Shown here: piece by piece, positions 1 through 64,000 of the stretch | How positions within the stretch are numbered: the stretch's first letter is position 1 | Layout of the letters: each line of letters opens with the position of its first letter | Origin: Candidatus Dormiibacterota bacterium | Lineage (GTDB): Bacteria; Vulcanimicrobiota; Vulcanimicrobiia; Vulcanimicrobiales; Vulcanimicrobiaceae | Reading direction: 5' to 3' | DNA: 64,000 bases | Assembly (NCBI GenBank): GCA_035532835.1 | Contig: DATKQG010000038.1 | Coordinates: forward strand, 1-64,000 | Translations under genes and position numbers: made by a program | The notes under the pieces: generated by a model | Told to the model about the DNA's origin: nothing | Database searches by the model: none | The model's input: only the letters and a program-made list of their open reading frames with translations

Positions 1-2
1 AT

Positions 3-77
3 CGTGCATTCGAACTGATGCGCAGCGGCGAAGCGGCCAAAATCGTTCTCGATCTCAAAGGTGATATCGCATCGTGA
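3..77 (+). CDS. tdh: Threonine 3-dehydrogenase, C-terminal end (partial)
   Basis: Only the last 24 codons lie in the window. They read AFELMRSGEAAKIVLDL and stop at TGA 75-77, which matches the conserved C-terminus of zinc-dependent L-threonine 3-dehydrogenase. The stop overlaps the GTG start of the next gene (GTGA), which encodes 2-amino-3-ketobutyrate CoA ligase, the enzyme that uses the dehydrogenase product. The pairing tdh-kbl is a classical operon for threonine breakdown to glycine and acetyl-CoA. The identification rests on the short tail plus this context. Confidence 0.8.
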   Translation, partial: RAFELMRSGEAAKIVLDLKGDIAS

Positions 78-1267
78 ATACGGCATTCGAAACCCGCCTC
101 CAAACCGATCTCGACGCGCTCAAAGCGGCGGGAACCTACAAACATCTGCGCCACATTACGACGCCCATGGCGCCCGAAGTGCACATGGAAGAAGCCGGCG
201 ACGTGATCGTGCTCTCCAGCAACAATTACCTCGGCCTCTCCGACCAAGCCGAAGTGATCGAAGCCGGTAAACGCGGGCTGGATACGTACGGCGCCGGCAC
301 CGCATCGGTGCGCTTTATCTGCGGAACGTTCGACATCCATCGCACGCTGGAGGAGCGGATTGCCGCGTTTCTCGGGACGCCGGCATCGTTGACGTACGTC
401 TCGTGTTGGAGCGCGAACACGGGGCTGTTCGCGACGATCTGCGGCGAAGGCTCGGCGATTATCAGCGACGAGCTGAATCACGCGTCGATCATCGACGGCG
501 TGCGTTTGGCAAGTAAGGCCAAGCGTGCCGTCTACAAGCACGGCGACATGGCCTCGCTCGAAGAGAAGCTCAAAGACGCGCAAGGCTGCGCGCCGATTCT
601 GGTGGTGACCGACGGCGTATTTTCGATGGAGGGTTCGCTCGCGAAGCTTCCCGAGATCGTGGCGCTCTGTAAGAAATACGGCGCCGTGAGCGTGGTCGAC
701 GATTCGCACGGCACCGGGGTTATGGGGAAGACCGGCCGTGGAACGATCGAGCACTTCGGTTTAACCGGTGAAATCGATATCATCACGGGCACGCTCGGCA
801 AGGCGCTCGGCGGAGCGGCGGGCGGATTCGTCGCCGGCAGCCACGCGCTCATCGATACGCTGATTCAAAAATCGCGACCGCAGCTCTTTTCGAACGCGCT
901 CCCGGCAACGGTCGCCTGTAGCTCGCTCGCCGCGCTCGACTATCTCGACGCGCACCCCGAACTGATGGATCGCCTCCGTTCGAATATCGCGTACTTTCGC
1001 GCGGGCCTCGCGCGGCTCGGCTTCAAACCGCTCGAGGGCCCAAGCGCGATCGTGCCGATCATCGTCGGCGACACCGCGTTTGCGATCCAAATGAGCGACC
1101 GGCTGCTCAAGCGCGGGATTTTTGTGACCGGCTTCGGCTTCCCGGTCGTTCCCGAGGGCACGGCGCGGATTCGCACGCAGCTCAGCGCCAAGCTCACGGA
1201 ATCGGAGATGGACAAAGCGCTCGCCGCATTCCAAACCGTCGGACACGAACTCGGCATCCTAAAGTAG
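74..1267 (+). CDS. kbl: Glycine C-acetyltransferase (2-amino-3-ketobutyrate CoA ligase)
   Basis: This 397-residue PLP enzyme of the alpha-oxoamine synthase family cleaves 2-amino-3-oxobutyrate with CoA to glycine and acetyl-CoA in the cytosol. Visible family features are SSNNYLGLS near residue 48, FICGTFDIH, the DDSHGTGVMG aspartate/histidine motif, and ITGTLGKALGG carrying the PLP-binding lysine. Length is typical of the family (about 395-400). The start is GTG 74, fused to the tdh stop by a 4-base overlap, so the pair is translationally coupled. Other alpha-oxoamine synthases (BioF, serine palmitoyltransferase) look similar, but the tdh neighbour decides for Kbl. Confidence 0.93.
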   Translation: MNTAFETRLQTDLDALKAAGTYKHLRHITTPMAPEVHMEEAGDVIVLSSNNYLGLSDQAEVIEAGKRGLDTYGAGTASVRFICGTFDIHRTLEERIAAFLGTPASLTYVSCWSANTGLFATICGEGSAIISDELNHASIIDGVRLASKAKRAVYKHGDMASLEEKLKDAQGCAPILVVTDGVFSMEGSLAKLPEIVALCKKYGAVSVVDDSHGTGVMGKTGRGTIEHFGLTGEIDIITGTLGKALGGAAGGFVAGSHALIDTLIQKSRPQLFSNALPATVACSSLAALDYLDAHPELMDRLRSNIAYFRAGLARLGFKPLEGPSAIVPIIVGDTAFAIQMSDRLLKRGIFVTGFGFPVVPEGTARIRTQLSAKLTESEMDKALAAFQTVGHELGILK

Positions 1268-1360
1268 CGAGGCTCGGTTCCTCGGCTGTCGAAGGGAGCT
1301 AGTTCGTCGCTTCACGATTGCGCGGCGGAAGCACGACAGCTACAGATAGTGAGAGAAACC

Positions 1361-1972
1361 ATGCGCATACGGATTACCGGCCTGCTCGCGGCGGCGACGC
1401 TGGGCGTTCTCGCCATCACCGGATGCTCGAAGCCGGCATCGACCACGCAGGCCACGGCCGCCCCCAGCGCGAGTGCCAAGGCCGTTGCCGAGATAACCGC
1501 CTCGCCGCGGCATACGGCTGTGCCTGTGCCCGCCAAAAAGGCCGCGCCTGCGCCCACCAAAAAAGCCGCGCCTGCACCGACCCGGAGCATCATCGCCGGG
1601 CCGGTTCTTCCCGCCAAAACGGCCAAGCCGGTGAACCCGAAAACCGTCGTTGCACCGGTCCGCAAAACGAGCGCGCCCGCCATTGCTGTAGCGACTCGGG
1701 CGCCGGCAACTGCGGCCCCGGCTGTCGTTGCCGTCGTCGGCGATCCGGCACACGGCAAGCAACTCTACATGCAAAATTGTTCGAGCTGCCATGGCGCGAC
1801 GGGGCAAGGCGGCATGGGGCCGTCCTTGGAGAACGAGGCGTCGCGGAAAAATCTCGATCAGGCGATCGCATGGATTAAAAACCCGGTCTCCCCCATGCCA
1901 AAGCTCTATCCGGACACCTTGAGCAATAAAGACGTGCTGGACGTCGCGACCTATGTTGAATCGCTGAAATAG
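1361..1972 (+). CDS. Lipoprotein with C-terminal cytochrome c domain
   Basis: The ATG at 1361 starts a signal sequence ending in a lipobox (AITGC, Cys near residue 22), so the protein is likely membrane-anchored outside the cytoplasm. A low-complexity Ala/Pro/Lys linker of about 100 residues follows, with two copies of KKAAPAPT, and then a class I cytochrome c domain. The heme site is CSSCH and the likely axial Met lies in SPMPKLYP; the end (DVLDVATYVESLK) is typical of monoheme cytochromes. It probably shuttles electrons at the membrane. An in-frame GTG at 1349 is an alternative start. The neighbours give no specific partner. Confidence 0.85.
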   Translation: MRIRITGLLAAATLGVLAITGCSKPASTTQATAAPSASAKAVAEITASPRHTAVPVPAKKAAPAPTKKAAPAPTRSIIAGPVLPAKTAKPVNPKTVVAPVRKTSAPAIAVATRAPATAAPAVVAVVGDPAHGKQLYMQNCSSCHGATGQGGMGPSLENEASRKNLDQAIAWIKNPVSPMPKLYPDTLSNKDVLDVATYVESLK

Positions 1973-2049
1973 CGGTTTTTGGCTAGAGCGCCCAAGCCTC
2001 CGACCCCTAGCTGCATGAGAAGGCGTGCCCGAAGGCCATCGCGCCGTGT

Positions 2050-2055
2050 GATACT
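2050..2055 (+). promoter_or_regulatory. Putative -10 box close to start codon (leaderless type)
   Basis: GATACT, preceded by TG one base upstream (extended -10 form), lies 6 nt before the ATG at 2062. No Shine-Dalgarno sequence is visible. The spacing matches several other genes in this window. Confidence 0.45.
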
Positions 2056-2061
2056 ACGCCT

Positions 2062-3480
2062 ATGAACGGCGCTCCGACGATCATCCAGGGCGGCATGGGC
2101 GTGGGCGTCTCTAGCTGGCGGCTAGCCGGCGCCGTTTCCGGCCTGGGCCAGCTCGGGGTCGTTTCCGGGGCGGCGCTCGACCAGATTTTTGCCCGGCGCC
2201 TGCAAGACGGCGACCCGGGCGGGCATATGCGGCGCGGCGTAGAGCGCTTTCCCTTTCAACGCATGGTCGAACGCGTGTGGAAGACCTATTACAATCCCGG
2301 CGGCAGAGCGCCGAACCAGCCCTACAAGACGCTGCCGATGTGGGTGAAGCAAAACCGCCCTGCGATGCAGATGCTCTGCATGATCGCCAACTTCGTCGAA
2401 GTCTTCCTGGCTCGCGAAGGGCACGGCAATCCCGTCGGCATCAACTACCTCGAAAAGTCTCAACTACCGCATCTCCCATCGCTGTACGGCGCGATGCTTG
2501 CGGGCGTCGGCTACGTCCTCATGGGCGCCGGCATTCCCATAAAGATTCCCGACGCGATCGATCGGTTTATCGATCACGAGCCCGCCACATATCCGTTGAC
2601 CGTTATCGGGGCGCAAGAGGGCGACGACACCACCCTGCGGTTTGCCCCGCGCGAATTCATGGAATGCGATCTTCCCCCGTTACAACGTCCCGCGTTTCTC
2701 GCCATCGTTGCGTCGAATACGTTGGCGACGACGATGGTGAAAAAAACACAGGGACGTGTCGACGGTTTTATCGTTGAAGGCCCCAGCGCAGGCGGACATA
2801 ACGCTCCGCCGCGCGGGAAACTCCAAATCAACGAAGCCGGTGATGTCGTGTACGGGGAGCGCGACATCGTGGACCTGGAAAAAATGCGCGCTTTGAATCT
2901 GCCGTTCTGGCTCGCGGGCGGATATGCTTCCCGGGAGAAATTACGCGAGGCGTTAGCTGCGGGAGCACAAGGCGTACAGATCGGAACCGCGTTCGCCTTT
3001 TGCGCTGAATCCTCGCTACGGGACGACTACAAGCGCGCGCTGATAGAGAAAGCCGCCGCGCGCGAAGCGAAGGTCTGGACCGATCCGCTGGCTTCGCCGA
3101 CGGGGTTCCCGTTCAAAGTCGCAAGCCTCGAAGGCACCCTATCGCAAGACGAAATGTATGCGGAGCGCGAGCGCGTGTGCGACCTCGGATATCTCCGCGA
3201 AGCCTACAAGACGCCTTCGGGCAAGATTGCTTTTCGCTGCGCGAGCGAACCGGCTAAAGCCTATGCCGCTAAGGGCGGAGCCATCGAGAACGCGGTTGGA
3301 CGCAAGTGCATCTGCAACGCGCTGCTTGCAACGGTAGGGCTGCCGCAGATGCGCAAGGACGGCAATCCCGAAGCGGGCCTCGTTACCGCCGGAGACGATC
3401 TGACGGAGATCGTGCGCTTCTTACCGCCCGGTCAGCTCACGTATACTGCAGCCGACGTCATTTCCAACCTAACTCGCTAA
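2062..3480 (+). CDS. Nitronate monooxygenase / 2-nitropropane dioxygenase family flavoprotein
   Basis: This 472-residue protein has the features of the FMN-binding TIM-barrel family that includes nitronate monooxygenase and the enoyl reductase FabK. Seen are IIQGGMGVGVSSWRLAGAVS at the N-terminus, VEGPSAGGHNAPP (flavin/active-site His segment), LAGGYAS and GAQGVQIGTAFAFC (phosphate-binding loops). It is longer than the common 320-350 residue enzymes and resembles the longer actinobacterial form. The next gene is FabI, so a link to lipid metabolism is possible but unproven. The substrate cannot be read from the sequence. Confidence 0.8.
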   Translation: MNGAPTIIQGGMGVGVSSWRLAGAVSGLGQLGVVSGAALDQIFARRLQDGDPGGHMRRGVERFPFQRMVERVWKTYYNPGGRAPNQPYKTLPMWVKQNRPAMQMLCMIANFVEVFLAREGHGNPVGINYLEKSQLPHLPSLYGAMLAGVGYVLMGAGIPIKIPDAIDRFIDHEPATYPLTVIGAQEGDDTTLRFAPREFMECDLPPLQRPAFLAIVASNTLATTMVKKTQGRVDGFIVEGPSAGGHNAPPRGKLQINEAGDVVYGERDIVDLEKMRALNLPFWLAGGYASREKLREALAAGAQGVQIGTAFAFCAESSLRDDYKRALIEKAAAREAKVWTDPLASPTGFPFKVASLEGTLSQDEMYAERERVCDLGYLREAYKTPSGKIAFRCASEPAKAYAAKGGAIENAVGRKCICNALLATVGLPQMRKDGNPEAGLVTAGDDLTEIVRFLPPGQLTYTAADVISNLTR

Positions 3481-3501
3481 ATCGGAGCATGGTGAATCGT
3501 T

Positions 3502-4302
3502 GTGGGACTTTTAGATGGCAAGATCGCACTGGTCACCGGCGTCGCCAATCGATGGTCGATTGCTACCGGTATCGCGCGAGCCTTACACGCGCACGGGGCT
3601 CGACTCTGTTTCATCTATCAGGGTGAACGCGTTCGCGACGAGGTCGAAAAACTTGCCGCGGAACTTGGGGGAGCGCACTGCTACCCGTGCGACGTAAGTT
3701 CGGACGAAGCTCTTGCCGATTTGGCCGCAGCCGTGCGCCGAGACTACGGCCACCTCGACGTGCTGGTCCATTCCATCGCCTATACTCGTAAAGAAGATCT
3801 GCAGGGTAAGGTATACACGACTTCGCGCGACGGGTTTGCGCTAGCGCTCGACATCTCATCGTATTCACTGATCGCGCTCTCGAACGCGTTCGTCGATCTT
3901 TTTGCCGACGGCGCCAGCATCATGGCGTTAACGTATCTCGGTTCGACGGCGATCGTGCCGAATTACAACCTGGCCGGCATCGCGAAAGCCGCGCTGGAAG
4001 CGATCGTGCGCTATCTCGCGTACGATCTTGGCCCGCGCGGAATCCGCGTCAATGCCATTTCGGCCGGGCCGATTTCAACGGCGAGTTCGCGCCAGGTCCA
4101 TGGACTGCGATACATTCTCGATATGGTGGCTGCAGAATCGCCGTTGCGCCGGAACGTGACGCCGGAGGATGTCGGTAAGACGGCCGTCTATCTCGCCTCG
4201 GATCTTTCGGGTGCCGTGACGGCGGAAGTGCATTTTGTCGACTCGGGCTTCCACGCCATGGGTGTCTTTGCCAATTCGCGCCCCGTAGACTCCCCGACAT
4301 AG
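3502..4302 (+). CDS. fabI: Enoyl-[acyl-carrier-protein] reductase (NADH)
   Basis: FabI carries out the last reductive step of each fatty-acid elongation cycle, reducing trans-2-enoyl-ACP. The 266-residue protein has the divergent FabI-type nucleotide loop (GVANRWSIATGIA), and SIAY after strand 4. The active-site Tyr pair appears in LTYLGS and NYNLAGIAKAALE, giving the Y-x6-K spacing of FabI instead of the usual SDR Y-x3-K. It ends with FVDSGFHAMG. Start is GTG 3502, 21 nt after the preceding stop. This is the likely target of triclosan-type inhibitors in this organism. Confidence 0.93.
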   Translation: MGLLDGKIALVTGVANRWSIATGIARALHAHGARLCFIYQGERVRDEVEKLAAELGGAHCYPCDVSSDEALADLAAAVRRDYGHLDVLVHSIAYTRKEDLQGKVYTTSRDGFALALDISSYSLIALSNAFVDLFADGASIMALTYLGSTAIVPNYNLAGIAKAALEAIVRYLAYDLGPRGIRVNAISAGPISTASSRQVHGLRYILDMVAAESPLRRNVTPEDVGKTAVYLASDLSGAVTAEVHFVDSGFHAMGVFANSRPVDSPT

Positions 4303-4358
4303 CAGGCGATTGATACCGAGGAGCGACACCGAACGCGTATATCGCATAAGGAGAAGCT

Positions 4359-4742
4359 ATGCCACTGGTTCGAATCGATCTCCCCGCCGGTTCATCGCCC
4401 GAGTACCGCAGCGCCGTCGGTGATGTGGTGTACACCGCGATGACCGAGACGCTCAACGTGCCCAAGGACGATCGCTTCCTGGTGATCGCCGAACATGCCA
4501 AAGCCGATCTCGTGATCGACCCAACGTATCTCGGCGTCCAACGCAGCGACGCCGCGATCGTCATACAACTCACGCTCAACGAAGGACGCACCGTCGAGCT
4601 CAAGCGCGCGTTCTACAAAGCCGTCGCCGACACTCTCCACGAACGCCTCAAACTCCGCCGCGAGGACGTCTTCATCAGCCTAGTCGAGGTGAAGAAAGAG
4701 AACTGGTCCTTCGGCAACGGCGAAGCCCAATACGCGACGTAA
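4359..4742 (+). CDS. Tautomerase family protein
   Basis: This 127-residue protein begins MPLVRIDL, leaving Pro as the N-terminal residue after Met removal, the catalytic base of the tautomerase superfamily (4-oxalocrotonate tautomerase, MIF, cis-CaaD). The length is that of a fused double beta-alpha-beta unit (Tautomerase_2-like), not the 60-residue 4-OT type. The second half carries VFISLVEVKKENWSFGNGEAQY, typical of that group. A good ribosome site (AAGGAG) lies 6 nt before the ATG. The substrate is unknown. Confidence 0.8.
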   Translation: MPLVRIDLPAGSSPEYRSAVGDVVYTAMTETLNVPKDDRFLVIAEHAKADLVIDPTYLGVQRSDAAIVIQLTLNEGRTVELKRAFYKAVADTLHERLKLRREDVFISLVEVKKENWSFGNGEAQYAT

Positions 4743-4775
4743 ATGAAAGACGAAGGAGGCGAAAGCCTGTAGTAG

Positions 4776-4781
4776 TACCCT
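4776..4781 (+). promoter_or_regulatory. Putative -10 box close to start codon (leaderless type)
   Basis: TACCCT lies exactly 6 nt before the ATG at 4788. A small AGGC-GAAA-GCCT hairpin sits just upstream. No ribosome site lies in the normal position. Confidence 0.4.
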
Positions 4782-4787
4782 AAGAAA

Positions 4788-5828
4788 ATGCTCTTTCCAA
4801 CGACGATCGCCGGTAGCCTCCCAAAACCGTCTTGGCTTGCCGAGACGGAGCGCCTCTGGCCGCAATGGCGCCAGAGCGGGGACGCCCTGGCCGAGGCGAT
4901 GCGCGACGCGACAAGGATTGCGCTATTCGAACAGGAGCGCGCGGGGATCGACGTCGTGACCGACGGTGAACAATCTCGCGCACACTTCGTCCATGGGTTC
5001 GTCGCCGGTGTCGAAGGAGTCGACTTTGCGAAAAAGGTGCGGCGCGGCATCCGCGCCGATCGCTATGAAGCCGATTGCCCGAGCGTCGTCGCTCCAATTC
5101 GCCGCAAGAACAGCGTGCACGCGGCAGAGGTGGGTTTCGCGCGCGGCGTGACCGACCGAACGTTGAAGGTCACCATTCCCGGGCCGATGACGATTGTGGA
5201 TACCCTGTACGACGGATTCTATGGCTCGCGGCGCGATCTCGCGTTCGCCTTCGCAGAGGTGATTCGCGATGAGATTCTCGATCTCTGTGCGCTCGGTGTC
5301 GACGTCGTTCAGCTCGACGAGCCGGCGTTTAACGTGTTTTTCGAAGAGGTTGACCAGTGGGGTATCGACGCCCTTGACGCCTGCATTCGCGACGTGCCGT
5401 GCAAGACGGCCGTCCACGTTTGCTACGGTTACGGGATTCAAGCGAACATCGACTGGAAACATTCGCTCGGCACTCATTGGGATCAGTACGACATCGTGCT
5501 TCCGATGTTGGCGCGCAGCACCGTCGACCAAGTAGCGATCGAGCTTGCCGGGTCGCGCGTCCCTCCGCACGTGCTCGCGCATCTCAAGACGAAATCCGTC
5601 GCGGTCGGCGTCATCGACGTCGCCTCCGACGAGATCGAACGGCCGGAAGACGTCGCACGAACGATCGAAACTGCGCTCGAATATCTGCCTCCGGAATCGA
5701 TCGTCGCAACGACGAACTGCGGCATGGCCCCCATGGCACGCAGCGCCGCCTATGGGAAACTTCACGCCCTCGCCGAGGGAGCGCGAACCATGAGAGCGCG
5801 CTACGCCTCCGCTACCGCACAGCACTGA
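4788..5828 (+). CDS. Cobalamin-independent methionine synthase-like (MetE core) methyltransferase
   Basis: This 346-residue protein corresponds to the C-terminal catalytic half of MetE. It opens with TTIAGSLPKPSW and has DGEQSRAHF, the PGPMT loop, VVQLDEPAF, and the zinc ligands HVCYG (His and Cys) and TTNCGM (Cys). It lacks the N-terminal MetE half. Such core enzymes may transfer methyl groups to homocysteine from donors other than methyl-tetrahydropteroyl-polyglutamate; which donor is used here is unknown. It is the last gene before the accessory island. Confidence 0.85.
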   Translation: MLFPTTIAGSLPKPSWLAETERLWPQWRQSGDALAEAMRDATRIALFEQERAGIDVVTDGEQSRAHFVHGFVAGVEGVDFAKKVRRGIRADRYEADCPSVVAPIRRKNSVHAAEVGFARGVTDRTLKVTIPGPMTIVDTLYDGFYGSRRDLAFAFAEVIRDEILDLCALGVDVVQLDEPAFNVFFEEVDQWGIDALDACIRDVPCKTAVHVCYGYGIQANIDWKHSLGTHWDQYDIVLPMLARSTVDQVAIELAGSRVPPHVLAHLKTKSVAVGVIDVASDEIERPEDVARTIETALEYLPPESIVATTNCGMAPMARSAAYGKLHALAEGARTMRARYASATAQH

Positions 5829-5850
5829 TCCTCGCGCGATCGTAAAACAT

Positions 5851-5887
5851 GCCCGTTCGTCGCTCAACAAGCTGACGCGGAACGGGC
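5851..5887 (+). terminator. Stem-loop downstream of the MetE-core gene
   Basis: Inverted arms GCCCGTTC (5851-5858) and GAACGGGC (5880-5887) pair perfectly, and an inner GTC/GAC can extend the stem. There is no T-run, so it may be a weak or factor-dependent terminator. It marks the boundary between the metabolic genes and the island. Confidence 0.4.
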
Positions 5888-5949
5888 AAAGCGCAGGTTG
5901 CCGTCTAGACCCATAAGCGCCAAGGCAGCATCTACCCTGCGTTTATGAC

Positions 5950-7233
5950 CTACGCATGCTCAAGTATGGTGGCGACTGTTGCCGCGGGCACGTCGTCTAG
6001 CGTTGCCGTTATCGCTTTGACTGCGTCGTGCAACGCAGGCAGAGTCTGCGAGACGTCTGCCCCAACAAGGGAATGAAAGACTTTTCTAAACTCCTCGTAG
6101 GATTCATGAAATATTAGTTGGTCAGCGAGAAACGGAATCTGATGGAACTTGAGTAGCCTTTGGCGCGCGTTTTCCCATTGTACCTTGTTAATGGGTTTTT
6201 GGCCTAGCTTTTGATAGGTCGCTTGTTGCAATGCTATCCACGAGACGATAAAGCGGTGTTTCGTACGCCCATACCCCTCTAGGTCATGAGCGCCTAGCTG
6301 AAAGGGCCGAAAGGACCATACCGCTCCACGGGCTTCTCCAAGTTTATCGTATGCTGCAAGGCTGCCGAAGACGAGAGAGTCTTCGATTTGCTGTGGTACA
6401 TAGAAATCCGGCTCAATGTCGAGGTCATCGAGTAGAGCCTTAACTGCGGCCGGTGTGTCCTTCCTTATGAGGCGTAGAAAGGCGTGTAGCTCCTTTATAA
6501 GATTCATCGATATCTGCTTTTTCGGGAACTTGACTGCAAGGTAGTCGTGGATAAATGAGGCGAGGGCAAATGGATTCGCAAAGGGTATAATTTCAGATTC
6601 TCGGCGACCTACTGTAAGCTTCTGTAACCGCTCTAGAGCAAGTTCTGCGATAAGGCTTAGACCGTTAAGCTCATCGAGAGCCGCAATTTCTTCGGGCGAC
6701 GGCGTCCCGTATAGCGGCTTATATAAGAGATCATGATCGACTTCGGCCCACGCATGCATGAAGAGCGAGGCAATTTGAACCTCGATCGAGACGGCGGCGT
6801 ACCGGTCGTCCAGAGAGTCTGGTTTCAACTGAACCCTTAGATGAGTGGCGCGATAGCCCAAAAAACGGCGTGGGCTCGGTACGCCCTTCAAAGGGAATTC
6901 TTTGACACGCACGTTGTCAAAGTGCAAGTGAAACAACGCGGCTGTCGCGTCTAGGTCACCGGGATAATAGAGCGCAACGCGGACGCCGGCGAGGTCAGCT
7001 ATATCCTGCTCGATGTCGTTCCGTGAAACGTACGTCTTAGTACGGTTTTCGATTTTTTGCTTTAGGCGTTCAGGATCTTTGGCGCGATCGGTAACGATGG
7101 CGCGTATTCCGTTTGTGTCAAGTATCGCTCTGCAACGATCGGCACATTCGTCTGCTACCGTTTTCCAGAAATCGTATGATTTCTTGTACGAGTCAAGAAA
7201 ATCGTCGATTAGGTCTGGGCGTGGCGTCTCCAT
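5950..7233 (-). CDS. RelA/SpoT-type nucleotidyltransferase with C-terminal extension (toxSAS-like candidate)
   Basis: Numbered from the longest ORF start (7419), the (p)ppGpp-synthetase fold spans about residues 70-235. It shows DLAGVR, FLGYRATH, SIEVQ and HAWAEVDHDLLYK, matching the synthetase motifs of small alarmone synthetases. No HD hydrolase domain is present. The following ~250 residues are a helical extension that I do not recognise. I start at ATG 7233 because AGAGGA lies 9 nt upstream and the domain begins soon after; the frame stays open to GTG 7419. In an island with TIR and HEPN genes, a fused alarmone-synthetase toxin (CapRel-like logic) is plausible. A normal stringent-response role is less likely without a hydrolase. 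Confidence 0.75.
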   Translation of the reverse strand: METPRPDLIDDFLDSYKKSYDFWKTVADECADRCRAILDTNGIRAIVTDRAKDPERLKQKIENRTKTYVSRNDIEQDIADLAGVRVALYYPGDLDATAALFHLHFDNVRVKEFPLKGVPSPRRFLGYRATHLRVQLKPDSLDDRYAAVSIEVQIASLFMHAWAEVDHDLLYKPLYGTPSPEEIAALDELNGLSLIAELALERLQKLTVGRRESEIIPFANPFALASFIHDYLAVKFPKKQISMNLIKELHAFLRLIRKDTPAAVKALLDDLDIEPDFYVPQQIEDSLVFGSLAAYDKLGEARGAVWSFRPFQLGAHDLEGYGRTKHRFIVSWIALQQATYQKLGQKPINKVQWENARQRLLKFHQIPFLADQLIFHESYEEFRKVFHSLVGADVSQTLPALHDAVKAITATLDDVPAATVATILEHA

Positions 7234-7250
7234 CAGTGCGGTTCCTCTTT

Positions 7251-7290
7251 TGAGGCGCAAGGGTTTCGTCTGAGGCGCAAGGGTTTCGTC
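7251..7290. repeat. Exact 20-bp tandem duplication just upstream of the RelA/SpoT-like gene
   Basis: The unit TGAGGCGCAAGGGTTTCGTC occurs twice head to tail, ending 18 nt from the chosen start codon (ATG 7233, minus strand). Because 20 is not a multiple of three, the copy number would change the frame if translation began further upstream. Confidence 0.95.
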
Positions 7291-7718
7291 GAACCATTCT
7301 CTGGCCCCGGTAGTGGCCAGGGTTTGCATCTCCCCTATCTGCCTCGGCGGCGTTGTTTGGTCCAATTCACGTCCCTCAAGCACGCTATTGGGCAAGTTCG
7401 CGGGGGCGCATAAAAACACGCTTTTCGTTCATTTGAGACGTATCGATGATCCATTAGGCCCATCGAAGTTGAGGAAGGCGCCTGCCCGCTAGCTTTTGCT
7501 GAGATAGAAATCGAATGGTTGGGCCAAATACCGAAAATAATGAGATTCCACGGAGTTCGGCGCTCCTAGTACGACGGCCGCCTTGCTAGGCGATAAAGGT
7601 GTTCCAAAACGGATTGGAGCGCAGGACGCCCGAGTACGCATCTGCTCGGGGACAGGCCGCCAAAGCAACCTGGTATAAAGATCATCCGAGGTCTTTTACT
7701 TAGGGAGCTGTCGTCGCA
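7291..7718. other. Intergenic stretch without recognised gene
   Basis: The open frame of the RelA/SpoT-like gene extends to 7419, but I see no ribosome site for it. Beyond that I find no convincing gene, RNA or repeat. Two short minus-strand ORFs further on (7566-7799 and 7736-7954) look like shadows of the TIR-like fragment. Confidence 0.4.
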
Positions 7719-7874
7719 ATGAACTGCCATCCGCTCTACGACAATGCCTTTTTGATTTTCTCGTACGCTGACGAATCGTGCATACGAGACTCCGCCCATC
7801 CTGAGCTCTCGTCCGCATGGGTCGACACAGTCATTGACGCACTAAACGAAGGGCTCCGTTCTCGATCCTTTTGA
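7719..7874 (+). pseudogene. Truncated TIR-domain gene (N-terminal fragment)
   Basis: ATG 7719 follows GGGAG and opens 51 codons that end at TGA 7872-7874. The peptide contains DNAFLIFSYADES and then WVDTVIDALNEGL. This matches the first beta strand, BB-loop side and helix of bacterial TIR domains (VFISY-x-H-x-D ... W-x5-L-x3-L). No continuation with the catalytic Glu region is readable after the stop in any frame, so it is a remnant. It sits directly upstream of the HEPN gene, in the same direction. TIR effectors usually act as NADases in anti-phage systems. Confidence 0.5.
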
Positions 7875-7974
7875 CCCACTCGAATCGCCACACGTACTGA
7901 TCCGGCGGATTTCTTCGAAGGTAAGTGACCCGCGTTACAAGTCTGCGCCATCAACAGCTGCGTTGTTTAAGCGC

Positions 7975-9645
7975 ATGACGACACACGTGAGCTCGGATCG
8001 CATTCTGCGAGCCACGTCAATTTATCCTTTGTTCGCCGATCTGAGTGGCCTCGCCGGGGAACCGTTTTCGTTACTTGCTTCTAAGCTTGCGCTAGAGGCA
8101 AGGACCCGTTTTGAGGCTGGCGAGTACCTCAGTGCGATTATTGCTCAGACGAAGGTCGATGTCGCCGCGGGGGTGTCCGTTGAACAAGTCTGCCAGCTCG
8201 GTCGGCTGACGGCTGCTGAACTCCTATGTATGGGCTATACCGACCGAGAAGCTCAGGACCTTGTACTTCGTGCCTTTGATTCTCTAGCTCCGAAAAACCG
8301 TGAATCGATGTACCCTGCACGAGAAGCCGATCCAACGCCGACTTTTGATTCTCGGTTAGACGCTTTAAGAAGTGAACTTTTTGGAGCAGATAAGGCCTAT
8401 CCGTTTGTTTTCGGCATTAATGGTGCCGAGCTCAGCGATGAAATGACGCTGGACGATTGCCGCTTTTATCATCCGGCGGCGCAGTCTAGGTTTGCGGTCA
8501 ATCATGATGGCAAGAACCCGGAGATGTTCTACGGAGATGACGAGGAAAGTGTGCATGTTGAGGTCCGCATGTCGGCCCCCAATGCAGCCGTTGCGCGCAG
8601 AAGAGCGCGTAAGAAGATTGAGGATGTTCTCGATCGGCTACAGAACCTGCACCCGGTCCATCGCTCGCCAGTTTCGATCAGCCTTGCCTTTATGCGATCA
8701 GATCCGTCTAGAAGTGAGCTGGTGCGACTGTTTGAGCCGCATCACTTCGTTTCTGGCGTTAATTTGGACCGCAACGTGGAGCGGCAGTATCACTCGTTTT
8801 ACGCCTCTTTTAGAGAATGTGTTATCAGAGATCTTCTTGAGATTATCTGGTCACACGCAAAACGCGCTCGTGATTCCCATAGCCGTATTGAGAAGTTCCT
8901 TTCATATTGGACAATTCTTGAGCGAATTTGCGATGAGGCGGACGTGTTGCGGATTCAGCCGCCGAGCAAGGGCAGTACTCTGACGGACCGGATGGGCAAT
9001 TTCCTCGCATCACCGTTCCTGCTGAGGCTTCCACACACAATCTGTTCACATCTTGTAAGCCGGATTGTTTTTGCCTCGCGCCCGCCATACAGGGGCCCCT
9101 TGCCCATATCACGCTCTAGATTTAGATTTCGCGACGGGTCGCTTCGCGAACAAATCATGGGGGGAACGAGTGTCGATAAGATTGTTCAAAGTTTCCCTAT
9201 GCTGAAGAGATCTGTATGCTCGGGCAATGTTCTGAGACTGATCGATTGTGCCTCAGAGTTCTTTGAGTTTGACAGGCGAACCGCATCTGTCGTCGAGCGA
9301 GTGCGTACCAATCTAACCGAGAGTCTTGCGGTTATCTATCAGATTAGAAATAGCATAGTCCACGACGCATACGTGGACGATATAATAGTTATCCCCGCGC
9401 TCGAGCAGGTGGAGTATCTCACAAACACATGGCTCGACTTATTGACATCGATGGCACTGCATCACGTCTATTCCGATGCTGCTTCCATCCTGCTGTCGCA
9501 ATATTTTAGTGCGGAAACGCTAGGGACGAAACTGAAGGAGGGGCGTATCAGCTGCCTAGAGGAGTGGCCGATTAATGTGAAAGACGCTATCGTGTTGCAT
9601 GAACGGAGCCCGCAATTCAATTATAATGATCCCGTCGTCCTGTAA
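7975..9645 (+). CDS. Large protein with C-terminal Apea-like HEPN domain
   Basis: About 556 residues. The C-terminal third has the HEPN signature: a helix with FLSYWTILERICDEAD, and then IYQIRNSIVHDAY, where RN-x3-H is the R-x4-6-H ribonuclease motif. The N-terminal half (charged, with DDEESVHVEVRM) is not recognised and may be a sensor. HEPN proteins of this kind are commonly RNA-cleaving toxins in defence islands. ATG 7975 is chosen over TTG 7963; neither has a strong ribosome site. Codon use is more AT-rich than the flanking core genes. It may once have formed a unit with the TIR gene just upstream. Confidence 0.7.
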   Translation: MTTHVSSDRILRATSIYPLFADLSGLAGEPFSLLASKLALEARTRFEAGEYLSAIIAQTKVDVAAGVSVEQVCQLGRLTAAELLCMGYTDREAQDLVLRAFDSLAPKNRESMYPAREADPTPTFDSRLDALRSELFGADKAYPFVFGINGAELSDEMTLDDCRFYHPAAQSRFAVNHDGKNPEMFYGDDEESVHVEVRMSAPNAAVARRRARKKIEDVLDRLQNLHPVHRSPVSISLAFMRSDPSRSELVRLFEPHHFVSGVNLDRNVERQYHSFYASFRECVIRDLLEIIWSHAKRARDSHSRIEKFLSYWTILERICDEADVLRIQPPSKGSTLTDRMGNFLASPFLLRLPHTICSHLVSRIVFASRPPYRGPLPISRSRFRFRDGSLREQIMGGTSVDKIVQSFPMLKRSVCSGNVLRLIDCASEFFEFDRRTASVVERVRTNLTESLAVIYQIRNSIVHDAYVDDIIVIPALEQVEYLTNTWLDLLTSMALHHVYSDAASILLSQYFSAETLGTKLKEGRISCLEEWPINVKDAIVLHERSPQFNYNDPVVL

Positions 9646-10437
9646 TGCACTAGGAAGCGACCTTGCGACATGGCGCCACGGCATATTGGCTACGCGTTGC
9701 CGTGACGGTATGCGCGGGTGCCCTTGATCTATTCCGCCGCGCGAAAAGTGCTGTAAACCGCCGCTCATGCGAAGTCGCCTTGAGCGAGCGGGGCGCACGT
9801 GTCGCAAACCCGTGGGCTCGGTATCGCTGCAAACGAAATACCGTAGCCGGTACGATAACCTCCGTGAGCGCGAAGCATGTTTCGCACATGACACCCACGC
9901 GCGGTGCTGACGACAGAAGCGTCGTGATCGTCGCGCAGGCCGTTCGGGTGGAGGCTCCAGCCATGGTGCTACCACCATGTTGTGAGCTAAACATGCGAAG
10001 GGCGAAGATCCTGCACGGTTGCGTATCCCGGGAGTAGCGGCGCCATGTGGATGGTAATGCCAAGCTGGGCCGCTGCCACTTGGGTAGTGCATTCGGGCAA
10101 GAAATCAGAAAGAAATACATAGCCATTCTTTGCCATGGCGCGAGCGTCGTAGTATGGTCCTCGATGAAGCGATTTCTTGTATCGAGCGTCTCGTGTAGCG
10201 ACTATCATGCCTTCCCGAGTCTGTTCCTCCGCCACGGCCCTAGCTGAGTCGCAGGTGAATTGCTGGTCATTTACCCTTGCCGTAAGGCCTTGCATTTGCC
10301 TAGAATTCGACGTTGGGGTTGCTGAAACTCGCGGCCCGGTATGGGCCGTGTGGACTACGGTCGGGTTCCTCCGACTCGCTGCCTGGCGGAGTTCTGCTCA
10401 TCTGGTCGTACGTGGTGATTGCAAGGAGAACGGTTCT
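9646..10437. other. Gene-poor 0.8-kb stretch in the island
   Basis: No ORF here has recognisable homology. Several overlapping frames are open on both strands (for example 9663-10037 plus, 9650-10126 minus), as expected for decayed or rearranged DNA. The only one with protein-like composition is listed separately at 9987-10295. No tRNA, repeat or clear terminator was seen. Confidence 0.5.
9987..10295 (-). CDS. Possible small hypothetical protein
   Basis: A 102-codon frame on the minus strand starts with ATG 10295. It has a mixed, protein-like composition (for example ARAVAEEQTREGMIVATRDA and KNGYVFLSDFLPE). No ribosome site, domain or motif is recognised. It is divergent from the following plus-strand gene. 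It may be real, a remnant, or chance. Confidence 0.25.
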   Translation of the reverse strand: MQGLTARVNDQQFTCDSARAVAEEQTREGMIVATRDARYKKSLHRGPYYDARAMAKNGYVFLSDFLPECTTQVAAAQLGITIHMAPLLPGYATVQDLRPSHV

Positions 10438-10992
10438 ATGGAAATTGTGTCACTTGCGATCGAAGGCGGCTCATTTATGGCCAAATGGGTGCCGAAGTTC
10501 ATCGCACGACGTGTCTTTACGGTCGAAAAACTAGGCTCGCAGATAAGCCTGTCCTTACGGAGTCAGGCCCCGCTACACGTTTCCGGAAACCCAAAGGTGC
10601 TCTCACTCTGGTTTACCCTGGTGAATCAAAGTAGCTTGGACCTTAGAATCGATCGCATCTCTGTCGAAGCCTGGTTCGGTCAACCAACGGCGATGTTCTC
10701 AAGTCTGGTGCCTGTTGACGTGCCACGTCGGTCGCAGATTACGGATATCCGAGTAGCGACCGTATTAAGTGAAGATCTTGCGGCATATGCGAAAAGCGTT
10801 GCTGAGATGCCAAACGGGTATCTATGGATTTATGTTACGATGATGTGCAAGACGAGTGTACGAGAGTTCATGCTCACGCATCGTTTCGAGCGCGAGGCGC
10901 GAGAAGCTAAATTCGATGGGATCGTGCCCCGGCGCGTGGTGTATGAACCGTGGCCATCGGCGGGTTCGCGCCTAGCCGGTTACGACGGCTGA
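10438..10992 (+). CDS. Hypothetical protein with C-terminus altered by IS insertion
   Basis: ATG 10438 has a strong ribosome site (AAGGAG, 9 nt upstream); the longer frame back to 10177 has no such support. The 184-residue product is beta-rich ([28 protein letters not shown]), resembling a small Ig-like or sandwich fold, without recognised family. The IS256 element begins at 10920, inside codon 161. The present frame runs 24 codons into it and ends at 10990-10992. Removing the element and one 8-bp target copy restores ...KFDGQPLGS and a stop at 12311-12313. The insertion therefore only swapped the last few residues for about 20 IS-encoded ones; function may persist. Confidence 0.55.
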
Positions 10993-12286
10993 GATGCGAT
11001 GCAAGGTGTTGTCGCTGACGGTCTGAAGTCCTTCGAGTTGCATGTAGCGCCGCTGCAGTTGCCATTCGTCGTTTTGTTCGAGGAGCAGAGCGCCGACAAG
11101 GCGGACGATGGCCGGATCGTTTGGAAAGATCCCCACAACATTGGTGCGACGTTTTATTTCGGCGTTCAATCGTTCCAGTGGGTTCGTCGAGGCGATCTGA
11201 ACGCGATGTGCTTTGGGGAATTGCATATAGGCCAGGACTTCGGATTCTGCATCGTCGAGCATCGCGGAGAGCTTGGGGAACTTCTCGCGTAGTTGGTCGG
11301 CGACGATGCGCCACTGTGCGCTGGCAGCCTCTGCGCTTTCCTGCGCAAAGACGGTGTTGATCAGCGCGAGTACCATCTGCCGCTGGCCTTTGCCGGCGTA
11401 TGCCAAGGCGTTACGCATGAAGTGCACGCGGCAGCGTTGCCAGCTGGCCTTGAATACCTTAGCGATCGCCGCTTTGAGCCCGATGTGCGCGTCGGAGATG
11501 ACGAGCTTGACGCCGCGTAATCCCCGGCGGCTTAAGCTGCGCAGAAAGTCGGTCCAGAACGGCTCGGCTTCGCTCGGGCCAACGGCCATGCCAAGAATTT
11601 CTCTTATTCCATCGGTGTTTACGCCAACGGCAATTATTACCGCAACGGAAACGATGCGACCAGCAGAGCGAACCTTCACGTACGTCGCGTCGATCCAGAC
11701 GTAAGGCCAGTCGCCTTCGATCGGCCGATCCAAAAACGCATGCACGCGCTCATCGATATCAGCGCACAGTCGGGAGACTTGGCTCTTGGAAATACCGGTC
11801 ATGCCCATGGCCTTGACCAGATCGTCGACCGAGCGCGTGGAGATCCCCTGGATGTACGCTTCTTGGATGACCGCGACCAGCGCTTTCTCGGCTGTCCGAC
11901 GCGGCTCCAGGAAGCCCGGGAAATAGCTGCCTTGCCGCAGCTTGGGAATCTTGAGATCGATCGAGCCGGCCCGCGTTTCCCAGGTTCGATCGCGATAGCC
12001 GTTGCGGGAGTTCGCGCGCGGTACGCCCCGCTCGCCGTAGGGCGCTCCGCAGCGGTTCTCTACCTCGAATTCCATCAGGCGCTGCGTCGCGAATTCGAGC
12101 ATCTCGCGCAGCATATCCAGGTCGGGGCCCTTTTCAGCGAGCTCCGTAAGTGCCATACTAGCCTTGGTCATCGTGGGTCCTTTCGACGGTAGTTTTCTGC
12201 AAAAACAACCTTCGCCGAAAGCCACGGTGGCCGCTTTCTATCCTAGAGCGGCGGCCGGTTCATACACCACGCCGCGGGACACGATC
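10920..12286 (-). mobile_element. IS256-family insertion sequence, complete
   Basis: The 1,367-bp element is bounded by imperfect terminal inverted repeats of 31 bp (10920-10950 and 12256-12286; 28 positions match). It is flanked by a perfect 8-bp target duplication TTCGATGG (10912-10919 and 12287-12294). Eight-base duplications are typical of IS256. The intact duplication and intact transposase suggest recent movement. Confidence 0.95.
10972..12171 (-). CDS. IS256-family (Mutator-type) transposase
   Basis: This DDE transposase catalyses movement of the surrounding element. Visible motifs are [13 protein letters not shown] near the N-terminus, WIDATY (first Asp), [13 protein letters not shown] (second Asp), C-x2-H in [10 protein letters not shown], and [13 protein letters not shown] (catalytic Glu), in the order known for the family. 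ATG 12171 has AAGGA upstream and gives about 399 residues, the usual length; the frame is open to 12225. No frameshift or internal stop is seen, so it should be active. Confidence 0.95.
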
Positions 12287-12393
12287 TTCGATGGGCAGCC
12301 GCTTGGGTCTTAGCACGGAGAAATCTGCTCTTATTTAGTGCTGGCGATATATGATAAAGCGCGAAAGCCGACCCTGTCTGACTGGGGCTTACG

Positions 12394-14058
12394 ATGTATA
12401 GCCGACCCGAGAAGCGCGCCGCCCGACGAATTATTTGGAATCGAGCGGTTGACTTACTGACTTCGTCGCGCGCGTCTTCTCGAGTTATCGCCGACGGCTT
12501 TATGGCCGAAGCAGGCGCATATCTTGCAAAGCAGTATCCCGGCGCCTTCGGGAAGGGAACTGCGTTCCCCGGTGTACTCAAGCGGTGGAGAAGCTATGCG
12601 AGCAGCGAGTATGGCACCCGCTTACCAAGAGATTTGAAGATCGCGTATCTGTGCGGTCCAAACCCCCGCAACGATCTAGATTGTTTAGTTAATCTCGGAG
12701 TTCGCATCCAAAATGTCTGGGCGATTGAGGCAGACCGCGATACATCGACCAAGGCGCTTGAGGAAGCGCGCCGGTCCTTCCCTGAACTCAAAATTGTTCC
12801 GTTTAAGGCGCATGCGTTTTTCGAAATGGCCCCGGTAAAGTTCGACGTTGTCTACTTGGACTTTACCGCGCCGTTGTTCAGCCTGGATAAGAAGCATTTC
12901 GAAGCCCTACATTCTCTTTTTGACTGTCAGGCGCTCTCGGATCTCTCAGTTGTTGTTGTCAATTCATGCTTTCCTGACGAGGGGCAAGGAATCGCTGAAT
13001 TTCTAGCATCGTTTGTCGCCGCCATGCCATCGGTGCCAGCCGCGTTGACCGAGGATGCGTGTGACCGAGATAACTCATTCGACCGAAAGTTCGAGCGCTA
13101 CACCGACGGAGCTGGTCCGCGGGCAGACACGCCTTTCGAGTTCTGCGATCAGTTGGCAGAAGCAGGCATCCGCGATTTGTACTCAGCGTTTTCAACGGGG
13201 TACCCGATAGCCTATGCTGCAGCGGTTCAACCATTCTTGCGAACGCTAAAGCAAGCCGCGCTGAGACATCGCATTTTCGCTAAGGGCGACGTTATCGCAG
13301 AGGAGCTTCATCGATTCAACGACATACACACGGCGTTGAGCGCGATGGTCGGCATACCTCCCAGGGAGGACCGGGATAGGTCTGGATTTCGGATGCTGTC
13401 GCCGGAAAGCGCGCCACTTTCATGGTGGCTTGATCTCTGCCAGCAGCAGCCTGAAGGGTTGGTGGGGCAGCGATGGTGCCGCATGTACGAGGCAAAACTC
13501 CCTGGAAATATCAGCCGGCGTGAGGCTGTAGAGTGGGGGGACCTCCTGCGTTGCGCTGCTGAGGGATATCTTGACACCTTATCAGAGAAACTGTTTTTGG
13601 CGATCCAAAATGTAGCGCGCGCGCTGCCCGATAGGGATGTCGCACTGTTTGCTGACTCCCCGACGCTGCCATTATGGATCGAGACGGCAGTTAACCAGCT
13701 CGGTGAGCCACATCACGCAAATGTTGAAAGGCATCGTCGATATGCATATCGAGCGCGGAAGAGAGAGATGTGCTTAGATATCTTTGTATTTGATCGATGC
13801 CGCCCGTTTTATAACTGGCTCCCCCTCCCGGAGCTATATGGCGACGATCTTCAGCGTATTGAGAGGCAGATGGTTGCACGCCTTTGCTTGGACGCAATCG
13901 CGAAGCAGAGTCACGAGCTAGTCCCCTACGCTCTCCAGTGGGCAAATGTTGTTCCGAAATCATACGGCGGCGCGAAGCACTTCGATTTCGCGTATTTACG
14001 CCGTCGAGTTCAGATCGCGCGAAGCAAGAAAAAAGACTCGAAGGGGGCTCCAGGTTAG
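12394..14058 (+). CDS. Methyltransferase-like (Rossmann) protein of unknown role
   Basis: This 554-residue protein has, around residues 82-160, a Rossmann-type pattern: LKIAYLCGPNPRNDL, then NVWAIEAD (acidic residue ending strand 2), then FDVVYLDFTAP (strand 4). This resembles a class I SAM-dependent methyltransferase core, with CGPNP in place of the usual glycine-rich loop. The remaining ~390 residues are not recognised and end in a Lys/Arg-rich tail. It stands alone between the IS256 element and the four-gene operon. A nucleic-acid methyltransferase or NTP-binding sensor in defence would fit, but nothing proves activity. Confidence 0.5.
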   Translation: MYSRPEKRAARRIIWNRAVDLLTSSRASSRVIADGFMAEAGAYLAKQYPGAFGKGTAFPGVLKRWRSYASSEYGTRLPRDLKIAYLCGPNPRNDLDCLVNLGVRIQNVWAIEADRDTSTKALEEARRSFPELKIVPFKAHAFFEMAPVKFDVVYLDFTAPLFSLDKKHFEALHSLFDCQALSDLSVVVVNSCFPDEGQGIAEFLASFVAAMPSVPAALTEDACDRDNSFDRKFERYTDGAGPRADTPFEFCDQLAEAGIRDLYSAFSTGYPIAYAAAVQPFLRTLKQAALRHRIFAKGDVIAEELHRFNDIHTALSAMVGIPPREDRDRSGFRMLSPESAPLSWWLDLCQQQPEGLVGQRWCRMYEAKLPGNISRREAVEWGDLLRCAAEGYLDTLSEKLFLAIQNVARALPDRDVALFADSPTLPLWIETAVNQLGEPHHANVERHRRYAYRARKREMCLDIFVFDRCRPFYNWLPLPELYGDDLQRIERQMVARLCLDAIAKQSHELVPYALQWANVVPKSYGGAKHFDFAYLRRRVQIARSKKKDSKGAPG

Positions 14059-14354
14059 CGTTCGGCCGATGTCCAGCACTAGTTTGTCGTTCCCGTGCAG
14101 TCCGTCTGTCTGTCGTTTGGCATGCTAGGCACATGCTCTGTCTGTACCTGAGCGCTTCCTGAAAGCCAACTCCTCCGAACGGCGCGCAAGGCGAGCAGAT
14201 GCTGGTGCCGGTCGAATCGTCGCGGGGCTCCTCTGAAATTCGGGCGAGATAGACGGAGGCGCCGGGACGGAGGCGAATCCCCCTTTGGGGATCGAGGAAG
14301 GGCCTCATTCCGTATATAGCATAGGCAGGCGGATGGATGCACCAGATAGTGTAG
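14059..14354. other. Intergenic stretch before the four-gene operon
   Basis: No gene is supported. A short hairpin ATCCCC-CTTT-GGGGAT lies near 14277-14292 without a T-run. The downstream end carries the promoter listed next. Confidence 0.5.
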
Positions 14355-14355
14355 G

Positions 14356-14398
14356 CGCGAACATGCTATACTAACAGCACGCGAACATACGTTCGTGC
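14356..14398 (+). promoter_or_regulatory. Promoter with flanking direct repeats for the four-gene operon
   Basis: An extended -10 box (TGCTATACT, hexamer 14367-14372) lies between two exact copies of CGCGAACAT (14356-14364 and 14380-14388). The second copy also belongs to a dyad, CGAAC-ATAC-GTTCG. This layout suggests a repressor or activator covering the start site. A ribosome site GAGGAG (14403-14408) and ATG 14415 follow. Confidence 0.5.
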
Positions 14399-14414
14399 AG
14401 TCGAGGAGCACTTT

Positions 14415-15071
14415 ATGCAGCCAGGAGGATTGATTACCGGTCGGCGATTGGCGCTGATGCTGCTTCTTTACGCGAAGGGGGCGTCTGGCCAAAGCAACGA
14501 GGCTGTTGAGGGACGTACACGCCTAACGAAAATGCTGTTCCTTCTGGACAAGGAACACGATGCTTTCAGGAAGCTAGCCAAGCTTGAGTTTGAGCCATAT
14601 GCGTTTGGCCCGTATGACGCCAAAGTATACGACGATCTTGCATTCCTTGAGAACATGGGGTGGCTCCGAGGGAGCCCGCTAAGCGACGAAGTTCCACAAC
14701 CGGATCTTTCCTTTCAGGAGCTTGTCGCAATGCAGGGACCTGACGAAAATGCGCTCGCGTTCCAGGAGCGCCCCGAGCTTTATGAGGCCGATTTGTCCTT
14801 CGACTATCTGATGGGTGGCGTTTCGGAAGAGTTGCCGGAGCGCTACGAAACGCGGAAGTATGCTCTATCTCCGAGAGGCGAAGACGCGGTAAAGCCTGCG
14901 GTCATGGCATTTGGCACTAACGCTGAGCGGTTGAAGATAATGCATGAGATTGAGCAAGTGAAGCGTCGATATAACAGGATGCCGCTGCGCGATTTGCTGA
15001 GGGACGTGTATCGTAGGTACCCCGAGAGCGCGGCCGATTCCACGATACTTGAAGAACTCCGATTGCGCTAG
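14415..15071 (+). CDS. YwgA/Panacea-like protein, first gene of four-gene operon
   Basis: This 218-residue protein resembles the YwgA / SocA-like (Panacea) group. It has a helical start, EGRTRLTKMLFLLDKE, then FEPYAFGPYDAKVYDDLAFLENMGWL, a late KYALSPRGE wing, and MPLRDLLRDVYRRYPE near the end. Relatives are often found with toxins or defence genes and are thought to bind partner proteins; the exact role is unknown. It is transcribed from the repeat-flanked promoter with a good ribosome site. The next gene starts 12 nt after its stop. Confidence is high that it is a gene, moderate for the family. Confidence 0.6.
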   Translation: MQPGGLITGRRLALMLLLYAKGASGQSNEAVEGRTRLTKMLFLLDKEHDAFRKLAKLEFEPYAFGPYDAKVYDDLAFLENMGWLRGSPLSDEVPQPDLSFQELVAMQGPDENALAFQERPELYEADLSFDYLMGGVSEELPERYETRKYALSPRGEDAVKPAVMAFGTNAERLKIMHEIEQVKRRYNRMPLRDLLRDVYRRYPESAADSTILEELRLR

Positions 15072-15083
15072 CCGAATCCAAGC

Positions 15084-15638
15084 GTGACCGTTACACAGTC
15101 CACCTTAACGTTACTCAGCATCGGAATGGGTGCGATTGTTGCCTTCATGCTGCTTATCTTGACGCAGGCTAAGAAGGTTTTGGATAGCGACAAAGACTAC
15201 GCTGAAAAACTTGGAGTGGTTGAGAGTAAGAACTTGAACGCCGCGATGGTTCGTCTTCAATGGATCGGCAGAGACCTTAGTGACCCGCAATCCAACTATG
15301 CCTCCCATACGTTGGATATTGAAGCGTTCGCATACGACAAGACTCGGTATGTGATGCGATGTTTTAGCCGCGTTCGAACCTGCCGCGCCGCTTTTGTTTA
15401 CGCAAGGCTGTTCTGCGAGATTGCCAAATGGACTTCAATGCTGGGCGTGGTAATGGTCCTTGTTACTGCGGCAGCGCTGATACGAGATTGGGAGCGCGCT
15501 TTGGTGCCCATTGCCATGGCTGGCGCCGTCGTCGTTAGCGTAGCGATTCTGTCGTTCGCCCTGGCCGAAGGATGTTTGCAAGCCGTGCGACAGCTACATA
15601 CGAGGAGCTTGGGTGCCGATGCAACACTACCTTCCTGA
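15084..15638 (+). CDS. Predicted membrane protein of the four-gene operon
   Basis: The 184-residue product has an N-terminal transmembrane helix (LLSIGMGAIVAFMLLILT) and two C-terminal ones (LGVVMVLVTAAALI and IAMAGAVVVSVAILSFALA), with a charged middle of about 85 residues. No known family is recognised. Start is GTG 15084; the 3' end overlaps the nuclease gene by 26 nt, so the two are probably co-translated. In a defence setting, a small membrane subunit could be the effector or the anchor; this is inference. Confidence 0.6.
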   Translation: MTVTQSTLTLLSIGMGAIVAFMLLILTQAKKVLDSDKDYAEKLGVVESKNLNAAMVRLQWIGRDLSDPQSNYASHTLDIEAFAYDKTRYVMRCFSRVRTCRAAFVYARLFCEIAKWTSMLGVVMVLVTAAALIRDWERALVPIAMAGAVVVSVAILSFALAEGCLQAVRQLHTRSLGADATLPS

Positions 15639-16026
15639 AGTCTTTCTTCAACGGGCGCTTGCCGCGCATTTGCACATGCAGGGCTATCAGGTTCGCGAGG
15701 AAGTTTTGTTTGGAAACTCACGCTTTGACGTCGTGGCGTCTAAGGGCAATAGGATTCTTGGCTTCGAAGTTAAGCTTAGTTCTTGGAAGAGAGCAATGAA
15801 GCAAACTAAGATATATCGCCTGTGCTGTGACGAGGTCTATCTAGTAATCCCCTCAGTCAAGCTCACTGATCCAATTAAGAATCGCTGCGAGGCCGAAGGT
15901 ATTGGGCTCATAACGATAGGACCACCTCCAGAATGGCCCTCCGCGCAAATTATCGCGGCTCCCGAATCCACGATGCGTAACGCGCTACATCACGCTAGTA
16001 TCCAAAGAATTGCGGCATTTCGGTGA
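15613..16026 (+). CDS. PD-(D/E)XK nuclease-like protein of the four-gene operon
   Basis: This 137-residue protein shows the core of the restriction-endonuclease fold. Helix 1 holds YLPEVFLQRAL (Glu9); then SRFDVVASKG (Asp39) and ILGFEVKL (Glu52-x-Lys54) are followed by WKRAMKQ with Gln64, as in many endonuclease-like families. The remaining strands (EVYLVIPSV, IGLITIG) complete a minimal fold. GTG 15613 is 5 nt after GAGGAG. It overlaps the upstream membrane gene by 26 nt and the downstream gene by 4 nt. A DNA- or RNA-cutting role is expected from the active-site set; the target is unknown. Confidence 0.75.
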   Translation: MPMQHYLPEVFLQRALAAHLHMQGYQVREEVLFGNSRFDVVASKGNRILGFEVKLSSWKRAMKQTKIYRLCCDEVYLVIPSVKLTDPIKNRCEAEGIGLITIGPPPEWPSAQIIAAPESTMRNALHHASIQRIAAFR

Positions 16027-17285
16027 GTGCTGAGTTCACGCATTTTTTGCGGATCGGGATTCACAGCGAGGCTGAGATATTCCAGAAGGCGCGGCCGCTC
16101 TACGATGCGCTAATTTTCAACGCCAACCTTGTGGAGGCGACGCCGGGCGCATGTGCAGCCCTGGCCTATCGGCTTGGCAAGCCGTTCTTGATTGATCCCT
16201 TTACCCATGCGTTCAGCCTTAACCCAAAATATCTTATGAGTAAGAGCAAGGGCAAGACTCAGCAAGTCCGGGTCAAACGATCATTTGCAGGTTTGGCTGG
16301 ACGCTACTTCTCGAGCGCACCGTTCTTGGGTGAGAGAGCTCTAGCCGAGGCTGACGTTTCAGTAGATGAGTTCACGCTGCGTGTGTTGGACTATCAAAAA
16401 ACAATTCTCACTGGTCCTGGTGAGGAGCTTGTCAATATGGCCAATGCAGATCCGGCTGTGTTCGTGCCAAAGTGGCTTCTGGCACCGTATTTTCCGTTGC
16501 GAAAATCAATGAGCTGGCTCGAGATAAACCTCAAGTGTTTGGAATCAGCTCTAAAATCCGATGCGCAATGCGCCGGTGTGATTGCTGTTGAGCTTAGCGC
16601 ATTGAGAAATGATGCTTGGAAGGTCGTCGCCGATCGCTACTGCGCCCTGAAGCCCAAGACGCTGTTCCTGTGGATAGAGTCTTTTGATGAGGACCAAGCT
16701 GAAGAAGCCGACCTCAAGCTTTACTGTGATCTCGTCCGTTACCTGAGTGACCAAGGCGTGGCAGTAGTAAATCTATTTGGCGGCTTTTTCTCATGCCTTG
16801 CTCAATGCATCGGTCTCACAGGCTTTGCGCATGGGCTGGTCTACGGCGAGAACAAGTCATTTACACCGGTCGTGGGTGGTGGTCAGCCGCCACCGCGGTA
16901 CTATATGAAGCCGGCGCATGTCAGTATGAACGTTCGCGGAGCTGAGTTGGTATTAGGTGGGCTTTCGGCATCTGCTTACCTTGCAAACGTATGCGATTGC
17001 GTAATCTGCTCCGGCCTATTTGATGATGAGCAGGACGTTACGCGTTTCGCACAGTTTGCAGAGGCAAGCGATCAGGGAAAGTTTATGCCGCGTGCGTACG
17101 CGCTATGTCGCTATCATTTTCTGTTTGCGAGACACGACGAAATAAGCAAGATGCAGTCGTTGACGCCAGGGGAACGGATCGAGAGCCTTGTTAAGAACAT
17201 CGAATTCTTGCAGGGAATCGACGCCGAAGAGTCCGTCGAACATCTCTTAACGTGGATTAAGGTCATTAAAACGGTTTGTTCATAG
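16023..17285 (+). CDS. Predicted alpha/beta-barrel protein, last gene of four-gene operon
   Basis: This 420-residue protein starts at GTG 16023, overlapping the nuclease stop (GTGA). Alternating strands and helices suggest a TIM-barrel: FLRIGIHS, ALIFNANLV, KPFLIDPFTHAFSL, PKWLLAPYF, CAGVIAVELSAL, KTLFLWIESFDED, VAVVNLFGGFFS, GFAHGLVYGE, CDCVICSGLFDD. The overall plan reminds me of tRNA-guanine-transglycosylase-like barrels such as the DNA-modifying DpdA, but the catalytic Asp pattern and zinc site are not clear, so I do not name it. Coupling to a nuclease suggests that it modifies, recognises or supplies the nuclease target. Confidence 0.55.
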   Translation: MSAEFTHFLRIGIHSEAEIFQKARPLYDALIFNANLVEATPGACAALAYRLGKPFLIDPFTHAFSLNPKYLMSKSKGKTQQVRVKRSFAGLAGRYFSSAPFLGERALAEADVSVDEFTLRVLDYQKTILTGPGEELVNMANADPAVFVPKWLLAPYFPLRKSMSWLEINLKCLESALKSDAQCAGVIAVELSALRNDAWKVVADRYCALKPKTLFLWIESFDEDQAEEADLKLYCDLVRYLSDQGVAVVNLFGGFFSCLAQCIGLTGFAHGLVYGENKSFTPVVGGGQPPPRYYMKPAHVSMNVRGAELVLGGLSASAYLANVCDCVICSGLFDDEQDVTRFAQFAEASDQGKFMPRAYALCRYHFLFARHDEISKMQSLTPGERIESLVKNIEFLQGIDAEESVEHLLTWIKVIKTVCS

Positions 17286-17556
17286 GGGGCCATCTCAGCT
17301 TCCGTAAATTGCGCTCCGCTCGCGTTACTAAATACCGCGGAGTCCGATCTGCCGCCAGAATCGAGGTGGCGGGCCCGACTCAGCCGTTGAAGGACTACGG
17401 GCGTCCCGTCAGGCGAGGCCTGAGGGCATCCTTACAATAGCGGTCCCGACTTGCGCAATGCAATACCCAACTAGGCACGTCGATTAATCCGACCAATGTC
17501 CATTGTAAACTGATCCAACAACTAACATCGACAGGTCCAACAACTACGCCGGGAAA
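17286..17556. other. Intergenic stretch left of IS3
   Basis: No gene is supported. An 11-bp direct repeat TCCAACAACTA occurs at 17514-17524 and 17536-17546. The ACAGGTCCAACAAC at 17531-17544 resembles one arm of the tRNA terminator on the other side of the IS (ACAGGTCCGACAAC), possibly a trace of duplication. Confidence 0.4.
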
Positions 17557-17626
17557 TTGACCTGAGGTGGCAAAGTTGCTCAAGTTGAAACTGTGAATCC
17601 CGGGCCTTTAGCCCAAGGAGATTCAC

Positions 17627-17920
17627 GTGAAGAAAAGTCGCTTCACCGAGGCGCAGATCGTAGCCGTCCTCAAAGAACTTGACGCGGGCGTTCCCGCAGC
17701 AGAGCTTGCGCGACAAAACGGCATTCATGCAAACACCATCCGGCTTTGGCGAGATCGGTACGCCGGCATGGAAACGAGCGACCTGACTCGGCTCAAGCAG
17801 CTCGAAGAAGAGAGCGCAAAGAAAGATCGGATCATCGCCCGACTCACGCTCGAAGTCGACGCCGTGCGAGACCTGATCTCAAAAAACGGATGGGGCCCTC
17901 GCAGCGGAAAGAAACCGTGA
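17627..17920 (+). CDS. IS3 transposase OrfA (helix-turn-helix)
   Basis: This 97-residue protein begins KKSRFTEAQIVAVLKELDAG and carries the HTH (PAAELARQNGIHANTIRLWRD), followed by a leucine-rich coiled coil (LTRLKQLEEESAKKDRIIAR) for multimerisation. It binds the IS ends. A slippery heptamer A-AAA-AAC at 17881-17887, in the OrfA frame, should allow -1 frameshifting into OrfB to make the full transposase. Confidence 0.92.
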   Translation: MKKSRFTEAQIVAVLKELDAGVPAAELARQNGIHANTIRLWRDRYAGMETSDLTRLKQLEEESAKKDRIIARLTLEVDAVRDLISKNGWGPRSGKKP

Positions 17921-18735
17921 GGGCGTTGGAAGAGCGCGGTCTTTCGAAAGTGCGTGCTTGTGCAATCGTTGGGCAATGCCGACGAACGTTGTACTATCCG
18001 CGGAAACCGAAAGACGATACGGCGATCGCACAGCCGATCAACGATCTTGCGCACGAGCGCCCGCGGTGGGGATGGCGACGTCTGATCATCATGCTCCGTC
18101 GTCGAGGCATCCGCGTCGGGGAGCATCGTTTTCGACGTATCTACCGCGAGCTTGGCCTGCAAGTACGGCCTCGGCGTAAGCGCAAGGTGAACTACGTTCG
18201 AGGCAATAGCATCGCGCCGGTCAGCCGACCAAACGAGCGTTGGTCGATTGATTTCATGCACGACCGAATCGGCAACCATCGGAACATCCGTTCGATGAAC
18301 ATCGTTGATGACTTCACGCGGGAATGCCTCGCGTTGGAGATTGGGTATTCGTTCGGCAGCCACGACGTAATCCGAAAGCTTGAGGAAATCGCGTTCGAGC
18401 GCGGCTTCCCGGAAACACTTCGGTTCGACAACGGATCCGAGTTCACGAGCCATGCCATGCTCCGCTGGGGTTCCGAGCGAGATATACATCTGCATTTCAT
18501 CGAGCCCGGCAAGCCGACGCAAAATGCTAACATCGAATCGCTTAACGGGAAGATTCGCGATGAACTCTTCAATATGCATCAATTCACGACGATCTTCGAA
18601 GCCCGGCGAAGGGCCGCAGATTGGCAACGAGACTACAACGACGTTCGACCGCACTCGGCTCTTGGCTACCGAACACCAAGGGAGTTTGCGGAAGAGTTCA
18701 AAATCAACCAACTCTCACAGTTATCAGCTGCGTAA
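17890..18735 (+). CDS. IS3 transposase OrfB (integrase catalytic domain)
   Basis: The frame continues from the -1 slip site at 17881-17887; ATG 17890 is the first internal start. HTH_21-like residues (RPRWGWRRLIIMLRRRGIRV) are followed by the rve integrase core: NERWSIDFMHD (first Asp), LRFDNGSEFTS (second Asp) and NANIESLNGKIRDE (catalytic Glu). It ends YNDVRPHSALGYRTPREFA. No stop or frameshift interrupts it, so the element appears functional. Confidence 0.93.
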   Translation: MGPSQRKETVRALEERGLSKVRACAIVGQCRRTLYYPRKPKDDTAIAQPINDLAHERPRWGWRRLIIMLRRRGIRVGEHRFRRIYRELGLQVRPRRKRKVNYVRGNSIAPVSRPNERWSIDFMHDRIGNHRNIRSMNIVDDFTRECLALEIGYSFGSHDVIRKLEEIAFERGFPETLRFDNGSEFTSHAMLRWGSERDIHLHFIEPGKPTQNANIESLNGKIRDELFNMHQFTTIFEARRRAADWQRDYNDVRPHSALGYRTPREFAEEFKINQLSQLSAA

Positions 18736-18752
18736 GATGCCACCTCAGGTCA

Positions 18753-18791
18753 AAATAAAAACAGGTCCGACAACATTTCCGTGTCGGACCT
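18753..18791 (-). terminator. Rho-independent terminator of tRNA-fMet
   Basis: Arms CAGGTCCGACA (18761-18771) and TGTCGGACCTG (18781-18791) form a perfect 11-bp stem. On the minus strand it is followed by TTTTTATTTT, which runs into the end of the IS3 element. Confidence 0.85.
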
Positions 18792-18795
18792 GAAT

Positions 18796-18872
<77 letters not shown>

Positions 18873-18933
18873 ATGGGCGAAGGATCATAATGCGACGCGG
18901 GCGGTTCGGGTTCCTTTCTCGAAGGGTGATCCG

Positions 18934-20010
18934 GTGAGCGACGACGTGGATACCTTTGTCGCACGGGCCCCCAAGGTGCACTTGCATTGCCATCTGGAGG
19001 GCTCGTTGCAGGCTGCCACTTTTCTGGAGCTGGTCGAGCGCGACGGCCTTTCGACGCGGTACCGGCCGGGCGAGGGGGCTGGCGAGCAGGCAGCGGGTCC
19101 GACCGACCCGGCCGAGGTCTATCGCTTCGCGGATTTTCGCGAGTTCTTGCTCACCTTCGCGGCGGTCAGCCGCGCGCTCCGTACGCCCGACGACTACGCG
19201 CGGCTGGCGCGCGAGTTCGTGGCCGATGCGCTGGCCCAAAACGTCGTCTACGGCGAACTCTTCATCTCGCCGTCCGTGTGGCGATTCTTCCACCCGGAGC
19301 TCGATCTGCGCGACGCCGTCGCGGCCGTCGCTCAGGAATTGCGAGCGGCGCGGGCGCACGGCGCGGCGTTCGCGTTGATCGCCGACGTGACGCGCAACTT
19401 CGGCGTGAAGAGTGCGGGCCAAACCATGCAACTCGCGGCAACGCTCGGCGATCTCGACGTCATCGGGATCGGCTTGGGCGGTGACGAGGCGCGCTTTCCG
19501 GCGGAACTCTTCGCCGACGTCTTCGCTCAGGCGCGCGCGCTGGGCTTACATACGGTCGCACATGCGGGCGAAGCGGCGGGCGCGCACAGCGTTCGGGCCG
19601 CGGTCGAGATTTTGGGCGCCGAGCGCATCGGGCACGGCGTGCGCGCCATCGAGGATTCGGCGGTCGTCGAACTGCTGTGCGAGCGGAGGATCCCGTTGGA
19701 AATTTGCCCCACCTCGAACGCCTTGACCGGTGCGGTCGAGCGCGATGCGGAGCACCCGCTCGCGGAACTGGACCGCCAGGGGGCCCACATCACCATCGAC
19801 GCCGACGATCCGACGCTTTTCGAAACCTCGATCTCGCGTGAATACGCTATGGTGGCGCGGAGCCTGGGCGTACCGGCCCTGCGGCGCTTCATCGCACAGG
19901 CGGTCGACGCAACCTTTCTGGCCGATGCGGATAAGCATGCCTTGCGGGAGCGCGTTCGCACGGAACTCGGCCCCGTGCGCGAGAAGTTGGAGCAGAATGT
20001 CCGGACATAG
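18934..20010 (+). CDS. add: Adenosine deaminase family protein
   Basis: This enzyme of the amidohydrolase superfamily hydrolyses the 6-amino group of adenosine or a related purine. Metal and substrate motifs are in order: KVHLHCHLEGS (H-x-H), TVAHAGEAAG (His/Glu), RIGHGVRA, CPTSNALTG, and IDADDPTLF (metal Asp). GTG 18934 follows GAAGGGTGAT and gives 358 residues, the family length; the frame upstream of it crosses the tRNA gene and is not used. Adenine deaminase or aminodeoxyfutalosine deaminase have the same fold and cannot be excluded. It overlaps the next gene by 14 nt. Confidence 0.85.
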   Translation: MSDDVDTFVARAPKVHLHCHLEGSLQAATFLELVERDGLSTRYRPGEGAGEQAAGPTDPAEVYRFADFREFLLTFAAVSRALRTPDDYARLAREFVADALAQNVVYGELFISPSVWRFFHPELDLRDAVAAVAQELRAARAHGAAFALIADVTRNFGVKSAGQTMQLAATLGDLDVIGIGLGGDEARFPAELFADVFAQARALGLHTVAHAGEAAGAHSVRAAVEILGAERIGHGVRAIEDSAVVELLCERRIPLEICPTSNALTGAVERDAEHPLAELDRQGAHITIDADDPTLFETSISREYAMVARSLGVPALRRFIAQAVDATFLADADKHALRERVRTELGPVREKLEQNVRT

Positions 20011-20662
20011 TCATTTCGCCGAATCGATCGAGGAGTATCTCGAAGCCGTCTACCGGCTCGAGCGCGAGGGGCCCGGGGTTACGACCTCCGGCCTGGCCTC
20101 AGCGCTGGGCGTTGCGCCCGCCTCGGTTTCGGGCATGCTCAAGAAACTCGGCAAGGACGGCTTCGTCGAACACGTCGCGCGCGGCGAGGTCGCACTGACG
20201 CGCAAGGGGCTTGAGGTTGCCGTGCGCGTGCTGCGCCGCCATCGGATTGCGGAGTGTTTGCTGACCGACGTCCTGGGCATGCCGTGGGATGAAGTGCACG
20301 AAGAGGCCTGCATGCTCGAACATGCCATCTCCGACCGGGTCGAAGCGCAATTGATGAAGCTGCTCAAAGACCCGAAGACGTGCCCGCATGGCCAGCCGAT
20401 TCCGCCGAAAGACTTGAGCGATCCGGAGCGCCTCGGCGAGCCGCTCGCGCAAGTCTCCGATGGAGCGCGCGTGCGCGTTGTTTCCGTGACCGAAGAGCTG
20501 CCTGAAATGCTGCGCTATCTCGGCGAGATCGGCATTCGTCCGGGCGTCGATTTGCACATCGCGCACAAGGCCCCGCTCGGCGGGCCGATCACGATTGAAA
20601 TCGACGGCGCGCGCCACGCCATCTCGCTCGAATTAGCCAGCATGATCGCGGTGAAGGCATGA
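19997..20662 (+). CDS. DtxR/MntR-family metal-dependent transcriptional regulator
   Basis: The 221-residue protein begins MSGHSHFAESIEEYLEAVYRLE, the conserved start of DtxR-type repressors. The winged helix (VTTSGLASALGVAPASVSGMLKKL) is followed by the dimerisation/metal region with Cys and His ligands (WDEVHEEACMLEHAISDRVE) and a FeoA-like SH3 domain (LRYLGEIGIRPGVDLHIAHKAP). It probably senses Fe(II) or Mn(II) in the cytosol. The start lies inside the end of the deaminase gene, and the stop overlaps the rhomboid start (ATGA), so it is part of an operon. Confidence 0.9.
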   Translation: MSGHSHFAESIEEYLEAVYRLEREGPGVTTSGLASALGVAPASVSGMLKKLGKDGFVEHVARGEVALTRKGLEVAVRVLRRHRIAECLLTDVLGMPWDEVHEEACMLEHAISDRVEAQLMKLLKDPKTCPHGQPIPPKDLSDPERLGEPLAQVSDGARVRVVSVTEELPEMLRYLGEIGIRPGVDLHIAHKAPLGGPITIEIDGARHAISLELASMIAVKA

Positions 20663-21315
20663 TGACGCGTATTCTGGTGCTGCTCAACGTGCTCGCGTTC
20701 TTCTGGGAACTCTCGGTTGCCGGGCCGGGCCTGCTCTCGGGCGGCGGCAACATCATGGCGGTGTTGCAGGCGGGGTCGCTTTTCCCCGCGGCGGTATTGC
20801 AAGACGGCCAGTGGTGGCGCATCGTCACCGGTGCGTTTTTACACGGCAGCCTCTTGCACATCGGCGTGAACATGATCTCGCTGTGGATCCTCGGGCGCTT
20901 CATCGAAGCGGCGATCGGCCGCGTGCGCATGCTTGTCGTCTATCTCGTCGCGTTGGTTGCCTCGGGGTTGTGCGTCGTGTATTTCAGCCCGCCGCTGGTT
21001 CCGACGGTCGGCGCGAGCGGCGCGATCTTCGGCCTCTTCGGAGCGCTCTTCGCAATCGGGTTCAAGCTCGGTCCGCGCGGCATGGAACTGGTGAAGGCGA
21101 ACATCGGGATCTTAGTACTGAATCTCATCATTACGTTTACGGTGCCGTCGATTTCGTGGCAGGCGCACGTGGGGGGCTTGATTTCCGGCTTTATCGTGAC
21201 GGCGCTCATCTACTTCCCGCCCAAACCCATTCGCGCGCGGGTGGTCGATGCGAATACCGGCGCGTATCTGGAATCTGAAGTCCAGTCACCGGGCGAGCGG
21301 CCGCACTCGCTGTAA
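20659..21315 (+). CDS. Rhomboid family intramembrane serine protease
   Basis: About six transmembrane segments. Motifs are WWRIVTGAFLHGSLLHIGVNM (loop 1 and TM2 with HxxxN), TVGASGAIFGLFGALFA (catalytic Ser in GASG), and WQAHVGGLISGF (catalytic His). The protein cleaves other membrane proteins inside the bilayer; its substrates are not evident. It overlaps the DtxR gene by 4 nt and the DinG gene by 1 nt (TAATG). Confidence 0.92.
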   Translation: MMTRILVLLNVLAFFWELSVAGPGLLSGGGNIMAVLQAGSLFPAAVLQDGQWWRIVTGAFLHGSLLHIGVNMISLWILGRFIEAAIGRVRMLVVYLVALVASGLCVVYFSPPLVPTVGASGAIFGLFGALFAIGFKLGPRGMELVKANIGILVLNLIITFTVPSISWQAHVGGLISGFIVTALIYFPPKPIRARVVDANTGAYLESEVQSPGERPHSL

Positions 21316-23213
21316 TGCCCGCAACCATCGAGAGCGTCTTCGCGCCGGGAGGGCCGATCGCGACCGCATTGCCGGGCTTCGAGGCGCGCCTCGGGCAGGT
21401 GCAAATGGCGCAGCTCGTCGAGCGCGGCATCCTCGAAGGCATGCACACGATCGTCGAAGCCGGCACGGGCGTCGGCAAATCGCTGGCCTACCTCGTGCCG
21501 GCGATCCGCAGCGGCAAAAAAGTCGTGCTCTCTACCGGCACGATTGCGCTGCAAGAACAACTCGTCCATAAGGACATTCCGCTCGTGCGCGAGGCTCTGG
21601 GCATCCCCTTGCGCGTCACGCTCCTCAAGGGGCGCAGCCATTATCTCTGCCGGCAGAAGTTCGAACGCATGCGCGCCGATCGATTGGTCGCGCCGTCCCG
21701 TTCGATGCAAGAGATCTGGGAGTGGGCGGGGCGCACCCAAAACGGCGATCGCGCGGAACTGCCGTTCCTGCCCACCGGCGATGAGTGGGAGCAACTCGAT
21801 GCGGATGCCGACGATTGCGTCGGCGAGTTCTGCGAGCGCTTTCGCGAGTGTCATTTCTTTAAGAAGCGCGACGAGGCGAAGTACGCCGATCTCGTCGTCG
21901 TCAACCACGCGCTGTTTTTTCTCGATCTCGCGATGGGCGGTGGGCTGCTGCCGCCATACGATGTCGCGGTGCTGGACGAAGCGCATCAAGCCGAGCGTTG
22001 GGCGACCGATGCGCTCACCGCGACGCTCTCGCGCAGCTCGCTCACCCGCATGCTGCGCAAGATGCACCGCACCTATCACTTGCCGGCGATGTTCGATAGC
22101 GAGTTTGACGATGGGTTGCGCGGCCTCGAATCGGCGCTGGCGAGCGTCCCGGGCGAGCGCTATCCCCTGCGTGCGAACGAGTCTGCATGGCCGGCGCTCG
22201 AACGCTTGCGCGAAACGCTCTACAAGCTCGAGAACTGGGTCTATGCCAACTGGCACGACGCGCTCAAGAAGAAGCCGGAGAACGATGCGGAGGCGGAGCG
22301 ACGGCGCGATCTCGCCTTGCGCGGCGTCCTCGCCCACGAAGCGACGATCGACCGAGCGCACGCGCCCGAAGAAGAAGCGATCGCGTGGGTCGAGCGCGGC
22401 GACGGCGACGCCCGCTACGAAGTCAACAGCGCGCCGTACGATGTCGCGGATTTTCTGCGCGCGTCGCTCTTTGCGCGCACGCAAAGCGTTGTGCTGACCA
22501 GCGCCACGATTTCGATTGCGGGCGGCTCGTTCGATTTCCTCAAACGCTCGCTCGGCATCGACGACGCGCAAGAATTCGTCGCCCCTTCGCCGTTCGATTA
22601 CGCAAAGCAGGCGCGGCTCTACATCGCGCCAGCCCAGCTCAACCCGAAATCGCACGATTTTTCGCGCCGCGCCGCGCCGATCGTCGAAGAGTGCCTCGAC
22701 CGCACGCGCGGCCGCGCGTTCGTGCTCTTTACCTCGTACGCACGCTTGCGTGAAGTCTACGCGCTCGTACGCGAACGCGTGCCGTTCCCCATCAAGCTGC
22801 AGGGCGAAATGCCGCGCGCGCATCTGCTCGACTGGTTCCGCAGAACGCCCAACGCCGTACTCTTCGCCACCGGCACCTTCTGGGAAGGCATCGATGTGGT
22901 CGGTGAGGCGCTCTCGTGCGTCATCATCGATCGCCTGCCGTTCCCTTCGCCTACGGAGCCGCTCGTCGCGGCGCGCATCAAGGCGCTGGAAGGCCGGGGC
23001 CTCGACGGGTTCGAGCACTATATGATTCCGGCCGCTACGGTGCGTCTCAAACAGGGCTTTGGACGATTGATTCGCAGCATGAACGACCGTGGCGTGGTGG
23101 CACTCCTCGATGGACGTGCCGCATCGACGCGCTACGGCGCCACCATTCTGGCCGCGTTGCCGCCGGCGACGCGGATCGAACACCTCGATCAACTAACGGA
23201 GTTTTTTGCATGA
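21315..23213 (+). CDS. dinG: DinG/XPD-like ATP-dependent DNA helicase
   Basis: This is a 632-residue superfamily 2 iron-sulphur helicase that unwinds 5'-3' and resolves R-loops or damaged forks. Walker A is EAGTGVGKS and motif II is VLDEAHQAE. The 4Fe-4S cysteines are in HYLCRQKF, DDCVGEFC and FRECHFF. Motifs V-VI appear as ATGTFWEGIDVVGE and LKQGFGRLIRS. No exonuclease domain is fused at the N-terminus. It starts one base into the rhomboid stop and its own stop overlaps the nuclease start (ATGA). Confidence 0.9.
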   Translation: MPATIESVFAPGGPIATALPGFEARLGQVQMAQLVERGILEGMHTIVEAGTGVGKSLAYLVPAIRSGKKVVLSTGTIALQEQLVHKDIPLVREALGIPLRVTLLKGRSHYLCRQKFERMRADRLVAPSRSMQEIWEWAGRTQNGDRAELPFLPTGDEWEQLDADADDCVGEFCERFRECHFFKKRDEAKYADLVVVNHALFFLDLAMGGGLLPPYDVAVLDEAHQAERWATDALTATLSRSSLTRMLRKMHRTYHLPAMFDSEFDDGLRGLESALASVPGERYPLRANESAWPALERLRETLYKLENWVYANWHDALKKKPENDAEAERRRDLALRGVLAHEATIDRAHAPEEEAIAWVERGDGDARYEVNSAPYDVADFLRASLFARTQSVVLTSATISIAGGSFDFLKRSLGIDDAQEFVAPSPFDYAKQARLYIAPAQLNPKSHDFSRRAAPIVEECLDRTRGRAFVLFTSYARLREVYALVRERVPFPIKLQGEMPRAHLLDWFRRTPNAVLFATGTFWEGIDVVGEALSCVIIDRLPFPSPTEPLVAARIKALEGRGLDGFEHYMIPAATVRLKQGFGRLIRSMNDRGVVALLDGRAASTRYGATILAALPPATRIEHLDQLTEFFA

Positions 23214-24256
23214 TCCATCGTTCGATCGGTGCGCGCGCGCAGGTGATCGCGCTCACCCTCGCATTGATTGCAGCGGTGTCTCTGAGCCCGGCGGCCGCAT
23301 TAGCCTGGGGCACGGCCGGCCACACCCTCATCAGCCGCCTCGCCGCGGAGAAGCTGCCCGCGTCGCTCCCCGCCTTCGTCCGCTCGCCCGCCGCAATCGC
23401 GGAAATTGCCGCCCTCGGCCCCGAGGAAGATAACATCAAGGGCGCCGGTGAGTCATGGGATGCCGATCACGATGCCGGCCACTTTCTGGATGTCGGCGAC
23501 GACGGCAGCGTCGCGGGGGTCGTGCGTTTGAACGCGCTACCCGATAGCATGGCGGCGTTCGCCGATGCGCTGGCCAACGCGCGCACGACGCCGTATCGCG
23601 TCGGCTACGTGCCGTACACGATCATGGATGGATTCGAGCGGGTGCGCAAAGATTTCGCATATTGGCGCGTCGATGCATACATGGCACAACATGCGCATAC
23701 GGCATCTGCGCGGCAGCGATTCTCCGCCGCGCGAGCGCTGCGCGAGACGCTGACGTTGCGCGATCTCGGCGATTGGGGCCACTTCGTCGCCGACGGCAGC
23801 CAACCGTTGCACATCACGATTCACTACAACGGCTGGGGCCGTTATCCGAATCCGCACGGCTATACGCGCAAGCACATCCATTCGTACTTCGAGAGCACGT
23901 TCGTGGATCGCTATGCGAAAGCGGGAGCGGTCGCCGCGCGAATTCCGGCGTATTCGGCTGGAGCGCCGGGGCATCTGCTCTCGCAAGGCGAGATCGCGGC
24001 GATGGTCGGAAACTATTTGCAAGGTACCGCGAGCGCGGTCGATCCGCTCTACGCGCTCTACGGTAGCGGCGATTTTCAGCGCGGGTCGGCGCGCGCCGTA
24101 GCGTTTACCGACGAACAACTCGCGCGCGGCGCCACGATGTATCGCAATCTGATCGCGCTCGCGTGGCAGAACAGCCTCTACGAGAGCGTCGATTATCCGC
24201 CGATCCCCGTCCGAGATATCCTCGCCGGACGCGTCACCCCGTCGCGACCGATCTAG
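23210..24256 (+). CDS. Secreted S1/P1-type zinc nuclease
   Basis: A signal peptide (hydrophobic VIALTLALIAAVSL, cleavage after ALA) exposes WGTAGHTLISRL, the N-terminal Trp and His that bind zinc in S1/P1 nucleases. Further ligands fit DADHDAGHFLD, LRDLGDWGHFVADGSQPLHI and RKHIHSYFES. The family degrades single-stranded DNA/RNA and removes 3' phosphates outside the cytoplasm. About 348 residues, slightly longer than P1. The deaminase in the same operon would fit nucleic-acid scavenging. It ends before a strong terminator. Confidence 0.8.
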   Translation: MIHRSIGARAQVIALTLALIAAVSLSPAAALAWGTAGHTLISRLAAEKLPASLPAFVRSPAAIAEIAALGPEEDNIKGAGESWDADHDAGHFLDVGDDGSVAGVVRLNALPDSMAAFADALANARTTPYRVGYVPYTIMDGFERVRKDFAYWRVDAYMAQHAHTASARQRFSAARALRETLTLRDLGDWGHFVADGSQPLHITIHYNGWGRYPNPHGYTRKHIHSYFESTFVDRYAKAGAVAARIPAYSAGAPGHLLSQGEIAAMVGNYLQGTASAVDPLYALYGSGDFQRGSARAVAFTDEQLARGATMYRNLIALAWQNSLYESVDYPPIPVRDILAGRVTPSRPI

Positions 24257-24268
24257 ACGCACCCGTCC

Positions 24269-24308
24269 AAAAAAAGCCGGGGCGGCGATGGCCGCTCCGG
24301 CTTTTTTT
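24269..24308. terminator. Bidirectional rho-independent terminator
   Basis: A 12-bp stem (24275-24286 with 24291-24302, one G-T pair) has an A-run before it and a T7 run after it. It can stop both the nuclease operon and the converging acs gene. Confidence 0.93.
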
Positions 24309-24330
24309 GTTGCGTTGAGTGACGTTGCCG

Positions 24331-26283
24331 CTACTCTTCGCCGCTTTCCAATTTAGCGCGGTCTTGGAGTTCTTTGACGACCGCCGAATCGGCGAGCGTG
24401 GTGGTGTCGCCGAGCGTTCGGCCTTCGGCGATATCGCGCAGCAGACGGCGCATGATTTTGCCGCTACGCGTCTTGGGGAGCTCTTGTGTGAACGTGATGT
24501 ACTTCGGGCGGGTGAATTTGCCGAGCTTCTCGCCCACGAACTCTCGTAGCTCGTCGGCTAGTTCGGGCGACCCCGGATTCGATCCGCGTAGCGAAACGAA
24601 CGCGTAGATCGCTTGCCCGGTCATCTCGTCGAGTTTTCCGCACACGGCGGCTTCGGCTACTTTGGGATGACCTACCAGAGCGCTTTCGATCTCCGTGGTG
24701 GAGATGCGATGCCCGCTCACGTTCATCACGTCGTCGATGCGGCCCATGAACCAGAAGTTGCCTTCGGCATCGCGATTGCAGCCGTCACCGGCCAGATACA
24801 TTCCCGGGAACTTCGACCAATACGTCTGCACGTAACGCTCGTCGTCGCCCCAGATGCCGCGCAGCATCCCGGGCCACGGACGTTTGAGAACGATATATCC
24901 GCCGCCGCCGAGCGGCACCGATTCGCCCTGATCGTTCACGATATCGGCGCTGATGCCCGGTAATGGTTGTGTCGCGCTTCCCGGCATGGTGGTGGTGATT
25001 CCGGGGAGCGGCGAGATCATGATGCCGCCGGTTTCGGTTTGCCACCACGTATCGACGACCGGCGTGCGGCCTCCGCCGATCGTGTCGCGATACCACATCC
25101 ATGCCGCGGGATTAATGGGTTCGCCGACGGATCCGAGCAAGCGTAGCGACGAAAGGTCGTGCTTCTTCGGGTACGCGTCGCCCCATTTCATGAAGCTGCG
25201 AATCGCCGTGGGAGCGGTGTAGAGAATCGAGACCTTATAACGCTCGATAATCGCCCACAACCGATCCTTATCGGGGAAATCGGGTGTGCCTTCGTAGATG
25301 ACGCTGGTCGCGCCGTTGGCCAACGGTCCGTATACGATGTAGGTATGCCCGGTCACCCAGCCGATATCCGCAGCACACCAGTAGATATCGTTTTCGGGCT
25401 TCAGATCGAAGACGAGGCTATGCGTCGCCACCGCCTGCGTGAGGTAACCGCCGGTCGTGTGTTTGATGCCTTTGGGTTTGGCCGTCGTGCCGCTCGTGTA
25501 GAGCAAGAAGAGCAAGTCCTCGGCATTCATGCGCTCTGGCTCGCACGTGGTCGACAAGCCGTCGACGAGGTCGCTCCACCAATGGTCGCGCCCGTCCTTC
25601 ATCTCGACCGCATCACCGACGCGCTTGGCAACGATGCAGTGCTTGATCGAAGGCGTCTGCGCCATCGCGATATCGCAGTTGGCTTTGAGCGGCACCTTGT
25701 TGCCGCGTCGCCATCCGAAATCGGCGGTGATGAGCGCGACGCACTCGGCGTCGTTCACGCGGTCGATGATGGAATCCGGCGAGAAACCGCCGAAGATCAC
25801 CGAGTGCGCGGCTCCGATGCGCGCGCAAGCCAGAATCGCCACCGGCAGTTCCGGAATCATCGGCATGTAGATGGCGACGCGATCGCCCTTCTTGATGCCG
25901 AGCTTGCGCAGGCCGTTTGCGAAGCGGCAGACGTCGTCGAGCAACTGCTGGTACGTGATCGTCCAGCGATCGCCCGGTTCCCCTTCGTAGTAATAAGCGA
26001 TTTTCGCGCCCTTGCCGGCGCGCACGTGGCGATCCAAACAATTGACGCTCGCGTTGAGTTCGCCGTCGGCGAACCAGCGCGCGAACGGCTCGTTCCACTC
26101 AAGAACCTGGTTGAACGGCTTCATCCATTCGAGTTTGCGCGCCCACGAAGCCCAGTAGGCGAGGTAATCGCGCTCGGCTTCCTCGTAGATGCCGGGCTTG
26201 GCATTGGCCTGCGCCGCGAACTCGGGCGACGGTGGGAACCGCCGCCCCTCATGAGCGAGCGCTTCGATCGCTTGCGTATTCAT
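24331..26283 (-). CDS. acs: Acetyl-CoA synthetase
   Basis: This 650-residue ANL-family enzyme activates acetate via acetyl-AMP to acetyl-CoA. Motifs are LLYTSGTTAKPKGIKHTTGGY (P-loop), WCAADIGWVTGHTYIVYGPL, DTWWQTETGG (acetyl pocket Trp), GDGCNRDAEGNFWFMGRIDD, and PKTRSGKIMRRLLR, whose Lys is the acetylation-regulated catalytic residue. Length and motif order are those of Acs. It converges on the nuclease operon and is divergent from hrcA. Confidence 0.96.
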   Translation of the reverse strand: MNTQAIEALAHEGRRFPPSPEFAAQANAKPGIYEEAERDYLAYWASWARKLEWMKPFNQVLEWNEPFARWFADGELNASVNCLDRHVRAGKGAKIAYYYEGEPGDRWTITYQQLLDDVCRFANGLRKLGIKKGDRVAIYMPMIPELPVAILACARIGAAHSVIFGGFSPDSIIDRVNDAECVALITADFGWRRGNKVPLKANCDIAMAQTPSIKHCIVAKRVGDAVEMKDGRDHWWSDLVDGLSTTCEPERMNAEDLLFLLYTSGTTAKPKGIKHTTGGYLTQAVATHSLVFDLKPENDIYWCAADIGWVTGHTYIVYGPLANGATSVIYEGTPDFPDKDRLWAIIERYKVSILYTAPTAIRSFMKWGDAYPKKHDLSSLRLLGSVGEPINPAAWMWYRDTIGGGRTPVVDTWWQTETGGIMISPLPGITTTMPGSATQPLPGISADIVNDQGESVPLGGGGYIVLKRPWPGMLRGIWGDDERYVQTYWSKFPGMYLAGDGCNRDAEGNFWFMGRIDDVMNVSGHRISTTEIESALVGHPKVAEAAVCGKLDEMTGQAIYAFVSLRGSNPGSPELADELREFVGEKLGKFTRPKYITFTQELPKTRSGKIMRRLLRDIAEGRTLGDTTTLADSAVVKELQDRAKLESGEE

Positions 26284-26372
26284 GCCGATTTGTTACCGTC
26301 GACCCTGCGCCAAGCCTGCCGGAAAAGTCGTCCCCGGGCGGGCGGAACTCGGAGGGAGAAGTACGAAAGCAT

Positions 26373-26399
26373 TTGGCAGTCTTTGGCATGGAGTGCTAG
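26373..26399 (+). promoter_or_regulatory. CIRCE-like operator for HrcA
   Basis: TTGGCAGTC, 9 nt, GAGTGCTAG matches the consensus TTAGCACTC-N9-GAGTGCTAA at 15 of 18 positions. It lies 11 nt before hrcA and overlaps the TAGGAT -10 box (26397-26402), so HrcA should repress its own unit. Confidence 0.75.
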
Positions 26400-26410
26400 G
26401 ATAAGGGGCT

Positions 26411-27457
26411 ATGAAGGGCGAGGGCGGTTTAGACAAGCGCAAGGCCTACATCTTGGCCACGGTGGTGTACGAGTACATCGCCACGGCCGAGCCGGTGGGC
26501 TCGAACACACTGACCCAGAAATATAACCTGGGCGTCAGTTCCGCGACCGTTCGAAACGAGCTTGCCGAGCTGGAAGCCGGGGGCTACCTGGTCCAGCCGC
26601 ATACCTCCGCCGGGCGCGTGCCGTCCGATGCCGGCTACCGCACCTACGTTGACGACTTGATGCAGCCGGAGGAGCTGGCGGGCGACGACCGCCGGCGCAT
26701 CCGCGACGAATTGCGCGACGCCAGCCGCGAGCTCGACGAGATCATCGACCACACCACGCGGTTGGTCGGCCGGCTCTCCAAGAACCTGGCGTTCGTTACG
26801 AAGCCGCAACCCGATTCGCAGGTGTTCCGCCATCTCCAATTGATTTGGCTCTCGCCGCGCTCCGGGGTAGCGATCGTCGTGACGTCCCTCGGCGTTGCGA
26901 CGCAGAGCCTGTTCGAATTGGCAACCGAAATCCACGCCGACGACTTGACGCGGTTCTCGAACGCGTTAAACGCGCGGCTCTCCAATCGTCCGCTGCGCGA
27001 CATCGGCGAGGATCATGTGGCCGCCGCCGCGAGCGAACTCGGCATCGACGAAGAATTGCGCGGCGCCGTCACCCAAGCATTGCGCGCGGCGCGCTCGAAC
27101 GAGAGTGCGACGATCACCTCGGCCGGGGCGCAGAATCTGCTCGATCAGCCCGAGTTCCAAGATTTGCGGAAGCTCCGCTCGATTTTACGCATTGTCGAAG
27201 AGCAGAAGACGCTCTACGATTTGGTCGCAGAGGCGATCAGCTCCGAAAAACCCAGCGTCATCATCGGCCAGGAGCTGGGGCTCGACGAACTCACCGATCT
27301 CTCGGTCGTCACCGTTCCCTATCGCTTTGGAGAGCATGCCGTTGGGATGCTCTCGATTTTGGGCCCGAGGCGCATGCCGTACGGCAGACTGCTGGCCCTA
27401 GCTTCAGGTACCGCCGAAACACTCTCCGAGCGTCTCTCCGACGTCGAACTCAAATAA
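26411..27457 (+). CDS. hrcA: Heat-inducible transcription repressor HrcA
   Basis: HrcA binds CIRCE and represses chaperone genes until stress. The 348-residue protein has a winged helix (AEPVGSNTLTQKYNLGVSSATVRNELAELE, followed by YLVQPHTSAGRVPSDAGYRTYVD), the most conserved part of the family. It also shows the central dimerisation/GAF-like region, and VVTVPYRFGEHAVGMLSILGPRRMPYGRL near the end. A CIRCE-like site precedes it. dnaJ follows after 23 nt; grpE and dnaK are not in the window. Confidence 0.95.
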   Translation: MKGEGGLDKRKAYILATVVYEYIATAEPVGSNTLTQKYNLGVSSATVRNELAELEAGGYLVQPHTSAGRVPSDAGYRTYVDDLMQPEELAGDDRRRIRDELRDASRELDEIIDHTTRLVGRLSKNLAFVTKPQPDSQVFRHLQLIWLSPRSGVAIVVTSLGVATQSLFELATEIHADDLTRFSNALNARLSNRPLRDIGEDHVAAAASELGIDEELRGAVTQALRAARSNESATITSAGAQNLLDQPEFQDLRKLRSILRIVEEQKTLYDLVAEAISSEKPSVIIGQELGLDELTDLSVVTVPYRFGEHAVGMLSILGPRRMPYGRLLALASGTAETLSERLSDVELK

Positions 27458-27468
27458 GTAAAGGTTGA

Positions 27469-27474
27469 TACGCT
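27469..27474 (+). promoter_or_regulatory. Putative -10 box close to dnaJ start
   Basis: TACGCT lies 6 nt before the dnaJ ATG, with no clear ribosome site. It may give dnaJ a separate leaderless transcript besides read-through from hrcA. Confidence 0.4.
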
Positions 27475-27480
27475 CCAAAC

Positions 27481-28605
27481 ATGCCGACCAAAGACTATTA
27501 CGAACTGCTTGGTATCGCACGCGCCGCGTCCGCCGAGGAAATCAAGCGTGCCTACCGCTCGCTCGCGCGCACGCATCATCCGGACGTCGCGGAAGATAAA
27601 ACGACCGCGGAGCACCATTTCAAAGAAATCAACGAAGCCTACGAAGTGCTCTCGGATCCGCAGAAACGCGCGCAGTACGATCGCTTCGGCACGGTGAACG
27701 GCGCCGGCAACGGCGCGGATTTCGGATTCGGGGGCTTCGCGCAATCGGGCTTCGGCGATATCTTCGATATGTTTTTCGGCGACGCGCGCGCCCAGGGCCA
27801 ACCCCGCAGAAACGGTCCGCAGCGCGGCTCGGACTTGCGCTACGATTTAGAAATCACGCTCGAAGATGCATTCTCCGGCACCACCAAGGAAATTCAGTTC
27901 TCCCACTTGGCGCAATGCGACACCTGTAAAGGAGCGGGCGCGGCTCCGGGCACGCTGATCACGGCGTGCGAGCGATGCGGCGGCTCGGGGATCATGCGCA
28001 CCGTGCGCCAAACGCCGCTCGGACAGTTCGTGACGCAAACGACCTGCACGTTCTGCGATGGCGAGGGCCACGTCGTCGCGCAACCGTGCGAAACGTGCAA
28101 CGGTCGCGGACGGCGCGAAGTGGAGCGACGCTTGAGCGTCAAGGTTCCGGCCGGTGTCGACGACGGGTCGCGCATTCGCATCGCGGGCAGCGGCGAAGCG
28201 GGTATTCGCGGCGGCGCGGCGGGCGATCTGTACGTGTACCTCAACGTTGCGCCGCATCCGCTGCTTCGGCGCGATGGGCTCGATACGTACGTCGATATTC
28301 CGCTGAGTTTTCCGCAAGCGACGCTGGGCGCCACCATCGGCGTTCCATCGCTCGAAGGCGAGCTGCCGCTCACGATTCCGGCCGGCACGCAAACCGGCTC
28401 GACGTTGCGCTTGCGCGGCCACGGCATGCCCAGCGTGCGCGGTAGCCAGCGCGGCGACCATCACGTAACGATCCACGTCGCGGTGCCTACCAAGATGAAT
28501 AAGCGTCAGCGAGAGCTGCTGGAAGAGTACGCGCGCGCCGGCGGCGATGCGATCGACGAAAAGAGCTTCTTCGACCGCGTCAAAGACGCGTTCCGCCCGG
28601 AGTAA
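27481..28605 (+). CDS. dnaJ: Chaperone protein DnaJ
   Basis: This Hsp40 co-chaperone stimulates DnaK ATPase and delivers unfolded proteins. The J domain holds ARTHHPDVAE (HPD motif), followed by a Gly/Phe-rich stretch (GFGGFAQSGFGD), four zinc repeats (CDTCKGAG, CERCGGSG, CTFCDGEG, CETCNGRG), and the C-terminal substrate-binding domains (LSVKVPAGVDDGSRIRI). Its 374 residues are standard. It sits between hrcA and rsmE with 3-nt spacing to the latter. Confidence 0.97.
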   Translation: MPTKDYYELLGIARAASAEEIKRAYRSLARTHHPDVAEDKTTAEHHFKEINEAYEVLSDPQKRAQYDRFGTVNGAGNGADFGFGGFAQSGFGDIFDMFFGDARAQGQPRRNGPQRGSDLRYDLEITLEDAFSGTTKEIQFSHLAQCDTCKGAGAAPGTLITACERCGGSGIMRTVRQTPLGQFVTQTTCTFCDGEGHVVAQPCETCNGRGRREVERRLSVKVPAGVDDGSRIRIAGSGEAGIRGGAAGDLYVYLNVAPHPLLRRDGLDTYVDIPLSFPQATLGATIGVPSLEGELPLTIPAGTQTGSTLRLRGHGMPSVRGSQRGDHHVTIHVAVPTKMNKRQRELLEEYARAGGDAIDEKSFFDRVKDAFRPE

Positions 28606-28608
28606 GGA

Positions 28609-29346
28609 ATGCCCGCGCGGCGCTTTTTCATCGAGGGCGTGCGCGCAACCGGCGAGACCGTCGAGATCGAAGGCAGCGACGCGCACAAAATCGTGCACGT
28701 GTTACGGCTGCGCGACGGCGATACGATCGAAGCCGTAGATTCGGCGGCGTGCGTGTTCGAGGCAATCCTGCGGATCGAAGGCGCGCGCGTACGAGCTGCG
28801 TTGGAGAAAACGCTCCATGCTCCGTCGAACGAGCCCGCGCGCATCCGCATCGATCTCGCGCAAGGATTGCCCAAAGGGCAAAAAATGGATTTCATCGTCG
28901 AGAAGGCGACCGAACTCGGCGTTGCGTCGATCCTTCCGTTCACCTCCGAGCGCGCCATCGCGCGCGAGACGGGTGCAGCGAAGATCGAACGATGGCGGCG
29001 GCTGGCGGTCGCAGCCGCGCAGCAATCCGGGCGCCGCGACGTTCCAATCATCGCGGCGACGCAATCGTTCGAGGAACTGCTCTCGTCGTTTGAACGGTAC
29101 GACCGCGTCTTGTTTGCGTGGGAGTTGGCGCCGCCCGATGCGCTGCGCACAACGCTGCCGCTATTACTCGAGGGAACGGCGCGGATCCTCATCGTCATCG
29201 GGCCTGAAGGCGGGTTTTCGCACGGCGAAGCCGATGCTGCGAAGAACGCCGGGGCAACGTTGCTACATTTGGGAGGGCGCGTGCTGCGAACGGAGACCGC
29301 GGGCTTGATGCTGCTGTCGGTGATCGGCTACCTCGGTACCGTGTAA
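28609..29346 (+). CDS. rsmE: 16S rRNA (uracil1498-N3)-methyltransferase
   Basis: This SPOUT-class methyltransferase modifies U1498 of 16S rRNA. The 245-residue sequence has the N-terminal PUA-like part (HKIVHVLRLRDGD), DLAQGLPKGQKMDFIVEKATELGV, ERWRRLAVAAAQQSGR, and the knot motifs IVIGPEGGFSHGEAD and LRTETAGLMLLSVI. Clustering after dnaJ is common in bacteria. Confidence 0.95.
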   Translation: MPARRFFIEGVRATGETVEIEGSDAHKIVHVLRLRDGDTIEAVDSAACVFEAILRIEGARVRAALEKTLHAPSNEPARIRIDLAQGLPKGQKMDFIVEKATELGVASILPFTSERAIARETGAAKIERWRRLAVAAAQQSGRRDVPIIAATQSFEELLSSFERYDRVLFAWELAPPDALRTTLPLLLEGTARILIVIGPEGGFSHGEADAAKNAGATLLHLGGRVLRTETAGLMLLSVIGYLGTV

Positions 29347-29385
29347 AATCAGGCCCCCTGACCGGAGTTGGCGTGCCCCGCGTCG

Positions 29386-29391
29386 TATAAT
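29386..29391 (+). promoter_or_regulatory. TATAAT -10 box upstream of GT2 gene
   Basis: A perfect TATAAT lies 6 nt before an in-frame TTG (29398) and 12 nt before ATG 29404, so the transcript may begin at or next to the start codon. Confidence 0.5.
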
Positions 29392-29403
29392 ATGCGTTTG
29401 ACT

Positions 29404-30120
29404 ATGCCTGGACTTCCCTTTTCAATCGTCATCCCCACGTACAACGAAGCCGGCGGCATCGAAAAGTTGCTGCGCGAGCTCGGTGCGCTGTTCCTCGCCA
29501 ACGGCCTGGACGGAGAGATTATCGTCGTCGACGATAACTCGCCGGACGGTACCGGCGCGATCGTCGATGCGCTTTCCAAGGAGCTGCCCGTGCGGTGCCT
29601 CCACCGTCCCGGCAAGCTCGGGCTTTCGAGCGGCGTGATCGATGGATGGAAGACCGCCCGCCCCGAGTCGCGCGCTCTGGGGGCGATGGACGCCGATTTC
29701 AGCCACGATATCGCCATCCTCCCGGCAATGGTTGCGGCCCTGGCCTCCGGCGAATACGGCTTGGCCATCGGCAGCCGCTACGTCAAAGGCGGCGGCATTA
29801 CGAATTGGCCCGCGCGGCGGATTATCACCTCAAAGGTCGCGTGTTGGCTGGCTCGTCCCCTCACGAACGTCAAAGACATCACGAGCGGATATTTCTTGGT
29901 GCGTCGCGAGGCGCTCGACGGCGTGGAACTCGACCCGATCGGTTTCAAGATCGGGCTCGAAGTTATCGCCAAAGCGCATTATGGCCGCGCCATCGAAATT
30001 CCGTACGTGTTTACCGACCGGATCGTCGGCGAATCGAAGCTCAATCAGCGAGAGATCGTCAACTATCTCACGCAATTACGCAAGCTCTACACGGCGCGCC
30101 TTTTCCCGGGCAAATCGTAG
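29404..30120 (+). CDS. GT2-family glycosyltransferase (polyprenol-phosphate mannosyltransferase-like)
   Basis: This roughly 238-residue GT-A enzyme resembles dolichol-phosphate mannosyltransferase (DPM1). It has FSIVIPTYNEAGGIEKLL, IIVVDDNSPDGTG (nucleotide-binding Asp pair), GAMDADFSHDI (DxD region) and ITSGYFLVRREAL. No C-terminal membrane helices are seen, as in soluble DPM1-type enzymes. It may load a polyprenyl phosphate with a sugar used for cell-surface glycans. Start is ATG 29404, with TTG 29398 as alternative. Confidence 0.85.
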   Translation: MPGLPFSIVIPTYNEAGGIEKLLRELGALFLANGLDGEIIVVDDNSPDGTGAIVDALSKELPVRCLHRPGKLGLSSGVIDGWKTARPESRALGAMDADFSHDIAILPAMVAALASGEYGLAIGSRYVKGGGITNWPARRIITSKVACWLARPLTNVKDITSGYFLVRREALDGVELDPIGFKIGLEVIAKAHYGRAIEIPYVFTDRIVGESKLNQREIVNYLTQLRKLYTARLFPGKS

Positions 30121-30137
30121 GAATGGAAGAGTAGATC

Positions 30138-30977
30138 GTGGCGATCCCGGAATGGCTGCGGATTCGCCGTAGCCGAAGTGACGATGGGCGCGATGCCGCA
30201 TTGTGGAGTAAGTGTTCGAAGTGCGGCGAGGTACTCTACCGTCGCGATCTTGCGGCGAACCTCTTCGTCTGCACGAAGTGCGGCCATCATTTTCGCATGA
30301 CGGCGTTCGATCGCATCAGCACGTTGATCGACGGCGACTTCAACGAGGTCGGCAGCGAGATTCTGCCGGGCGACCCATTAGGCTGGGTCGATCGCAAAAC
30401 ATATCCCGTGAAATTATCGGGCGATCGCGAAAAGAGCGGGCTCACCGAGGGCGTCGTGTGCGGTTTCGGGCAAATCGGGGGCCACGACGTCGCGCTAGGC
30501 GTCATGGATTTCCACTTTCGCGGCGGCACGATGGGGACGGTAGTCGGCGAACGGATCGCGCTCTTGCTGGAAGAGGCGCTTAAGCGCAAGGTGCCGTGCA
30601 TCATCTTTACCGCATCCGGCGGCGCGCGCATGGAAGAGGGCATGTTTGCCCTGATGCAGATGGCGAAAACGACGGCGGCGGTCGCTCGCTTCGTTGAAGA
30701 CGGCAACTTTTTCGTGACCGTGCTCACCGACCCGACCACGGGTGGCGTCTCCGCGTCGTTTGCTTTCGAATCCGACGTGATTATCGCCGAACCGAAAGCG
30801 ATGATCGGCTTTGCCGGACGCCGCGTGATCGAACAGACGATCCGTCAAAAGCTACCCGACCAATTTCAAACCGCGGAGTTTTTGCTGGAAAAGGGCCACA
30901 TCGATATGGTCGTCGATCGCCACGAGCTCAAAAATACGCTGGTACGTTTGCTCGAGTACGTCGCGGTGCCGGCATGA
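30138..30977 (+). CDS. accD: Acetyl-CoA carboxylase carboxyltransferase subunit beta
   Basis: AccD and AccA form the carboxyltransferase that makes malonyl-CoA for fatty-acid synthesis. The N-terminal zinc ribbon has CSKCGEVLYRRDL and VCTKCGHHFRM (C-x2-C-x14-18-C-x2-C). The crotonase core has VCGFGQIGGHDVALGVMDF, GGARMEEGMFALMQMAKT and GFAGRRVIEQTI. Start is GTG 30138. The stop overlaps accA by 4 nt, fitting equimolar production. Confidence 0.96.
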   Translation: MAIPEWLRIRRSRSDDGRDAALWSKCSKCGEVLYRRDLAANLFVCTKCGHHFRMTAFDRISTLIDGDFNEVGSEILPGDPLGWVDRKTYPVKLSGDREKSGLTEGVVCGFGQIGGHDVALGVMDFHFRGGTMGTVVGERIALLLEEALKRKVPCIIFTASGGARMEEGMFALMQMAKTTAAVARFVEDGNFFVTVLTDPTTGGVSASFAFESDVIIAEPKAMIGFAGRRVIEQTIRQKLPDQFQTAEFLLEKGHIDMVVDRHELKNTLVRLLEYVAVPA

Positions 30978-31954
30978 ACGTCATCGTCGACCGCGAGAAG
31001 GGCCTTCTCGAACTCGAAAAACGTATCGCCGAGCTGCGCGCCGCGAACGCGAGCCAACCGCTGGATATGTCTCCCGAGATCGCCGCGCTGGAACAGAAGT
31101 ACGAAGAGATCCTGCGCGAAGTTTTCGGCCGGCTCAGTCCCTGGGAAAAAGTGAACATGGCGCGGCATCCGAGCCGCCCCACCTCGCTCGATTATCTCTC
31201 GCAACTCGACCGCTTCGACGAATTGCACGGCGATCGCCACATGCGCGACGATCCGGCGATCGTTGCCGGCTTTGCGATGCTGCGCGGCCGCCCGGTGATG
31301 GCGATCGGCCAGCAACGGGGCCGCGATACGAAAGAAAACCTGCGCCGCAACTTCGGCATGGTAACCCCGGAGGGCTACCGCAAAGTTCAGCGTCTGGCTC
31401 ATACCGCGTCGCGCCTGCGGGTGCCGATCGTCACTTTCATCGATACGAAGGGCGCGGACCCCGGGATTGCATCGGAAGAACACTCCCAGTCCGAAGCGAT
31501 CGCGCGCTGCCTATATGAATTCACCGAAGCACGCGTGCCGATCGTCGCCGCCATCATCGGCGAGGGCGGCTCGGGCGGCGCGCTTGCGCTGGGCATCGCC
31601 GACGACGTCATCATGCTGGAGCACAGCGTGTACTCGGTAGCTTCGCCGGAAGGGTGCGCGGCGATCCTGTGGGGCGATGCGACAAAAGCGGAAGAGGCGG
31701 CCTCGCGGTTGAAACTCACCGCCCAAGATCTGCAGCAGTTCGGCATCATCGACGAAATCGTGCCGGAGCCGCTGGGAGGGGCACATCGCGATCCAGCCGG
31801 CGTGGTCGCGCGCGTGCTCGGAACGATGTACGCCGCGGTGCAGCGGCTCTCGGCATTAGCGCCGGAGACGTTGCGGGAGCAACGCTATCGGAAATATCGG
31901 CGGGTAGGCGCATGGCAGGTAGGGCGCCAGGAGACCATCGGAAAGAGCCCGTGA
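30974..31954 (+). CDS. accA: Acetyl-CoA carboxylase carboxyltransferase subunit alpha
   Basis: Partner of AccD in the carboxyltransferase. The 326-residue protein has the coiled N-terminus, ARHPSRPTSLDYLSQL, DEIHGDR-like FDELHGDRHMRDDPAIVAG, FIDTKGADPGIASEEHSQSEAIA, GEGGSGGALALGIADDV and YSVASPEGCAAILWGDA. It overlaps accD upstream and the FtsB-like gene downstream (GTGA). Confidence 0.96.
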   Translation: MNVIVDREKGLLELEKRIAELRAANASQPLDMSPEIAALEQKYEEILREVFGRLSPWEKVNMARHPSRPTSLDYLSQLDRFDELHGDRHMRDDPAIVAGFAMLRGRPVMAIGQQRGRDTKENLRRNFGMVTPEGYRKVQRLAHTASRLRVPIVTFIDTKGADPGIASEEHSQSEAIARCLYEFTEARVPIVAAIIGEGGSGGALALGIADDVIMLEHSVYSVASPEGCAAILWGDATKAEEAASRLKLTAQDLQQFGIIDEIVPEPLGGAHRDPAGVVARVLGTMYAAVQRLSALAPETLREQRYRKYRRVGAWQVGRQETIGKSP

Positions 31955-32283
31955 AGCAGCGTACGCGTGCTCCGCTGATGCTTCGTCTTGCGGGGCGCAT
32001 TACCGTAATGCTCGTGGCGATGCTGCTATTCTCGCTGGCGGGCATTCAGTTTGCTCGACTGATCGATCAGAACATTGCGATGGCGCACGAACTCAGCGCG
32101 ACCCAGGCCGATATCGGAGCCCTCAAACTTCGGCGCGAGCGGCAACTACGCGAACTTCGCCGGTTGCGGGATCCCGAAGGCGCCATCCCGGACATTCACG
32201 AGCGGCTGCGGCTGGTTGGGCCTAAGGAAGAGATGATCTTCGTGAGCCCGGCACCCTCGGCCGAACCGTCGACGGCTCCGTGA
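31951..32283 (+). CDS. FtsB/DivIC-like septum formation initiator protein
   Basis: This 110-residue bitopic protein has an N-terminal transmembrane helix (ITVMLVAMLLFSLAGIQFA), a coiled coil (ELSATQADIGALKLRRERQLREL), and the DP/IHERLRLVGPKEEMIFV segment typical of DivIC/FtsB. It may belong to the divisome. GTG 31951 is coupled to accA by 4-nt overlap, and the next gene overlaps its stop the same way. The family call rests on topology and the short C-terminal motif. Confidence 0.6.
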   Translation: MKQRTRAPLMLRLAGRITVMLVAMLLFSLAGIQFARLIDQNIAMAHELSATQADIGALKLRRERQLRELRRLRDPEGAIPDIHERLRLVGPKEEMIFVSPAPSAEPSTAP

Positions 32284-32636
32284 CCGACAGCACCTACGGA
32301 ATCGTGATCAATCTCAACGCGTTCGGAGCGACCGTTCGGCTGGAGAGCGGCGAACTTGCGAGCGTTCCGGTCGGCGATGTCGAGTCGCATTTGGCCGTCT
32401 ACGAACGGGCCTTGAATTCGCGCAAGCGCCTGGCGTTCACCGTGCACGCCGGCGCGCGCCGCCCGATGGTGACGCTCGTGCCGCAGCTCAACGACGAACA
32501 GCTCGAAGCGCAGATCGCCGCCTACCTCCAAAGCACGCAGGAGTGGGACGTGGTGGACGGGCGCACGTCGGTGGAGCGGCACTTTCTACAAAAGAAGCGC
32601 CGCGCAACGCTCTTCGACGCGCAGCAAGACTCGTAA
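32280..32636 (+). CDS. Small S1-like RNA-binding domain protein
   Basis: The 118 residues begin STYGIVINLNAFGATVRLESGELASVPVGDVE, the first strands of an OB-fold of S1 type. A second strand set (RLAFTVHAGARRPMVTLVPQL) and a charged tail follow. It probably binds RNA or regulates translation; no closer function can be given. GTG 32280 overlaps the preceding stop, so it belongs to the acc operon. Confidence 0.55.
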   Translation: MTDSTYGIVINLNAFGATVRLESGELASVPVGDVESHLAVYERALNSRKRLAFTVHAGARRPMVTLVPQLNDEQLEAQIAAYLQSTQEWDVVDGRTSVERHFLQKKRRATLFDAQQDS

Positions 32637-32651
32637 GACCCCCCTTAGACC

Positions 32652-33617
32652 GTGAGCCGACACTACGCCGTTATTTCCATTGGCAGCAATTCAACGCGTG
32701 TGTTGCTTGCCGATATGGCACCCGAGCAACCGCATATCGATCTTGCGCGCTCGATCGGCACGCGGATCGGCGAGGGCTTAGTTGAAGGCGGCGCGCTTGC
32801 CGAAGAGCCCATGCGGCGAACTGCCGATGCGGTCCGCGCGCATCTTCGCGCGGTGCGCGGGCATTACGTCAAAATCTTCGCTATCGCCACGAGCGCGGTG
32901 CGGCGCAGCACCAACGGCGCCGCATTTGCCGAGCGCATTCACGATATCGTAGGGGTGCCGTTGCGCGTCCTTTCGGGCGATGAAGAAGCCTCGGCCTCGT
33001 ATCGCGGCGCGACGACGGCGGTTCCCGCTGCGCCCGGCGCCCGGCTCGGCGTCATCGATACCGGGGGCGGGAGCACCGAATATGCCGTCGGCGACGGGCA
33101 CGACCCCGAGCAGACCGTTTCGTGCGAGATCGGCGCCGTGCGCCTCACCGAAGCCGTCCCGGCGTTAGCGGGGCGACAAGGCGTCGTGGACTTGCTCACC
33201 ATCGAGCGAGCCCGCGCGATCGCTCGCGAGGCGCTGGTGCCCCTGGCAGCCTTCCCCGCCGTCGAGCGCCTAGCGCTGGTGGGCGGCTCGGCAACGACGA
33301 CCGCCGCGGTCGTGCGCGGCAAGAAGGGGAAGCTGGCGACGTTCGAGCTTACGCGCAGCGACCTGCAGCGCGCCCTAGTACGGCTGTGCGCCCTGGGGTA
33401 TAAAGAGCGTAAGGATCTCCCCGGCATGAAGCCGCAACGGGCCGACATCCTCCCGGCCGGCATCATCGTGCTCGATGCCGCCCTGGAGTTGCTACAGCGC
33501 GATATCGCGACCGCGACGACGGCCGATTTGTTGTTGGGGTTTCTGCTACAGCAACGCGACGCATCCCCTATACACGAACACGCAGGCAGGATGCAGCCGA
33601 CACGCCCCCGGAGGTAA
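32652..33617 (+). CDS. ppx: Ppx/GppA family phosphatase
   Basis: This ASKHA-fold enzyme degrades polyphosphate or converts pppGpp to ppGpp. It shows AVISIGSNSTRVLLAD (phosphate 1), ATSAVRRSTNG, LSGDEEASASYRGA, GVIDTGGGSTEYAVG (phosphate 2) and LALVGGSATTTAAV. With 321 residues it has only the catalytic N-terminal domains, as in the short exopolyphosphatases. Start is GTG 32652. Confidence 0.88.
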   Translation: MSRHYAVISIGSNSTRVLLADMAPEQPHIDLARSIGTRIGEGLVEGGALAEEPMRRTADAVRAHLRAVRGHYVKIFAIATSAVRRSTNGAAFAERIHDIVGVPLRVLSGDEEASASYRGATTAVPAAPGARLGVIDTGGGSTEYAVGDGHDPEQTVSCEIGAVRLTEAVPALAGRQGVVDLLTIERARAIAREALVPLAAFPAVERLALVGGSATTTAAVVRGKKGKLATFELTRSDLQRALVRLCALGYKERKDLPGMKPQRADILPAGIIVLDAALELLQRDIATATTADLLLGFLLQQRDASPIHEHAGRMQPTRPRR

Positions 33618-33625
33618 CGCACACG

Positions 33626-33868
33626 ATGGAAGACCAGAACATTCACGCGCAGATCGAAGACCTGATCGCCCAGGAGCATGCGCTGCTCGAACACGGCGAC
33701 CGCGGGACCCTTAGCGAGAACGATCTCGCTCGCCTCGAATCGCTCGAGGTTCAACTCGACCGGTATTGGGATTTACTCCGCCAGCGCCGCGCCCGCCGCG
33801 ATGCGGGCCAAAATCCCGGCGAAGCACAGCTCCGCTCGGCAAGTACGGTAGAGCACTACCAACAGTAG
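33626..33868 (+). CDS. DUF2630 family protein
   Basis: This 80-residue helical protein reads INAQIEDLIAQEHALLE-like (NIHAQIEDLIAQEH), then RLESLEVQLDRYWDLLRQRRARRDAGQNP. This is the full extent of the DUF2630 family found mostly in Actinobacteria. The function is unknown. A GGAGG ribosome site precedes it; it starts 8 nt after ppx. Confidence 0.8.
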   Translation: MEDQNIHAQIEDLIAQEHALLEHGDRGTLSENDLARLESLEVQLDRYWDLLRQRRARRDAGQNPGEAQLRSASTVEHYQQ

Positions 33869-33882
33869 CCGGTAGTGCCCAC

Positions 33883-33966
33883 GGGATGATGGTGGAATCG
33901 GTAGACACAGCAGACTTAAAATCTGCAGTTCGAAAGAGCGTCCGGGTTCGAGTCCCGGTCATCCCA
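33883..33966 (+). tRNA. tRNA-Leu (TAA)
   Basis: 84 nt. The acceptor GGGATGA pairs with TCATCCC. The anticodon loop CTTAAAA carries TAA, a variable arm (GCAGTTCGAAAGAGC region) is long as in class II tRNAs, and the T arm is GGGTTCGAGTCCC. CCA is not encoded. Confidence 0.93.
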
Positions 33967-34058
33967 TGAAATGTGCCCTTATGTGACGGCGCTTTGAGGG
34001 ACCTGTAGCCGGTCGGCAAGGCCTCCAAAGCCTCGAACTCGATTGCTTATTGCGGGGC

Positions 34059-34507
34059 TTAACGGCGTTTGCGCAACAACTCGAATTTTCGGTCGCTTGC
34101 GATAACGCGGCTGTAGGTATCCCGTGTAATGCCGCCGACGCGAAGCGCTTCGATGATGCGCTGGAGATCGTGCTGATCGCGCGCGAGCACTTCCAGCACC
34201 CAATCATAATGACCGGTTGTGACTAGGGCACGCACGATGCCGGGTACGGTTGCGACCCGCGCCTCGAACTGTTCGGCCGTCGTCGTGGACTCCATTTTTA
34301 CTTCGACGAGCGCATGAATCGTCAACCCGAATATCGATGGGTCGATCTCGGCGTCGTAGGAGAGGATCGCACGTCGCTCTTGCAGCTTGCGCACGCGCTC
34401 GGCAACCGCGTTCGCGCTCAAACCGACGCGTTCGGCTAAATCTTTGAACGAAATGCGTGCATCGGATTGTAAGGCACAGAGAATACGCGGTCAATTGCGT
34501 CGATCAC
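34059..34507 (-). pseudogene. Lrp/AsnC-family regulator with N-terminal frameshift
   Basis: The C-terminal part reads as a normal Lrp/AsnC protein: RISFKDLAERVGLSANAVAERVRKL (HTH) and a RAM effector domain (IHALVEVKM ... GHYDWVLEVLARD). The HTH part has no start codon in its frame: a TGA stands at ILCALQ minus a few codons. The expected beginning, IDAIDR (from GTG 34507), lies in another frame. One missing base near 34484-34489 explains both, giving IDR-x-ILCALQSDARISF. It is either a real inactivating deletion or a sequencing error. Confidence 0.7.
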
Positions 34508-34634
34508 CTTGTTTTCTTCGCTTGATTAGGCCAAATCTCCCTTAAAACGGTGTGAAGCGCGGCGCTTTCCGCGTTATCATCGTCGGAACGCATGCCGTCC
34601 GATTTAGCGTCTTCGAACGAAGGGGATTCGTGTA

Positions 34635-35651
34635 ATGATTCCGGCGTTTGCCCTTGCGGCAACTGTAGCACTGACTAGCGCTCAAGTAGACAGCGTCATG
34701 GCAAACGCCGAGAAGGCGCTCAGCGCCTACGTCTTTCCCGAGTTCGGCGATAAAGCTGCCGCAATGTTGAAGGCAAAGACCCCGCAATACGAAGAGATTA
34801 CGAATCCGAAGGCCCTGCGTATCACGGTGAATCGCGACCTTTTTGCTGTTACGCACGACAAACATGTTGGTCTTTGGTATCCCTTCAATCCTGAAGATGC
34901 CCCGAGCGATCACTCCGCAGCCGCGAAGTCTGCGCAACACGAAGGCGAACTGAAGAACAACTTCGGATTCGTCTCGGTACGCCGCCTACCGGGAGACGTC
35001 GGCTACGTCGATTTCGAGTATTTTTCGGGAGACCCCGAGGTCGCTCGAGCGGTGCAAGCTACGATGATGTTCGTCGCGAGTACCGACGCGCTGATCATCG
35101 ACCTTCGTCATAATATGGGCGGCAATCCCATCGCCGCAGAAACGCTCGAAGGCTACTTCTTCGACTCGCAGCAACCCATCACATCGATGATGTTGCGGAA
35201 TCCGAAAACCGCCATCACTACCGAAATTCAGCAGTACACGGCACCGACCGTCCCGGGTCCGTTGTATGTTGGCAAGCCCATTTATGTCTTGACTAGCGCG
35301 CACGCGTTTTCATGCGCCGAACAGTTTACATACGATCTGCACAATCTTAAGCGAATAACCATCGTTGGAGAAACGACCGGCGGTGGCGCGAATCCTGGCG
35401 ACCCGCATAACCTCGGCCATTCGTTTGCAATTTTCATTCCGGAGGGGCGTGCGTATAGCCCTGTGACGAAGACGAACTGGGAGGGCACGGGGATCGCTCC
35501 GGACGTCCCCGTAGCAGAGGCTAACGCGCTACCCAAAGCCTACGGCCTCGCACTGCGCTACGTTTTGATGCACGACAAAAATGCCGGTGTGCATGACGAG
35601 GCAACGCAGGCTATTGCGGATCCGCAGAAAGCGCTGTTATCGCAGCCGTAG
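34635..35651 (+). CDS. S41 family peptidase (C-terminal processing protease-like)
   Basis: This 338-residue protein has an N-terminal helical domain, then GDVGYVDFEYFSGD, DALIIDLRHNMGGNP (the R-x-N-x-GG strand of S41), VLTSAHAFSCAEQF (catalytic Ser in SCAE) and VGETTGGGANPG. No PDZ domain is visible. This plan is that of the tail-specific/IRBP-like S41 group. A short hydrophobic start (FALAATVALTSAQ) may be a signal peptide. Confidence 0.82.
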   Translation: MIPAFALAATVALTSAQVDSVMANAEKALSAYVFPEFGDKAAAMLKAKTPQYEEITNPKALRITVNRDLFAVTHDKHVGLWYPFNPEDAPSDHSAAAKSAQHEGELKNNFGFVSVRRLPGDVGYVDFEYFSGDPEVARAVQATMMFVASTDALIIDLRHNMGGNPIAAETLEGYFFDSQQPITSMMLRNPKTAITTEIQQYTAPTVPGPLYVGKPIYVLTSAHAFSCAEQFTYDLHNLKRITIVGETTGGGANPGDPHNLGHSFAIFIPEGRAYSPVTKTNWEGTGIAPDVPVAEANALPKAYGLALRYVLMHDKNAGVHDEATQAIADPQKALLSQP

Positions 35652-35673
35652 GTCAAGGGCCTTGTCGTTGTTG

Positions 35674-35692
35674 CTATATTCTGATAATATAG
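35674..35692 (+). promoter_or_regulatory. Palindromic operator over higBA promoter
   Basis: CTATATT-N5-AATATAG is a perfect inverted repeat. It overlaps TAATAT (35685-35690), which lies 6 nt before the higB ATG. This fits autorepression by the HigBA complex. Confidence 0.6.
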
Positions 35693-35696
35693 GACT

Positions 35697-35993
35697 ATGA
35701 TTAAGGTCTTCGCGGATACGGGCACCGAAGACATTTTTCGTGGTCGCGTCACTAAAGCCGCGCGTCGAGTGCTTCCTCTTGAGCTTCATGCCATAGCGCG
35801 CCGCAAACTCGCGGTGATCGATTATTCAAGCGATGTGGGGATGCTCCGAATTCCTCCGAGCAATCATCTGGAAGCGCTGGATGGCGATCGTAAGGGTCAG
35901 TACTCGATTCGAATCAATCGGAGATACCGTATTTGTTTCAGGTGGGATGAGGAAGAGTATGCCACCGCCGTTGAGATTGTTGATTACCATTAA
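35697..35993 (+). CDS. higB: RelE/HigB-family toxin
   Basis: This 98-residue protein of the RelE/ParE superfamily, HigB branch, is expected to cleave mRNA on the ribosome. Seen are RRVLPLELHAIARRKLAVID, LRIPPSNHLEALDGDRKGQYSIRINRRYRICF and AVEIVDYH, the typical core with basic residues. The toxin-first order with the antitoxin 12 nt downstream is the mark of higBA. Confidence 0.92.
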   Translation: MIKVFADTGTEDIFRGRVTKAARRVLPLELHAIARRKLAVIDYSSDVGMLRIPPSNHLEALDGDRKGQYSIRINRRYRICFRWDEEEYATAVEIVDYH

Positions 35994-36005
35994 GGGAGGA
36001 AGATT

Positions 36006-36320
36006 ATGGCGAAAGCTATTGCGGGCAAGCCGCCGATAACGCCTGGCGAAATACTAATAGGCGAATTCCTTGAACCACTAGGCATTACGCAGCGAGCGTT
36101 TGCCAAAGCTATTGGCGTCAGCCCCGCTTATGTAAGCGATATCGTGCATGGGCGACGCGGCATATCACCTGAGATGGCACTCCGCTTTGAGGCGGCCTTA
36201 AAAATGCCAGCGCGGTTTTGGCTAAATGCGCAGCTTGCGAGCGACCTTTTTGCTGTAGAGTGTGATAAACGGGCTGCTGCGAAGCGTCGCAAGATCAGGC
36301 TTCTTAACGTCGCGGCATGA
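36006..36320 (+). CDS. higA: HigA-family antitoxin
   Basis: The 104-residue antitoxin opens with PITPGEILIGEFLEPLGITQRAFAKAIGVSPAYVSDIVHGRRGIS, an HTH_3/XRE domain specific to HigA, followed by ALKMPARFWLNAQLASDLF. It neutralises HigB and represses the promoter with it. A strong ribosome site GGGAGGA precedes the ATG. Confidence 0.93.
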   Translation: MAKAIAGKPPITPGEILIGEFLEPLGITQRAFAKAIGVSPAYVSDIVHGRRGISPEMALRFEAALKMPARFWLNAQLASDLFAVECDKRAAAKRRKIRLLNVAA

Positions 36321-36417
36321 CGCCGCCTTGGGAGGGTATCAAGCCGACGCTCGTGCGGACCGCGACGTCGATGTCGGATACCTCGTTGGCGCGCGAGTAG
36401 TCCCGCAGGCGCGCGTG

Positions 36418-37434
36418 TTACTGAAGTAGCGGCTGGGCGCCGCCTGGGATTGTATCGGCTTTGGTTGTGAAGCGCTCGGGTAGGCCGGCGAGCGTGTTCG
36501 CGAGCATGCGGGCGCGGCAGAGCGGGTCGTTCACGTAGGCGGACCATCGGTTCGCGACTTCGGCCAGTTGTGCGTTCGACGTCATTGCGCTCAACACGCG
36601 TAACTGGGCGATGTGAATGGCGTGGTATTTCAAAACGGCCACTTTCCGATGGCCGTTCTTCGAAACCAACAGGTCGTAATACGACCAATACCCTGCGTCG
36701 TACAGCGGCAGCGTTTGACAGATCGTTTCCAGCGCGTTGGCGAGCAACCCGGCAATCAAGGCGTCACCGGTTTTTTTATGTAGATCCCACAGGCCCCAAT
36801 AGGCGAAGATATTGCCGTTGAGGATATGTGTGGCGGGCGCCACGGCGATCTCTTCAAAAAAAAGGAGCTTGCCCGCGCGCCAGCAGACGCCGCCCTCTCG
36901 AACGTCGTGCCGAAACACCTGCGCGGCGGTCAAAGCCGCCTCGAAATAGCCGTCGTTCGGGCATACCTCGGCGGCCCGCAACAGAAGCGAAATGGCCTCG
37001 CCTTGAGCCATCCCCGATATCCAGCCCGCGTCCGCGCCGTACGGCGCATTCGGGAAATCATACGCGTACGCTCCGGGCACGCCGTTGATCTGCATGTGAT
37101 GATCGCGAAGCCAACGGGCCTGATGTAAGAAGTTCGCATGGGATCGGCGATCTGCATTCGCGAGCCACGCCGCATGATGGTGCAGTCCAAATTGCGCGAT
37201 GCGGACGGGATGATATTTACCACCTTGCGGCGTGAGGATGACGCCGCGTTCGTCAAACGGAGCGCAAGTCCAATCCTCGCCCAACGTCTGTTGACCGGGG
37301 AACCAATCGATGTAATATGGGCCGAGCGTATCGCCGTCCGGCGAGGCTAATCGGTACGGGCGATCTGCCTCCCAGCGCACCGGAAATGCAAGGGCGAGCG
37401 AGCGTCGATATTTTCTAGGCAGTACCTGCTGCAT
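36418..37434 (-). CDS. D-glucuronyl C5-epimerase-like protein
   Basis: The 338-residue protein matches the catalytic domain of heparosan/glucuronyl C5-epimerases: YYIDWFPGQQ, QFGLHHHAAWLA, GWISGMAQGEAISLLLRA, HILNGNIFAYWGLWDL, and the conserved SYYDL ... YHAIHIAQL near the end. Such enzymes convert glucuronic to iduronic acid in a polymer. No signal peptide is visible, so it may act on lipid-linked precursors inside the cell. Lying at the edge of the exopolysaccharide locus, it suggests a uronic-acid-containing polymer. Confidence 0.78.
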   Translation of the reverse strand: MQQVLPRKYRRSLALAFPVRWEADRPYRLASPDGDTLGPYYIDWFPGQQTLGEDWTCAPFDERGVILTPQGGKYHPVRIAQFGLHHHAAWLANADRRSHANFLHQARWLRDHHMQINGVPGAYAYDFPNAPYGADAGWISGMAQGEAISLLLRAAEVCPNDGYFEAALTAAQVFRHDVREGGVCWRAGKLLFFEEIAVAPATHILNGNIFAYWGLWDLHKKTGDALIAGLLANALETICQTLPLYDAGYWSYYDLLVSKNGHRKVAVLKYHAIHIAQLRVLSAMTSNAQLAEVANRWSAYVNDPLCRARMLANTLAGLPERFTTKADTIPGGAQPLLQ

Positions 37435-37440
37435 GCGCCC

Positions 37441-37692
37441 TCACCACGAAATGCCGCCGTATTCGGAGTATCGCTGTGGAGACGTGCCTGGCGGCGCGCT
37501 ATCGGCTAACTCCACGCGGGGAAAACGCGACGGAGCAAATGTGAGCTGCCCGCCGAACTCGTTCACGACCGTTACGCTCGGCCGTTCGCGCTGTTCTTCG
37601 ATCTGAACCAGAGCGGCTTGGGCGCTCTCACGTTCGCGGAAATAGAGCGCCTGTGCTTGTGTCGAATACTCCCCGTGCAAAACGACGTACAT
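37441..37692 (-). CDS. Small hypothetical protein in polysaccharide locus
   Basis: ATG 37692 has GAGG 8 nt upstream and gives 83 residues: YVVLHGEYSTQAQALYFRERESAQAALVQIEEQ, with a Pro-rich tail. The frame is open to 37740, but that would overlap the acyltransferase end. It is not recognised. It lies 6 nt before the epimerase start and is likely co-transcribed. Confidence 0.5.
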   Translation of the reverse strand: MYVVLHGEYSTQAQALYFRERESAQAALVQIEEQRERPSVTVVNEFGGQLTFAPSRFPRVELADSAPPGTSPQRYSEYGGISW

Positions 37693-37702
37693 CGCGCGAG
37701 CC

Positions 37703-38308
37703 TCACTTTGCGGCGCTGTATCGAGCATCTGCCGCTTCACGAAGCCCGGTGTCGACCGACCGAATCACGCGAGCCGGGTTGCCGGCCGCCACGGAATACG
37801 GCGGGATGTCCGACGTTACGATCGCGCCGGCTCCGATTAGCGAGTGGTGCCCGATGCGGACCCCGGGGACCAATACCGCGCCGGAACCGATCAGGACGTG
37901 CGATTCGACGATAACCGGCTCGAAACTGAATCGCAATTTTGTGTAGGGGTCGTTCACCCAAGGTTCGATTGGATTGGATCCATGGCTTGAAATAACCACG
38001 TGGGGTCCCAAGTGGACGTCGTCGCCGAGCTCTACGCCGCCGGCTCCCCAGATGACGCAGTACGGCCCGATCTCGCAGTTCTTGCCGGTTCGGATATACC
38101 CGCTGCCATCGCACCAATCCCCACCGGCGCAATTCAGATACGCGCGGTGATCGATAAAGAGGCCCGGTCCCGGGAAGAAGCGGTGTTCGGCTCGCAGCAA
38201 CACACCGGTCGCAAAATGCACGTCGGGGAAGCGCTCGATCGTACGCTGTTCGCGTACGCTATGCCGCGCGGACGAAATATAGCTGCGCAACGTCGATAGG
38301 ATGTTCAT
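37703..38308 (-). CDS. Hexapeptide-repeat acyltransferase
   Basis: From ATG 38308 (about 201 residues) the sequence forms a left-handed beta-helix of the LbH/WbbJ type: IRTGKNCEIGPYCVIWGAGGVELGDDVHLGPHVVIS, then VIVESHVLIGSGAVLVPGVRIGHHSLIGAGAIVTSDIPPYSVAAGNPARVI. It probably O-acetylates sugars of the exopolysaccharide. The frame extends to 38434 but the added residues do not look like this family. Confidence 0.85.
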   Translation of the reverse strand: MNILSTLRSYISSARHSVREQRTIERFPDVHFATGVLLRAEHRFFPGPGLFIDHRAYLNCAGGDWCDGSGYIRTGKNCEIGPYCVIWGAGGVELGDDVHLGPHVVISSHGSNPIEPWVNDPYTKLRFSFEPVIVESHVLIGSGAVLVPGVRIGHHSLIGAGAIVTSDIPPYSVAAGNPARVIRSVDTGLREAADARYSAAK

Positions 38309-38428
38309 AGTGTCAGTATCCGTTGCGGCAGCCCCCAGCCATAGGCCCCAACGTTCCAATGCCGATAGGTGCAAGGGCCCAAGGCCGAAGTCGAGCGGCG
38401 GAAAACCGGTCGGGTGGAGGACTTCATT

Positions 38429-39136
38429 ATGCATCAGCGTTCCAAGATATTCTCAACCTTTACCGCGGCCGCGATCGCGCTTGCCGCATGTGGTGGTGGG
38501 AATAGTTCGAGTCCGAGCGCAACACCCGGCGGCGTTCTGCCTGTTCCGGCAGCGGCCCCTACGCCGATTGTGTTGTTCGAAGGGGAGGTACTCGGAAACC
38601 CAACGTTTCCCGAAGGCGATACCTCAAGCGGGCCTCAAAATGGAGCGCCCTCGAGCGACGGCCTCACGTGCAACGGCGCTTCGGGCCCGCTCGCATTACA
38701 TCATCACGCTCACCTGTCGCTGTACATGGGCGGAACGCGCGTTGCGATCCCGGCAGCGATCGGCATGTTTGATCCCGTAGCTGCGGTCAACGGAATTGTC
38801 AGCGGTGGGAAGTGCGACTACGATCTCCACACGCACGACGCATCCGGCATCATTCACGTCGAGTCGACAACTATCGCGCAATTCACGCTTGGTGAATTTT
38901 TCGATATTTGGGGCGAACCGCTTAGCACGACGGACATCGCCGGCGATAGTGCGCAGACGATGATCTTTACCGCGCAGGATCCCGGAAATGGGACCGCCGG
39001 ACCGGCCTTTACGCAATATAGCGGAGACCCCAACGCGATCCAGTTGCTGCAACATGAAGAGATCGTTCTGGAAGTCGGCGCTCCGTTTGTCGTCCCCCCG
39101 CAGATCCCGAGCGTCAGCTTTCCCAGCGGCTTCTGA
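38429..39136 (+). CDS. Putative lipoprotein with His-rich segment
   Basis: ATG 38429 has GAGGA upstream and gives a signal sequence with lipobox IALAAC, so it is a secreted lipoprotein of about 235 residues. After a low-complexity linker come LHHHAHLSLYMGG and CDYDLHTHDASGIIHVES, suggesting a metal-binding site. The rest (FTLGEFFDIWGEPL) recurs in uncharacterised proteins I cannot name. It ends 3 nt before the converging receiver gene. Confidence 0.65.
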   Translation: MHQRSKIFSTFTAAAIALAACGGGNSSSPSATPGGVLPVPAAAPTPIVLFEGEVLGNPTFPEGDTSSGPQNGAPSSDGLTCNGASGPLALHHHAHLSLYMGGTRVAIPAAIGMFDPVAAVNGIVSGGKCDYDLHTHDASGIIHVESTTIAQFTLGEFFDIWGEPLSTTDIAGDSAQTMIFTAQDPGNGTAGPAFTQYSGDPNAIQLLQHEEIVLEVGAPFVVPPQIPSVSFPSGF

Positions 39137-39139
39137 ACG

Positions 39140-39544
39140 CTACCGGCTTCGAGTACGCTCGTCGAGCCGCCGGTCGATAAAACCGCCGCTCGACGCGGCG
39201 TATTTGAGGCCGGCGATAATCTCATCGCGTGTCGACGCTTTGGAGAAAACGGCGTTCGCGCCGGCCGCGCGGCAAGAACGCCACCATCCGGACTGTGGAT
39301 CGCTGGTGGAGACGCAAAGGAGCGTCTCGGGGAGCAGCGTGCGAATGATGTTCAGCGCTTCCAACGGGTCGCGTTCGACAAAATCTAGGTCGATGAATAC
39401 GGCATCCGGCTTGGCTTGTAGCAGGGCGTGCATGTCCGGTTGCGGCGTGACTTCGGTTACGTCGAAATCCGCCGCAATAAGCGTTTCCGAAAGCGCCGGG
39501 ACGAAGATGTCCTGTGCTTCGATGAGGAACGAAAGCAGTCGCAT
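39140..39544 (-). CDS. Stand-alone receiver-domain protein
   Basis: This 134-residue REC domain has AVFIDLDF with the phospho-acceptor Asp near residue 52, the Thr/Ser position in CVSTSDP, and the Lys in VFSKAST. There is no output domain. It directly follows wzc in the same direction (16 nt), hinting that a histidine kinase tunes the polysaccharide export machine through it. No kinase is nearby. Confidence 0.75.
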   Translation of the reverse strand: MRLLSFLIEAQDIFVPALSETLIAADFDVTEVTPQPDMHALLQAKPDAVFIDLDFVERDPLEALNIIRTLLPETLLCVSTSDPQSGWWRSCRAAGANAVFSKASTRDEIIAGLKYAASSGGFIDRRLDERTRSR

Positions 39545-39560
39545 GCTACCTCTTATCGGA

Positions 39561-41732
39561 CTACCCGGATGTGATCATGCTTTGGCCGACCGCCGATTGA
39601 TTGCCCTGTCCTAAATAGTAACCCGAATAGTCGATGTGGGTCGGTGCGACGCGGTTGAGCACGAAGCCCAGGATATTGCGCACCCCGACCTGTTCGAAAC
39701 GCTTGAGCGCTTCTTTGGCTTTTCGTAGATCCGTCGCGCCGGAAGAGACCACGAAAATGGTGCCGTCCGTGCGCAGGCTTACAACTGCCGGGTCGAGCGT
39801 CGCCGTGGTCGCGGCACTATCGAAAATCACGCAGCGATATCTTTCGAGGGCGCGCTCCATTAACGCATCGAAGCGGCCGGACTCCAGTAATTTCAAGGGG
39901 TTGGGCGCGGTCGTACCGCTCGTGATCACGTCGAGTCCGGGATAGCGAGTCTGCCGGATGACATCGCTCAGATCTTTCGTTCCGGCAAGGAAGTCCGACA
40001 GGCCGACATCGTTTTTGAGCCCCAGCATCCGATGGATCGAGGGCCGGCGCATGTCTGAGTCGACCAACAAGATGTAGGGGTCGAACTCTGCCATCGCGAT
40101 GGCGGTATTCAATGCAATCGTAGACTTGCCGTCGCCCTGAGTCGGGCTGGTGATGGATAACGAACGTACGGGATGGTCCAGCGAATACCGTACCGACATG
40201 AGAAGTTGCCAAAAGGATTCGATCGTGAGGGCTTTTACCCACGGCTGAACGAGTGCTCCGTCCTTGAGCTGAATCAGGGGCACCGATGCCAAGGGCGCGA
40301 GCGCGAGTTCTTGCTCGACGTCTTCCTGGTCTCGGGCTTTGCGATCGAAGAAGTCCATCACATATGCGGTCGTAATCGCAAGGATCAATCCAACCAGAAT
40401 CGCCACCAATGTATTGAGGAGTAGATTTGGCCGCACGACGGCTCCCGCTGCCGTTGCGGGTTGCGTTACCGTGACGTCGCTGAGTGCCGTCGATTTCGCG
40501 ACGGAGGCGTTGTCGTATTTGGACTGCAGAGCGGAGTATACGGTTTCGGCGGATTTTTGCGCGCGCTCGAGGTCCGCCAGCTGTGCCGCTTCTTTCGGTA
40601 GCTTGGCGAGCGAAGGATGCATCGCCACGCGCTGGCTATGCAGTGTGCTAATCTGCGAGCGAGCCGAAGCAATTTGTGCCCGCAATTGCGCCGCAAGCTG
40701 TTCCAACTGCTGGTACACCGGATTGGGAACGGTATTGCTGGACGCGACGATCGTCGACGGCGTCACCGCGATCTGACGTCGAAGTTCGGCCCGCTGGTTT
40801 TCGAGCGCCGTCACGGCCGGATACTTCTCGGTGTACTGGCGGCGCGCCGTGTCCAACTGCACGTCCACTTGCGCCAACTGAGTATCGAGCTGGGCGCGTA
40901 CCGGATTAGGATCGATCGACGTCTGTCCGTTAATGTTTGCCGGCGTCACGTTCATCTGCGACTGAACGGTCGCCAACTGCGCCGCCGCCTGCCGTTGGTC
41001 CACTTGTTCTTGGCCGACCCTAGCATCGATCGCGGAGAGCGCGGAGATCAGGCCCTGCGTTTGTGTATTGATGTCGGCGATATTATGTGAGGTCTCGTAG
41101 GCGGCGAGCGCAGTCTGGGCGTCCGTCAGCCGCTGCTGCGCCGCCGGTAACTCTTTGGAGAGGAAACCGATAGCGCTAACCGCTTGTGCCGCGATCAAAT
41201 CGCGCTGTCGTGAAATGACGACCGTTCCGAACTCGTTCGCGATCTTCGCCGACGTTACCGGATCCGACCACGTCACGGCCAGAGCCAGGATCGCCGTATT
41301 GGTAACGGGTTGGATGCTGACGTTCTTGAGCAACGCGCCGGGCGATGTGTGGAGGCCGAGATTCTGAATGACCTGCTGCGCTACCGGCGTCTCTTGAAAG
41401 AGTTCGGCATACGTTTCGGCCGATTGATTGCTGTTCGCGAGCAGCAAGGCATTTAATATGGGGAGCTCGCTATCGGGCGCCGCGTTTCCATTCGACGTTC
41501 CGCTCGTCCCAGCGATGAGCTTCACCACGGTCGTGTACGACTTCGGCGCGAGCAGCGACGCGATCACGACGAGGAGGACGAATCCGGCGAAGACGGCGAT
41601 CATGACCTTGAACCGGCGTTCGAAGAGCCGTAGGAGGGAGCGGCCGTCGCGCGTATCTGCGGATTGCGTCGGGATTGTGGTTGTGCCGGGGAGTGCGGCA
41701 ACGGCGTTGCCGTTGGTCTGCAAACGGTCCAC
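39561..41732 (-). CDS. wzc: Wzc-like polysaccharide co-polymerase / tyrosine autokinase
   Basis: This 723-residue inner-membrane protein has a TM helix at about 43-64 (IAVFAGFVLLVVIASLLA), a long periplasmic coiled-coil part, and a second TM (LLLNTLVAILVGLILAITTAY). The cytoplasmic BY-kinase follows: SPTQGDGKST (Walker A), LLVDSDMRRPSIH (Walker A'), VIFDSAAT (Walker B, unusual for the common D-x-PP). The C-terminus has only a small Tyr cluster (DYSGYYL). It controls chain length and export together with Wza. The start is GTG with GAAGGAG. Confidence 0.92.
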   Translation of the reverse strand: MDRLQTNGNAVAALPGTTTIPTQSADTRDGRSLLRLFERRFKVMIAVFAGFVLLVVIASLLAPKSYTTVVKLIAGTSGTSNGNAAPDSELPILNALLLANSNQSAETYAELFQETPVAQQVIQNLGLHTSPGALLKNVSIQPVTNTAILALAVTWSDPVTSAKIANEFGTVVISRQRDLIAAQAVSAIGFLSKELPAAQQRLTDAQTALAAYETSHNIADINTQTQGLISALSAIDARVGQEQVDQRQAAAQLATVQSQMNVTPANINGQTSIDPNPVRAQLDTQLAQVDVQLDTARRQYTEKYPAVTALENQRAELRRQIAVTPSTIVASSNTVPNPVYQQLEQLAAQLRAQIASARSQISTLHSQRVAMHPSLAKLPKEAAQLADLERAQKSAETVYSALQSKYDNASVAKSTALSDVTVTQPATAAGAVVRPNLLLNTLVAILVGLILAITTAYVMDFFDRKARDQEDVEQELALAPLASVPLIQLKDGALVQPWVKALTIESFWQLLMSVRYSLDHPVRSLSITSPTQGDGKSTIALNTAIAMAEFDPYILLVDSDMRRPSIHRMLGLKNDVGLSDFLAGTKDLSDVIRQTRYPGLDVITSGTTAPNPLKLLESGRFDALMERALERYRCVIFDSAATTATLDPAVVSLRTDGTIFVVSSGATDLRKAKEALKRFEQVGVRNILGFVLNRVAPTHIDYSGYYLGQGNQSAVGQSMITSG

Positions 41733-41743
41733 GTGGTGCTCCT

Positions 41744-42625
41744 TCAGAGGATGCGGCTAAGCAGGTAGAGGAATGCGGTCAGCCCACCGCTATGATTGTG
41801 CTGCGAGGCCTGAGGGACGTAGATGACGTCGCCTTTTTGAAGCGCTACGTCATAGTTGGTTTGCCCTTGCTCGAGTGCCCGATAGAGATTAATTTTGTAG
41901 GTCGCCGATTTACCGTCCGCCAGCGTTCTTACGAGCCGAATATTATTGAGATCGGCTTGAGCGCCGGCGCTGTTACCGGCCTTCGCAATGGCCATCGAGA
42001 GACGGTCGCCTTGGTTGAGCACGATCTGCCCGGGATGGTCGACGGCTCCCACGACCTCTACGTCAAACTGCATCGGGCCCGGAACGTAGACGACGGTGCC
42101 TTCCTGCACCGGCAAGTCGAGCGCGGTGTCGCCGTCGTGCAGCAATTTCTGCAGAGACACGGTTTGGATTTGCTGGGCGCCGTCAGAGACGCGCGCGTTC
42201 GGCAGCAGTCCGTCGACTTCGCCCAGTCCGCCGGCGGCCGCAATCGCGTCGGTCAAGCGAGCGCCGGAACGAAGCGTGTATTTGCCCGGCGTCTTCACGT
42301 TGCCGAGGACCAAAACGTTGGGCTGGCCCTGTTGCGCGATCATCACCGTGACGACCGGGTGCTTGACGTACTGAGTCAGGCGGTGCTTCAGGGCGTTCTC
42401 CACTCCTACGGGAGTCAGTCCCGCAACCGGCACTTGCCCGATCAGCGGATACTCGATCGAACCATCGGGCAGGACCGTGACGGTCTGCGTGAGCGTTGAA
42501 TCGCCATAGACCTGAACGGCGAGCTGGTCGCCGGCGTGTACCTGATATTGCGATGTCTGTGCACGTAGCGGCGTTCCCCACGCGAGGAGGCACAACACGG
42601 TGAGAAGGGCGAGCAATTGACGCAT
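41744..42625 (-). CDS. wza: Wza-like polysaccharide export protein
   Basis: A 293-residue protein with signal peptide (LLALLTVLCLLAWGTPLRA), the PES domain (YQVHAGDQLAVQVYGDSTLTQTVTVLPDG), two SLBB domains (VKTPGKYTLRSGARLTDAIAAAGG and VDHPGQIVLNQGDRLSMAIAKAGN) and a C-terminal hydrophobic helix (LTAFLYLLSRIL) that could insert in the outer membrane. No lipobox Cys follows the signal. It forms the export channel and is placed 11 nt before wzc. The ribosome site is AGGAGA. Confidence 0.92.
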   Translation of the reverse strand: MRQLLALLTVLCLLAWGTPLRAQTSQYQVHAGDQLAVQVYGDSTLTQTVTVLPDGSIEYPLIGQVPVAGLTPVGVENALKHRLTQYVKHPVVTVMIAQQGQPNVLVLGNVKTPGKYTLRSGARLTDAIAAAGGLGEVDGLLPNARVSDGAQQIQTVSLQKLLHDGDTALDLPVQEGTVVYVPGPMQFDVEVVGAVDHPGQIVLNQGDRLSMAIAKAGNSAGAQADLNNIRLVRTLADGKSATYKINLYRALEQGQTNYDVALQKGDVIYVPQASQHNHSGGLTAFLYLLSRIL

Positions 42626-42791
42626 GGCGTCTCCTGTTTTTAGGACTAGTGGAACGGCTTGGCGGTGTCGTTGTCAATGTAGCATGTGATCGACGCCACG
42701 GCAGGCTCCAATTTGTCAGCTTGGCTAGGATAAAAGAACTGCGTATCGCGCCGTTGTTTAGGACCATTGGGTCGTAGGCGTTGGGACGCGA

Positions 42792-43520
42792 TCAATACGA
42801 GCACGTACAAGCCCCCGGCGGTATATATGGCGGCGTGAAACCGCTAATAGTGCCGCCGCGGCCACCGAGTACAAAGACGAGTGCGCTCAGAAGGAAGGGT
42901 AGGATGTCCGTGCGCCGGCGGCTGGGCCGGATGATGGTATCTGCCGGCGGCGGCGGCGCATCTACCACCGAATATCGAGCGGGAAGCGTCGGGGCGTCTT
43001 TCGGCACGATCGCGTCGGGCACGTTCACGGCAACGGTTTGAATGCTGGGTACCTTCGGAACCTCGGCGACGACCGGAAGCGCGCGTCGCACGAGCGAAAG
43101 ATTTCCGCAACGGGCCGGAATGAAGACAGCCAAGATCGCATCGGGTTCGTGCAGATCTGCTTCCCAGCCGCGCGTGTTCGCCGGGATGGTGACGTCGTGG
43201 ATAACATATACGCGGCCGGCATCCGACCACGTCATCGCATCCAAATGTTGCGGCACCGTGACCCACGCGAGCTCGTTGCTTTCGATGCGATCGGAGAGTT
43301 GTGCGTATTCGGCCTTCGTTAAGCCGAGTTCGGCGCCCGCCGCTTTGAACAGCGTTTGCCGAACGGCGATATGTTGCCGAAGATCGGGAGTCGAAGCACT
43401 ATCTCCTAACAGTGGGAACGTGCCCAGTTCGGAGATGACGACCGCTTTCGCGTCGACTGCACGAACGTTGAGAAGTACGCAAGCGCACAAGCTCAAGAGT
43501 GCGAGTGCAAAGCCGCGCAT
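42792..43520 (-). CDS. Hypothetical exported protein near wza
   Basis: The 242-residue protein starts at ATG 43520, overlapping the stop of the upstream lipoprotein gene. It has a signal peptide (FALALLSLCACVLLNVRAVDA), a middle region with VTVPQHLDAMTWSDAGRVYVIHD, a Pro-rich linker (DAPPPPADT), and a late hydrophobic segment (LPFLLSALVFVLGG). No known family. Coupled translation with the lipoprotein and proximity to wza suggest an envelope role in export. Confidence 0.55.
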   Translation of the reverse strand: MRGFALALLSLCACVLLNVRAVDAKAVVISELGTFPLLGDSASTPDLRQHIAVRQTLFKAAGAELGLTKAEYAQLSDRIESNELAWVTVPQHLDAMTWSDAGRVYVIHDVTIPANTRGWEADLHEPDAILAVFIPARCGNLSLVRRALPVVAEVPKVPSIQTVAVNVPDAIVPKDAPTLPARYSVVDAPPPPADTIIRPSRRRTDILPFLLSALVFVLGGRGGTISGFTPPYIPPGACTCSY

Positions 43521-44332
43521 TACGGCGTCGGCGTCCCGGTGCAGCCGCCCGACGGGCATGGGGTTGGCAGACTCGGTTCGGTCGCAGCGCTTTGCTGCAC
43601 GTTTGCTAAATCCGTATTGATGGTGCCCGCGTTTGGATTTGTCGGGAGATTTCGATTCCACGGCGGCGCCATGGGATAGAGCGACTTTCCCGCTGCCTGG
43701 GACGCGCTGATGTCGGTCAGTAATGTACTTTCTGCGGCACTCACCGGCCCCGAGCGCATGCGTGCGACCCAGCTGGCGATCGTTGAAAAATTCCAATCGT
43801 CGTAAGCTAGATTGGCCGGCGGCGTTGCGTCGGAGAATCGAAACACGTAGAGCGCGGCTGCTGCCTGAGCCGGGTCGGTCCCAGCGCCGGGGCCGGCGCT
43901 AAGCGTGAGGTTATTGGCCGGCACCGTGCCGACGTGCTCCATCGTCCAACTCTCGGTATTAAAGCCGCTCGTAACGATGAGATAGTTGCGGCCTCCCACG
44001 AGGCTGTACGTCCCGGAAGGGATGCCGGAACTGCTACTCGGCAGAGCGATCATTCCGTTCGCATCGGTCGAAGTCTGGCCGGCGAGTGCGGTTTGGCCCG
44101 CGTCGGGCTGGCAACCACACGAAAAGACAACCGAGTCTAACGCTAGCGTCTCTGGGCCCGTGGGCCCGTTAACCTGAGCGAGGATCGCGGCGGGATTCGG
44201 CTGCGGCGTCTGCACGGGTACAACCTGCGTCGGCGTGCCCGTGGAACCCGAACCCGAACCTGAGCCTCCCCCGCCGCCGCACGCGGCGAGGAGGAAAAGT
44301 GTAGCCATGGTGGCCCAATATGTACGTTTCAT
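43520..44332 (-). CDS. Putative lipoprotein
   Basis: The lipobox LFLLAAC is followed by a Gly/Ser run and a Pro/Thr/Gln linker. The body of about 200 residues includes VVFSCGCQPDAG and GGRNYLIVTSGFNTESWTM, suggesting a beta-sandwich (carboxypeptidase regulatory-like). The end is Cys- and Pro-rich (CPSGGCTGTPTP). No family recognised. It is the first gene of a two-gene unit with the exported protein. Confidence 0.6.
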   Translation of the reverse strand: MKRTYWATMATLFLLAACGGGGGSGSGSGSTGTPTQVVPVQTPQPNPAAILAQVNGPTGPETLALDSVVFSCGCQPDAGQTALAGQTSTDANGMIALPSSSSGIPSGTYSLVGGRNYLIVTSGFNTESWTMEHVGTVPANNLTLSAGPGAGTDPAQAAAALYVFRFSDATPPANLAYDDWNFSTIASWVARMRSGPVSAAESTLLTDISASQAAGKSLYPMAPPWNRNLPTNPNAGTINTDLANVQQSAATEPSLPTPCPSGGCTGTPTP

Positions 44333-44393
44333 GACGCGATTGTTTCATGCGGCAGGGACGGCCGGGAGCGACGAAAAGCCCTAAAAATATGGG

Positions 44394-44399
44394 TAAAAT
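44394..44399 (+). promoter_or_regulatory. Putative -10 box close to start codon (leaderless type)
   Basis: TAAAAT lies 6 nt before the ATG at 44406 of the thioredoxin-like gene; no ribosome site is present. Confidence 0.5.
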
Positions 44400-44405
44400 G
44401 CGCCG

Positions 44406-44954
44406 ATGAGCAAGGCTCTTGTCTACGGGATCGCGTCAGCGTGCGCCGCCGCATTGGTCCTATCGGCCGCTCTCAAAGTCCCATTATTGCGCTCCGAGGC
44501 TCGTCGATTGTACGATGCGGTTCGATCCCAGCATCCACTTCGCGTCGGGGATGCATTGCCGGCCATTCATCTCACCGATTTGCGTGGTGTTCCCGTCACG
44601 TTAACGGCGCGACGCAACCGCGTCCTCGTCATCAATGTCTTTGCCACGTGGTGCGTGCCTTGTCAGAGCGAGATGCCCGCCCTGGCTGCGCTGGATCGGC
44701 ACGTTCCAAGAGGCGTGGATATCGTCGGTATCGATCAAGGCGAGCCTGCAACGCGAGTATCCAGCTTCGTCCAGGCCATGAACGTCCGGTATCCGGTTCT
44801 CCTGGACGCGTCCTTGGCCACAAGCGCGCTCGGAGCTAGCCTCATCCCGACAACCATCGTTGTGGGACCGGACGGACGCGTAACAAGCATCGTTCAGGGG
44901 CCACTCGATCTAGAGGGGTTCGGGGCACTCATTGCGCGGGTGCGCCGGCCTTAA
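44406..44954 (+). CDS. TlpA-like thioredoxin-fold protein
   Basis: This 182-residue protein has an N-terminal membrane anchor (ASACAAALVLSAALKVPLL) and a periplasmic thioredoxin fold: LRVGDALPAIHLTDLRG, INVFATWCVPCQSEMPAL (redox CVPC), ASLIPTTIVVGPDGRV (cis-Pro). It should reduce or oxidise extracytoplasmic thiols. Its 3' end overlaps the converging flippase gene by 26 bp. Confidence 0.88.
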   Translation: MSKALVYGIASACAAALVLSAALKVPLLRSEARRLYDAVRSQHPLRVGDALPAIHLTDLRGVPVTLTARRNRVLVINVFATWCVPCQSEMPALAALDRHVPRGVDIVGIDQGEPATRVSSFVQAMNVRYPVLLDASLATSALGASLIPTTIVVGPDGRVTSIVQGPLDLEGFGALIARVRRP

Positions 44955-46236
44955 GCGCTCGCACGCGCGCTATCAGGCCATGGAAGGCGGACACGTAGTG
45001 TTGAACGTCCCTGCGATCGATAAGAAAGAGGCGGTGCATGGGCACGTTGGTTATTCTGCAAAAATAGACCGCCGCGATCGCCAGCGAAATGGAATACGAC
45101 GCCGACGTACCGATCGCTCCCGCTACCATGCCAAAGCGGTGAATCAGCGCAATGGTTACGAGCGCGCACGACAGGGTTGAAACGCCTAGTATGACGGTCA
45201 TGACCCCCGGCTTACCCACCTGTTGGACGAGAAACGTTCCAAAAAACGGCGTCGAGCAATAGGCGATAATACCGGGTAGCAGCCATCGAAGCACTTCGCC
45301 GGCGGGAGTAAAACGCGGGCCGTACATCGCGGTGATTAACGGCGGCCCCGCAAAGAAGAGAATCAAGGCTCCCGCACCCACGACCGTAAAGGCGTGCCGT
45401 ACGCACGTTGCGGTAAGCTCCGCTGCTCGTTCGAAGCTTCCGGAGCAGACCAGACCGAAGGTGGACGATGCCAGCGGCTGGCTCAGATGCCACAGCATCT
45501 GCCCGACCCCGATCGCAACCGTATAAATTCCAAGGGCCGGGGCGCCCAAAAACGCGAAGACGATGAAGATGTCGATCTGGTAGTTCAGCGCGGCAACGAG
45601 TTGGTTGAGGGTCGCTTTGGTGCCAAACTGCAGTTGGCGCTTTACTGCGGCCGCGACGTTATCGGCCGGCCCGTCGTATCGGCGCGATATGTAAAAGGAA
45701 CGGACCGAGAGCGCCGCATAGACGGCGATCCAACAGCCAAACAGTATGTCCAAGGTAGCGTGAAAGAGAACGCACGCCACAAACGCCGCGGCGAAAAAAA
45801 GCGTGGTGAGCAATAAATTTTGAACGTTTTGCGTACGAACGTCGCCATCCGCCAGCGGAAAGGCTAGAGACGTCTGGTTGAATAGAGCAAACGGAAATAC
45901 GGCCGCGACCACGAGCAAGAGCGGTTGGTGCAATGCGACCGATGCGATCGTAAGGGCGATGGCCAGCGACGCCGCGATGACGGTCATAACTCGACGAAGC
46001 GCGTGCAGCACGGTACCGCTTGCGATCTTTAGGCGGCCATATTGGTACGAGACGGCTGCCGATTGGCCGGACGAAACCGTCAGAAGCAGGCCCAGCACCG
46101 CCGCGACGTAGCTAAAGAGCCCTTTGTCGCCCGGGCCGAGCGTGCGCGCGATCACGATGCCGGTTGCGACCCCGGCGGCTTGAGCAAGCAAACGGATGGC
46201 GAGCGTCTCGGCAGATTTAGAAACGATGCTGGGCAC
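44929..46236 (-). CDS. wzx: Polysaccharide flippase (Wzx/MATE-like)
   Basis: A 435-residue membrane protein with about 12-14 predicted helices and the fold pattern of the MOP flippases (IRLLAQAAGVATGIVIARTLGPGDKG at the N-terminus, QLVAALNYQIDIFIVFAFLG in the middle). It moves the undecaprenyl-linked repeat unit across the inner membrane. Start is GTG 46236 with TATGGT 6 nt upstream. Confidence 0.88.
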   Translation of the reverse strand: MPSIVSKSAETLAIRLLAQAAGVATGIVIARTLGPGDKGLFSYVAAVLGLLLTVSSGQSAAVSYQYGRLKIASGTVLHALRRVMTVIAASLAIALTIASVALHQPLLLVVAAVFPFALFNQTSLAFPLADGDVRTQNVQNLLLTTLFFAAAFVACVLFHATLDILFGCWIAVYAALSVRSFYISRRYDGPADNVAAAVKRQLQFGTKATLNQLVAALNYQIDIFIVFAFLGAPALGIYTVAIGVGQMLWHLSQPLASSTFGLVCSGSFERAAELTATCVRHAFTVVGAGALILFFAGPPLITAMYGPRFTPAGEVLRWLLPGIIAYCSTPFFGTFLVQQVGKPGVMTVILGVSTLSCALVTIALIHRFGMVAGAIGTSASYSISLAIAAVYFCRITNVPMHRLFLIDRRDVQHYVSAFHGLIARVRALKAGAPAQ

Positions 46237-46242
46237 CCCTAT

Positions 46243-46248
46243 ACCATA
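46243..46248 (-). promoter_or_regulatory. Putative -10 box close to flippase start
   Basis: On the minus strand TATGGT lies 6 nt before the GTG start at 46236. Confidence 0.45.
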
Positions 46249-46318
46249 TCAGCTCTTCGGTGCGCGTTGGCCCTAGGTGGCGGTAGGAACCCTTGGGGCT
46301 TTCGTCCTTGCCGAAAGT

Positions 46319-46357
46319 AAAAAGGCCCGAACCCGGAGGCTCGAGCCTTTTGTTTTT
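46319..46357 (-). terminator. Rho-independent terminator after the sugar transferase gene
   Basis: The arms AAAAGGCCCGA and TCGAGCCTTTT (one mismatch) form a stem with T-rich tracts on both sides. It separates the sugar transferase from the flippase promoter. Confidence 0.75.
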
Positions 46358-46372
46358 CGTTCGCTACGGATT

Positions 46373-47854
46373 CTAGCGGGCCGAAGCGAAGAAAACTTCC
46401 GTCGCGGTTTTGAAGATGAGCGAGAGGTCGAGAAGCAGCGACCAGTTTTCTAGATAGAACAGATCGTAGCTGAGCTTTTCGCCGATATCCGATTCTTGTA
46501 GTGTGCGTGCCATGTGCAGTTGGCTCCAGCCGGTGATCCCGGGCCGCACGAAATGCCGTTCGTCGTAACGCGGAAGCGTTCGGCGAAAAACCTCGACAAA
46601 ATAGGGTCGCTCGGGCCGCGGCCCGACGACCGACATCTCGCCGCGGAGCACGTTGATAAATTGCGGAAGTTCGTCCAGGCTGGTGCGGCGCAGGAAGCGG
46701 CCGAGCCGCGTTACGCGAGTATCGCCCGGGCGCACCCACACCGGCCCGCTTTCGACCTCGGCATTCGCGCTCATCGAACGAAACTTGAGCATCTCAAACG
46801 GCTTTCCGAATTGGCCCACGCGGGTCTGAGCATACAAGACGGGGCCTTTATCGACGAGCCTAATCGCCAGAGCGATGATACCCATGGGGATCGCCGCTAC
46901 CGCGAGGGCGGTCGTGGCGACCGCGATATCCAGCAGGCGCTTGAGAAAGCCGGCGAGCGGCGTGCAGGCTCGCAGGGAGCGTGGCACGAGCAGCGCCTGT
47001 TGACCTTGTAGGCGCAGGTCCAGAGAATAAGCGTGGGAGACGACGCGCGGAAGCGCAAACGCGATATCCATGCTGTAGCGTTGTGCGACGCTTACCAGCA
47101 CCGGGATGAAATCCGGAGGGAGAAGCTCCGTGAGCAGCAATCGCTGGCACCCGTGCGATACCGCACGTAAAAACCAGTCGGCGCTCGTGACCGTCGCTTC
47201 GTTTGCGACGTTTTTCGAAAACGTCTCTTCTACGGGATCGATGAATATTTGAAACACGCGGCAGGATGCCGGGAAGTTGAGCGAGTGGATCGCGGCTTCG
47301 ACCCTATCCTTGCACCCGACGACCGCAACGCATTCCGTCCGCGGCATGAGAACCGTGTTCCGCAGTGCATGCAAAGCGGCGCGGACGCTACCGACACCAA
47401 CCACGGCGAGCCCCAACGAAAGAAGGAGCATCAAGCGCGATGTGGATACCGCCGGCCAAAGAGTAAACAAGGCGAACTGCGGGACGACGCCGATGCAGAG
47501 AGCCGCCGCGGAGTAGTACACTTCGTCCTTGGTCGAAAGCGCAAACGTGCATTTGTAGAGGCCCAGGCGCTGAAACGTAATGAGCCAAATAGCGATGAAG
47601 ATGATTGCCGTATGTGAAAAAACGTAATACGTGTCGGCCACGGATTCCGTGCCCTGGACGATGGAGGCGGCAAGGTAGGTCGAGATGAGGAACATGCAGA
47701 TGTCGGCGCCGACGAGCACGGCGATCGAACTGCGTGAGAAACTCGCTGGCTTCTGTTGCGGTTTTGCGGTACTGATCTGGCGTTCTAGGAGTTCGCGGGC
47801 CGGGCTCGATACCTGAGGATCGGGCGACCCCTTGGGAATAACCATTGCTGCCAT
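46373..47854 (-). CDS. Initiating sugar transferase (polyprenyl glycosylphosphotransferase)
   Basis: This 493-residue membrane enzyme of the WcaJ/WbaP type starts the lipid-linked unit by moving a sugar phosphate to undecaprenyl phosphate. It has four to five N-terminal TM helices, a CoA-binding-like domain (CVAVVGCKDRVEAAI), a last TM (IAVATTALAVAAIPMGIIALAI), then the catalytic core: KGPVLYAQTRVGQFGKPFEMLKFRSM, RLGRFLRRTSLDELPQFINVLRGEMSVVGPRPE and RPGITGWSQL. This is the conserved family signature. Confidence 0.95.
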   Translation of the reverse strand: MAAMVIPKGSPDPQVSSPARELLERQISTAKPQQKPASFSRSSIAVLVGADICMFLISTYLAASIVQGTESVADTYYVFSHTAIIFIAIWLITFQRLGLYKCTFALSTKDEVYYSAAALCIGVVPQFALFTLWPAVSTSRLMLLLSLGLAVVGVGSVRAALHALRNTVLMPRTECVAVVGCKDRVEAAIHSLNFPASCRVFQIFIDPVEETFSKNVANEATVTSADWFLRAVSHGCQRLLLTELLPPDFIPVLVSVAQRYSMDIAFALPRVVSHAYSLDLRLQGQQALLVPRSLRACTPLAGFLKRLLDIAVATTALAVAAIPMGIIALAIRLVDKGPVLYAQTRVGQFGKPFEMLKFRSMSANAEVESGPVWVRPGDTRVTRLGRFLRRTSLDELPQFINVLRGEMSVVGPRPERPYFVEVFRRTLPRYDERHFVRPGITGWSQLHMARTLQESDIGEKLSYDLFYLENWSLLLDLSLIFKTATEVFFASAR

Positions 47855-47860
47855 GGCACA

Positions 47861-47866
47861 AGCGTA
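47861..47866 (-). promoter_or_regulatory. Putative -10 box close to sugar transferase start
   Basis: On the minus strand TACGCT lies 6 nt before the ATG at 47854, the same hexamer and spacing as at dnaJ. Confidence 0.45.
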
Positions 47867-47976
47867 CGCAGAAGCGTTACTGGTCCATAGAGACCTCCAG
47901 GGTGGACGAAGGCCTCCAATGCACCACGACCACAGGACTCAAGGATACCCAAAAGCCCTAACGCAAAGCCTGCACG

Positions 47977-49200
47977 ATGGACACGCTACACGATTCGCGC
48001 CGCATTCTGGTGATCACGCAGTTTTTTCCGCCCGAGACCGGGGCGGCAAGCCACCGCGTCGGCGCATTTGTGAGTCGTTTAGCGGAGCGAGGCCACGAGG
48101 TAACCGTGGTCACCACCCACCCCAGTTGGCCGACGGGTGAGTTAACCGAGCCGTATCGGCGGAAGCTCTGGAGGCACATGCGGCGGGCCGACGGCGTGCA
48201 CGTTCTCTCCGTCTGGTCGTATGTAACCCGATCGTTCTCCCGGCGCTCCAAGCTGGCCAATATGTTGACGTCGGCGCTAACGTGTTCCATCGCCGCGTTG
48301 TGCCGTACGCACAGGGCGGATATCGTATACGTGAGTTCGCCGCCGATTACGCTGGCGCTTCCGGCTCTGCTCGCGAGCTTCCGGCACCGTGCCAAACTCG
48401 TGGTCGACGTTCGGGACGTCTACCCGGAGGTAGCGGCGCGTATCGGCGAGTGGAGCGAATCCGGGGCCTTGTACCGCGTCGTCGGGCACGTTGCGAAGGC
48501 TCTATATCGCAGGGCGGCGCTCGTCACATGCGTGACGGAAACGTGCGCGGAGGCGATCCGCGCCCGCTCCGGAGGGCATACGAACGTACGGATCATTCCC
48601 AACGGATACGATGTGGTGACCCCTGCCTCGGAAGCCCCGTTCGTGAAAGGGCCGGGAGAATTCGTCGCATCGTATACGGGCAACCTCGGGCTAGCGATCG
48701 GCGCCGATATCATGGTGCGCGCCGCGCATCTGCTGCGGAACGATTCGCGATTCAAGCTGGTGTTGGTCGGCGACGGCGCCGAGCGCGAACGCATCCTGGA
48801 GCTGATCGGGGAGCTACAGCTCACGAACGTCGTTCTGTTAGGGGCGCTCGACCGTCAGCGCACGTTTGCTGTCCAGGCGCTCTCCGACGTGTGCGTGATC
48901 CCGTTGCGCAAGGGCGTCGTGGACAGCTTGCCGACCAAAATGATGGACGCGTTAGCGCTTTCGCGGCCGATCATCGTCTGTGCCGACGGCGAAGCCAAAC
49001 GATTCGTCGAGGCCGCACACGGCGGCGTGGCCGTTCCGCCGGAGGATCCTCGCGCGCTGGCCGACGCGCTGACACGGTTTGCGCGCGATCCGCGTGCGTT
49101 ATCGGAAATGGGAAAAAGCGGCCGGAGTTTCGTACAGGAGCGCTACAATCGGGCCGGACTGGCGGAAGCGTTCTGCGCCGAGATAGCGCTGCTGTGCTGA
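47977..49200 (+). CDS. GT4-family glycosyltransferase (WbuB-like)
   Basis: This 407-residue GT-B enzyme opens with ILVITQFFPPETGAASHRVGAFVSRLAERGHEVTVVTTHPSWPTG, has VVDVRDVYPEVAARIG in the middle and the donor-binding part (IIPNGYDV, VGDGAERERI, LPTKMMDALALSRPI). WbuB-type enzymes add fucosamine-like amino sugars; the actual sugar is unknown. It is the only plus-strand glycosyltransferase here, and its last 58 bp overlap the converging next gene. Confidence 0.9.
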   Translation: MDTLHDSRRILVITQFFPPETGAASHRVGAFVSRLAERGHEVTVVTTHPSWPTGELTEPYRRKLWRHMRRADGVHVLSVWSYVTRSFSRRSKLANMLTSALTCSIAALCRTHRADIVYVSSPPITLALPALLASFRHRAKLVVDVRDVYPEVAARIGEWSESGALYRVVGHVAKALYRRAALVTCVTETCAEAIRARSGGHTNVRIIPNGYDVVTPASEAPFVKGPGEFVASYTGNLGLAIGADIMVRAAHLLRNDSRFKLVLVGDGAERERILELIGELQLTNVVLLGALDRQRTFAVQALSDVCVIPLRKGVVDSLPTKMMDALALSRPIIVCADGEAKRFVEAAHGGVAVPPEDPRALADALTRFARDPRALSEMGKSGRSFVQERYNRAGLAEAFCAEIALLC

Positions 49201-50381
49201 ACGGCGCTCTGCATCAGATACGTCAGGCGGCGGACGTTGGTGGATGCGTCGTAATGCGCTTCGACGTGCCGGCGAGCCGCCGTTCCCATAGACTGTGCTA
49301 GGAACGGATCGTCGAGCAGCCTTCGCATCGCTTCCGTAAGTTCGTCGACATGATCGCGTCGAACGAGCATCCCGTGCGGGTGGAAGACCAACTCTCGTAC
49401 GGAGCCGCTATCGGTTGCGATGCAGGGGATACCGGCGGCCATGGCCTCGATCAACGAGACGGGCACGCCTTCTTTCAACGAGCCCTTTTGGATGCTCGTC
49501 AAGACCACTGCGCGGTATGTTCCCGCTTGCATCAGGTCGATCAAATCGTCGTGTTCCACGTGGCCCAGCAGGCGAACGTCATGCTGCAAGTCCAGACGCA
49601 GAATGCTCTGTTCGATGTGAGCGCGCAACGGTCCATCCCCCGCTAGATCCAATCGAAAATGGCGGCCGGCGCGACGTAATTGCGAGCATGCCTCCAGGAG
49701 CGCGTCGTGCCCCTTCACCGGTACGAACGATGCGGCACACAAGAACGCAGGCTCTTGGCGCGGAGTATCGATGCTTGCAACGTTCGGCAAACGGACCCCT
49801 ACTCGAACGCACTCGATCGAATCGTGCCGGCCGCTCTTGTCGCGCAACGCACTCGCGCCTTCCTGCGAAATCGCGCGGATGAATGCCGCCGAACGGCATT
49901 TGTTCTTCGTCATGTTCCGCGCGTAAATATCCCAGCGATGCGCGCTCGCACTCCAGGAGATGCCAAGCACCTGCGCGATGACGAATGCAGCGGTCGCCGG
50001 GGTCGAAAGCCAGTATGCGTGGACGTGGTCGATCGCGGCGAGACGAAACTGTCGCGCCAGATAGAGCGAACGCGGGAAGATCGCCAGGTTTTTCAATAAC
50101 GATAGGAGCGACTCGGAATGCAGCGCGACGGCGCGCAGCGCGCCGAGCGTGCGGAGCGGAGATCTCGCGCATTCCACCGCGGCATCTCGCGCGACGCGAA
50201 GGCGCCCGGGGAGACGTATCGCGTGCGCTCGGCTTCGAAAGAAACGCTCGTTGCCGGACGAATGCAACGGCGCCAGCACCAAGTCATCAACGTCCGCCAA
50301 GAGCGCCCGTTCCTCGGCGGCGAAGAAGGCTTCGGCCGAGCGGCTAAACGGGTATTTGCTGGTAATGACGGCGATGCGCAC
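49143..50381 (-). CDS. GT4-family glycosyltransferase
   Basis: 412 residues. The N-terminus IAVITSKYPFSRSAEAFFAAEERAL and the middle HVHAYWLSTPATAAFVIAQVLGI are followed by the GT4 donor site (FLCAASFVPVKGHDALLEAC, AGDGPLRAHIE, EGVPVSLIEAMAAGIPCIATDSGSVREL with the E-x7-E motif). Start is GTG 50381. Cytosolic, adds a sugar to the lipid-linked unit. It overlaps the plus-strand glycosyltransferase by 58 bp at the 3' ends. Confidence 0.9.
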   Translation of the reverse strand: MRIAVITSKYPFSRSAEAFFAAEERALLADVDDLVLAPLHSSGNERFFRSRAHAIRLPGRLRVARDAAVECARSPLRTLGALRAVALHSESLLSLLKNLAIFPRSLYLARQFRLAAIDHVHAYWLSTPATAAFVIAQVLGISWSASAHRWDIYARNMTKNKCRSAAFIRAISQEGASALRDKSGRHDSIECVRVGVRLPNVASIDTPRQEPAFLCAASFVPVKGHDALLEACSQLRRAGRHFRLDLAGDGPLRAHIEQSILRLDLQHDVRLLGHVEHDDLIDLMQAGTYRAVVLTSIQKGSLKEGVPVSLIEAMAAGIPCIATDSGSVRELVFHPHGMLVRRDHVDELTEAMRRLLDDPFLAQSMGTAARRHVEAHYDASTNVRRLTYLMQSAVQHSSAISAQNASASPARL

Positions 50382-50398
50382 CGCGAACCTAGACGATC

Positions 50399-51640
50399 TT
50401 ACGTTTCACGAATCGCCGCCGTGGATGCCGAATCCAACAGGCCGGCGAACGCGCGTGCCATTTGACGAGCGTCGAATGGCTTCCACTGGGGATTCTGTAC
50501 GAATTCATGCCGGCCGCTTTGATAGCCCTCGTAGAGTTGCACGAGTGCGTCGGCACACGCGCAGGCGTCTGCCGCGAACAGACCGATGCCGCTTTCTTGC
50601 AGCAAGGGCCGCAGGACACTGTTCGCGGGTCCGATCGCAAGGATGGGGCGGCGCGCCGAAATATATTCGAAAATCTTGCTTCCGAATTCGCCGGCAGTAC
50701 GCGGGTCCATGTTGAGCAGGATGAGAAGCACGGCGGCCTGACGTTGCTTGCGCACGACCTCGTCGCGAGGAATGATGCCGCTCGCATTCACGCAATCGGC
50801 GACGTCGAACGCTTGCGCGCGCTCGCGAATGTAAATCTCGTCGGGACCGTAGAAATCGGTCGTTACGAGACGTCCCGCAGCGTGCTGCCGGTCTCGTAGT
50901 TGACGGATTGCGGCGAAGAGCGGATCGGGGCAACGCTTACCGTTGTACAGGAGCCCCGTGTAACAGATAGTGAATGCCGTGGGCGCCGAGGACTCGATCG
51001 GAGCCTCGGCGACGACGTCGGGCCCATTGGGGATCACGTGAATCGATGCCGCGGGCAACAAGCGCTTCAATGTGTCCTGCAGTGCCGGCGCTACGATGCT
51101 GATGCTTGAGGCATACCGCATGACGGTTCGCTCGAGGACGGCGGAAAGCGGGCCGCTCCGTATGACGTTTTGGTAGGGGTTCCCGGTCCACAGATCGCGA
51201 TAATCCGCGACCCAAGGGATGCGGAAACGTTTGGAAAGCAAGGCTGCGGCGAGATGAGCGGAGTGCGGCGGCCCGGTCGAGAGCAGCGCGTGGTATTGCC
51301 TGCGCCCAATCAGCCGAGTCGCGGCGGAGGTCGCGGCCGGAAGCCAACCGACCTGTCGGTCCGGAAAGCATAAAAAGCCTGCGCTCTCACGTAAGATGGC
51401 TCCGGCAAAGCTTCGTTTTGGAACGTTCGGGGAGGCCACAACCGTGCGGGCTTTCGACGGGCTTAAGCGGTCGCGTACGCGGACCACGTCAGCCGTCGAC
51501 TGACACCCGGCAAGCTCTCTCGATACGACGTCGACATTCCAACCAAGCTCGGAGAGATATTTTTTCATATAACCGGCGCGTAGCGCTCCCGCTTCGGGTT
51601 CCGGCGGAAAATAATACGAGAGCAGCAGTGCGTTTCTCAT
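50399..51640 (-). CDS. Glycosyltransferase (GT4-like)
   Basis: This 413-residue GT-B protein starts ALLLSYYFPPEPEAGALRAGYMKKYLSELGWNVDVVS and has VADYRDLWTGNPYQ, SIHVIPNGPDVV and, late, ILLNMDPRTAGEFGSKIFEYISARRPILAIG (donor-site loop). It resembles the glycosyltransferases of exopolysaccharide clusters that use the PNG-P acceptor motif. It overlaps the upstream FemAB-like gene by 4 nt. Confidence 0.85.
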   Translation of the reverse strand: MRNALLLSYYFPPEPEAGALRAGYMKKYLSELGWNVDVVSRELAGCQSTADVVRVRDRLSPSKARTVVASPNVPKRSFAGAILRESAGFLCFPDRQVGWLPAATSAATRLIGRRQYHALLSTGPPHSAHLAAALLSKRFRIPWVADYRDLWTGNPYQNVIRSGPLSAVLERTVMRYASSISIVAPALQDTLKRLLPAASIHVIPNGPDVVAEAPIESSAPTAFTICYTGLLYNGKRCPDPLFAAIRQLRDRQHAAGRLVTTDFYGPDEIYIRERAQAFDVADCVNASGIIPRDEVVRKQRQAAVLLILLNMDPRTAGEFGSKIFEYISARRPILAIGPANSVLRPLLQESGIGLFAADACACADALVQLYEGYQSGRHEFVQNPQWKPFDARQMARAFAGLLDSASTAAIRET

Positions 51641-52614
51641 GAGGCTCGAACTCGCAGAAGCTGCTTCGCACGCTCCACCAAGGCCGAGCGCGCAGACTGG
51701 GATCGATGCGTCCCATATGCGATCAGGCGCGCCCCGAGCCCACGTTTGAAGCGCTCGACGCCCGGGAGCCCTTCGCTGGCACCAAGGTTATACCAGCGAA
51801 CACCGCGCGCGCAGGCCTGCTGCATCATGGCGGAGTTGAGCGCATTGCTGGGACGCATCGTGCCGAATTCGGCGCGCATCGCAGCCGAAAAGAAAAACGC
51901 TTCCGAGCGTCCGTACAGCATCACGCCGCCGGCAATCACTTGATTGTCGAGCTTCGCGAACCAGAACTCAACATCAGACGACCCGTGCAAAGCTTCGAAT
52001 AACGCGGCCGGAATGGCGGGCTTATCCAATCCCCATCGCTCGCTGGCATCGCACAGCAGCGCGTAGTACGCGCCGACGGCATCGCTGGAACGATCGATTT
52101 CACACCTCACGCCGCGCCGAAACGCTTGCCCCGCCATGCGGCGAGCCCGGCCGTCCCATCCGGCAATGACCGCTTCGAACCCGGCGGTCAAATCGACGGC
52201 GGCCGTGGAAAAGCATGGATCGCCGGCCGGGGGAAGCCCCGGGTCCAGCGGCCACAGCGTCAGCGCCACTCTGTCGCCGATCGAACCGAGTGCGCGAACC
52301 AGCGATTCGTAGTGCGCCGGTACGAGTTCGCCGCCGGTCACGGGTAATAATGCAGTGTACGAACCCAGCGGCATGCCCGCGTATTCGTTAAGCCGCAGGC
52401 GCGACCGCGAGCGCATTAACGGGAGAATGCATTCCATTCCGTCCGAAAAGCGCACGCGCACGGGCGAACTGAGAAGCCCCGGAAAGGCAGCCGCACAGGC
52501 GGCAGCCCACGAGGTGGTCGCAAAGAACGTCGCCGGAGGAGAGGCGCGCTGCGCGTCTTCCCAGTCGCCGGTACGTGCGGGCTGAATACCCACAACAGAA
52601 ATCCGTTGGTCCAC
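51637..52614 (-). CDS. FemAB/GNAT-like N-acyltransferase
   Basis: Taken from GTG 52614 (about 325 residues); the frame is open to 52761, but that would cross the divergent promoter. It has FFATTSWAAACAAAFPG near the start, LPLMRSRSRLRLNEYAGMPLGSY, FRRGVRCEIDRSSD, WFAKLDNQVIAGGVMLYGRSEAFFFSAAM, and NSAMMQQACARGVRWYNLGASEG, the pattern of the GNAT_6/FemAB-like proteins found in exopolysaccharide loci. It probably adds an acyl or aminoacyl group to an amino sugar. Confidence 0.75.
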   Translation of the reverse strand: MDQRISVVGIQPARTGDWEDAQRASPPATFFATTSWAAACAAAFPGLLSSPVRVRFSDGMECILPLMRSRSRLRLNEYAGMPLGSYTALLPVTGGELVPAHYESLVRALGSIGDRVALTLWPLDPGLPPAGDPCFSTAAVDLTAGFEAVIAGWDGRARRMAGQAFRRGVRCEIDRSSDAVGAYYALLCDASERWGLDKPAIPAALFEALHGSSDVEFWFAKLDNQVIAGGVMLYGRSEAFFFSAAMRAEFGTMRPSNALNSAMMQQACARGVRWYNLGASEGLPGVERFKRGLGARLIAYGTHRSQSARSALVERAKQLLRVRAS

Positions 52615-52707
52615 GCTTGTAGCATGCCTCAAAATTGCGCCAGAGCCGTGGGACTTTTGAGACCTATCGAAGGGCCGAGCGTCCATCGCATTTTCGGGTT
52701 GCCGATG

Positions 52708-52713
52708 TAAGAT
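52708..52713 (+). promoter_or_regulatory. Putative -10 box close to start codon (leaderless type)
   Basis: TAAGAT lies 7 nt before the ATG at 52721; no ribosome site is visible. Confidence 0.45.
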
Positions 52714-52720
52714 ATGAACC

Positions 52721-54586
52721 ATGCCAACTCTTCTGCGGGCGTTCGTCCTTTGCGTCGGCACCTGCGCCGTAGGGATGGCCTGCAGCGCGCTGCAGCACCC
52801 GCGAGCCGCGCTTGCTCTGGTGGAGAGCGCGGCGGTGCGGGCGCCGTCTTTCGATGCGATCGGGAATCCGATTACGATCGTCCAAAGCCGCGACGCCGCG
52901 CCGCCCTCCGCCGCCCTCGCGACCTTTCTGCCCGACCTGCCGGGGGGCGCGGGCTTAAAGGCGTTTTCGTTGGCGACCGCTCAGACCGTGCAAAAAGCCG
53001 ACGAGTTCTGGTCCGTGAACCCGGCCGCCATTCATGCCGTGTACTTCTCGTCGCTGCGCTTCGACACAGCCTATCGCCCGCCCAATCCCAATAGCTATCT
53101 GCCTTGGATGCAAACCCACGAGCAGGATTTCGTACACGTCGGCGATCCGGGGATGCTTTCGGGAGAGCGCTCCGGTTTAGGGTGTGCGTGGACGTGGCTA
53201 CCCGATGCACGGCAACCGCAGCGGTACAACGTTTATGGCCGTCGCGGCGAATTACTCGCGTCAACTGCCGCAACGGATCACCCTTCAGCGCTGATCCGAG
53301 CGTCGGCGCGCATTTTCGTCAACAGTGTGTTGGACGGAAACGACGTGCCGTACACCTCGATCGATAATCGAACGGGAAGCCGAGTTCCCGCGTCGTGCCA
53401 GGATCGCGGTTTGGTGCGGCCTGTATTCACGCTCCCATCTCGCACGCCCGATTCGGGCGGCATGCTGTTCTTTACCGGTAGCGTGGACTCGATCGGTTCT
53501 GCGGTCGCTCCGCGGCTGGAGTACCTCTATCATCCACGAGCGGAAAGTGCGATTGAGTCCGTGCCGATGCGGGGAGGGCCCACGCATTGGGCGATTGCTA
53601 CGGGCCTGCCGGTGGGCGGCCGGGGCCACTGGTTCGGTTCGGTCGCGTTGCGCTATTGCTCCGAAAACGGCTGTACCGACTGGTGGGTGGACAATCCGAA
53701 TAATCGCGCGGCGTTCCCGCGCTACAACGATCATACGTGGATATTAAACGACTGTTCGCCGCAAGAACGCAGCGACGCGATCCGGATGATCGGTTACTTA
53801 CATCAGCGGCTGAATAACGATGCGATCGAACTCGACGACATCGTGGATACGGTCGCTCGCCTGCGGCCCGAAACCTATCCCGAGCAAAATCCGTCCATGT
53901 GGACGAATGCCGATGTGTACCGTTGCGATAGCGTCGAATGGCCACGATCCGCGCACGCCGCGCTCGCGCATCTCGGCATCAAAACGATTCTCAACGGCGG
54001 CCCACAAGGCGCAGATTTTTCCGGGGACGGGAGAATTTACGAAGACGTTCCTTGGTCGGCGGGTGTGGGCGGGCCGTATCCCGCGACTCTGGCCGGTTGG
54101 CGCCGAACGATGTCCGACATGCTCGCCGATTTGCGCGCGGGGCGCATCGTCTGGATGATCCCCACGGGTAACCAAAACTTCACGTCCCGCTCGGCGCTCG
54201 CCCGCCAATATAGCTTCGCCGTCTACGAATTGCTCAAGTATGCGCCGTTCGACGACCGCAACGGCGGCCTGTATTATGGGATCAGCGCGTTAACGCAGAC
54301 GACGTTTCCCGATCTATTCGTCGGTCTCGGGCCGCCCGCCGTCGCGCGTCCCCGTTCGCTTGCGCAGCTCTTCGACTCCTCAGTCGGCATGTACGCGCGC
54401 CGCTATGCGAATGCGACGGTATTCGTCTGTCCCCCGGGGAGCGGCGGTTGCCAACCAGTCGAATTCAAAGCGACGCGTTACGCACTCTCTGTAGATACAA
54501 ACCCGGAAAGCCGGACGCTAACACCCATAAATCGTATGGCGTTAGCGCCCGGCCAAGCTGCGATCGTATTAGACCGTCCTTCTTAA
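52721..54586 (+). CDS. Exported GHL15-like putative glycoside hydrolase
   Basis: A 621-residue protein with a signal sequence (LLRAFVLCVGTCAVGMACSA; Cys21 may be lipidated). The C-terminal half looks like a TIM-barrel with AIELDDIVDTVARL, IKTILNGGPQGADF and IYEDVPWSAG, then a small beta domain ending MALAPGQAAIVLDR. That end matches the convergent 54597-57005 product (LGPDQAAIFVGKS), suggesting both belong to the same uncharacterised group, GHL15-like. It probably trims or binds the secreted polymer. Confidence 0.6.
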   Translation: MPTLLRAFVLCVGTCAVGMACSALQHPRAALALVESAAVRAPSFDAIGNPITIVQSRDAAPPSAALATFLPDLPGGAGLKAFSLATAQTVQKADEFWSVNPAAIHAVYFSSLRFDTAYRPPNPNSYLPWMQTHEQDFVHVGDPGMLSGERSGLGCAWTWLPDARQPQRYNVYGRRGELLASTAATDHPSALIRASARIFVNSVLDGNDVPYTSIDNRTGSRVPASCQDRGLVRPVFTLPSRTPDSGGMLFFTGSVDSIGSAVAPRLEYLYHPRAESAIESVPMRGGPTHWAIATGLPVGGRGHWFGSVALRYCSENGCTDWWVDNPNNRAAFPRYNDHTWILNDCSPQERSDAIRMIGYLHQRLNNDAIELDDIVDTVARLRPETYPEQNPSMWTNADVYRCDSVEWPRSAHAALAHLGIKTILNGGPQGADFSGDGRIYEDVPWSAGVGGPYPATLAGWRRTMSDMLADLRAGRIVWMIPTGNQNFTSRSALARQYSFAVYELLKYAPFDDRNGGLYYGISALTQTTFPDLFVGLGPPAVARPRSLAQLFDSSVGMYARRYANATVFVCPPGSGGCQPVEFKATRYALSVDTNPESRTLTPINRMALAPGQAAIVLDRPS

Positions 54587-54596
54587 CGGTCTGCGC

Positions 54597-57005
54597 TTAC
54601 CACGGCGCTTGCACCGTCGCCGTTCCGCTCGGGCCCACCTGGAAGTAAAACTTCTGCGGGCTGGTGCTTGCGTTTCTTACCGTAAAGCGTACTCCTAACA
54701 GATTGTTGGTAGCGGTCGACGGTTGTCCCGCTCCGGGAATACTGTAGGTGTAGGTTGCGGCTTTGAGCACCTGCGACGCGCTTTGAGAACCCACCACCGA
54801 AAGGACGGACGAACCCGTGGAACTGACGCGCAGTACTTCCACTTTGGAGAGGGTCAGCGCAGTGTTCGCTCCGTCAATCGCGTAGTGAATCGTATAGGTG
54901 CCCGATGGCCAGGACGTTTTGGATAGGACGCCCGCAGCGGTGAGCCAGCCGTGGGTGATCGTCGCACCCGCCGGGACGGTGATTCCTACGCCTCCGGAGA
55001 TCCCGCTTGGGCTACTGCTCATCATCAGGCCCGACGGATTGCCGGCGGCTAATGTGAACACGCTGCTCGTATACGATGTGCCCTGTGAGATCGGCTTAAA
55101 TAGATTCGCCGAGGAGCTTGTCGCAGGCGTAGGTGACGCTCCCGGTGTAGTGCTTGCCGTTACGGCAGGCGTAGGTGTAGCCGTAGGCGCCGTACTGGAT
55201 TTTCCGACGAAGATCGCCGCTTGATCCGGACCGAGCTTGACGCTTGAAACCGTCTGCAAGGACGTCGTGCCGCCTTGCTCCAGGGAGCCGCCATTGATCA
55301 CCAAACGGCTGTATCCCGCCGGTACCGCGATCGTTGCGGTCGATGCCGACTGGCTCGGATTGACGATCACCCAACCATTGGCAAAGTGCCGCTCGTAGGC
55401 ACCGTGGGCCGCGACCCACGCGGCGCTGATGTTGCTGAAGGTCTGCGAGGGGCTGCCCAGGGGCGCTGCAAGTTCGGGGAATGTTTGCCCCATGCCCAGC
55501 GACGTTTCGAGATCGTAGTAGGTGTTAGGACTGCACACCAAGAGGTACGAGCCGAAGATGTACGACCGGACTCCCGCGTCGGTCGACCCGTCGGAGAGAA
55601 CGCGCGCTTTTAGATGATCGTTCTGCGCGATGTTATAGACGTTATTCATCGTACTGATCCAGTACGACGTCGGCGCATAGTGCCAGCTGCTAACGTCGTA
55701 GGCGAATTCTTCCACTTCCACACCATTGACGTGCGGCGCCAAAGCGGCAGCGACGGAGGGGTTGGAAAAACCGTTTGCAGAGATCTGAATGGTGCTCGGA
55801 ACGGCCGCACGTAAAGCGACGTATTGTGCCGCGACACCGGAGAGATACTGCTGGTCCGAATAGCCGTACGGAAACGCGTCGGGGCGGGTCTGGACGAAAT
55901 ACTCGTCGGTATCGTCGAGGAGGGCGCCTTTATATTTACCGGATTGGGCTACTGAAGTGATGTAGGAAGCCAGCAGCTTCTGCCATGCCGGCGAGGCGGG
56001 ATTCATCAGATAGTTATTTGCATAGCGGCCGAAGTGCAGACGGTTGTTAGGGGATGTTACATAATAGGATTGGCCGGCGGCCGGTAAGGACACGCCGCTC
56101 GTAGTATCCACCACTCGATAGGCGATGCCGCCGTAGAATCCGCTAGGAATGCTCACGGTAACCGCCCCGTGGTAAACGTTCGATGAGCCGAGCGACATCG
56201 ACGTCGATACGGGCTTCGTTGTCGTGGTCGGCGCGACTTCGGTCTGCAAGACCATGTGCGCGCCGCTCGAGCTGCCATGCACCGAAACGCTCAACGTCAC
56301 CGTGTGTCCCGGAGCGGGCTGAGCTGAGAGCGAGTAGCTCGGTGAATCGAGGTTCAGCGTGCCTGGCGCCGAGGCTACTGCCGATTCCGCCCACGAATAG
56401 GGGGTCGACGCGCCGCCGATGATGCTTTGAACGCTAAAGAAGTACTTCTGCCCAAGCGCCAGGCCGGTTACCTTATACGATGTTTGCCCGGCTGCGACGG
56501 TCGCGACATGAGAGAGCGATGTTGCGGATGTGCCCCTATATATCGCATATCCACCGATCGTCACGCCGCGTGCATCGGGCTTCCAATTCAGCGTCACAGC
56601 GGAAGCGGACGGCACGAGCGTTAGCGTAGCCGGATCCGACGTATGTTGAAAAGCATCCTCATGGAGATTCACGGTGCTCCATGCGGGCTCGGTGCCGCCA
56701 TAATTTGGAAGCTCGCGGATGGACGATATGTAGAAATCGGTGTAATCGCCCGCATCCTCAAGCGTAGGAACCTCGGAAGCTGTCTGCGTCGTCACCCATT
56801 TAAAGCCGGTCGTATATTTGTCCATCGGCATCGGAGCGTATCCGGCGGCGAGTGCCGGGGGCAGGGCCGACGTCGACACGGCTTGTGTGGTTGTCGAGCG
56901 TAAATCCGATGGTATGACCGAAGTCGGCTGGGCCGCGTTTTGGGCGCACCCGGAACAGACTACGAGTAGGCATGCGCCAACGTTGATGAGGGTTTGTCGA
57001 ATCAT
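54597..57005 (-). CDS. Exported FnIII-containing GHL15-like putative glycoside hydrolase
   Basis: This 802-residue protein has a lipoprotein-like start (GACLLVVCSGC). A fibronectin type III module (ATLTLVPSASAVTLNWKPDA to YKVTGLALGQKYFFSVQSI) and an Ig-like part follow. The barrel has LHFGRYANNYLMNPASPAWQ, YKGALLDDTDEYF (acidic cluster), IQISANGFSN, NGVEVEEFAYD and KARVLSDGSTDAGVRSY. A C-terminal beta domain and PTPT linker end the protein. The acidic residues fit glycosidase catalysis. The family call is from overall resemblance to GHL15 and is not certain. Confidence 0.65.
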   Translation of the reverse strand: MIRQTLINVGACLLVVCSGCAQNAAQPTSVIPSDLRSTTTQAVSTSALPPALAAGYAPMPMDKYTTGFKWVTTQTASEVPTLEDAGDYTDFYISSIRELPNYGGTEPAWSTVNLHEDAFQHTSDPATLTLVPSASAVTLNWKPDARGVTIGGYAIYRGTSATSLSHVATVAAGQTSYKVTGLALGQKYFFSVQSIIGGASTPYSWAESAVASAPGTLNLDSPSYSLSAQPAPGHTVTLSVSVHGSSSGAHMVLQTEVAPTTTTKPVSTSMSLGSSNVYHGAVTVSIPSGFYGGIAYRVVDTTSGVSLPAAGQSYYVTSPNNRLHFGRYANNYLMNPASPAWQKLLASYITSVAQSGKYKGALLDDTDEYFVQTRPDAFPYGYSDQQYLSGVAAQYVALRAAVPSTIQISANGFSNPSVAAALAPHVNGVEVEEFAYDVSSWHYAPTSYWISTMNNVYNIAQNDHLKARVLSDGSTDAGVRSYIFGSYLLVCSPNTYYDLETSLGMGQTFPELAAPLGSPSQTFSNISAAWVAAHGAYERHFANGWVIVNPSQSASTATIAVPAGYSRLVINGGSLEQGGTTSLQTVSSVKLGPDQAAIFVGKSSTAPTATPTPAVTASTTPGASPTPATSSSANLFKPISQGTSYTSSVFTLAAGNPSGLMMSSSPSGISGGVGITVPAGATITHGWLTAAGVLSKTSWPSGTYTIHYAIDGANTALTLSKVEVLRVSSTGSSVLSVVGSQSASQVLKAATYTYSIPGAGQPSTATNNLLGVRFTVRNASTSPQKFYFQVGPSGTATVQAPW

Positions 57006-57381
57006 TGGTGAGTCTCCCGAAAAAAATTCAGTAAGTGATGGTCAGCAAATGATCGTGACCGACAAAGGTGTTGGGCACCAATCGCCTCGCTGAGACATGG
57101 CGCTGAAAGGTCGTAGTGATTCGTCGATTGTTCATGCGATCTCCGAATGCGACGAACGCTCGAACGCGCTGAGCGGGTGGACGATGGGTGAGATAAGCAA
57201 CTGCGCCGGGCCCTAGGCCGCGTGTCGATGATGTCGCCAACAATACTGGTCTCAGTACTAGGGGAACGATCGCGACGCGAGTGCTTGAGGTGGGTGGTTG
57301 TTGACAGAATGAGGGATACCTCGTAGATCAGAAAGGAAGTTCTAATTTCAAACGAGTGATGTTCGAGCAAGCGCTAAATGC
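57006..57381. other. Intergenic stretch before the hydrolase gene
   Basis: It holds the 5' region of the minus-strand hydrolase, with a GGGAG ribosome site near 57012-57016. A 122-codon frame (57002-57370 minus) overlaps that site and lacks protein-like character. No riboswitch or tRNA was recognised. Confidence 0.4.
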
Positions 57382-57816
57382 TTATTGGCTCAGGAAAACC
57401 GCCGCTTGGTCGGATGCTAGCGTGATGCTCGTTACCGGCACCTTGCGCATGGTGCCTCCGGCCTGGATCGATCCACCGGGAACCGTAACTTCTTGATACG
57501 TTTTGTGCAATGCGATCGCGGTCGTTTGCGACTGGCTCGGATTCACGAAAATTTTGCCGTTGGAGAACGACCGCTCGTATGCCGAGTCGGTTTGCGACCA
57601 CGTAGCGGCGACTTGCGAAACGCTTTGCAGCGGCGACCCGAGGTTGACTTGTTCGTCGCGATATAGCGACCCCTCGGGCCTGCCTCGTAGTCGTACGACA
57701 TGTTCTGATTGCGACGAGGTAGTACGTCGCCAAACTGTAGAGGCGCACGTTGGCATCGGTCTGCTGCCCCGAAACGTACAGTCGCGCCTTCTTATTATAG
57801 TTCAGGATCGCTCGAT
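57382..57816 (-). pseudogene. Decayed third copy of the GHL15-like hydrolase (C-terminal part)
   Basis: The end reads NLGSPLQSVSQVAATWSQTDSAYERSFSNG... and DQAAVFLSQ, closely following the intact neighbour (PLGSPSQTFSNISAAW..., DQAAIFVG). Upstream, matching pieces continue in other frames: KARLYVSGQQTDANVRLYSLATYYLV in one frame, NQNMSYDYEA in a second, and then the final frame. At least two frameshifts are therefore present, and homology stops at about 57816, where an IS3 remnant begins. The 5' two thirds of the gene are gone. Confidence 0.8.
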
Positions 57817-57882
57817 TATCGGACGCCGAGGGAGTTCGCGGCGCTTTTCGAACTCAATCAACTCTCACAGCCATCCGCGGCT
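57817..57882 (+). mobile_element. IS3-family transposase remnant (3' end of orfB)
   Basis: The plus strand encodes YRTPREFAALFELNQLSQPSAA, which parallels the end of the intact OrfB at 17890-18735 (YRTPREFAEEFKINQLSQLSAA). Only about 22 codons remain. It abuts the decayed hydrolase, so an IS-linked deletion probably removed the hydrolase 5' part. Confidence 0.8.
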
Positions 57883-57899
57883 TGGAAAACCTCTACACG

Positions 57900-59081
57900 T
57901 CAGTTTGGTGCGTTGCTATTTTGTGGCGATATTACATCAAAGTCTTTAATTACAATCGTATTTAGATTTTGATTTACTGTTGCATTTATGTAAGTGCTGA
58001 TACTACCGTGTTGGTCATTAGAGGCATCTAGAACGTTACAGCATCCGGTATCGAACAGGTATGCCCCATACTGCTTCAGTGCTGTTACGATAATTTTAGC
58101 TGCGGGGGTAAATCCAGCATCATTAAAAGATGCTTTAAGCCTAATATGGCTACCGTATGGCATCGGTGTATCGCCCGATGGTCCGCTATATGGCATGCAG
58201 CCGGCACCCACGGTTGCGCTTGGCAGCACAGAGATAGCAGGGTTAAATGGCATCTGCTTTTCACAGCCGATCGCGCTCCAACCTAATGCGTGATTGATAA
58301 CTCCCGCTGCTAGTTCTTCAGGCTTAATCGTCATCGCAGTTAATGGGATCCCACTAGCATCAGCCGTTGATCCTCCTTGGAGCGTTGGCGAAAACGGTAG
58401 TCTAGTGTTCCATCTTCCAGAGTTATAGACACTAAAAGACGATCCATTATTAACGGCATAGCCGGCTTCCCATAAAGTACAGGAAGGAATGTTTCCGTTT
58501 TCCGCGGTCGTCATTACTTGGTAATGACCATCAGCACCAGTACTGCTTTCGATCTGAGTCATAGCCCCACTGGTTTGTAATCCCCAAGGCATTGACCAGG
58601 GTGAATACTGGGCTTGATGACGTGAACTAGAGATGGGCAAAAGGGGAGTGGAGGTCGAGACGATATTAACATATGGTGCAACAGGTGCCCAGATATTAAA
58701 TCCTGCATTACTTACATCTGCGTAAGCTTTAATGTAAGCATTTGAATTACTATCCATTGGGGCAGAAGCTACGTTGGTATGAAACCATCCACCACTACTG
58801 CCTCCTGCTGTACCTGGGAACATTGGACAGCCTGGACTTGCCGCTACCGTTTGACTTGGCGGTGTCGGGGTGGGCGTCGGATTAACGCCTGTCGGGGTGG
58901 GCGCCGGCTTAACGCCTGTCGGGGTGGGCGTCGGATTAACGCCTGTGGTGGTGCCGCCTCCGGTCCCCACGCCGGATCCGCCCATGTTGGGGAGCGATGG
59001 CACGGAGGACGCCCCCGAACCACCGCCGCCACCGCAAGCGCTGAGCATAAGAATGGCGAGTGCCGCCGACCAGGTTTTCAT
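57900..59081 (-). CDS. Putative lipoprotein with PTPT linker and AT-rich body
   Basis: This 393-residue protein has a lipobox (ILMLSAC), a Gly/Ser stretch, and three 9-residue repeats (GVNPTPTPT type). A body of about 300 residues follows with IKAYADVSNAGFNIWAPVAPYVNI, AVNNGSSFSVYNSGRWNTRLPF and AAGVINHALGWSAIGCEKQ, and a Cys pair in DTGCCNVLDA. No family recognised. Codons for the body are clearly richer in A/T than those of the N-terminal 75 residues and of all neighbours. The gene looks like a resident lipoprotein start joined to a foreign domain. Confidence 0.65.
   Translation of the reverse strand: MKTWSAALAILMLSACGGGGGSGASSVPSLPNMGGSGVGTGGGTTTGVNPTPTPTGVKPAPTPTGVNPTPTPTPPSQTVAASPGCPMFPGTAGGSSGGWFHTNVASAPMDSNSNAYIKAYADVSNAGFNIWAPVAPYVNIVSTSTPLLPISSSRHQAQYSPWSMPWGLQTSGAMTQIESSTGADGHYQVMTTAENGNIPSCTLWEAGYAVNNGSSFSVYNSGRWNTRLPFSPTLQGGSTADASGIPLTAMTIKPEELAAGVINHALGWSAIGCEKQMPFNPAISVLPSATVGAGCMPYSGPSGDTPMPYGSHIRLKASFNDAGFTPAAKIIVTALKQYGAYLFDTGCCNVLDASNDQHGSISTYINATVNQNLNTIVIKDFDVISPQNSNAPN
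58866..58946. repeat. 27-bp tandem repeat, three copies
   Basis: Units start at 58866, 58893 and 58920; the middle one differs at two bases. They encode the GV(N/K)P(T/A)PTPT linker and can expand or contract in frame. Confidence 0.93.
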
Positions 59082-59161
59082 ACCCGAGTCTTCGGACGGG
59101 GCTACGGATCTCTAAAGCCAGCAAGCAAGACTATTTGCGTAAAGATAGCGTAAAGGAAGGG

Positions 59162-60364
59162 TTAAATTCTTACCCGCTTTCCGGCCAGGCGAGCGACTGC
59201 AGTCGTCTTCTTTAGCGTGAGGGCAACGTGCTCGGCCTGGGCCGTACTCATGTCGGGAAATAGCGGTAGCGAGAGCAGCTGCGGGAAGGCACGCTCGGTA
59301 ACCGGCACGTCGGCGCCGGCGAACGCCGCATAAGCGCTGAACCGGTGCGTGGGGATATAATGAACGCTCGTGCCGATGCCGCGCGCGCGCAGATATTCGA
59401 TGGCGTCATCCCGCGTGTAGCCGGTCCTTTCCGGATCGATCCGCACGGCGTAGAAGCACCAACTGTGACGGTCTGCGGGACCCAGCGCGGGGGAAACGGG
59501 TTCAATCCCGTCGACCCGCTCGAAGAGCTGGTTGTAGAGGCGCGCGAGCCGATCGCGCCGTGCCTGGAATTCTTCTAGGCGCCCGAGCTGCGAGAGGACC
59601 AGCGCCGCCAGAGGATCCGCCAGGTTGGCTTTGTGCCCGATCGTTTCGACGTCGTATTGCCAGGGCCGAGTCGTCTGGTGGCGATTCCACGCATCTCGCG
59701 ATAGGCCGTGCAACGCGTGGCTGCGCACCCGTTGCGCGACGTCCTCTCGCTGCGTTACGAATATCCCGCCCTCCGCCGAGGTGACATTTTTGGTCGCATA
59801 AAAGCTGTAGGCCGCGCCATCCGAATGTACGCCGGCCCAGCTACCGCGATCTTGCATCCCGACGCTGAGAGCTGCGTCTTCCAACATGGCGATGCCGTGG
59901 CGTTTTGCGAGGGCGCATATCTCCGCGATGCCGATCGGTGCCCCGGCATACTGCATCACGACCAGCGCTTTGGTCGAAGCAGAAATATGCGGTTCGATCG
60001 TGGCGGCGCTGCAGGAAAGCGTCTCCGGCGAAACATCACAGAAAACCGGAGTCGCTCCAAGCTGAATCACGCAATTCGCCGCGGCAACGAACGAGAGGGA
60101 CGGTAGAATCACCTCGTCACCGGGGCCGACGCCGAGGGCGATAAGGCCCAGGAGTATTCCCGCGGTGCAGCTGTTAACGGCGATCGCGTGCTCAACGCCG
60201 GCCATTTCGGCAAAGGTGCTCTCGAGGAGCGCTACCCGCGACCCGCTCGTGAGCCAGCCGTTACGCAGGCACTCGGCAACGCGCGCAATATCGCTCTCGC
60301 TAATCGAGGGCCGGAAGAAGGGTATCGCCGTCGGCGAATCTTTAGGGGCCGTGCCGGTGAACAT
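59162..60364 (-). CDS. DegT/DnrJ/EryC1/StrS aminotransferase
   Basis: This 400-residue PLP enzyme of the sugar aminotransferase family makes amino-deoxy sugars from nucleotide keto-sugars. It shows WLTSGSRVALLE, GPGDEVILPSLSFVAAANCV, VVMQYAGAPIGIAEI, AMLEDAALSVG, and SFYATKNVTSAEGGIF with the PLP Lys. Late residues YNQLFERVDGIEPVSP and GTSVHYIPTHRFSAY are typical. The start lies 23 bp inside the end of the polymerase gene. Confidence 0.93.
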   Translation of the reverse strand: MFTGTAPKDSPTAIPFFRPSISESDIARVAECLRNGWLTSGSRVALLESTFAEMAGVEHAIAVNSCTAGILLGLIALGVGPGDEVILPSLSFVAAANCVIQLGATPVFCDVSPETLSCSAATIEPHISASTKALVVMQYAGAPIGIAEICALAKRHGIAMLEDAALSVGMQDRGSWAGVHSDGAAYSFYATKNVTSAEGGIFVTQREDVAQRVRSHALHGLSRDAWNRHQTTRPWQYDVETIGHKANLADPLAALVLSQLGRLEEFQARRDRLARLYNQLFERVDGIEPVSPALGPADRHSWCFYAVRIDPERTGYTRDDAIEYLRARGIGTSVHYIPTHRFSAYAAFAGADVPVTERAFPQLLSLPLFPDMSTAQAEHVALTLKKTTAVARLAGKRVRI

Positions 60365-61715
60365 GGCGCCTCCCCGCGGAACGTACGAGCGCCGCCGCGA
60401 TAAAGGCCATCCAGAGGTATTTGTACCAGAGGACGTCCACCGTCAGCGACACGATAAACATGGCAATGATCGCCCCTTGAACCGCAATCCGAAAATCGAA
60501 CAACGGGTGGTCCTTCCCAATGGATCGGACGATGAGAAATGCGGACACAAACCCGGCCAACACTAAGATGAGGCCGATGATTCCGAATTCCACGCTGCTG
60601 TAAACGATGAGATCGTGAGCGTTAAAATGCCAAGGGTTCGGATGATCCTGATAGACCGAAAGATAAGAGGCGTCGTAGGCGTTTTGGTAATTGCCCACTC
60701 CCCAGCCCGAAAGCCAGCGTTTTGTGAACGCGTGATAGCCGACTCGCCACAATGAAAGGCGCCCGGCACCCTCGGAGGACCCGGCCACCGCGAAGCGTTG
60801 AACGATACTACTCCCCGAGGCGACGCCGACGAGGGCGGCCAGCGTTGCGGTCACGACCGTTTGTAGCCGGTGGCGCCCGTAGAATAGGAAGAACGCGAAC
60901 ATGGCTGCCACGCCCACAAACGCGCCTCGCGATGCGGCAAAATACATTGCCGCAAGGATGGTCACGATCACCACGCAGTATCCGGCCTTTAGAAGAAGAT
61001 GTTTTGCCGACCAAAACATCGTGAGAACGAGCGCTAGCGGGAGCAGCAGCCCATTTGCGAAGTGGTTGGGATCGATGGAGCGGTTTTCGCCGACCCGGAC
61101 AAAGAGTCGCGCCAGATCACCCGCCTGAAGACCCACGGCATGGGTATGATAGTAATAAGCTCCGTAAATCGCGGCTATGAGCCCGCCGCCCACAACCGCA
61201 GCGAAAACGAACCAGAGGTCCTGTTGCGATATCTCTACGACGGACATCACCCCAAAAAGACCGATCAGTAACACATAGGTTACGAGCATCGGTATTGCGT
61301 CGGTCACGTTCAGGGCCCAGAAGCTCGTCGCTGCCGCCCACCCCAAGAAGGCGATCCATACGAAAAGGGCGTGAGGCGGCGCGATAAAACGGCGCTCGCG
61401 CACCGTCCACAAAAAGACGCAAATCGCCGAGACGCCGGCAATGAGCTTGGTAAGCGTTCCAAAGGTGGAAAAGTCCAAAAGATTGTCAAACGGTAAGAGC
61501 AGCGCGAACAAACCAAACGGGAAGATCATCGGACGATACGCCGCGAGATAACAGCAGAAGGGGAAGACTGCGAGGGCGACAGCGGCCGCATACGAGTGTT
61601 TCGAGCCGCCCAGGAGTATCCAGCACAGAACCAATGCGAAGCCCGCTACCCCCAACCCAACGAGGGTCGCGGGTTTGTCGGGGAGCGCCCATTGGCGACG
61701 AACTCCGAGCATCAT
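60342..61715 (-). CDS. O-antigen ligase/polymerase (Wzy)-like membrane protein
   Basis: A 457-residue protein with about 11-12 transmembrane helices and a large extracytoplasmic loop. The pattern FVGVAAMFAFFLFYGRHRL, RLSLWRVGYHAFTKRWLSGWGVGNYQNAY and NPWHFNAHDLIVYSSVEFGIIGLILVLAGFV contains the W-x-G-x-G and H-N signature of the Wzy_C family. It should polymerise or ligate the flipped repeat units. It overlaps WecB by 4 nt and DegT by 23 nt. Confidence 0.88.
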   Translation of the reverse strand: MMLGVRRQWALPDKPATLVGLGVAGFALVLCWILLGGSKHSYAAAVALAVFPFCCYLAAYRPMIFPFGLFALLLPFDNLLDFSTFGTLTKLIAGVSAICVFLWTVRERRFIAPPHALFVWIAFLGWAAATSFWALNVTDAIPMLVTYVLLIGLFGVMSVVEISQQDLWFVFAAVVGGGLIAAIYGAYYYHTHAVGLQAGDLARLFVRVGENRSIDPNHFANGLLLPLALVLTMFWSAKHLLLKAGYCVVIVTILAAMYFAASRGAFVGVAAMFAFFLFYGRHRLQTVVTATLAALVGVASGSSIVQRFAVAGSSEGAGRLSLWRVGYHAFTKRWLSGWGVGNYQNAYDASYLSVYQDHPNPWHFNAHDLIVYSSVEFGIIGLILVLAGFVSAFLIVRSIGKDHPLFDFRIAVQGAIIAMFIVSLTVDVLWYKYLWMAFIAAALVRSAGRRHVHRHGP

Positions 61716-62803
61716 ACGAAGAGCTCCTGGGCCGCTCGCGCGCTTGGCCGTCTGCGAAGCACGATGTCGCCGATCTGTTGCGCGGCGTAACCCTGGCCAA
61801 AATAGGGCGCCGGGGGTACGCTAGGCGACGGGCGAAGCGCGGCGGCCCGGATCGCCGCGGGGTCGTCGCCCGCAAGGACGTTCCAGCCGTTAATGAGCGT
61901 TTCGGTCCATTCGGTCGTCTCGCGCAAGGTTACGCACGGCACGGCCAAGGCATGTGCCTCCTTTTGGATTCCGCCCGAATCGGTGAGAATCACTTTGGCA
62001 TCGCGCATGACGGAAAGCATTCCGCGATACGATAGCGGAGCGCACATATGGATCGTACCGTTCGGTATGCCCAAGCCGTAACGCTCGGCGAGGCCTCGGC
62101 TGCGCGGGTGGACGGGAAAGACGACCGGTATTCCAATCGCCCGCAAGCCCTTGACGATGCGAGAAAACCGGGCCTCGTCATCGGTGTTCGAGGCCCGATG
62201 GATCGTTACGACCGCGTACTCTTTGGGCAGGAGCCGTAAGTTGGAAATCACCGTATTGCCGGCCCGTAGCGTTGGAAGCGTCAATCGCAGCAGATCGATC
62301 ATCAGATCGCCGGTGACGTCCGCGCCTTGTATGCCTTCGGATTCGAGTTGCGCTTTGGCTCGCTGATTCGGAGCGAAATGCAACGTTGAAAGATGATCGG
62401 TTACAACGCGATTGATTTCTTCGGGCATCGATCGGTCGAACGATCGGAGCCCGGCCTCGATATGGGCGATCGGAATCTGCAGCTTACTGGCGGCAAGAGC
62501 TCCCGCGAGCGTGCTATTGGTATCGCCGTATACCAGCACCATGTCGGGACGTTCCTGTTGCAGAATCGGCTCGAGCCGTTTGAGCATCTCGCCCGTCTGC
62601 TCCCCGTGCCCGCCGGAGCCGACACCGAGATGATAGTCCGGCTCCGGCATCGCCAACTCATCGAAGAATACCTGTGACATTTGAGCGTCGTAATGCTGCC
62701 CGGTATGAACCGTGATCTCGCGCGCGCGGGTCCGTAGGTGAGCCGACATCACGGCAGCTTTGATGAACTGCGGGCGGGCCCCGATAACCGTCACGACGTT
62801 CAT
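61712..62803 (-). CDS. wecB: UDP-N-acetylglucosamine 2-epimerase (non-hydrolysing)
   Basis: The 363-residue enzyme interconverts UDP-GlcNAc and UDP-ManNAc. It begins VTVIGARPQFIKAAVMSAHLR, has HTGQHYDAQMSQVFFDELAMP, VLVYGDTNSTLAGALAASKL, IAHIEAGLRSFDRSMPEEINR and LTDSGGIQKEAHALAVPCVTLRETTEW, the full WecB/MnaA set. It supplies the amino-sugar donor for the polymer. It overlaps both neighbours by 4 nt. Confidence 0.95.
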   Translation of the reverse strand: MNVVTVIGARPQFIKAAVMSAHLRTRAREITVHTGQHYDAQMSQVFFDELAMPEPDYHLGVGSGGHGEQTGEMLKRLEPILQQERPDMVLVYGDTNSTLAGALAASKLQIPIAHIEAGLRSFDRSMPEEINRVVTDHLSTLHFAPNQRAKAQLESEGIQGADVTGDLMIDLLRLTLPTLRAGNTVISNLRLLPKEYAVVTIHRASNTDDEARFSRIVKGLRAIGIPVVFPVHPRSRGLAERYGLGIPNGTIHMCAPLSYRGMLSVMRDAKVILTDSGGIQKEAHALAVPCVTLRETTEWTETLINGWNVLAGDDPAAIRAAALRPSPSVPPAPYFGQGYAAQQIGDIVLRRRPSARAAQELFV

Positions 62804-63924
62804 GCCGGATCCAATATCGCCAGCGCGTCCTGCAGCGCGATCGCTACGCGAACTTGGTCGGCGCTCGATAATTCCGGAAATATCGGGAGCGACAGAACCT
62901 CCTGCGCAGCTCTTTCGGAATGCGGCATCGAGCCCAGGGTGTAGCCGAGGTCGGCGTGGACTTGTTGCAGATGCAACGGAATAGGGTAGTAAACCATGCT
63001 CTGAATCTGCGCCTTCGCCAGACTTGACTGTACGGTAGCGCGGTCATCTACGCGGACGGTGTATTGATGAAACACGCTGTGTTGGCCGTCGCCGTCGGGC
63101 GTCGGGATTTTCACCCCGGGGACTTCCGCTAATAGCACGTCGTAACGCGACGCGGCGGCGCGGCGCGCCAGGTTCCATCCGTCCAGGTGCCGCAATTTCA
63201 CGCGCAAAATGGCGGCCTGCACCTCATCGAGCCTGCTGTTGATTCCTAGGCTACTATGTGAGTATTTGATTTTGCTACCGTGTACGCGTAGCATCCGCGC
63301 TTGCTCCGCTAGATCTTCGGATGCAGTTGTTAGCAACCCGCCGTCGCCATAGCAGCCCAGATTCTTTGACGGGAAGAAGCTGAAGCAACCGAAATCGCCG
63401 AAGGTGCCGACTTGGCGGCCGCCGACGCGGGCACCAATGGCCTGGGCGCAATCCTCTACGACGAAGAGCTGTGCCTTGCGCGCGATCTCCATAATAGGAA
63501 CCATCGGTGCCGGCCGGCCGTAGAGATGGACCGGCAGAATCGCCCGAGTCTTACGCGTTATGGCGGCTTCGATCTTTGAGGGATCGAGATTATACGTCTC
63601 CGGATCGATATCGACGAAGACCGGCGTCGCCCCGACGATTCCAATCGCTTCGCTCGTGGCGGCGAACGTGAACGGCGTGGTGATCACTTCGTCGCCGGGG
63701 CCGATTCCGAGGCTTCGTAGAGCCAGATGCAACGCGTCCGTTCCGGAATTGACGGCTATGGCGAAGGGCGTACCGATGTACTGGGCTATTTCGCGCTCGA
63801 ATGCCGCGACGTTGGGGCCCATGATGTAATGGCCGCTTCCAAAGACGCCCTTAACCGCCGCGTCGATCTCGGCAGCGAGGATCTCGTATTGGGTGGTAAG
63901 ATCGACGATCGGTAGCGTCGTCAT
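62800..63924 (-). CDS. DegT/DnrJ/EryC1/StrS aminotransferase
   Basis: Start ATG 63924 gives TTLPIVDLTTQYEILAAEIDAAV, the normal N-terminus; the frame runs to 63978. It has SGTDALHLALRSLGIGPGDEVI, AILPVHLYGRPAPMVPIMEI, VEDCAQAIGARVGG, and FSFFPSKNLGCYGDGGLL with the PLP Lys. About 374 residues. It resembles WbpE-type enzymes that aminate UDP-3-keto sugars more than the second DegT in this operon. The start overlaps the stop of an upstream gene (ATGA). Confidence 0.93.
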   Translation of the reverse strand: MTTLPIVDLTTQYEILAAEIDAAVKGVFGSGHYIMGPNVAAFEREIAQYIGTPFAIAVNSGTDALHLALRSLGIGPGDEVITTPFTFAATSEAIGIVGATPVFVDIDPETYNLDPSKIEAAITRKTRAILPVHLYGRPAPMVPIMEIARKAQLFVVEDCAQAIGARVGGRQVGTFGDFGCFSFFPSKNLGCYGDGGLLTTASEDLAEQARMLRVHGSKIKYSHSSLGINSRLDEVQAAILRVKLRHLDGWNLARRAAASRYDVLLAEVPGVKIPTPDGDGQHSVFHQYTVRVDDRATVQSSLAKAQIQSMVYYPIPLHLQQVHADLGYTLGSMPHSERAAQEVLSLPIFPELSSADQVRVAIALQDALAILDPA

Positions 63925-64000
63925 ATCCCGCTCACCAGTTCCCCGGCTCGCTCGTACTCGCGGGGGCATCCCGGGCATCGCGCGCGCCCGGATTCAAACT
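63921..64000 (-). CDS. C-terminal end of an upstream gene (partial)
   Basis: The minus strand reads FESGRARCPGCPREYERAGELVSGI and stops at TGA (63921-63923), overlapping the aminotransferase start by 3 bases. A C-x2-C pair in such a tail could be a small zinc site. The coupling suggests that the operon continues beyond the window. The family cannot be given. Confidence 0.4.
   Translation of the reverse strand, partial: FESGRARCPGCPREYERAGELVSGI

Follow-up and report, generated by a model that had tools for sequence, protein, structure and literature searches.

The window, by which we mean the whole stretch of 64,000 nucleotides that was analysed, comes from a genome of 2.89 Mb in 120 contigs. 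Its minus strand carries the gene of a putative lipoprotein, composed of a signal, a GC-rich linker and an AT-rich body. The N-terminus of the protein, MKTWSAALAILMLSAC, is a lipobox-type signal. When its own genome was searched with the lipoprotein, the search returned the locus itself and two weak matches (E 0.03), which involved the signal and linker part only. The gene and its parts are as follows.

57,900-59,081, minus strand: whole lipoprotein gene, one intact ORF of 393 aa with an ATG start
59,034-59,081, minus strand: lipoprotein signal, residues 1-16, ending in LSAC (sequence and pattern match at Cys16)
58,845-59,033, minus strand: linker, residues 17-79, GC-rich, Gly/Ser and then Thr/Pro (sequence and composition)
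58,863-58,953, minus strand: linker repeat, three copies at 27-bp spacing (repeat search)
57,903-58,844, minus strand: AT-rich body, residues 80-393, of an undescribed secreted family (homologue search, composition, tree and conserved residues)

The region from about 36 to 64 kb of the window, in which this gene lies, reads as a Wzy-type exopolysaccharide (EPS) locus. Its main genes are listed below; the flippase and glycosyltransferase genes of the locus were named in the same way as the epimerase and the export genes, from the reading of their sequences only.

59,162-60,364, minus strand: DegT/DnrJ/EryC1/StrS aminotransferase (Pfam, E 8e-100)
60,342-61,715, minus strand: Wzy_C/O-antigen ligase-type polymerase, the syntenic partner of the lipoprotein gene (Pfam, E 1.9e-14)
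61,712-62,803, minus strand: WecB-like UDP-GlcNAc 2-epimerase (named by reading, no family search)
46,373-47,854, minus strand: bacterial sugar transferase, WbaP-like (Pfam Bac_transf, E 4e-64)
39,561-42,625, minus strand: Wzc-like and Wza-like export genes (named by reading, no family search)

The base composition changes abruptly within the lipoprotein gene. Residues 1-79 are encoded with a GC content of 0.675 and a GC3 of 0.696, whereas the values for residues 80-393 are 0.465 and 0.376. The genomic background comprised 337,569 bases, namely the 64-kb window and 20 stretches of the same genome, with 857 bases counted twice. Its 942-bp windows have a mean GC of 0.623 (sd 0.035, lowest 0.500), and none of the 3,167 windows that remain when those overlapping the body are left out is as low as the body. 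Codons for Gly, Pro and Ala are inherently rich in GC, so the third positions were corrected for the amino acid and the break was retested. The corrected synonymous GC3 breaks at codon 72, with the five best positions at codons 70-74 and the sixth at codon 63, and the strength of this break was matched by none of 2,000 permutations. Relative to the genome, the corrected value deviates by -0.07 to the left of codon 72 and by -0.40 to the right of it. The body has a z value of -16.2, beyond the background minimum of -9.9 (181 mechanically called ORFs of at least 250 aa), while the first 79 codons, with z = -2.35, are lowish yet ordinary, as 19% of the 181 background ORF starts lie lower. On raw bases, the segment is delimited as follows, with a left edge that is loosely fixed (56,954-57,930) and a right edge at 58,788-58,799.

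57,844 or 57,882 (best left edges) to 58,788, no strand assigned: AT-rich segment (raw-base composition)

The earlier note had described a GC-rich N-terminal part with a 27-bp linker repeat joined to an AT-rich body, and had proposed a sliding GC and codon analysis. GC, GC3 and the break at codon 72 bear out this description: the composition is not uniform and steps sharply at about codon 72. No comparable break was found in the homologues, 32 of which (out of 36) could be split into an N-terminal part and a body; the split point was not found in L019, L028 and L036, and L037 was not located. In these 32, a few of which have a short N-terminal part and an unsure start codon, the GC3 of the N-terminal part minus that of the body averages -0.055 (sd 0.081, maximum 0.115), as compared to +0.304 here. 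Assembly error aside, the gene is therefore a mosaic, and because the break is confirmed and is unseen in the 32 homologues, it is best read as the outcome of some kind of import or replacement. The whole gene might instead have been inherited without any transfer, its body alone having drifted towards A/T. The native clade and synteny of the gene, described below, agree with such a history, but a sharp synonymous-codon break within a single gene does not, nor do the lack of a similar break in the homologues and the failure of any background window to reach so low a GC content; we regard drift as quite unlikely.

The 3' edge of the lipoprotein gene adjoins two degraded sequences and one intact gene.

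57,817-57,881, plus strand: C-terminal scrap of an IS3 transposase, 65 bp (74% identity to a transposase gene end)
57,385-57,672, minus strand: C-terminal remnant of a GHL15-type hydrolase (42% over 97 aa)
54,597-57,005, minus strand: intact neighbour, an fn3 and GHL15-like lipoprotein of 802 aa (ORF and Pfam)

The IS3 scrap, located just past the stop codon of the lipoprotein gene, shares 74% identity with the terminal part of the IS3 transposase gene at 17.7-18.7 kb. The hydrolase remnant comes next and aligns at 42% to residues 506-602 of the intact 802-aa GHL15-type neighbour; its 5' part, which would face the AT-rich block, is missing. In this neighbour, fn3 scores above the cut-off and GHL15, with 26.5 bits, just below its cut-off of 27. 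The 802-aa protein has partial matches only, in three of 40 other genomes searched. Both the IS3 remnant and the decayed hydrolase, which had been reported just beyond the 3' end, are thus real by sequence matches. The intact IS3-family element of the window (17,557-18,753) has perfect 16-bp terminal repeats, TTGACCTGAGGTGGCA. This repeat is absent from 57.8-57.9 kb even when up to three mismatches are tolerated. As the scrap represents a different IS3 copy (74%) from the intact one, the absence of the terminal repeat does not exclude a role of an insertion sequence in the recombination event, and none is claimed here.

These two edges also bear on the possibility that the contig of another organism was joined to this one at the repetitive linker during metagenome assembly. 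The genome lies in 120 contigs, the linker contains direct repeats, and the metagenomic nature of the assembly was inferred from the number of contigs and the nature of the relatives. However, such an artefact needs two joins, one that keeps the reading frame and one beside the IS3 scrap, and both flanks are ordinary, which makes an assembly error highly improbable.

The body belongs to a family that is widespread in the phylum. With an E value of at most 0.01, a search with the body alone found matches in 24 of 60 relatives and in 50 of 149 genomes of the phylum, its own genome being included in both counts. Of 36 homologous ORFs, 25 have a lipobox-type Cys among their first 26 residues and before the body, as detected with a simple pattern. 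The start codons had been picked with knowledge of this motif, the count has no chance expectation beside it, and it omits three further matches within 26 residues as well as later ones (mostly Cys residues of the body, or ORFs with an unsure start). In a tree of 51 rows, which leaves out L019, L023 and L036, the window body groups with same-family Eremiobacterota copies (support 100/99). This group is nested in a 20-row Eremiobacterota clade (100/99) that is separate from the other family members. The end branch of the window body is long (1.11) and drew a warning from the tree program, so that its exact place is unsure. Among the 23 columns that are at least 90% conserved across the 51 rows, 21 are kept by the window body, and the conserved residues that it keeps are D184, H186, E205, H264, R314, Y338 and D344. 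We interpret it as a live member of the family that has diverged. Five close named relatives (L047-L051), all from Candidatus Eremiobacterota MAGs, share 34-38% identity with it across most of the body, the DTGCC motif and a signal-like start before the body. They differ from the window gene in that the GC content of the gene is near that of its surroundings and the linkers are short. The phylum name used here for the window follows from its kinship with these five. The genus mate G001, which is 93% complete, has no body match, so there is no before/after comparison.

The synteny of the gene is that of its clade. The Wzy_C gene lies 1.3 kb from the lipoprotein gene, with one gene between them. 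Within the clade, 14 of the 19 cellular copies, the window copy included, have a Wzy, Wza or Wzc homologue no more than about 11 kb away; we gave these labels to homologues of the window's genes. The tree and this count omit two contig-end fragments from G038, one with a Wzy homologue next to it. The remaining five copies have no EPS gene nearby, and three of them lie on contigs shorter than 7 kb. As a control, 15 locus proteins were searched for over 1.5 kb on each side of 36 homologues; a match to Wzy or Wzc was detected in six of the ten clade loci and in none of the 26 others. With its signal-linker-body plan, its clade position and its Wzy neighbour, the window protein is a member of this Eremiobacterota EPS-locus clade. 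By its sequence relationships, the body is a home-type domain with a foreign composition rather than one alien to the phylum. In four other loci (L115, L117, L118 and L112), a gene of 273 aa is situated between the lipoprotein and Wzy genes, in the place that the DegT gene occupies in the window.

The family extends to phages. A set of 50,697 phage records contains no match to the window body itself at E 0.01 (tblastn). Among the BFVD models, five match with an E value of 0.001 or lower, and one of these is named as a Gordonia phage minor tail protein. When the phage relative L042 served as the query, 53 of the 50,697 records matched at E 0.001, 52 of them from Gordonia phages, and in 11 of the 53 the match spans 80% or more of L042. 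Among the 40 matches listed, 29 are annotated as minor tail protein, ten as hypothetical protein and one as glycosylhydrolase, and some phages appear twice under two accessions. The Gordonia phage minor tail proteins, reached via L042 and the BFVD models, thus share the domain family with the window protein, but they are tail proteins, not host lipoproteins, and among the matches listed are 26-31% identical to L042. In the Gordonia phage Stormageddon (L126), the family member gp18 (3,593-5,509) lies three genes after the major capsid gene; it is annotated as a glycosylhydrolase and is followed by an annotated ADP-ribosyltransferase. The clade itself is represented on an IMG/VR contig of 68 kb (L060), by a member with 36% identity, a signal-like start and a long Thr/Pro linker. 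It is located downstream of a Baseplate_J gene, from which two genes separate it, and a tape-measure-like protein and another baseplate-like protein are encoded further along. The L060 member is found at 3,659-4,843, and the gene next to it also has a signal-like start.

The search for a low-GC or phage source of the body, which the earlier note had called for, yielded no AT-rich close donor: across relatives, phylum genomes, genome contigs, IMG/VR, phages and plasmids, nothing was both close and AT-rich. The genome contigs gave no match to the single window protein and 13 loci, five of them close, to two conserved peptide patterns, a type of scan that under-counts distant members. Three of the IMG/VR scans found nothing. 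Among 72,556 plasmid records, three matched, all actinobacterial and about 25% identical. The bodies of the 32 homologues range in GC from 0.519 to 0.638, and the low-GC relatives L042 (0.469), L054 (0.502) and L046 (0.508) all fall outside the clade.

The body might have come from an Eremiobacterota phage that carries a same-clade copy, with signal, Thr/Pro linker and body, beside its baseplate genes, as L060 does near its Baseplate_J gene. However, the L060 locus is not AT-rich (GC 0.608), the host of L060 is not known, and no closer phage copy was found in the phage records or the part of IMG/VR searched; a phage source of this kind appears unlikely. The earlier note had gone further, proposing that a foreign extracellular domain was imported under a native secretion signal, that is, that an alien domain from a phage or a low-GC bacterium was captured and a new protein created. 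Its compositional chimera with a breakpoint in the linker stands, and the mobile-element scrap beside the 3' end and the presence of the family in phages would suit such a capture. The alien origin of the domain, in contrast, is largely refuted by homologues of the same architecture throughout the phylum, whose wide occurrence in relatives the note itself had named as a refutation. The body falls within an Eremiobacterota clade found mostly in EPS loci, this setting is conserved, and the phage records hold no match to the body itself. Capture of an alien domain is accordingly very unlikely, and the replacement of a body by a homologous one is the better account.

No convincing match to the body was detected in Pfam, NCBIfam, PHROGs or the PDB sequences, and neither Pfam nor NCBIfam assigns a catalytic family, of CAZy type or other, to the window protein. 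Rows for ribosomal S6 (E 0.12 or worse) and single-member Pfam rows (E 0.09 and 0.22) were set aside as chance, and the NCBIfam entry SslE (E 0.03) covers residues 6-79 only, i.e. the signal and linker. Four of the seven distant members scanned carry CBM60, CBM35 with CBM6, laminin-G/concanavalin-type or chitobiase C-terminal domains, and the other three have no carbohydrate-type module. These fusions, together with the phage tail copies, form a pattern that fits a domain that meets polysaccharide. We know of no activity for any member of the body family.

AlphaFold models, each based on an 18-row alignment, were obtained for the window body (pLDDT 77.7, pTM 0.84) and for its relative L056 (pLDDT 87.0, pTM 0.88). 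In Foldseek searches of the PDB, neither model retrieved anything at E 0.001 or better, and the candidates were given a second look with VIA-align. For the window body there were two rows, in which MltA (115 residues, rmsd 4.7) and a chain of LptBFGC tied at Z 2.4. For L056, the top seven of nine rows were MltA chains from four species (Z 3.3-5.3), aligned nearly over the full length (163-186 residues, rmsd 6.3-7.7), and the other two rows had Z 2.9 and 2.8. An MltA-like fold is thus a weak lead, as these Z values are below the level trusted for a shared fold. For profile comparison, an MltA set was assembled from E. coli MltA and homologues from one class (27 of 32 usable, five missed by the motif). 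Against five family references, hhalign returned probabilities of 0.3% or less, with scores of 1.4, 15.5, 17.1, 16.6 and 17.2, and column-reversed MltA scored 13.7-14.8 against four of the five. There is thus no sequence support for kinship with MltA, even though four of the five runs placed their best local alignment in MltA 279-350. PF03562 was not found in any of 13 genomes (the own genome and 12 relatives), and the window protein has no Pfam match to this MltA family at E 1 or better.

According to excerpts of the published account, MltA is an enzyme that is anchored in the membrane, has a double-psi barrel and relies on one catalytic Asp, given for the E. coli protein as Asp308 in the text and Asp328 in a figure legend (PMC8562663). 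The window protein resembles this membrane-bound lytic transglycosylase (LT family 2) as a putative lipoprotein on a polysaccharide layer, and differs in that the profile-profile comparison gives no support and its own model ties with the LptBFGC chain. As far as the excerpts of the respective papers go, PslG (PMC9075953) and AlgL (PMC8829089) are glycan-acting proteins that accompany an EPS locus. Like these, the window gene lies within an EPS synthesis locus and its product is predicted to meet the polymer beyond the inner membrane. Unlike them, it has no known glycan-cleaving family and would be a glycan-acting lipoprotein with a Thr/Pro linker.

Given its neighbours, the modules fused to its relatives and the weak fold match, the lipoprotein may act on polysaccharide. 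On balance, we lean towards the reading that a resident EPS-locus lipoprotein had its body exchanged, at the linker, for an AT-richer homologous one, and that this body probably acts on the polysaccharide of the locus. The native signal and the Thr/Pro linker would tether a folded body of about 300 residues at the cell surface. Recombination would have exchanged this body for a homologous one from a related but unsampled, AT-richer source, with an in-frame fusion of the incoming body at the repetitive linker. The opposite end of the replaced segment would be the one that adjoins the IS3 scrap and the truncated hydrolase gene. At the surface, the body might cleave, trim or hold the polysaccharide of the locus. 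If so, the gene offers a clear within-gene example of the replacement of a surface lipoprotein body in a largely uncultured phylum. A more specific and rather doubtful proposal regards the body as the catalytic domain of a so far undescribed family of polysaccharide-cleaving enzymes with an MltA-like fold, carried by EPS-locus lipoproteins in Eremiobacterota and by tail genes in tailed phages. The window gene would then be a snapshot of body swapping in a pool shared by hosts and phages, with the repeated linker as the joint.

Apart from the replacement reading, the results bring together an unnamed domain family that is common to EPS loci, CBM-bearing secreted proteins and phage tail genes, and that can be tested as a possible new EPS-degrading or EPS-binding domain. 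In searches of the open-access PMC literature, none of the titles and abstracts listed concerned the window lipoprotein or its family, and neither the family nor its phage link was found there or in Pfam, PHROGs or NCBIfam.

A second low-GC stretch of the window, at 5,950-17,285, contains six ORFs with a GC content of 0.515-0.548, and its lowest 942-bp window has a GC of 0.50. It is a probable genomic island, and within it the stretch at 10,972-12,225, as read from its sequence, looks like a mutator-type transposase.
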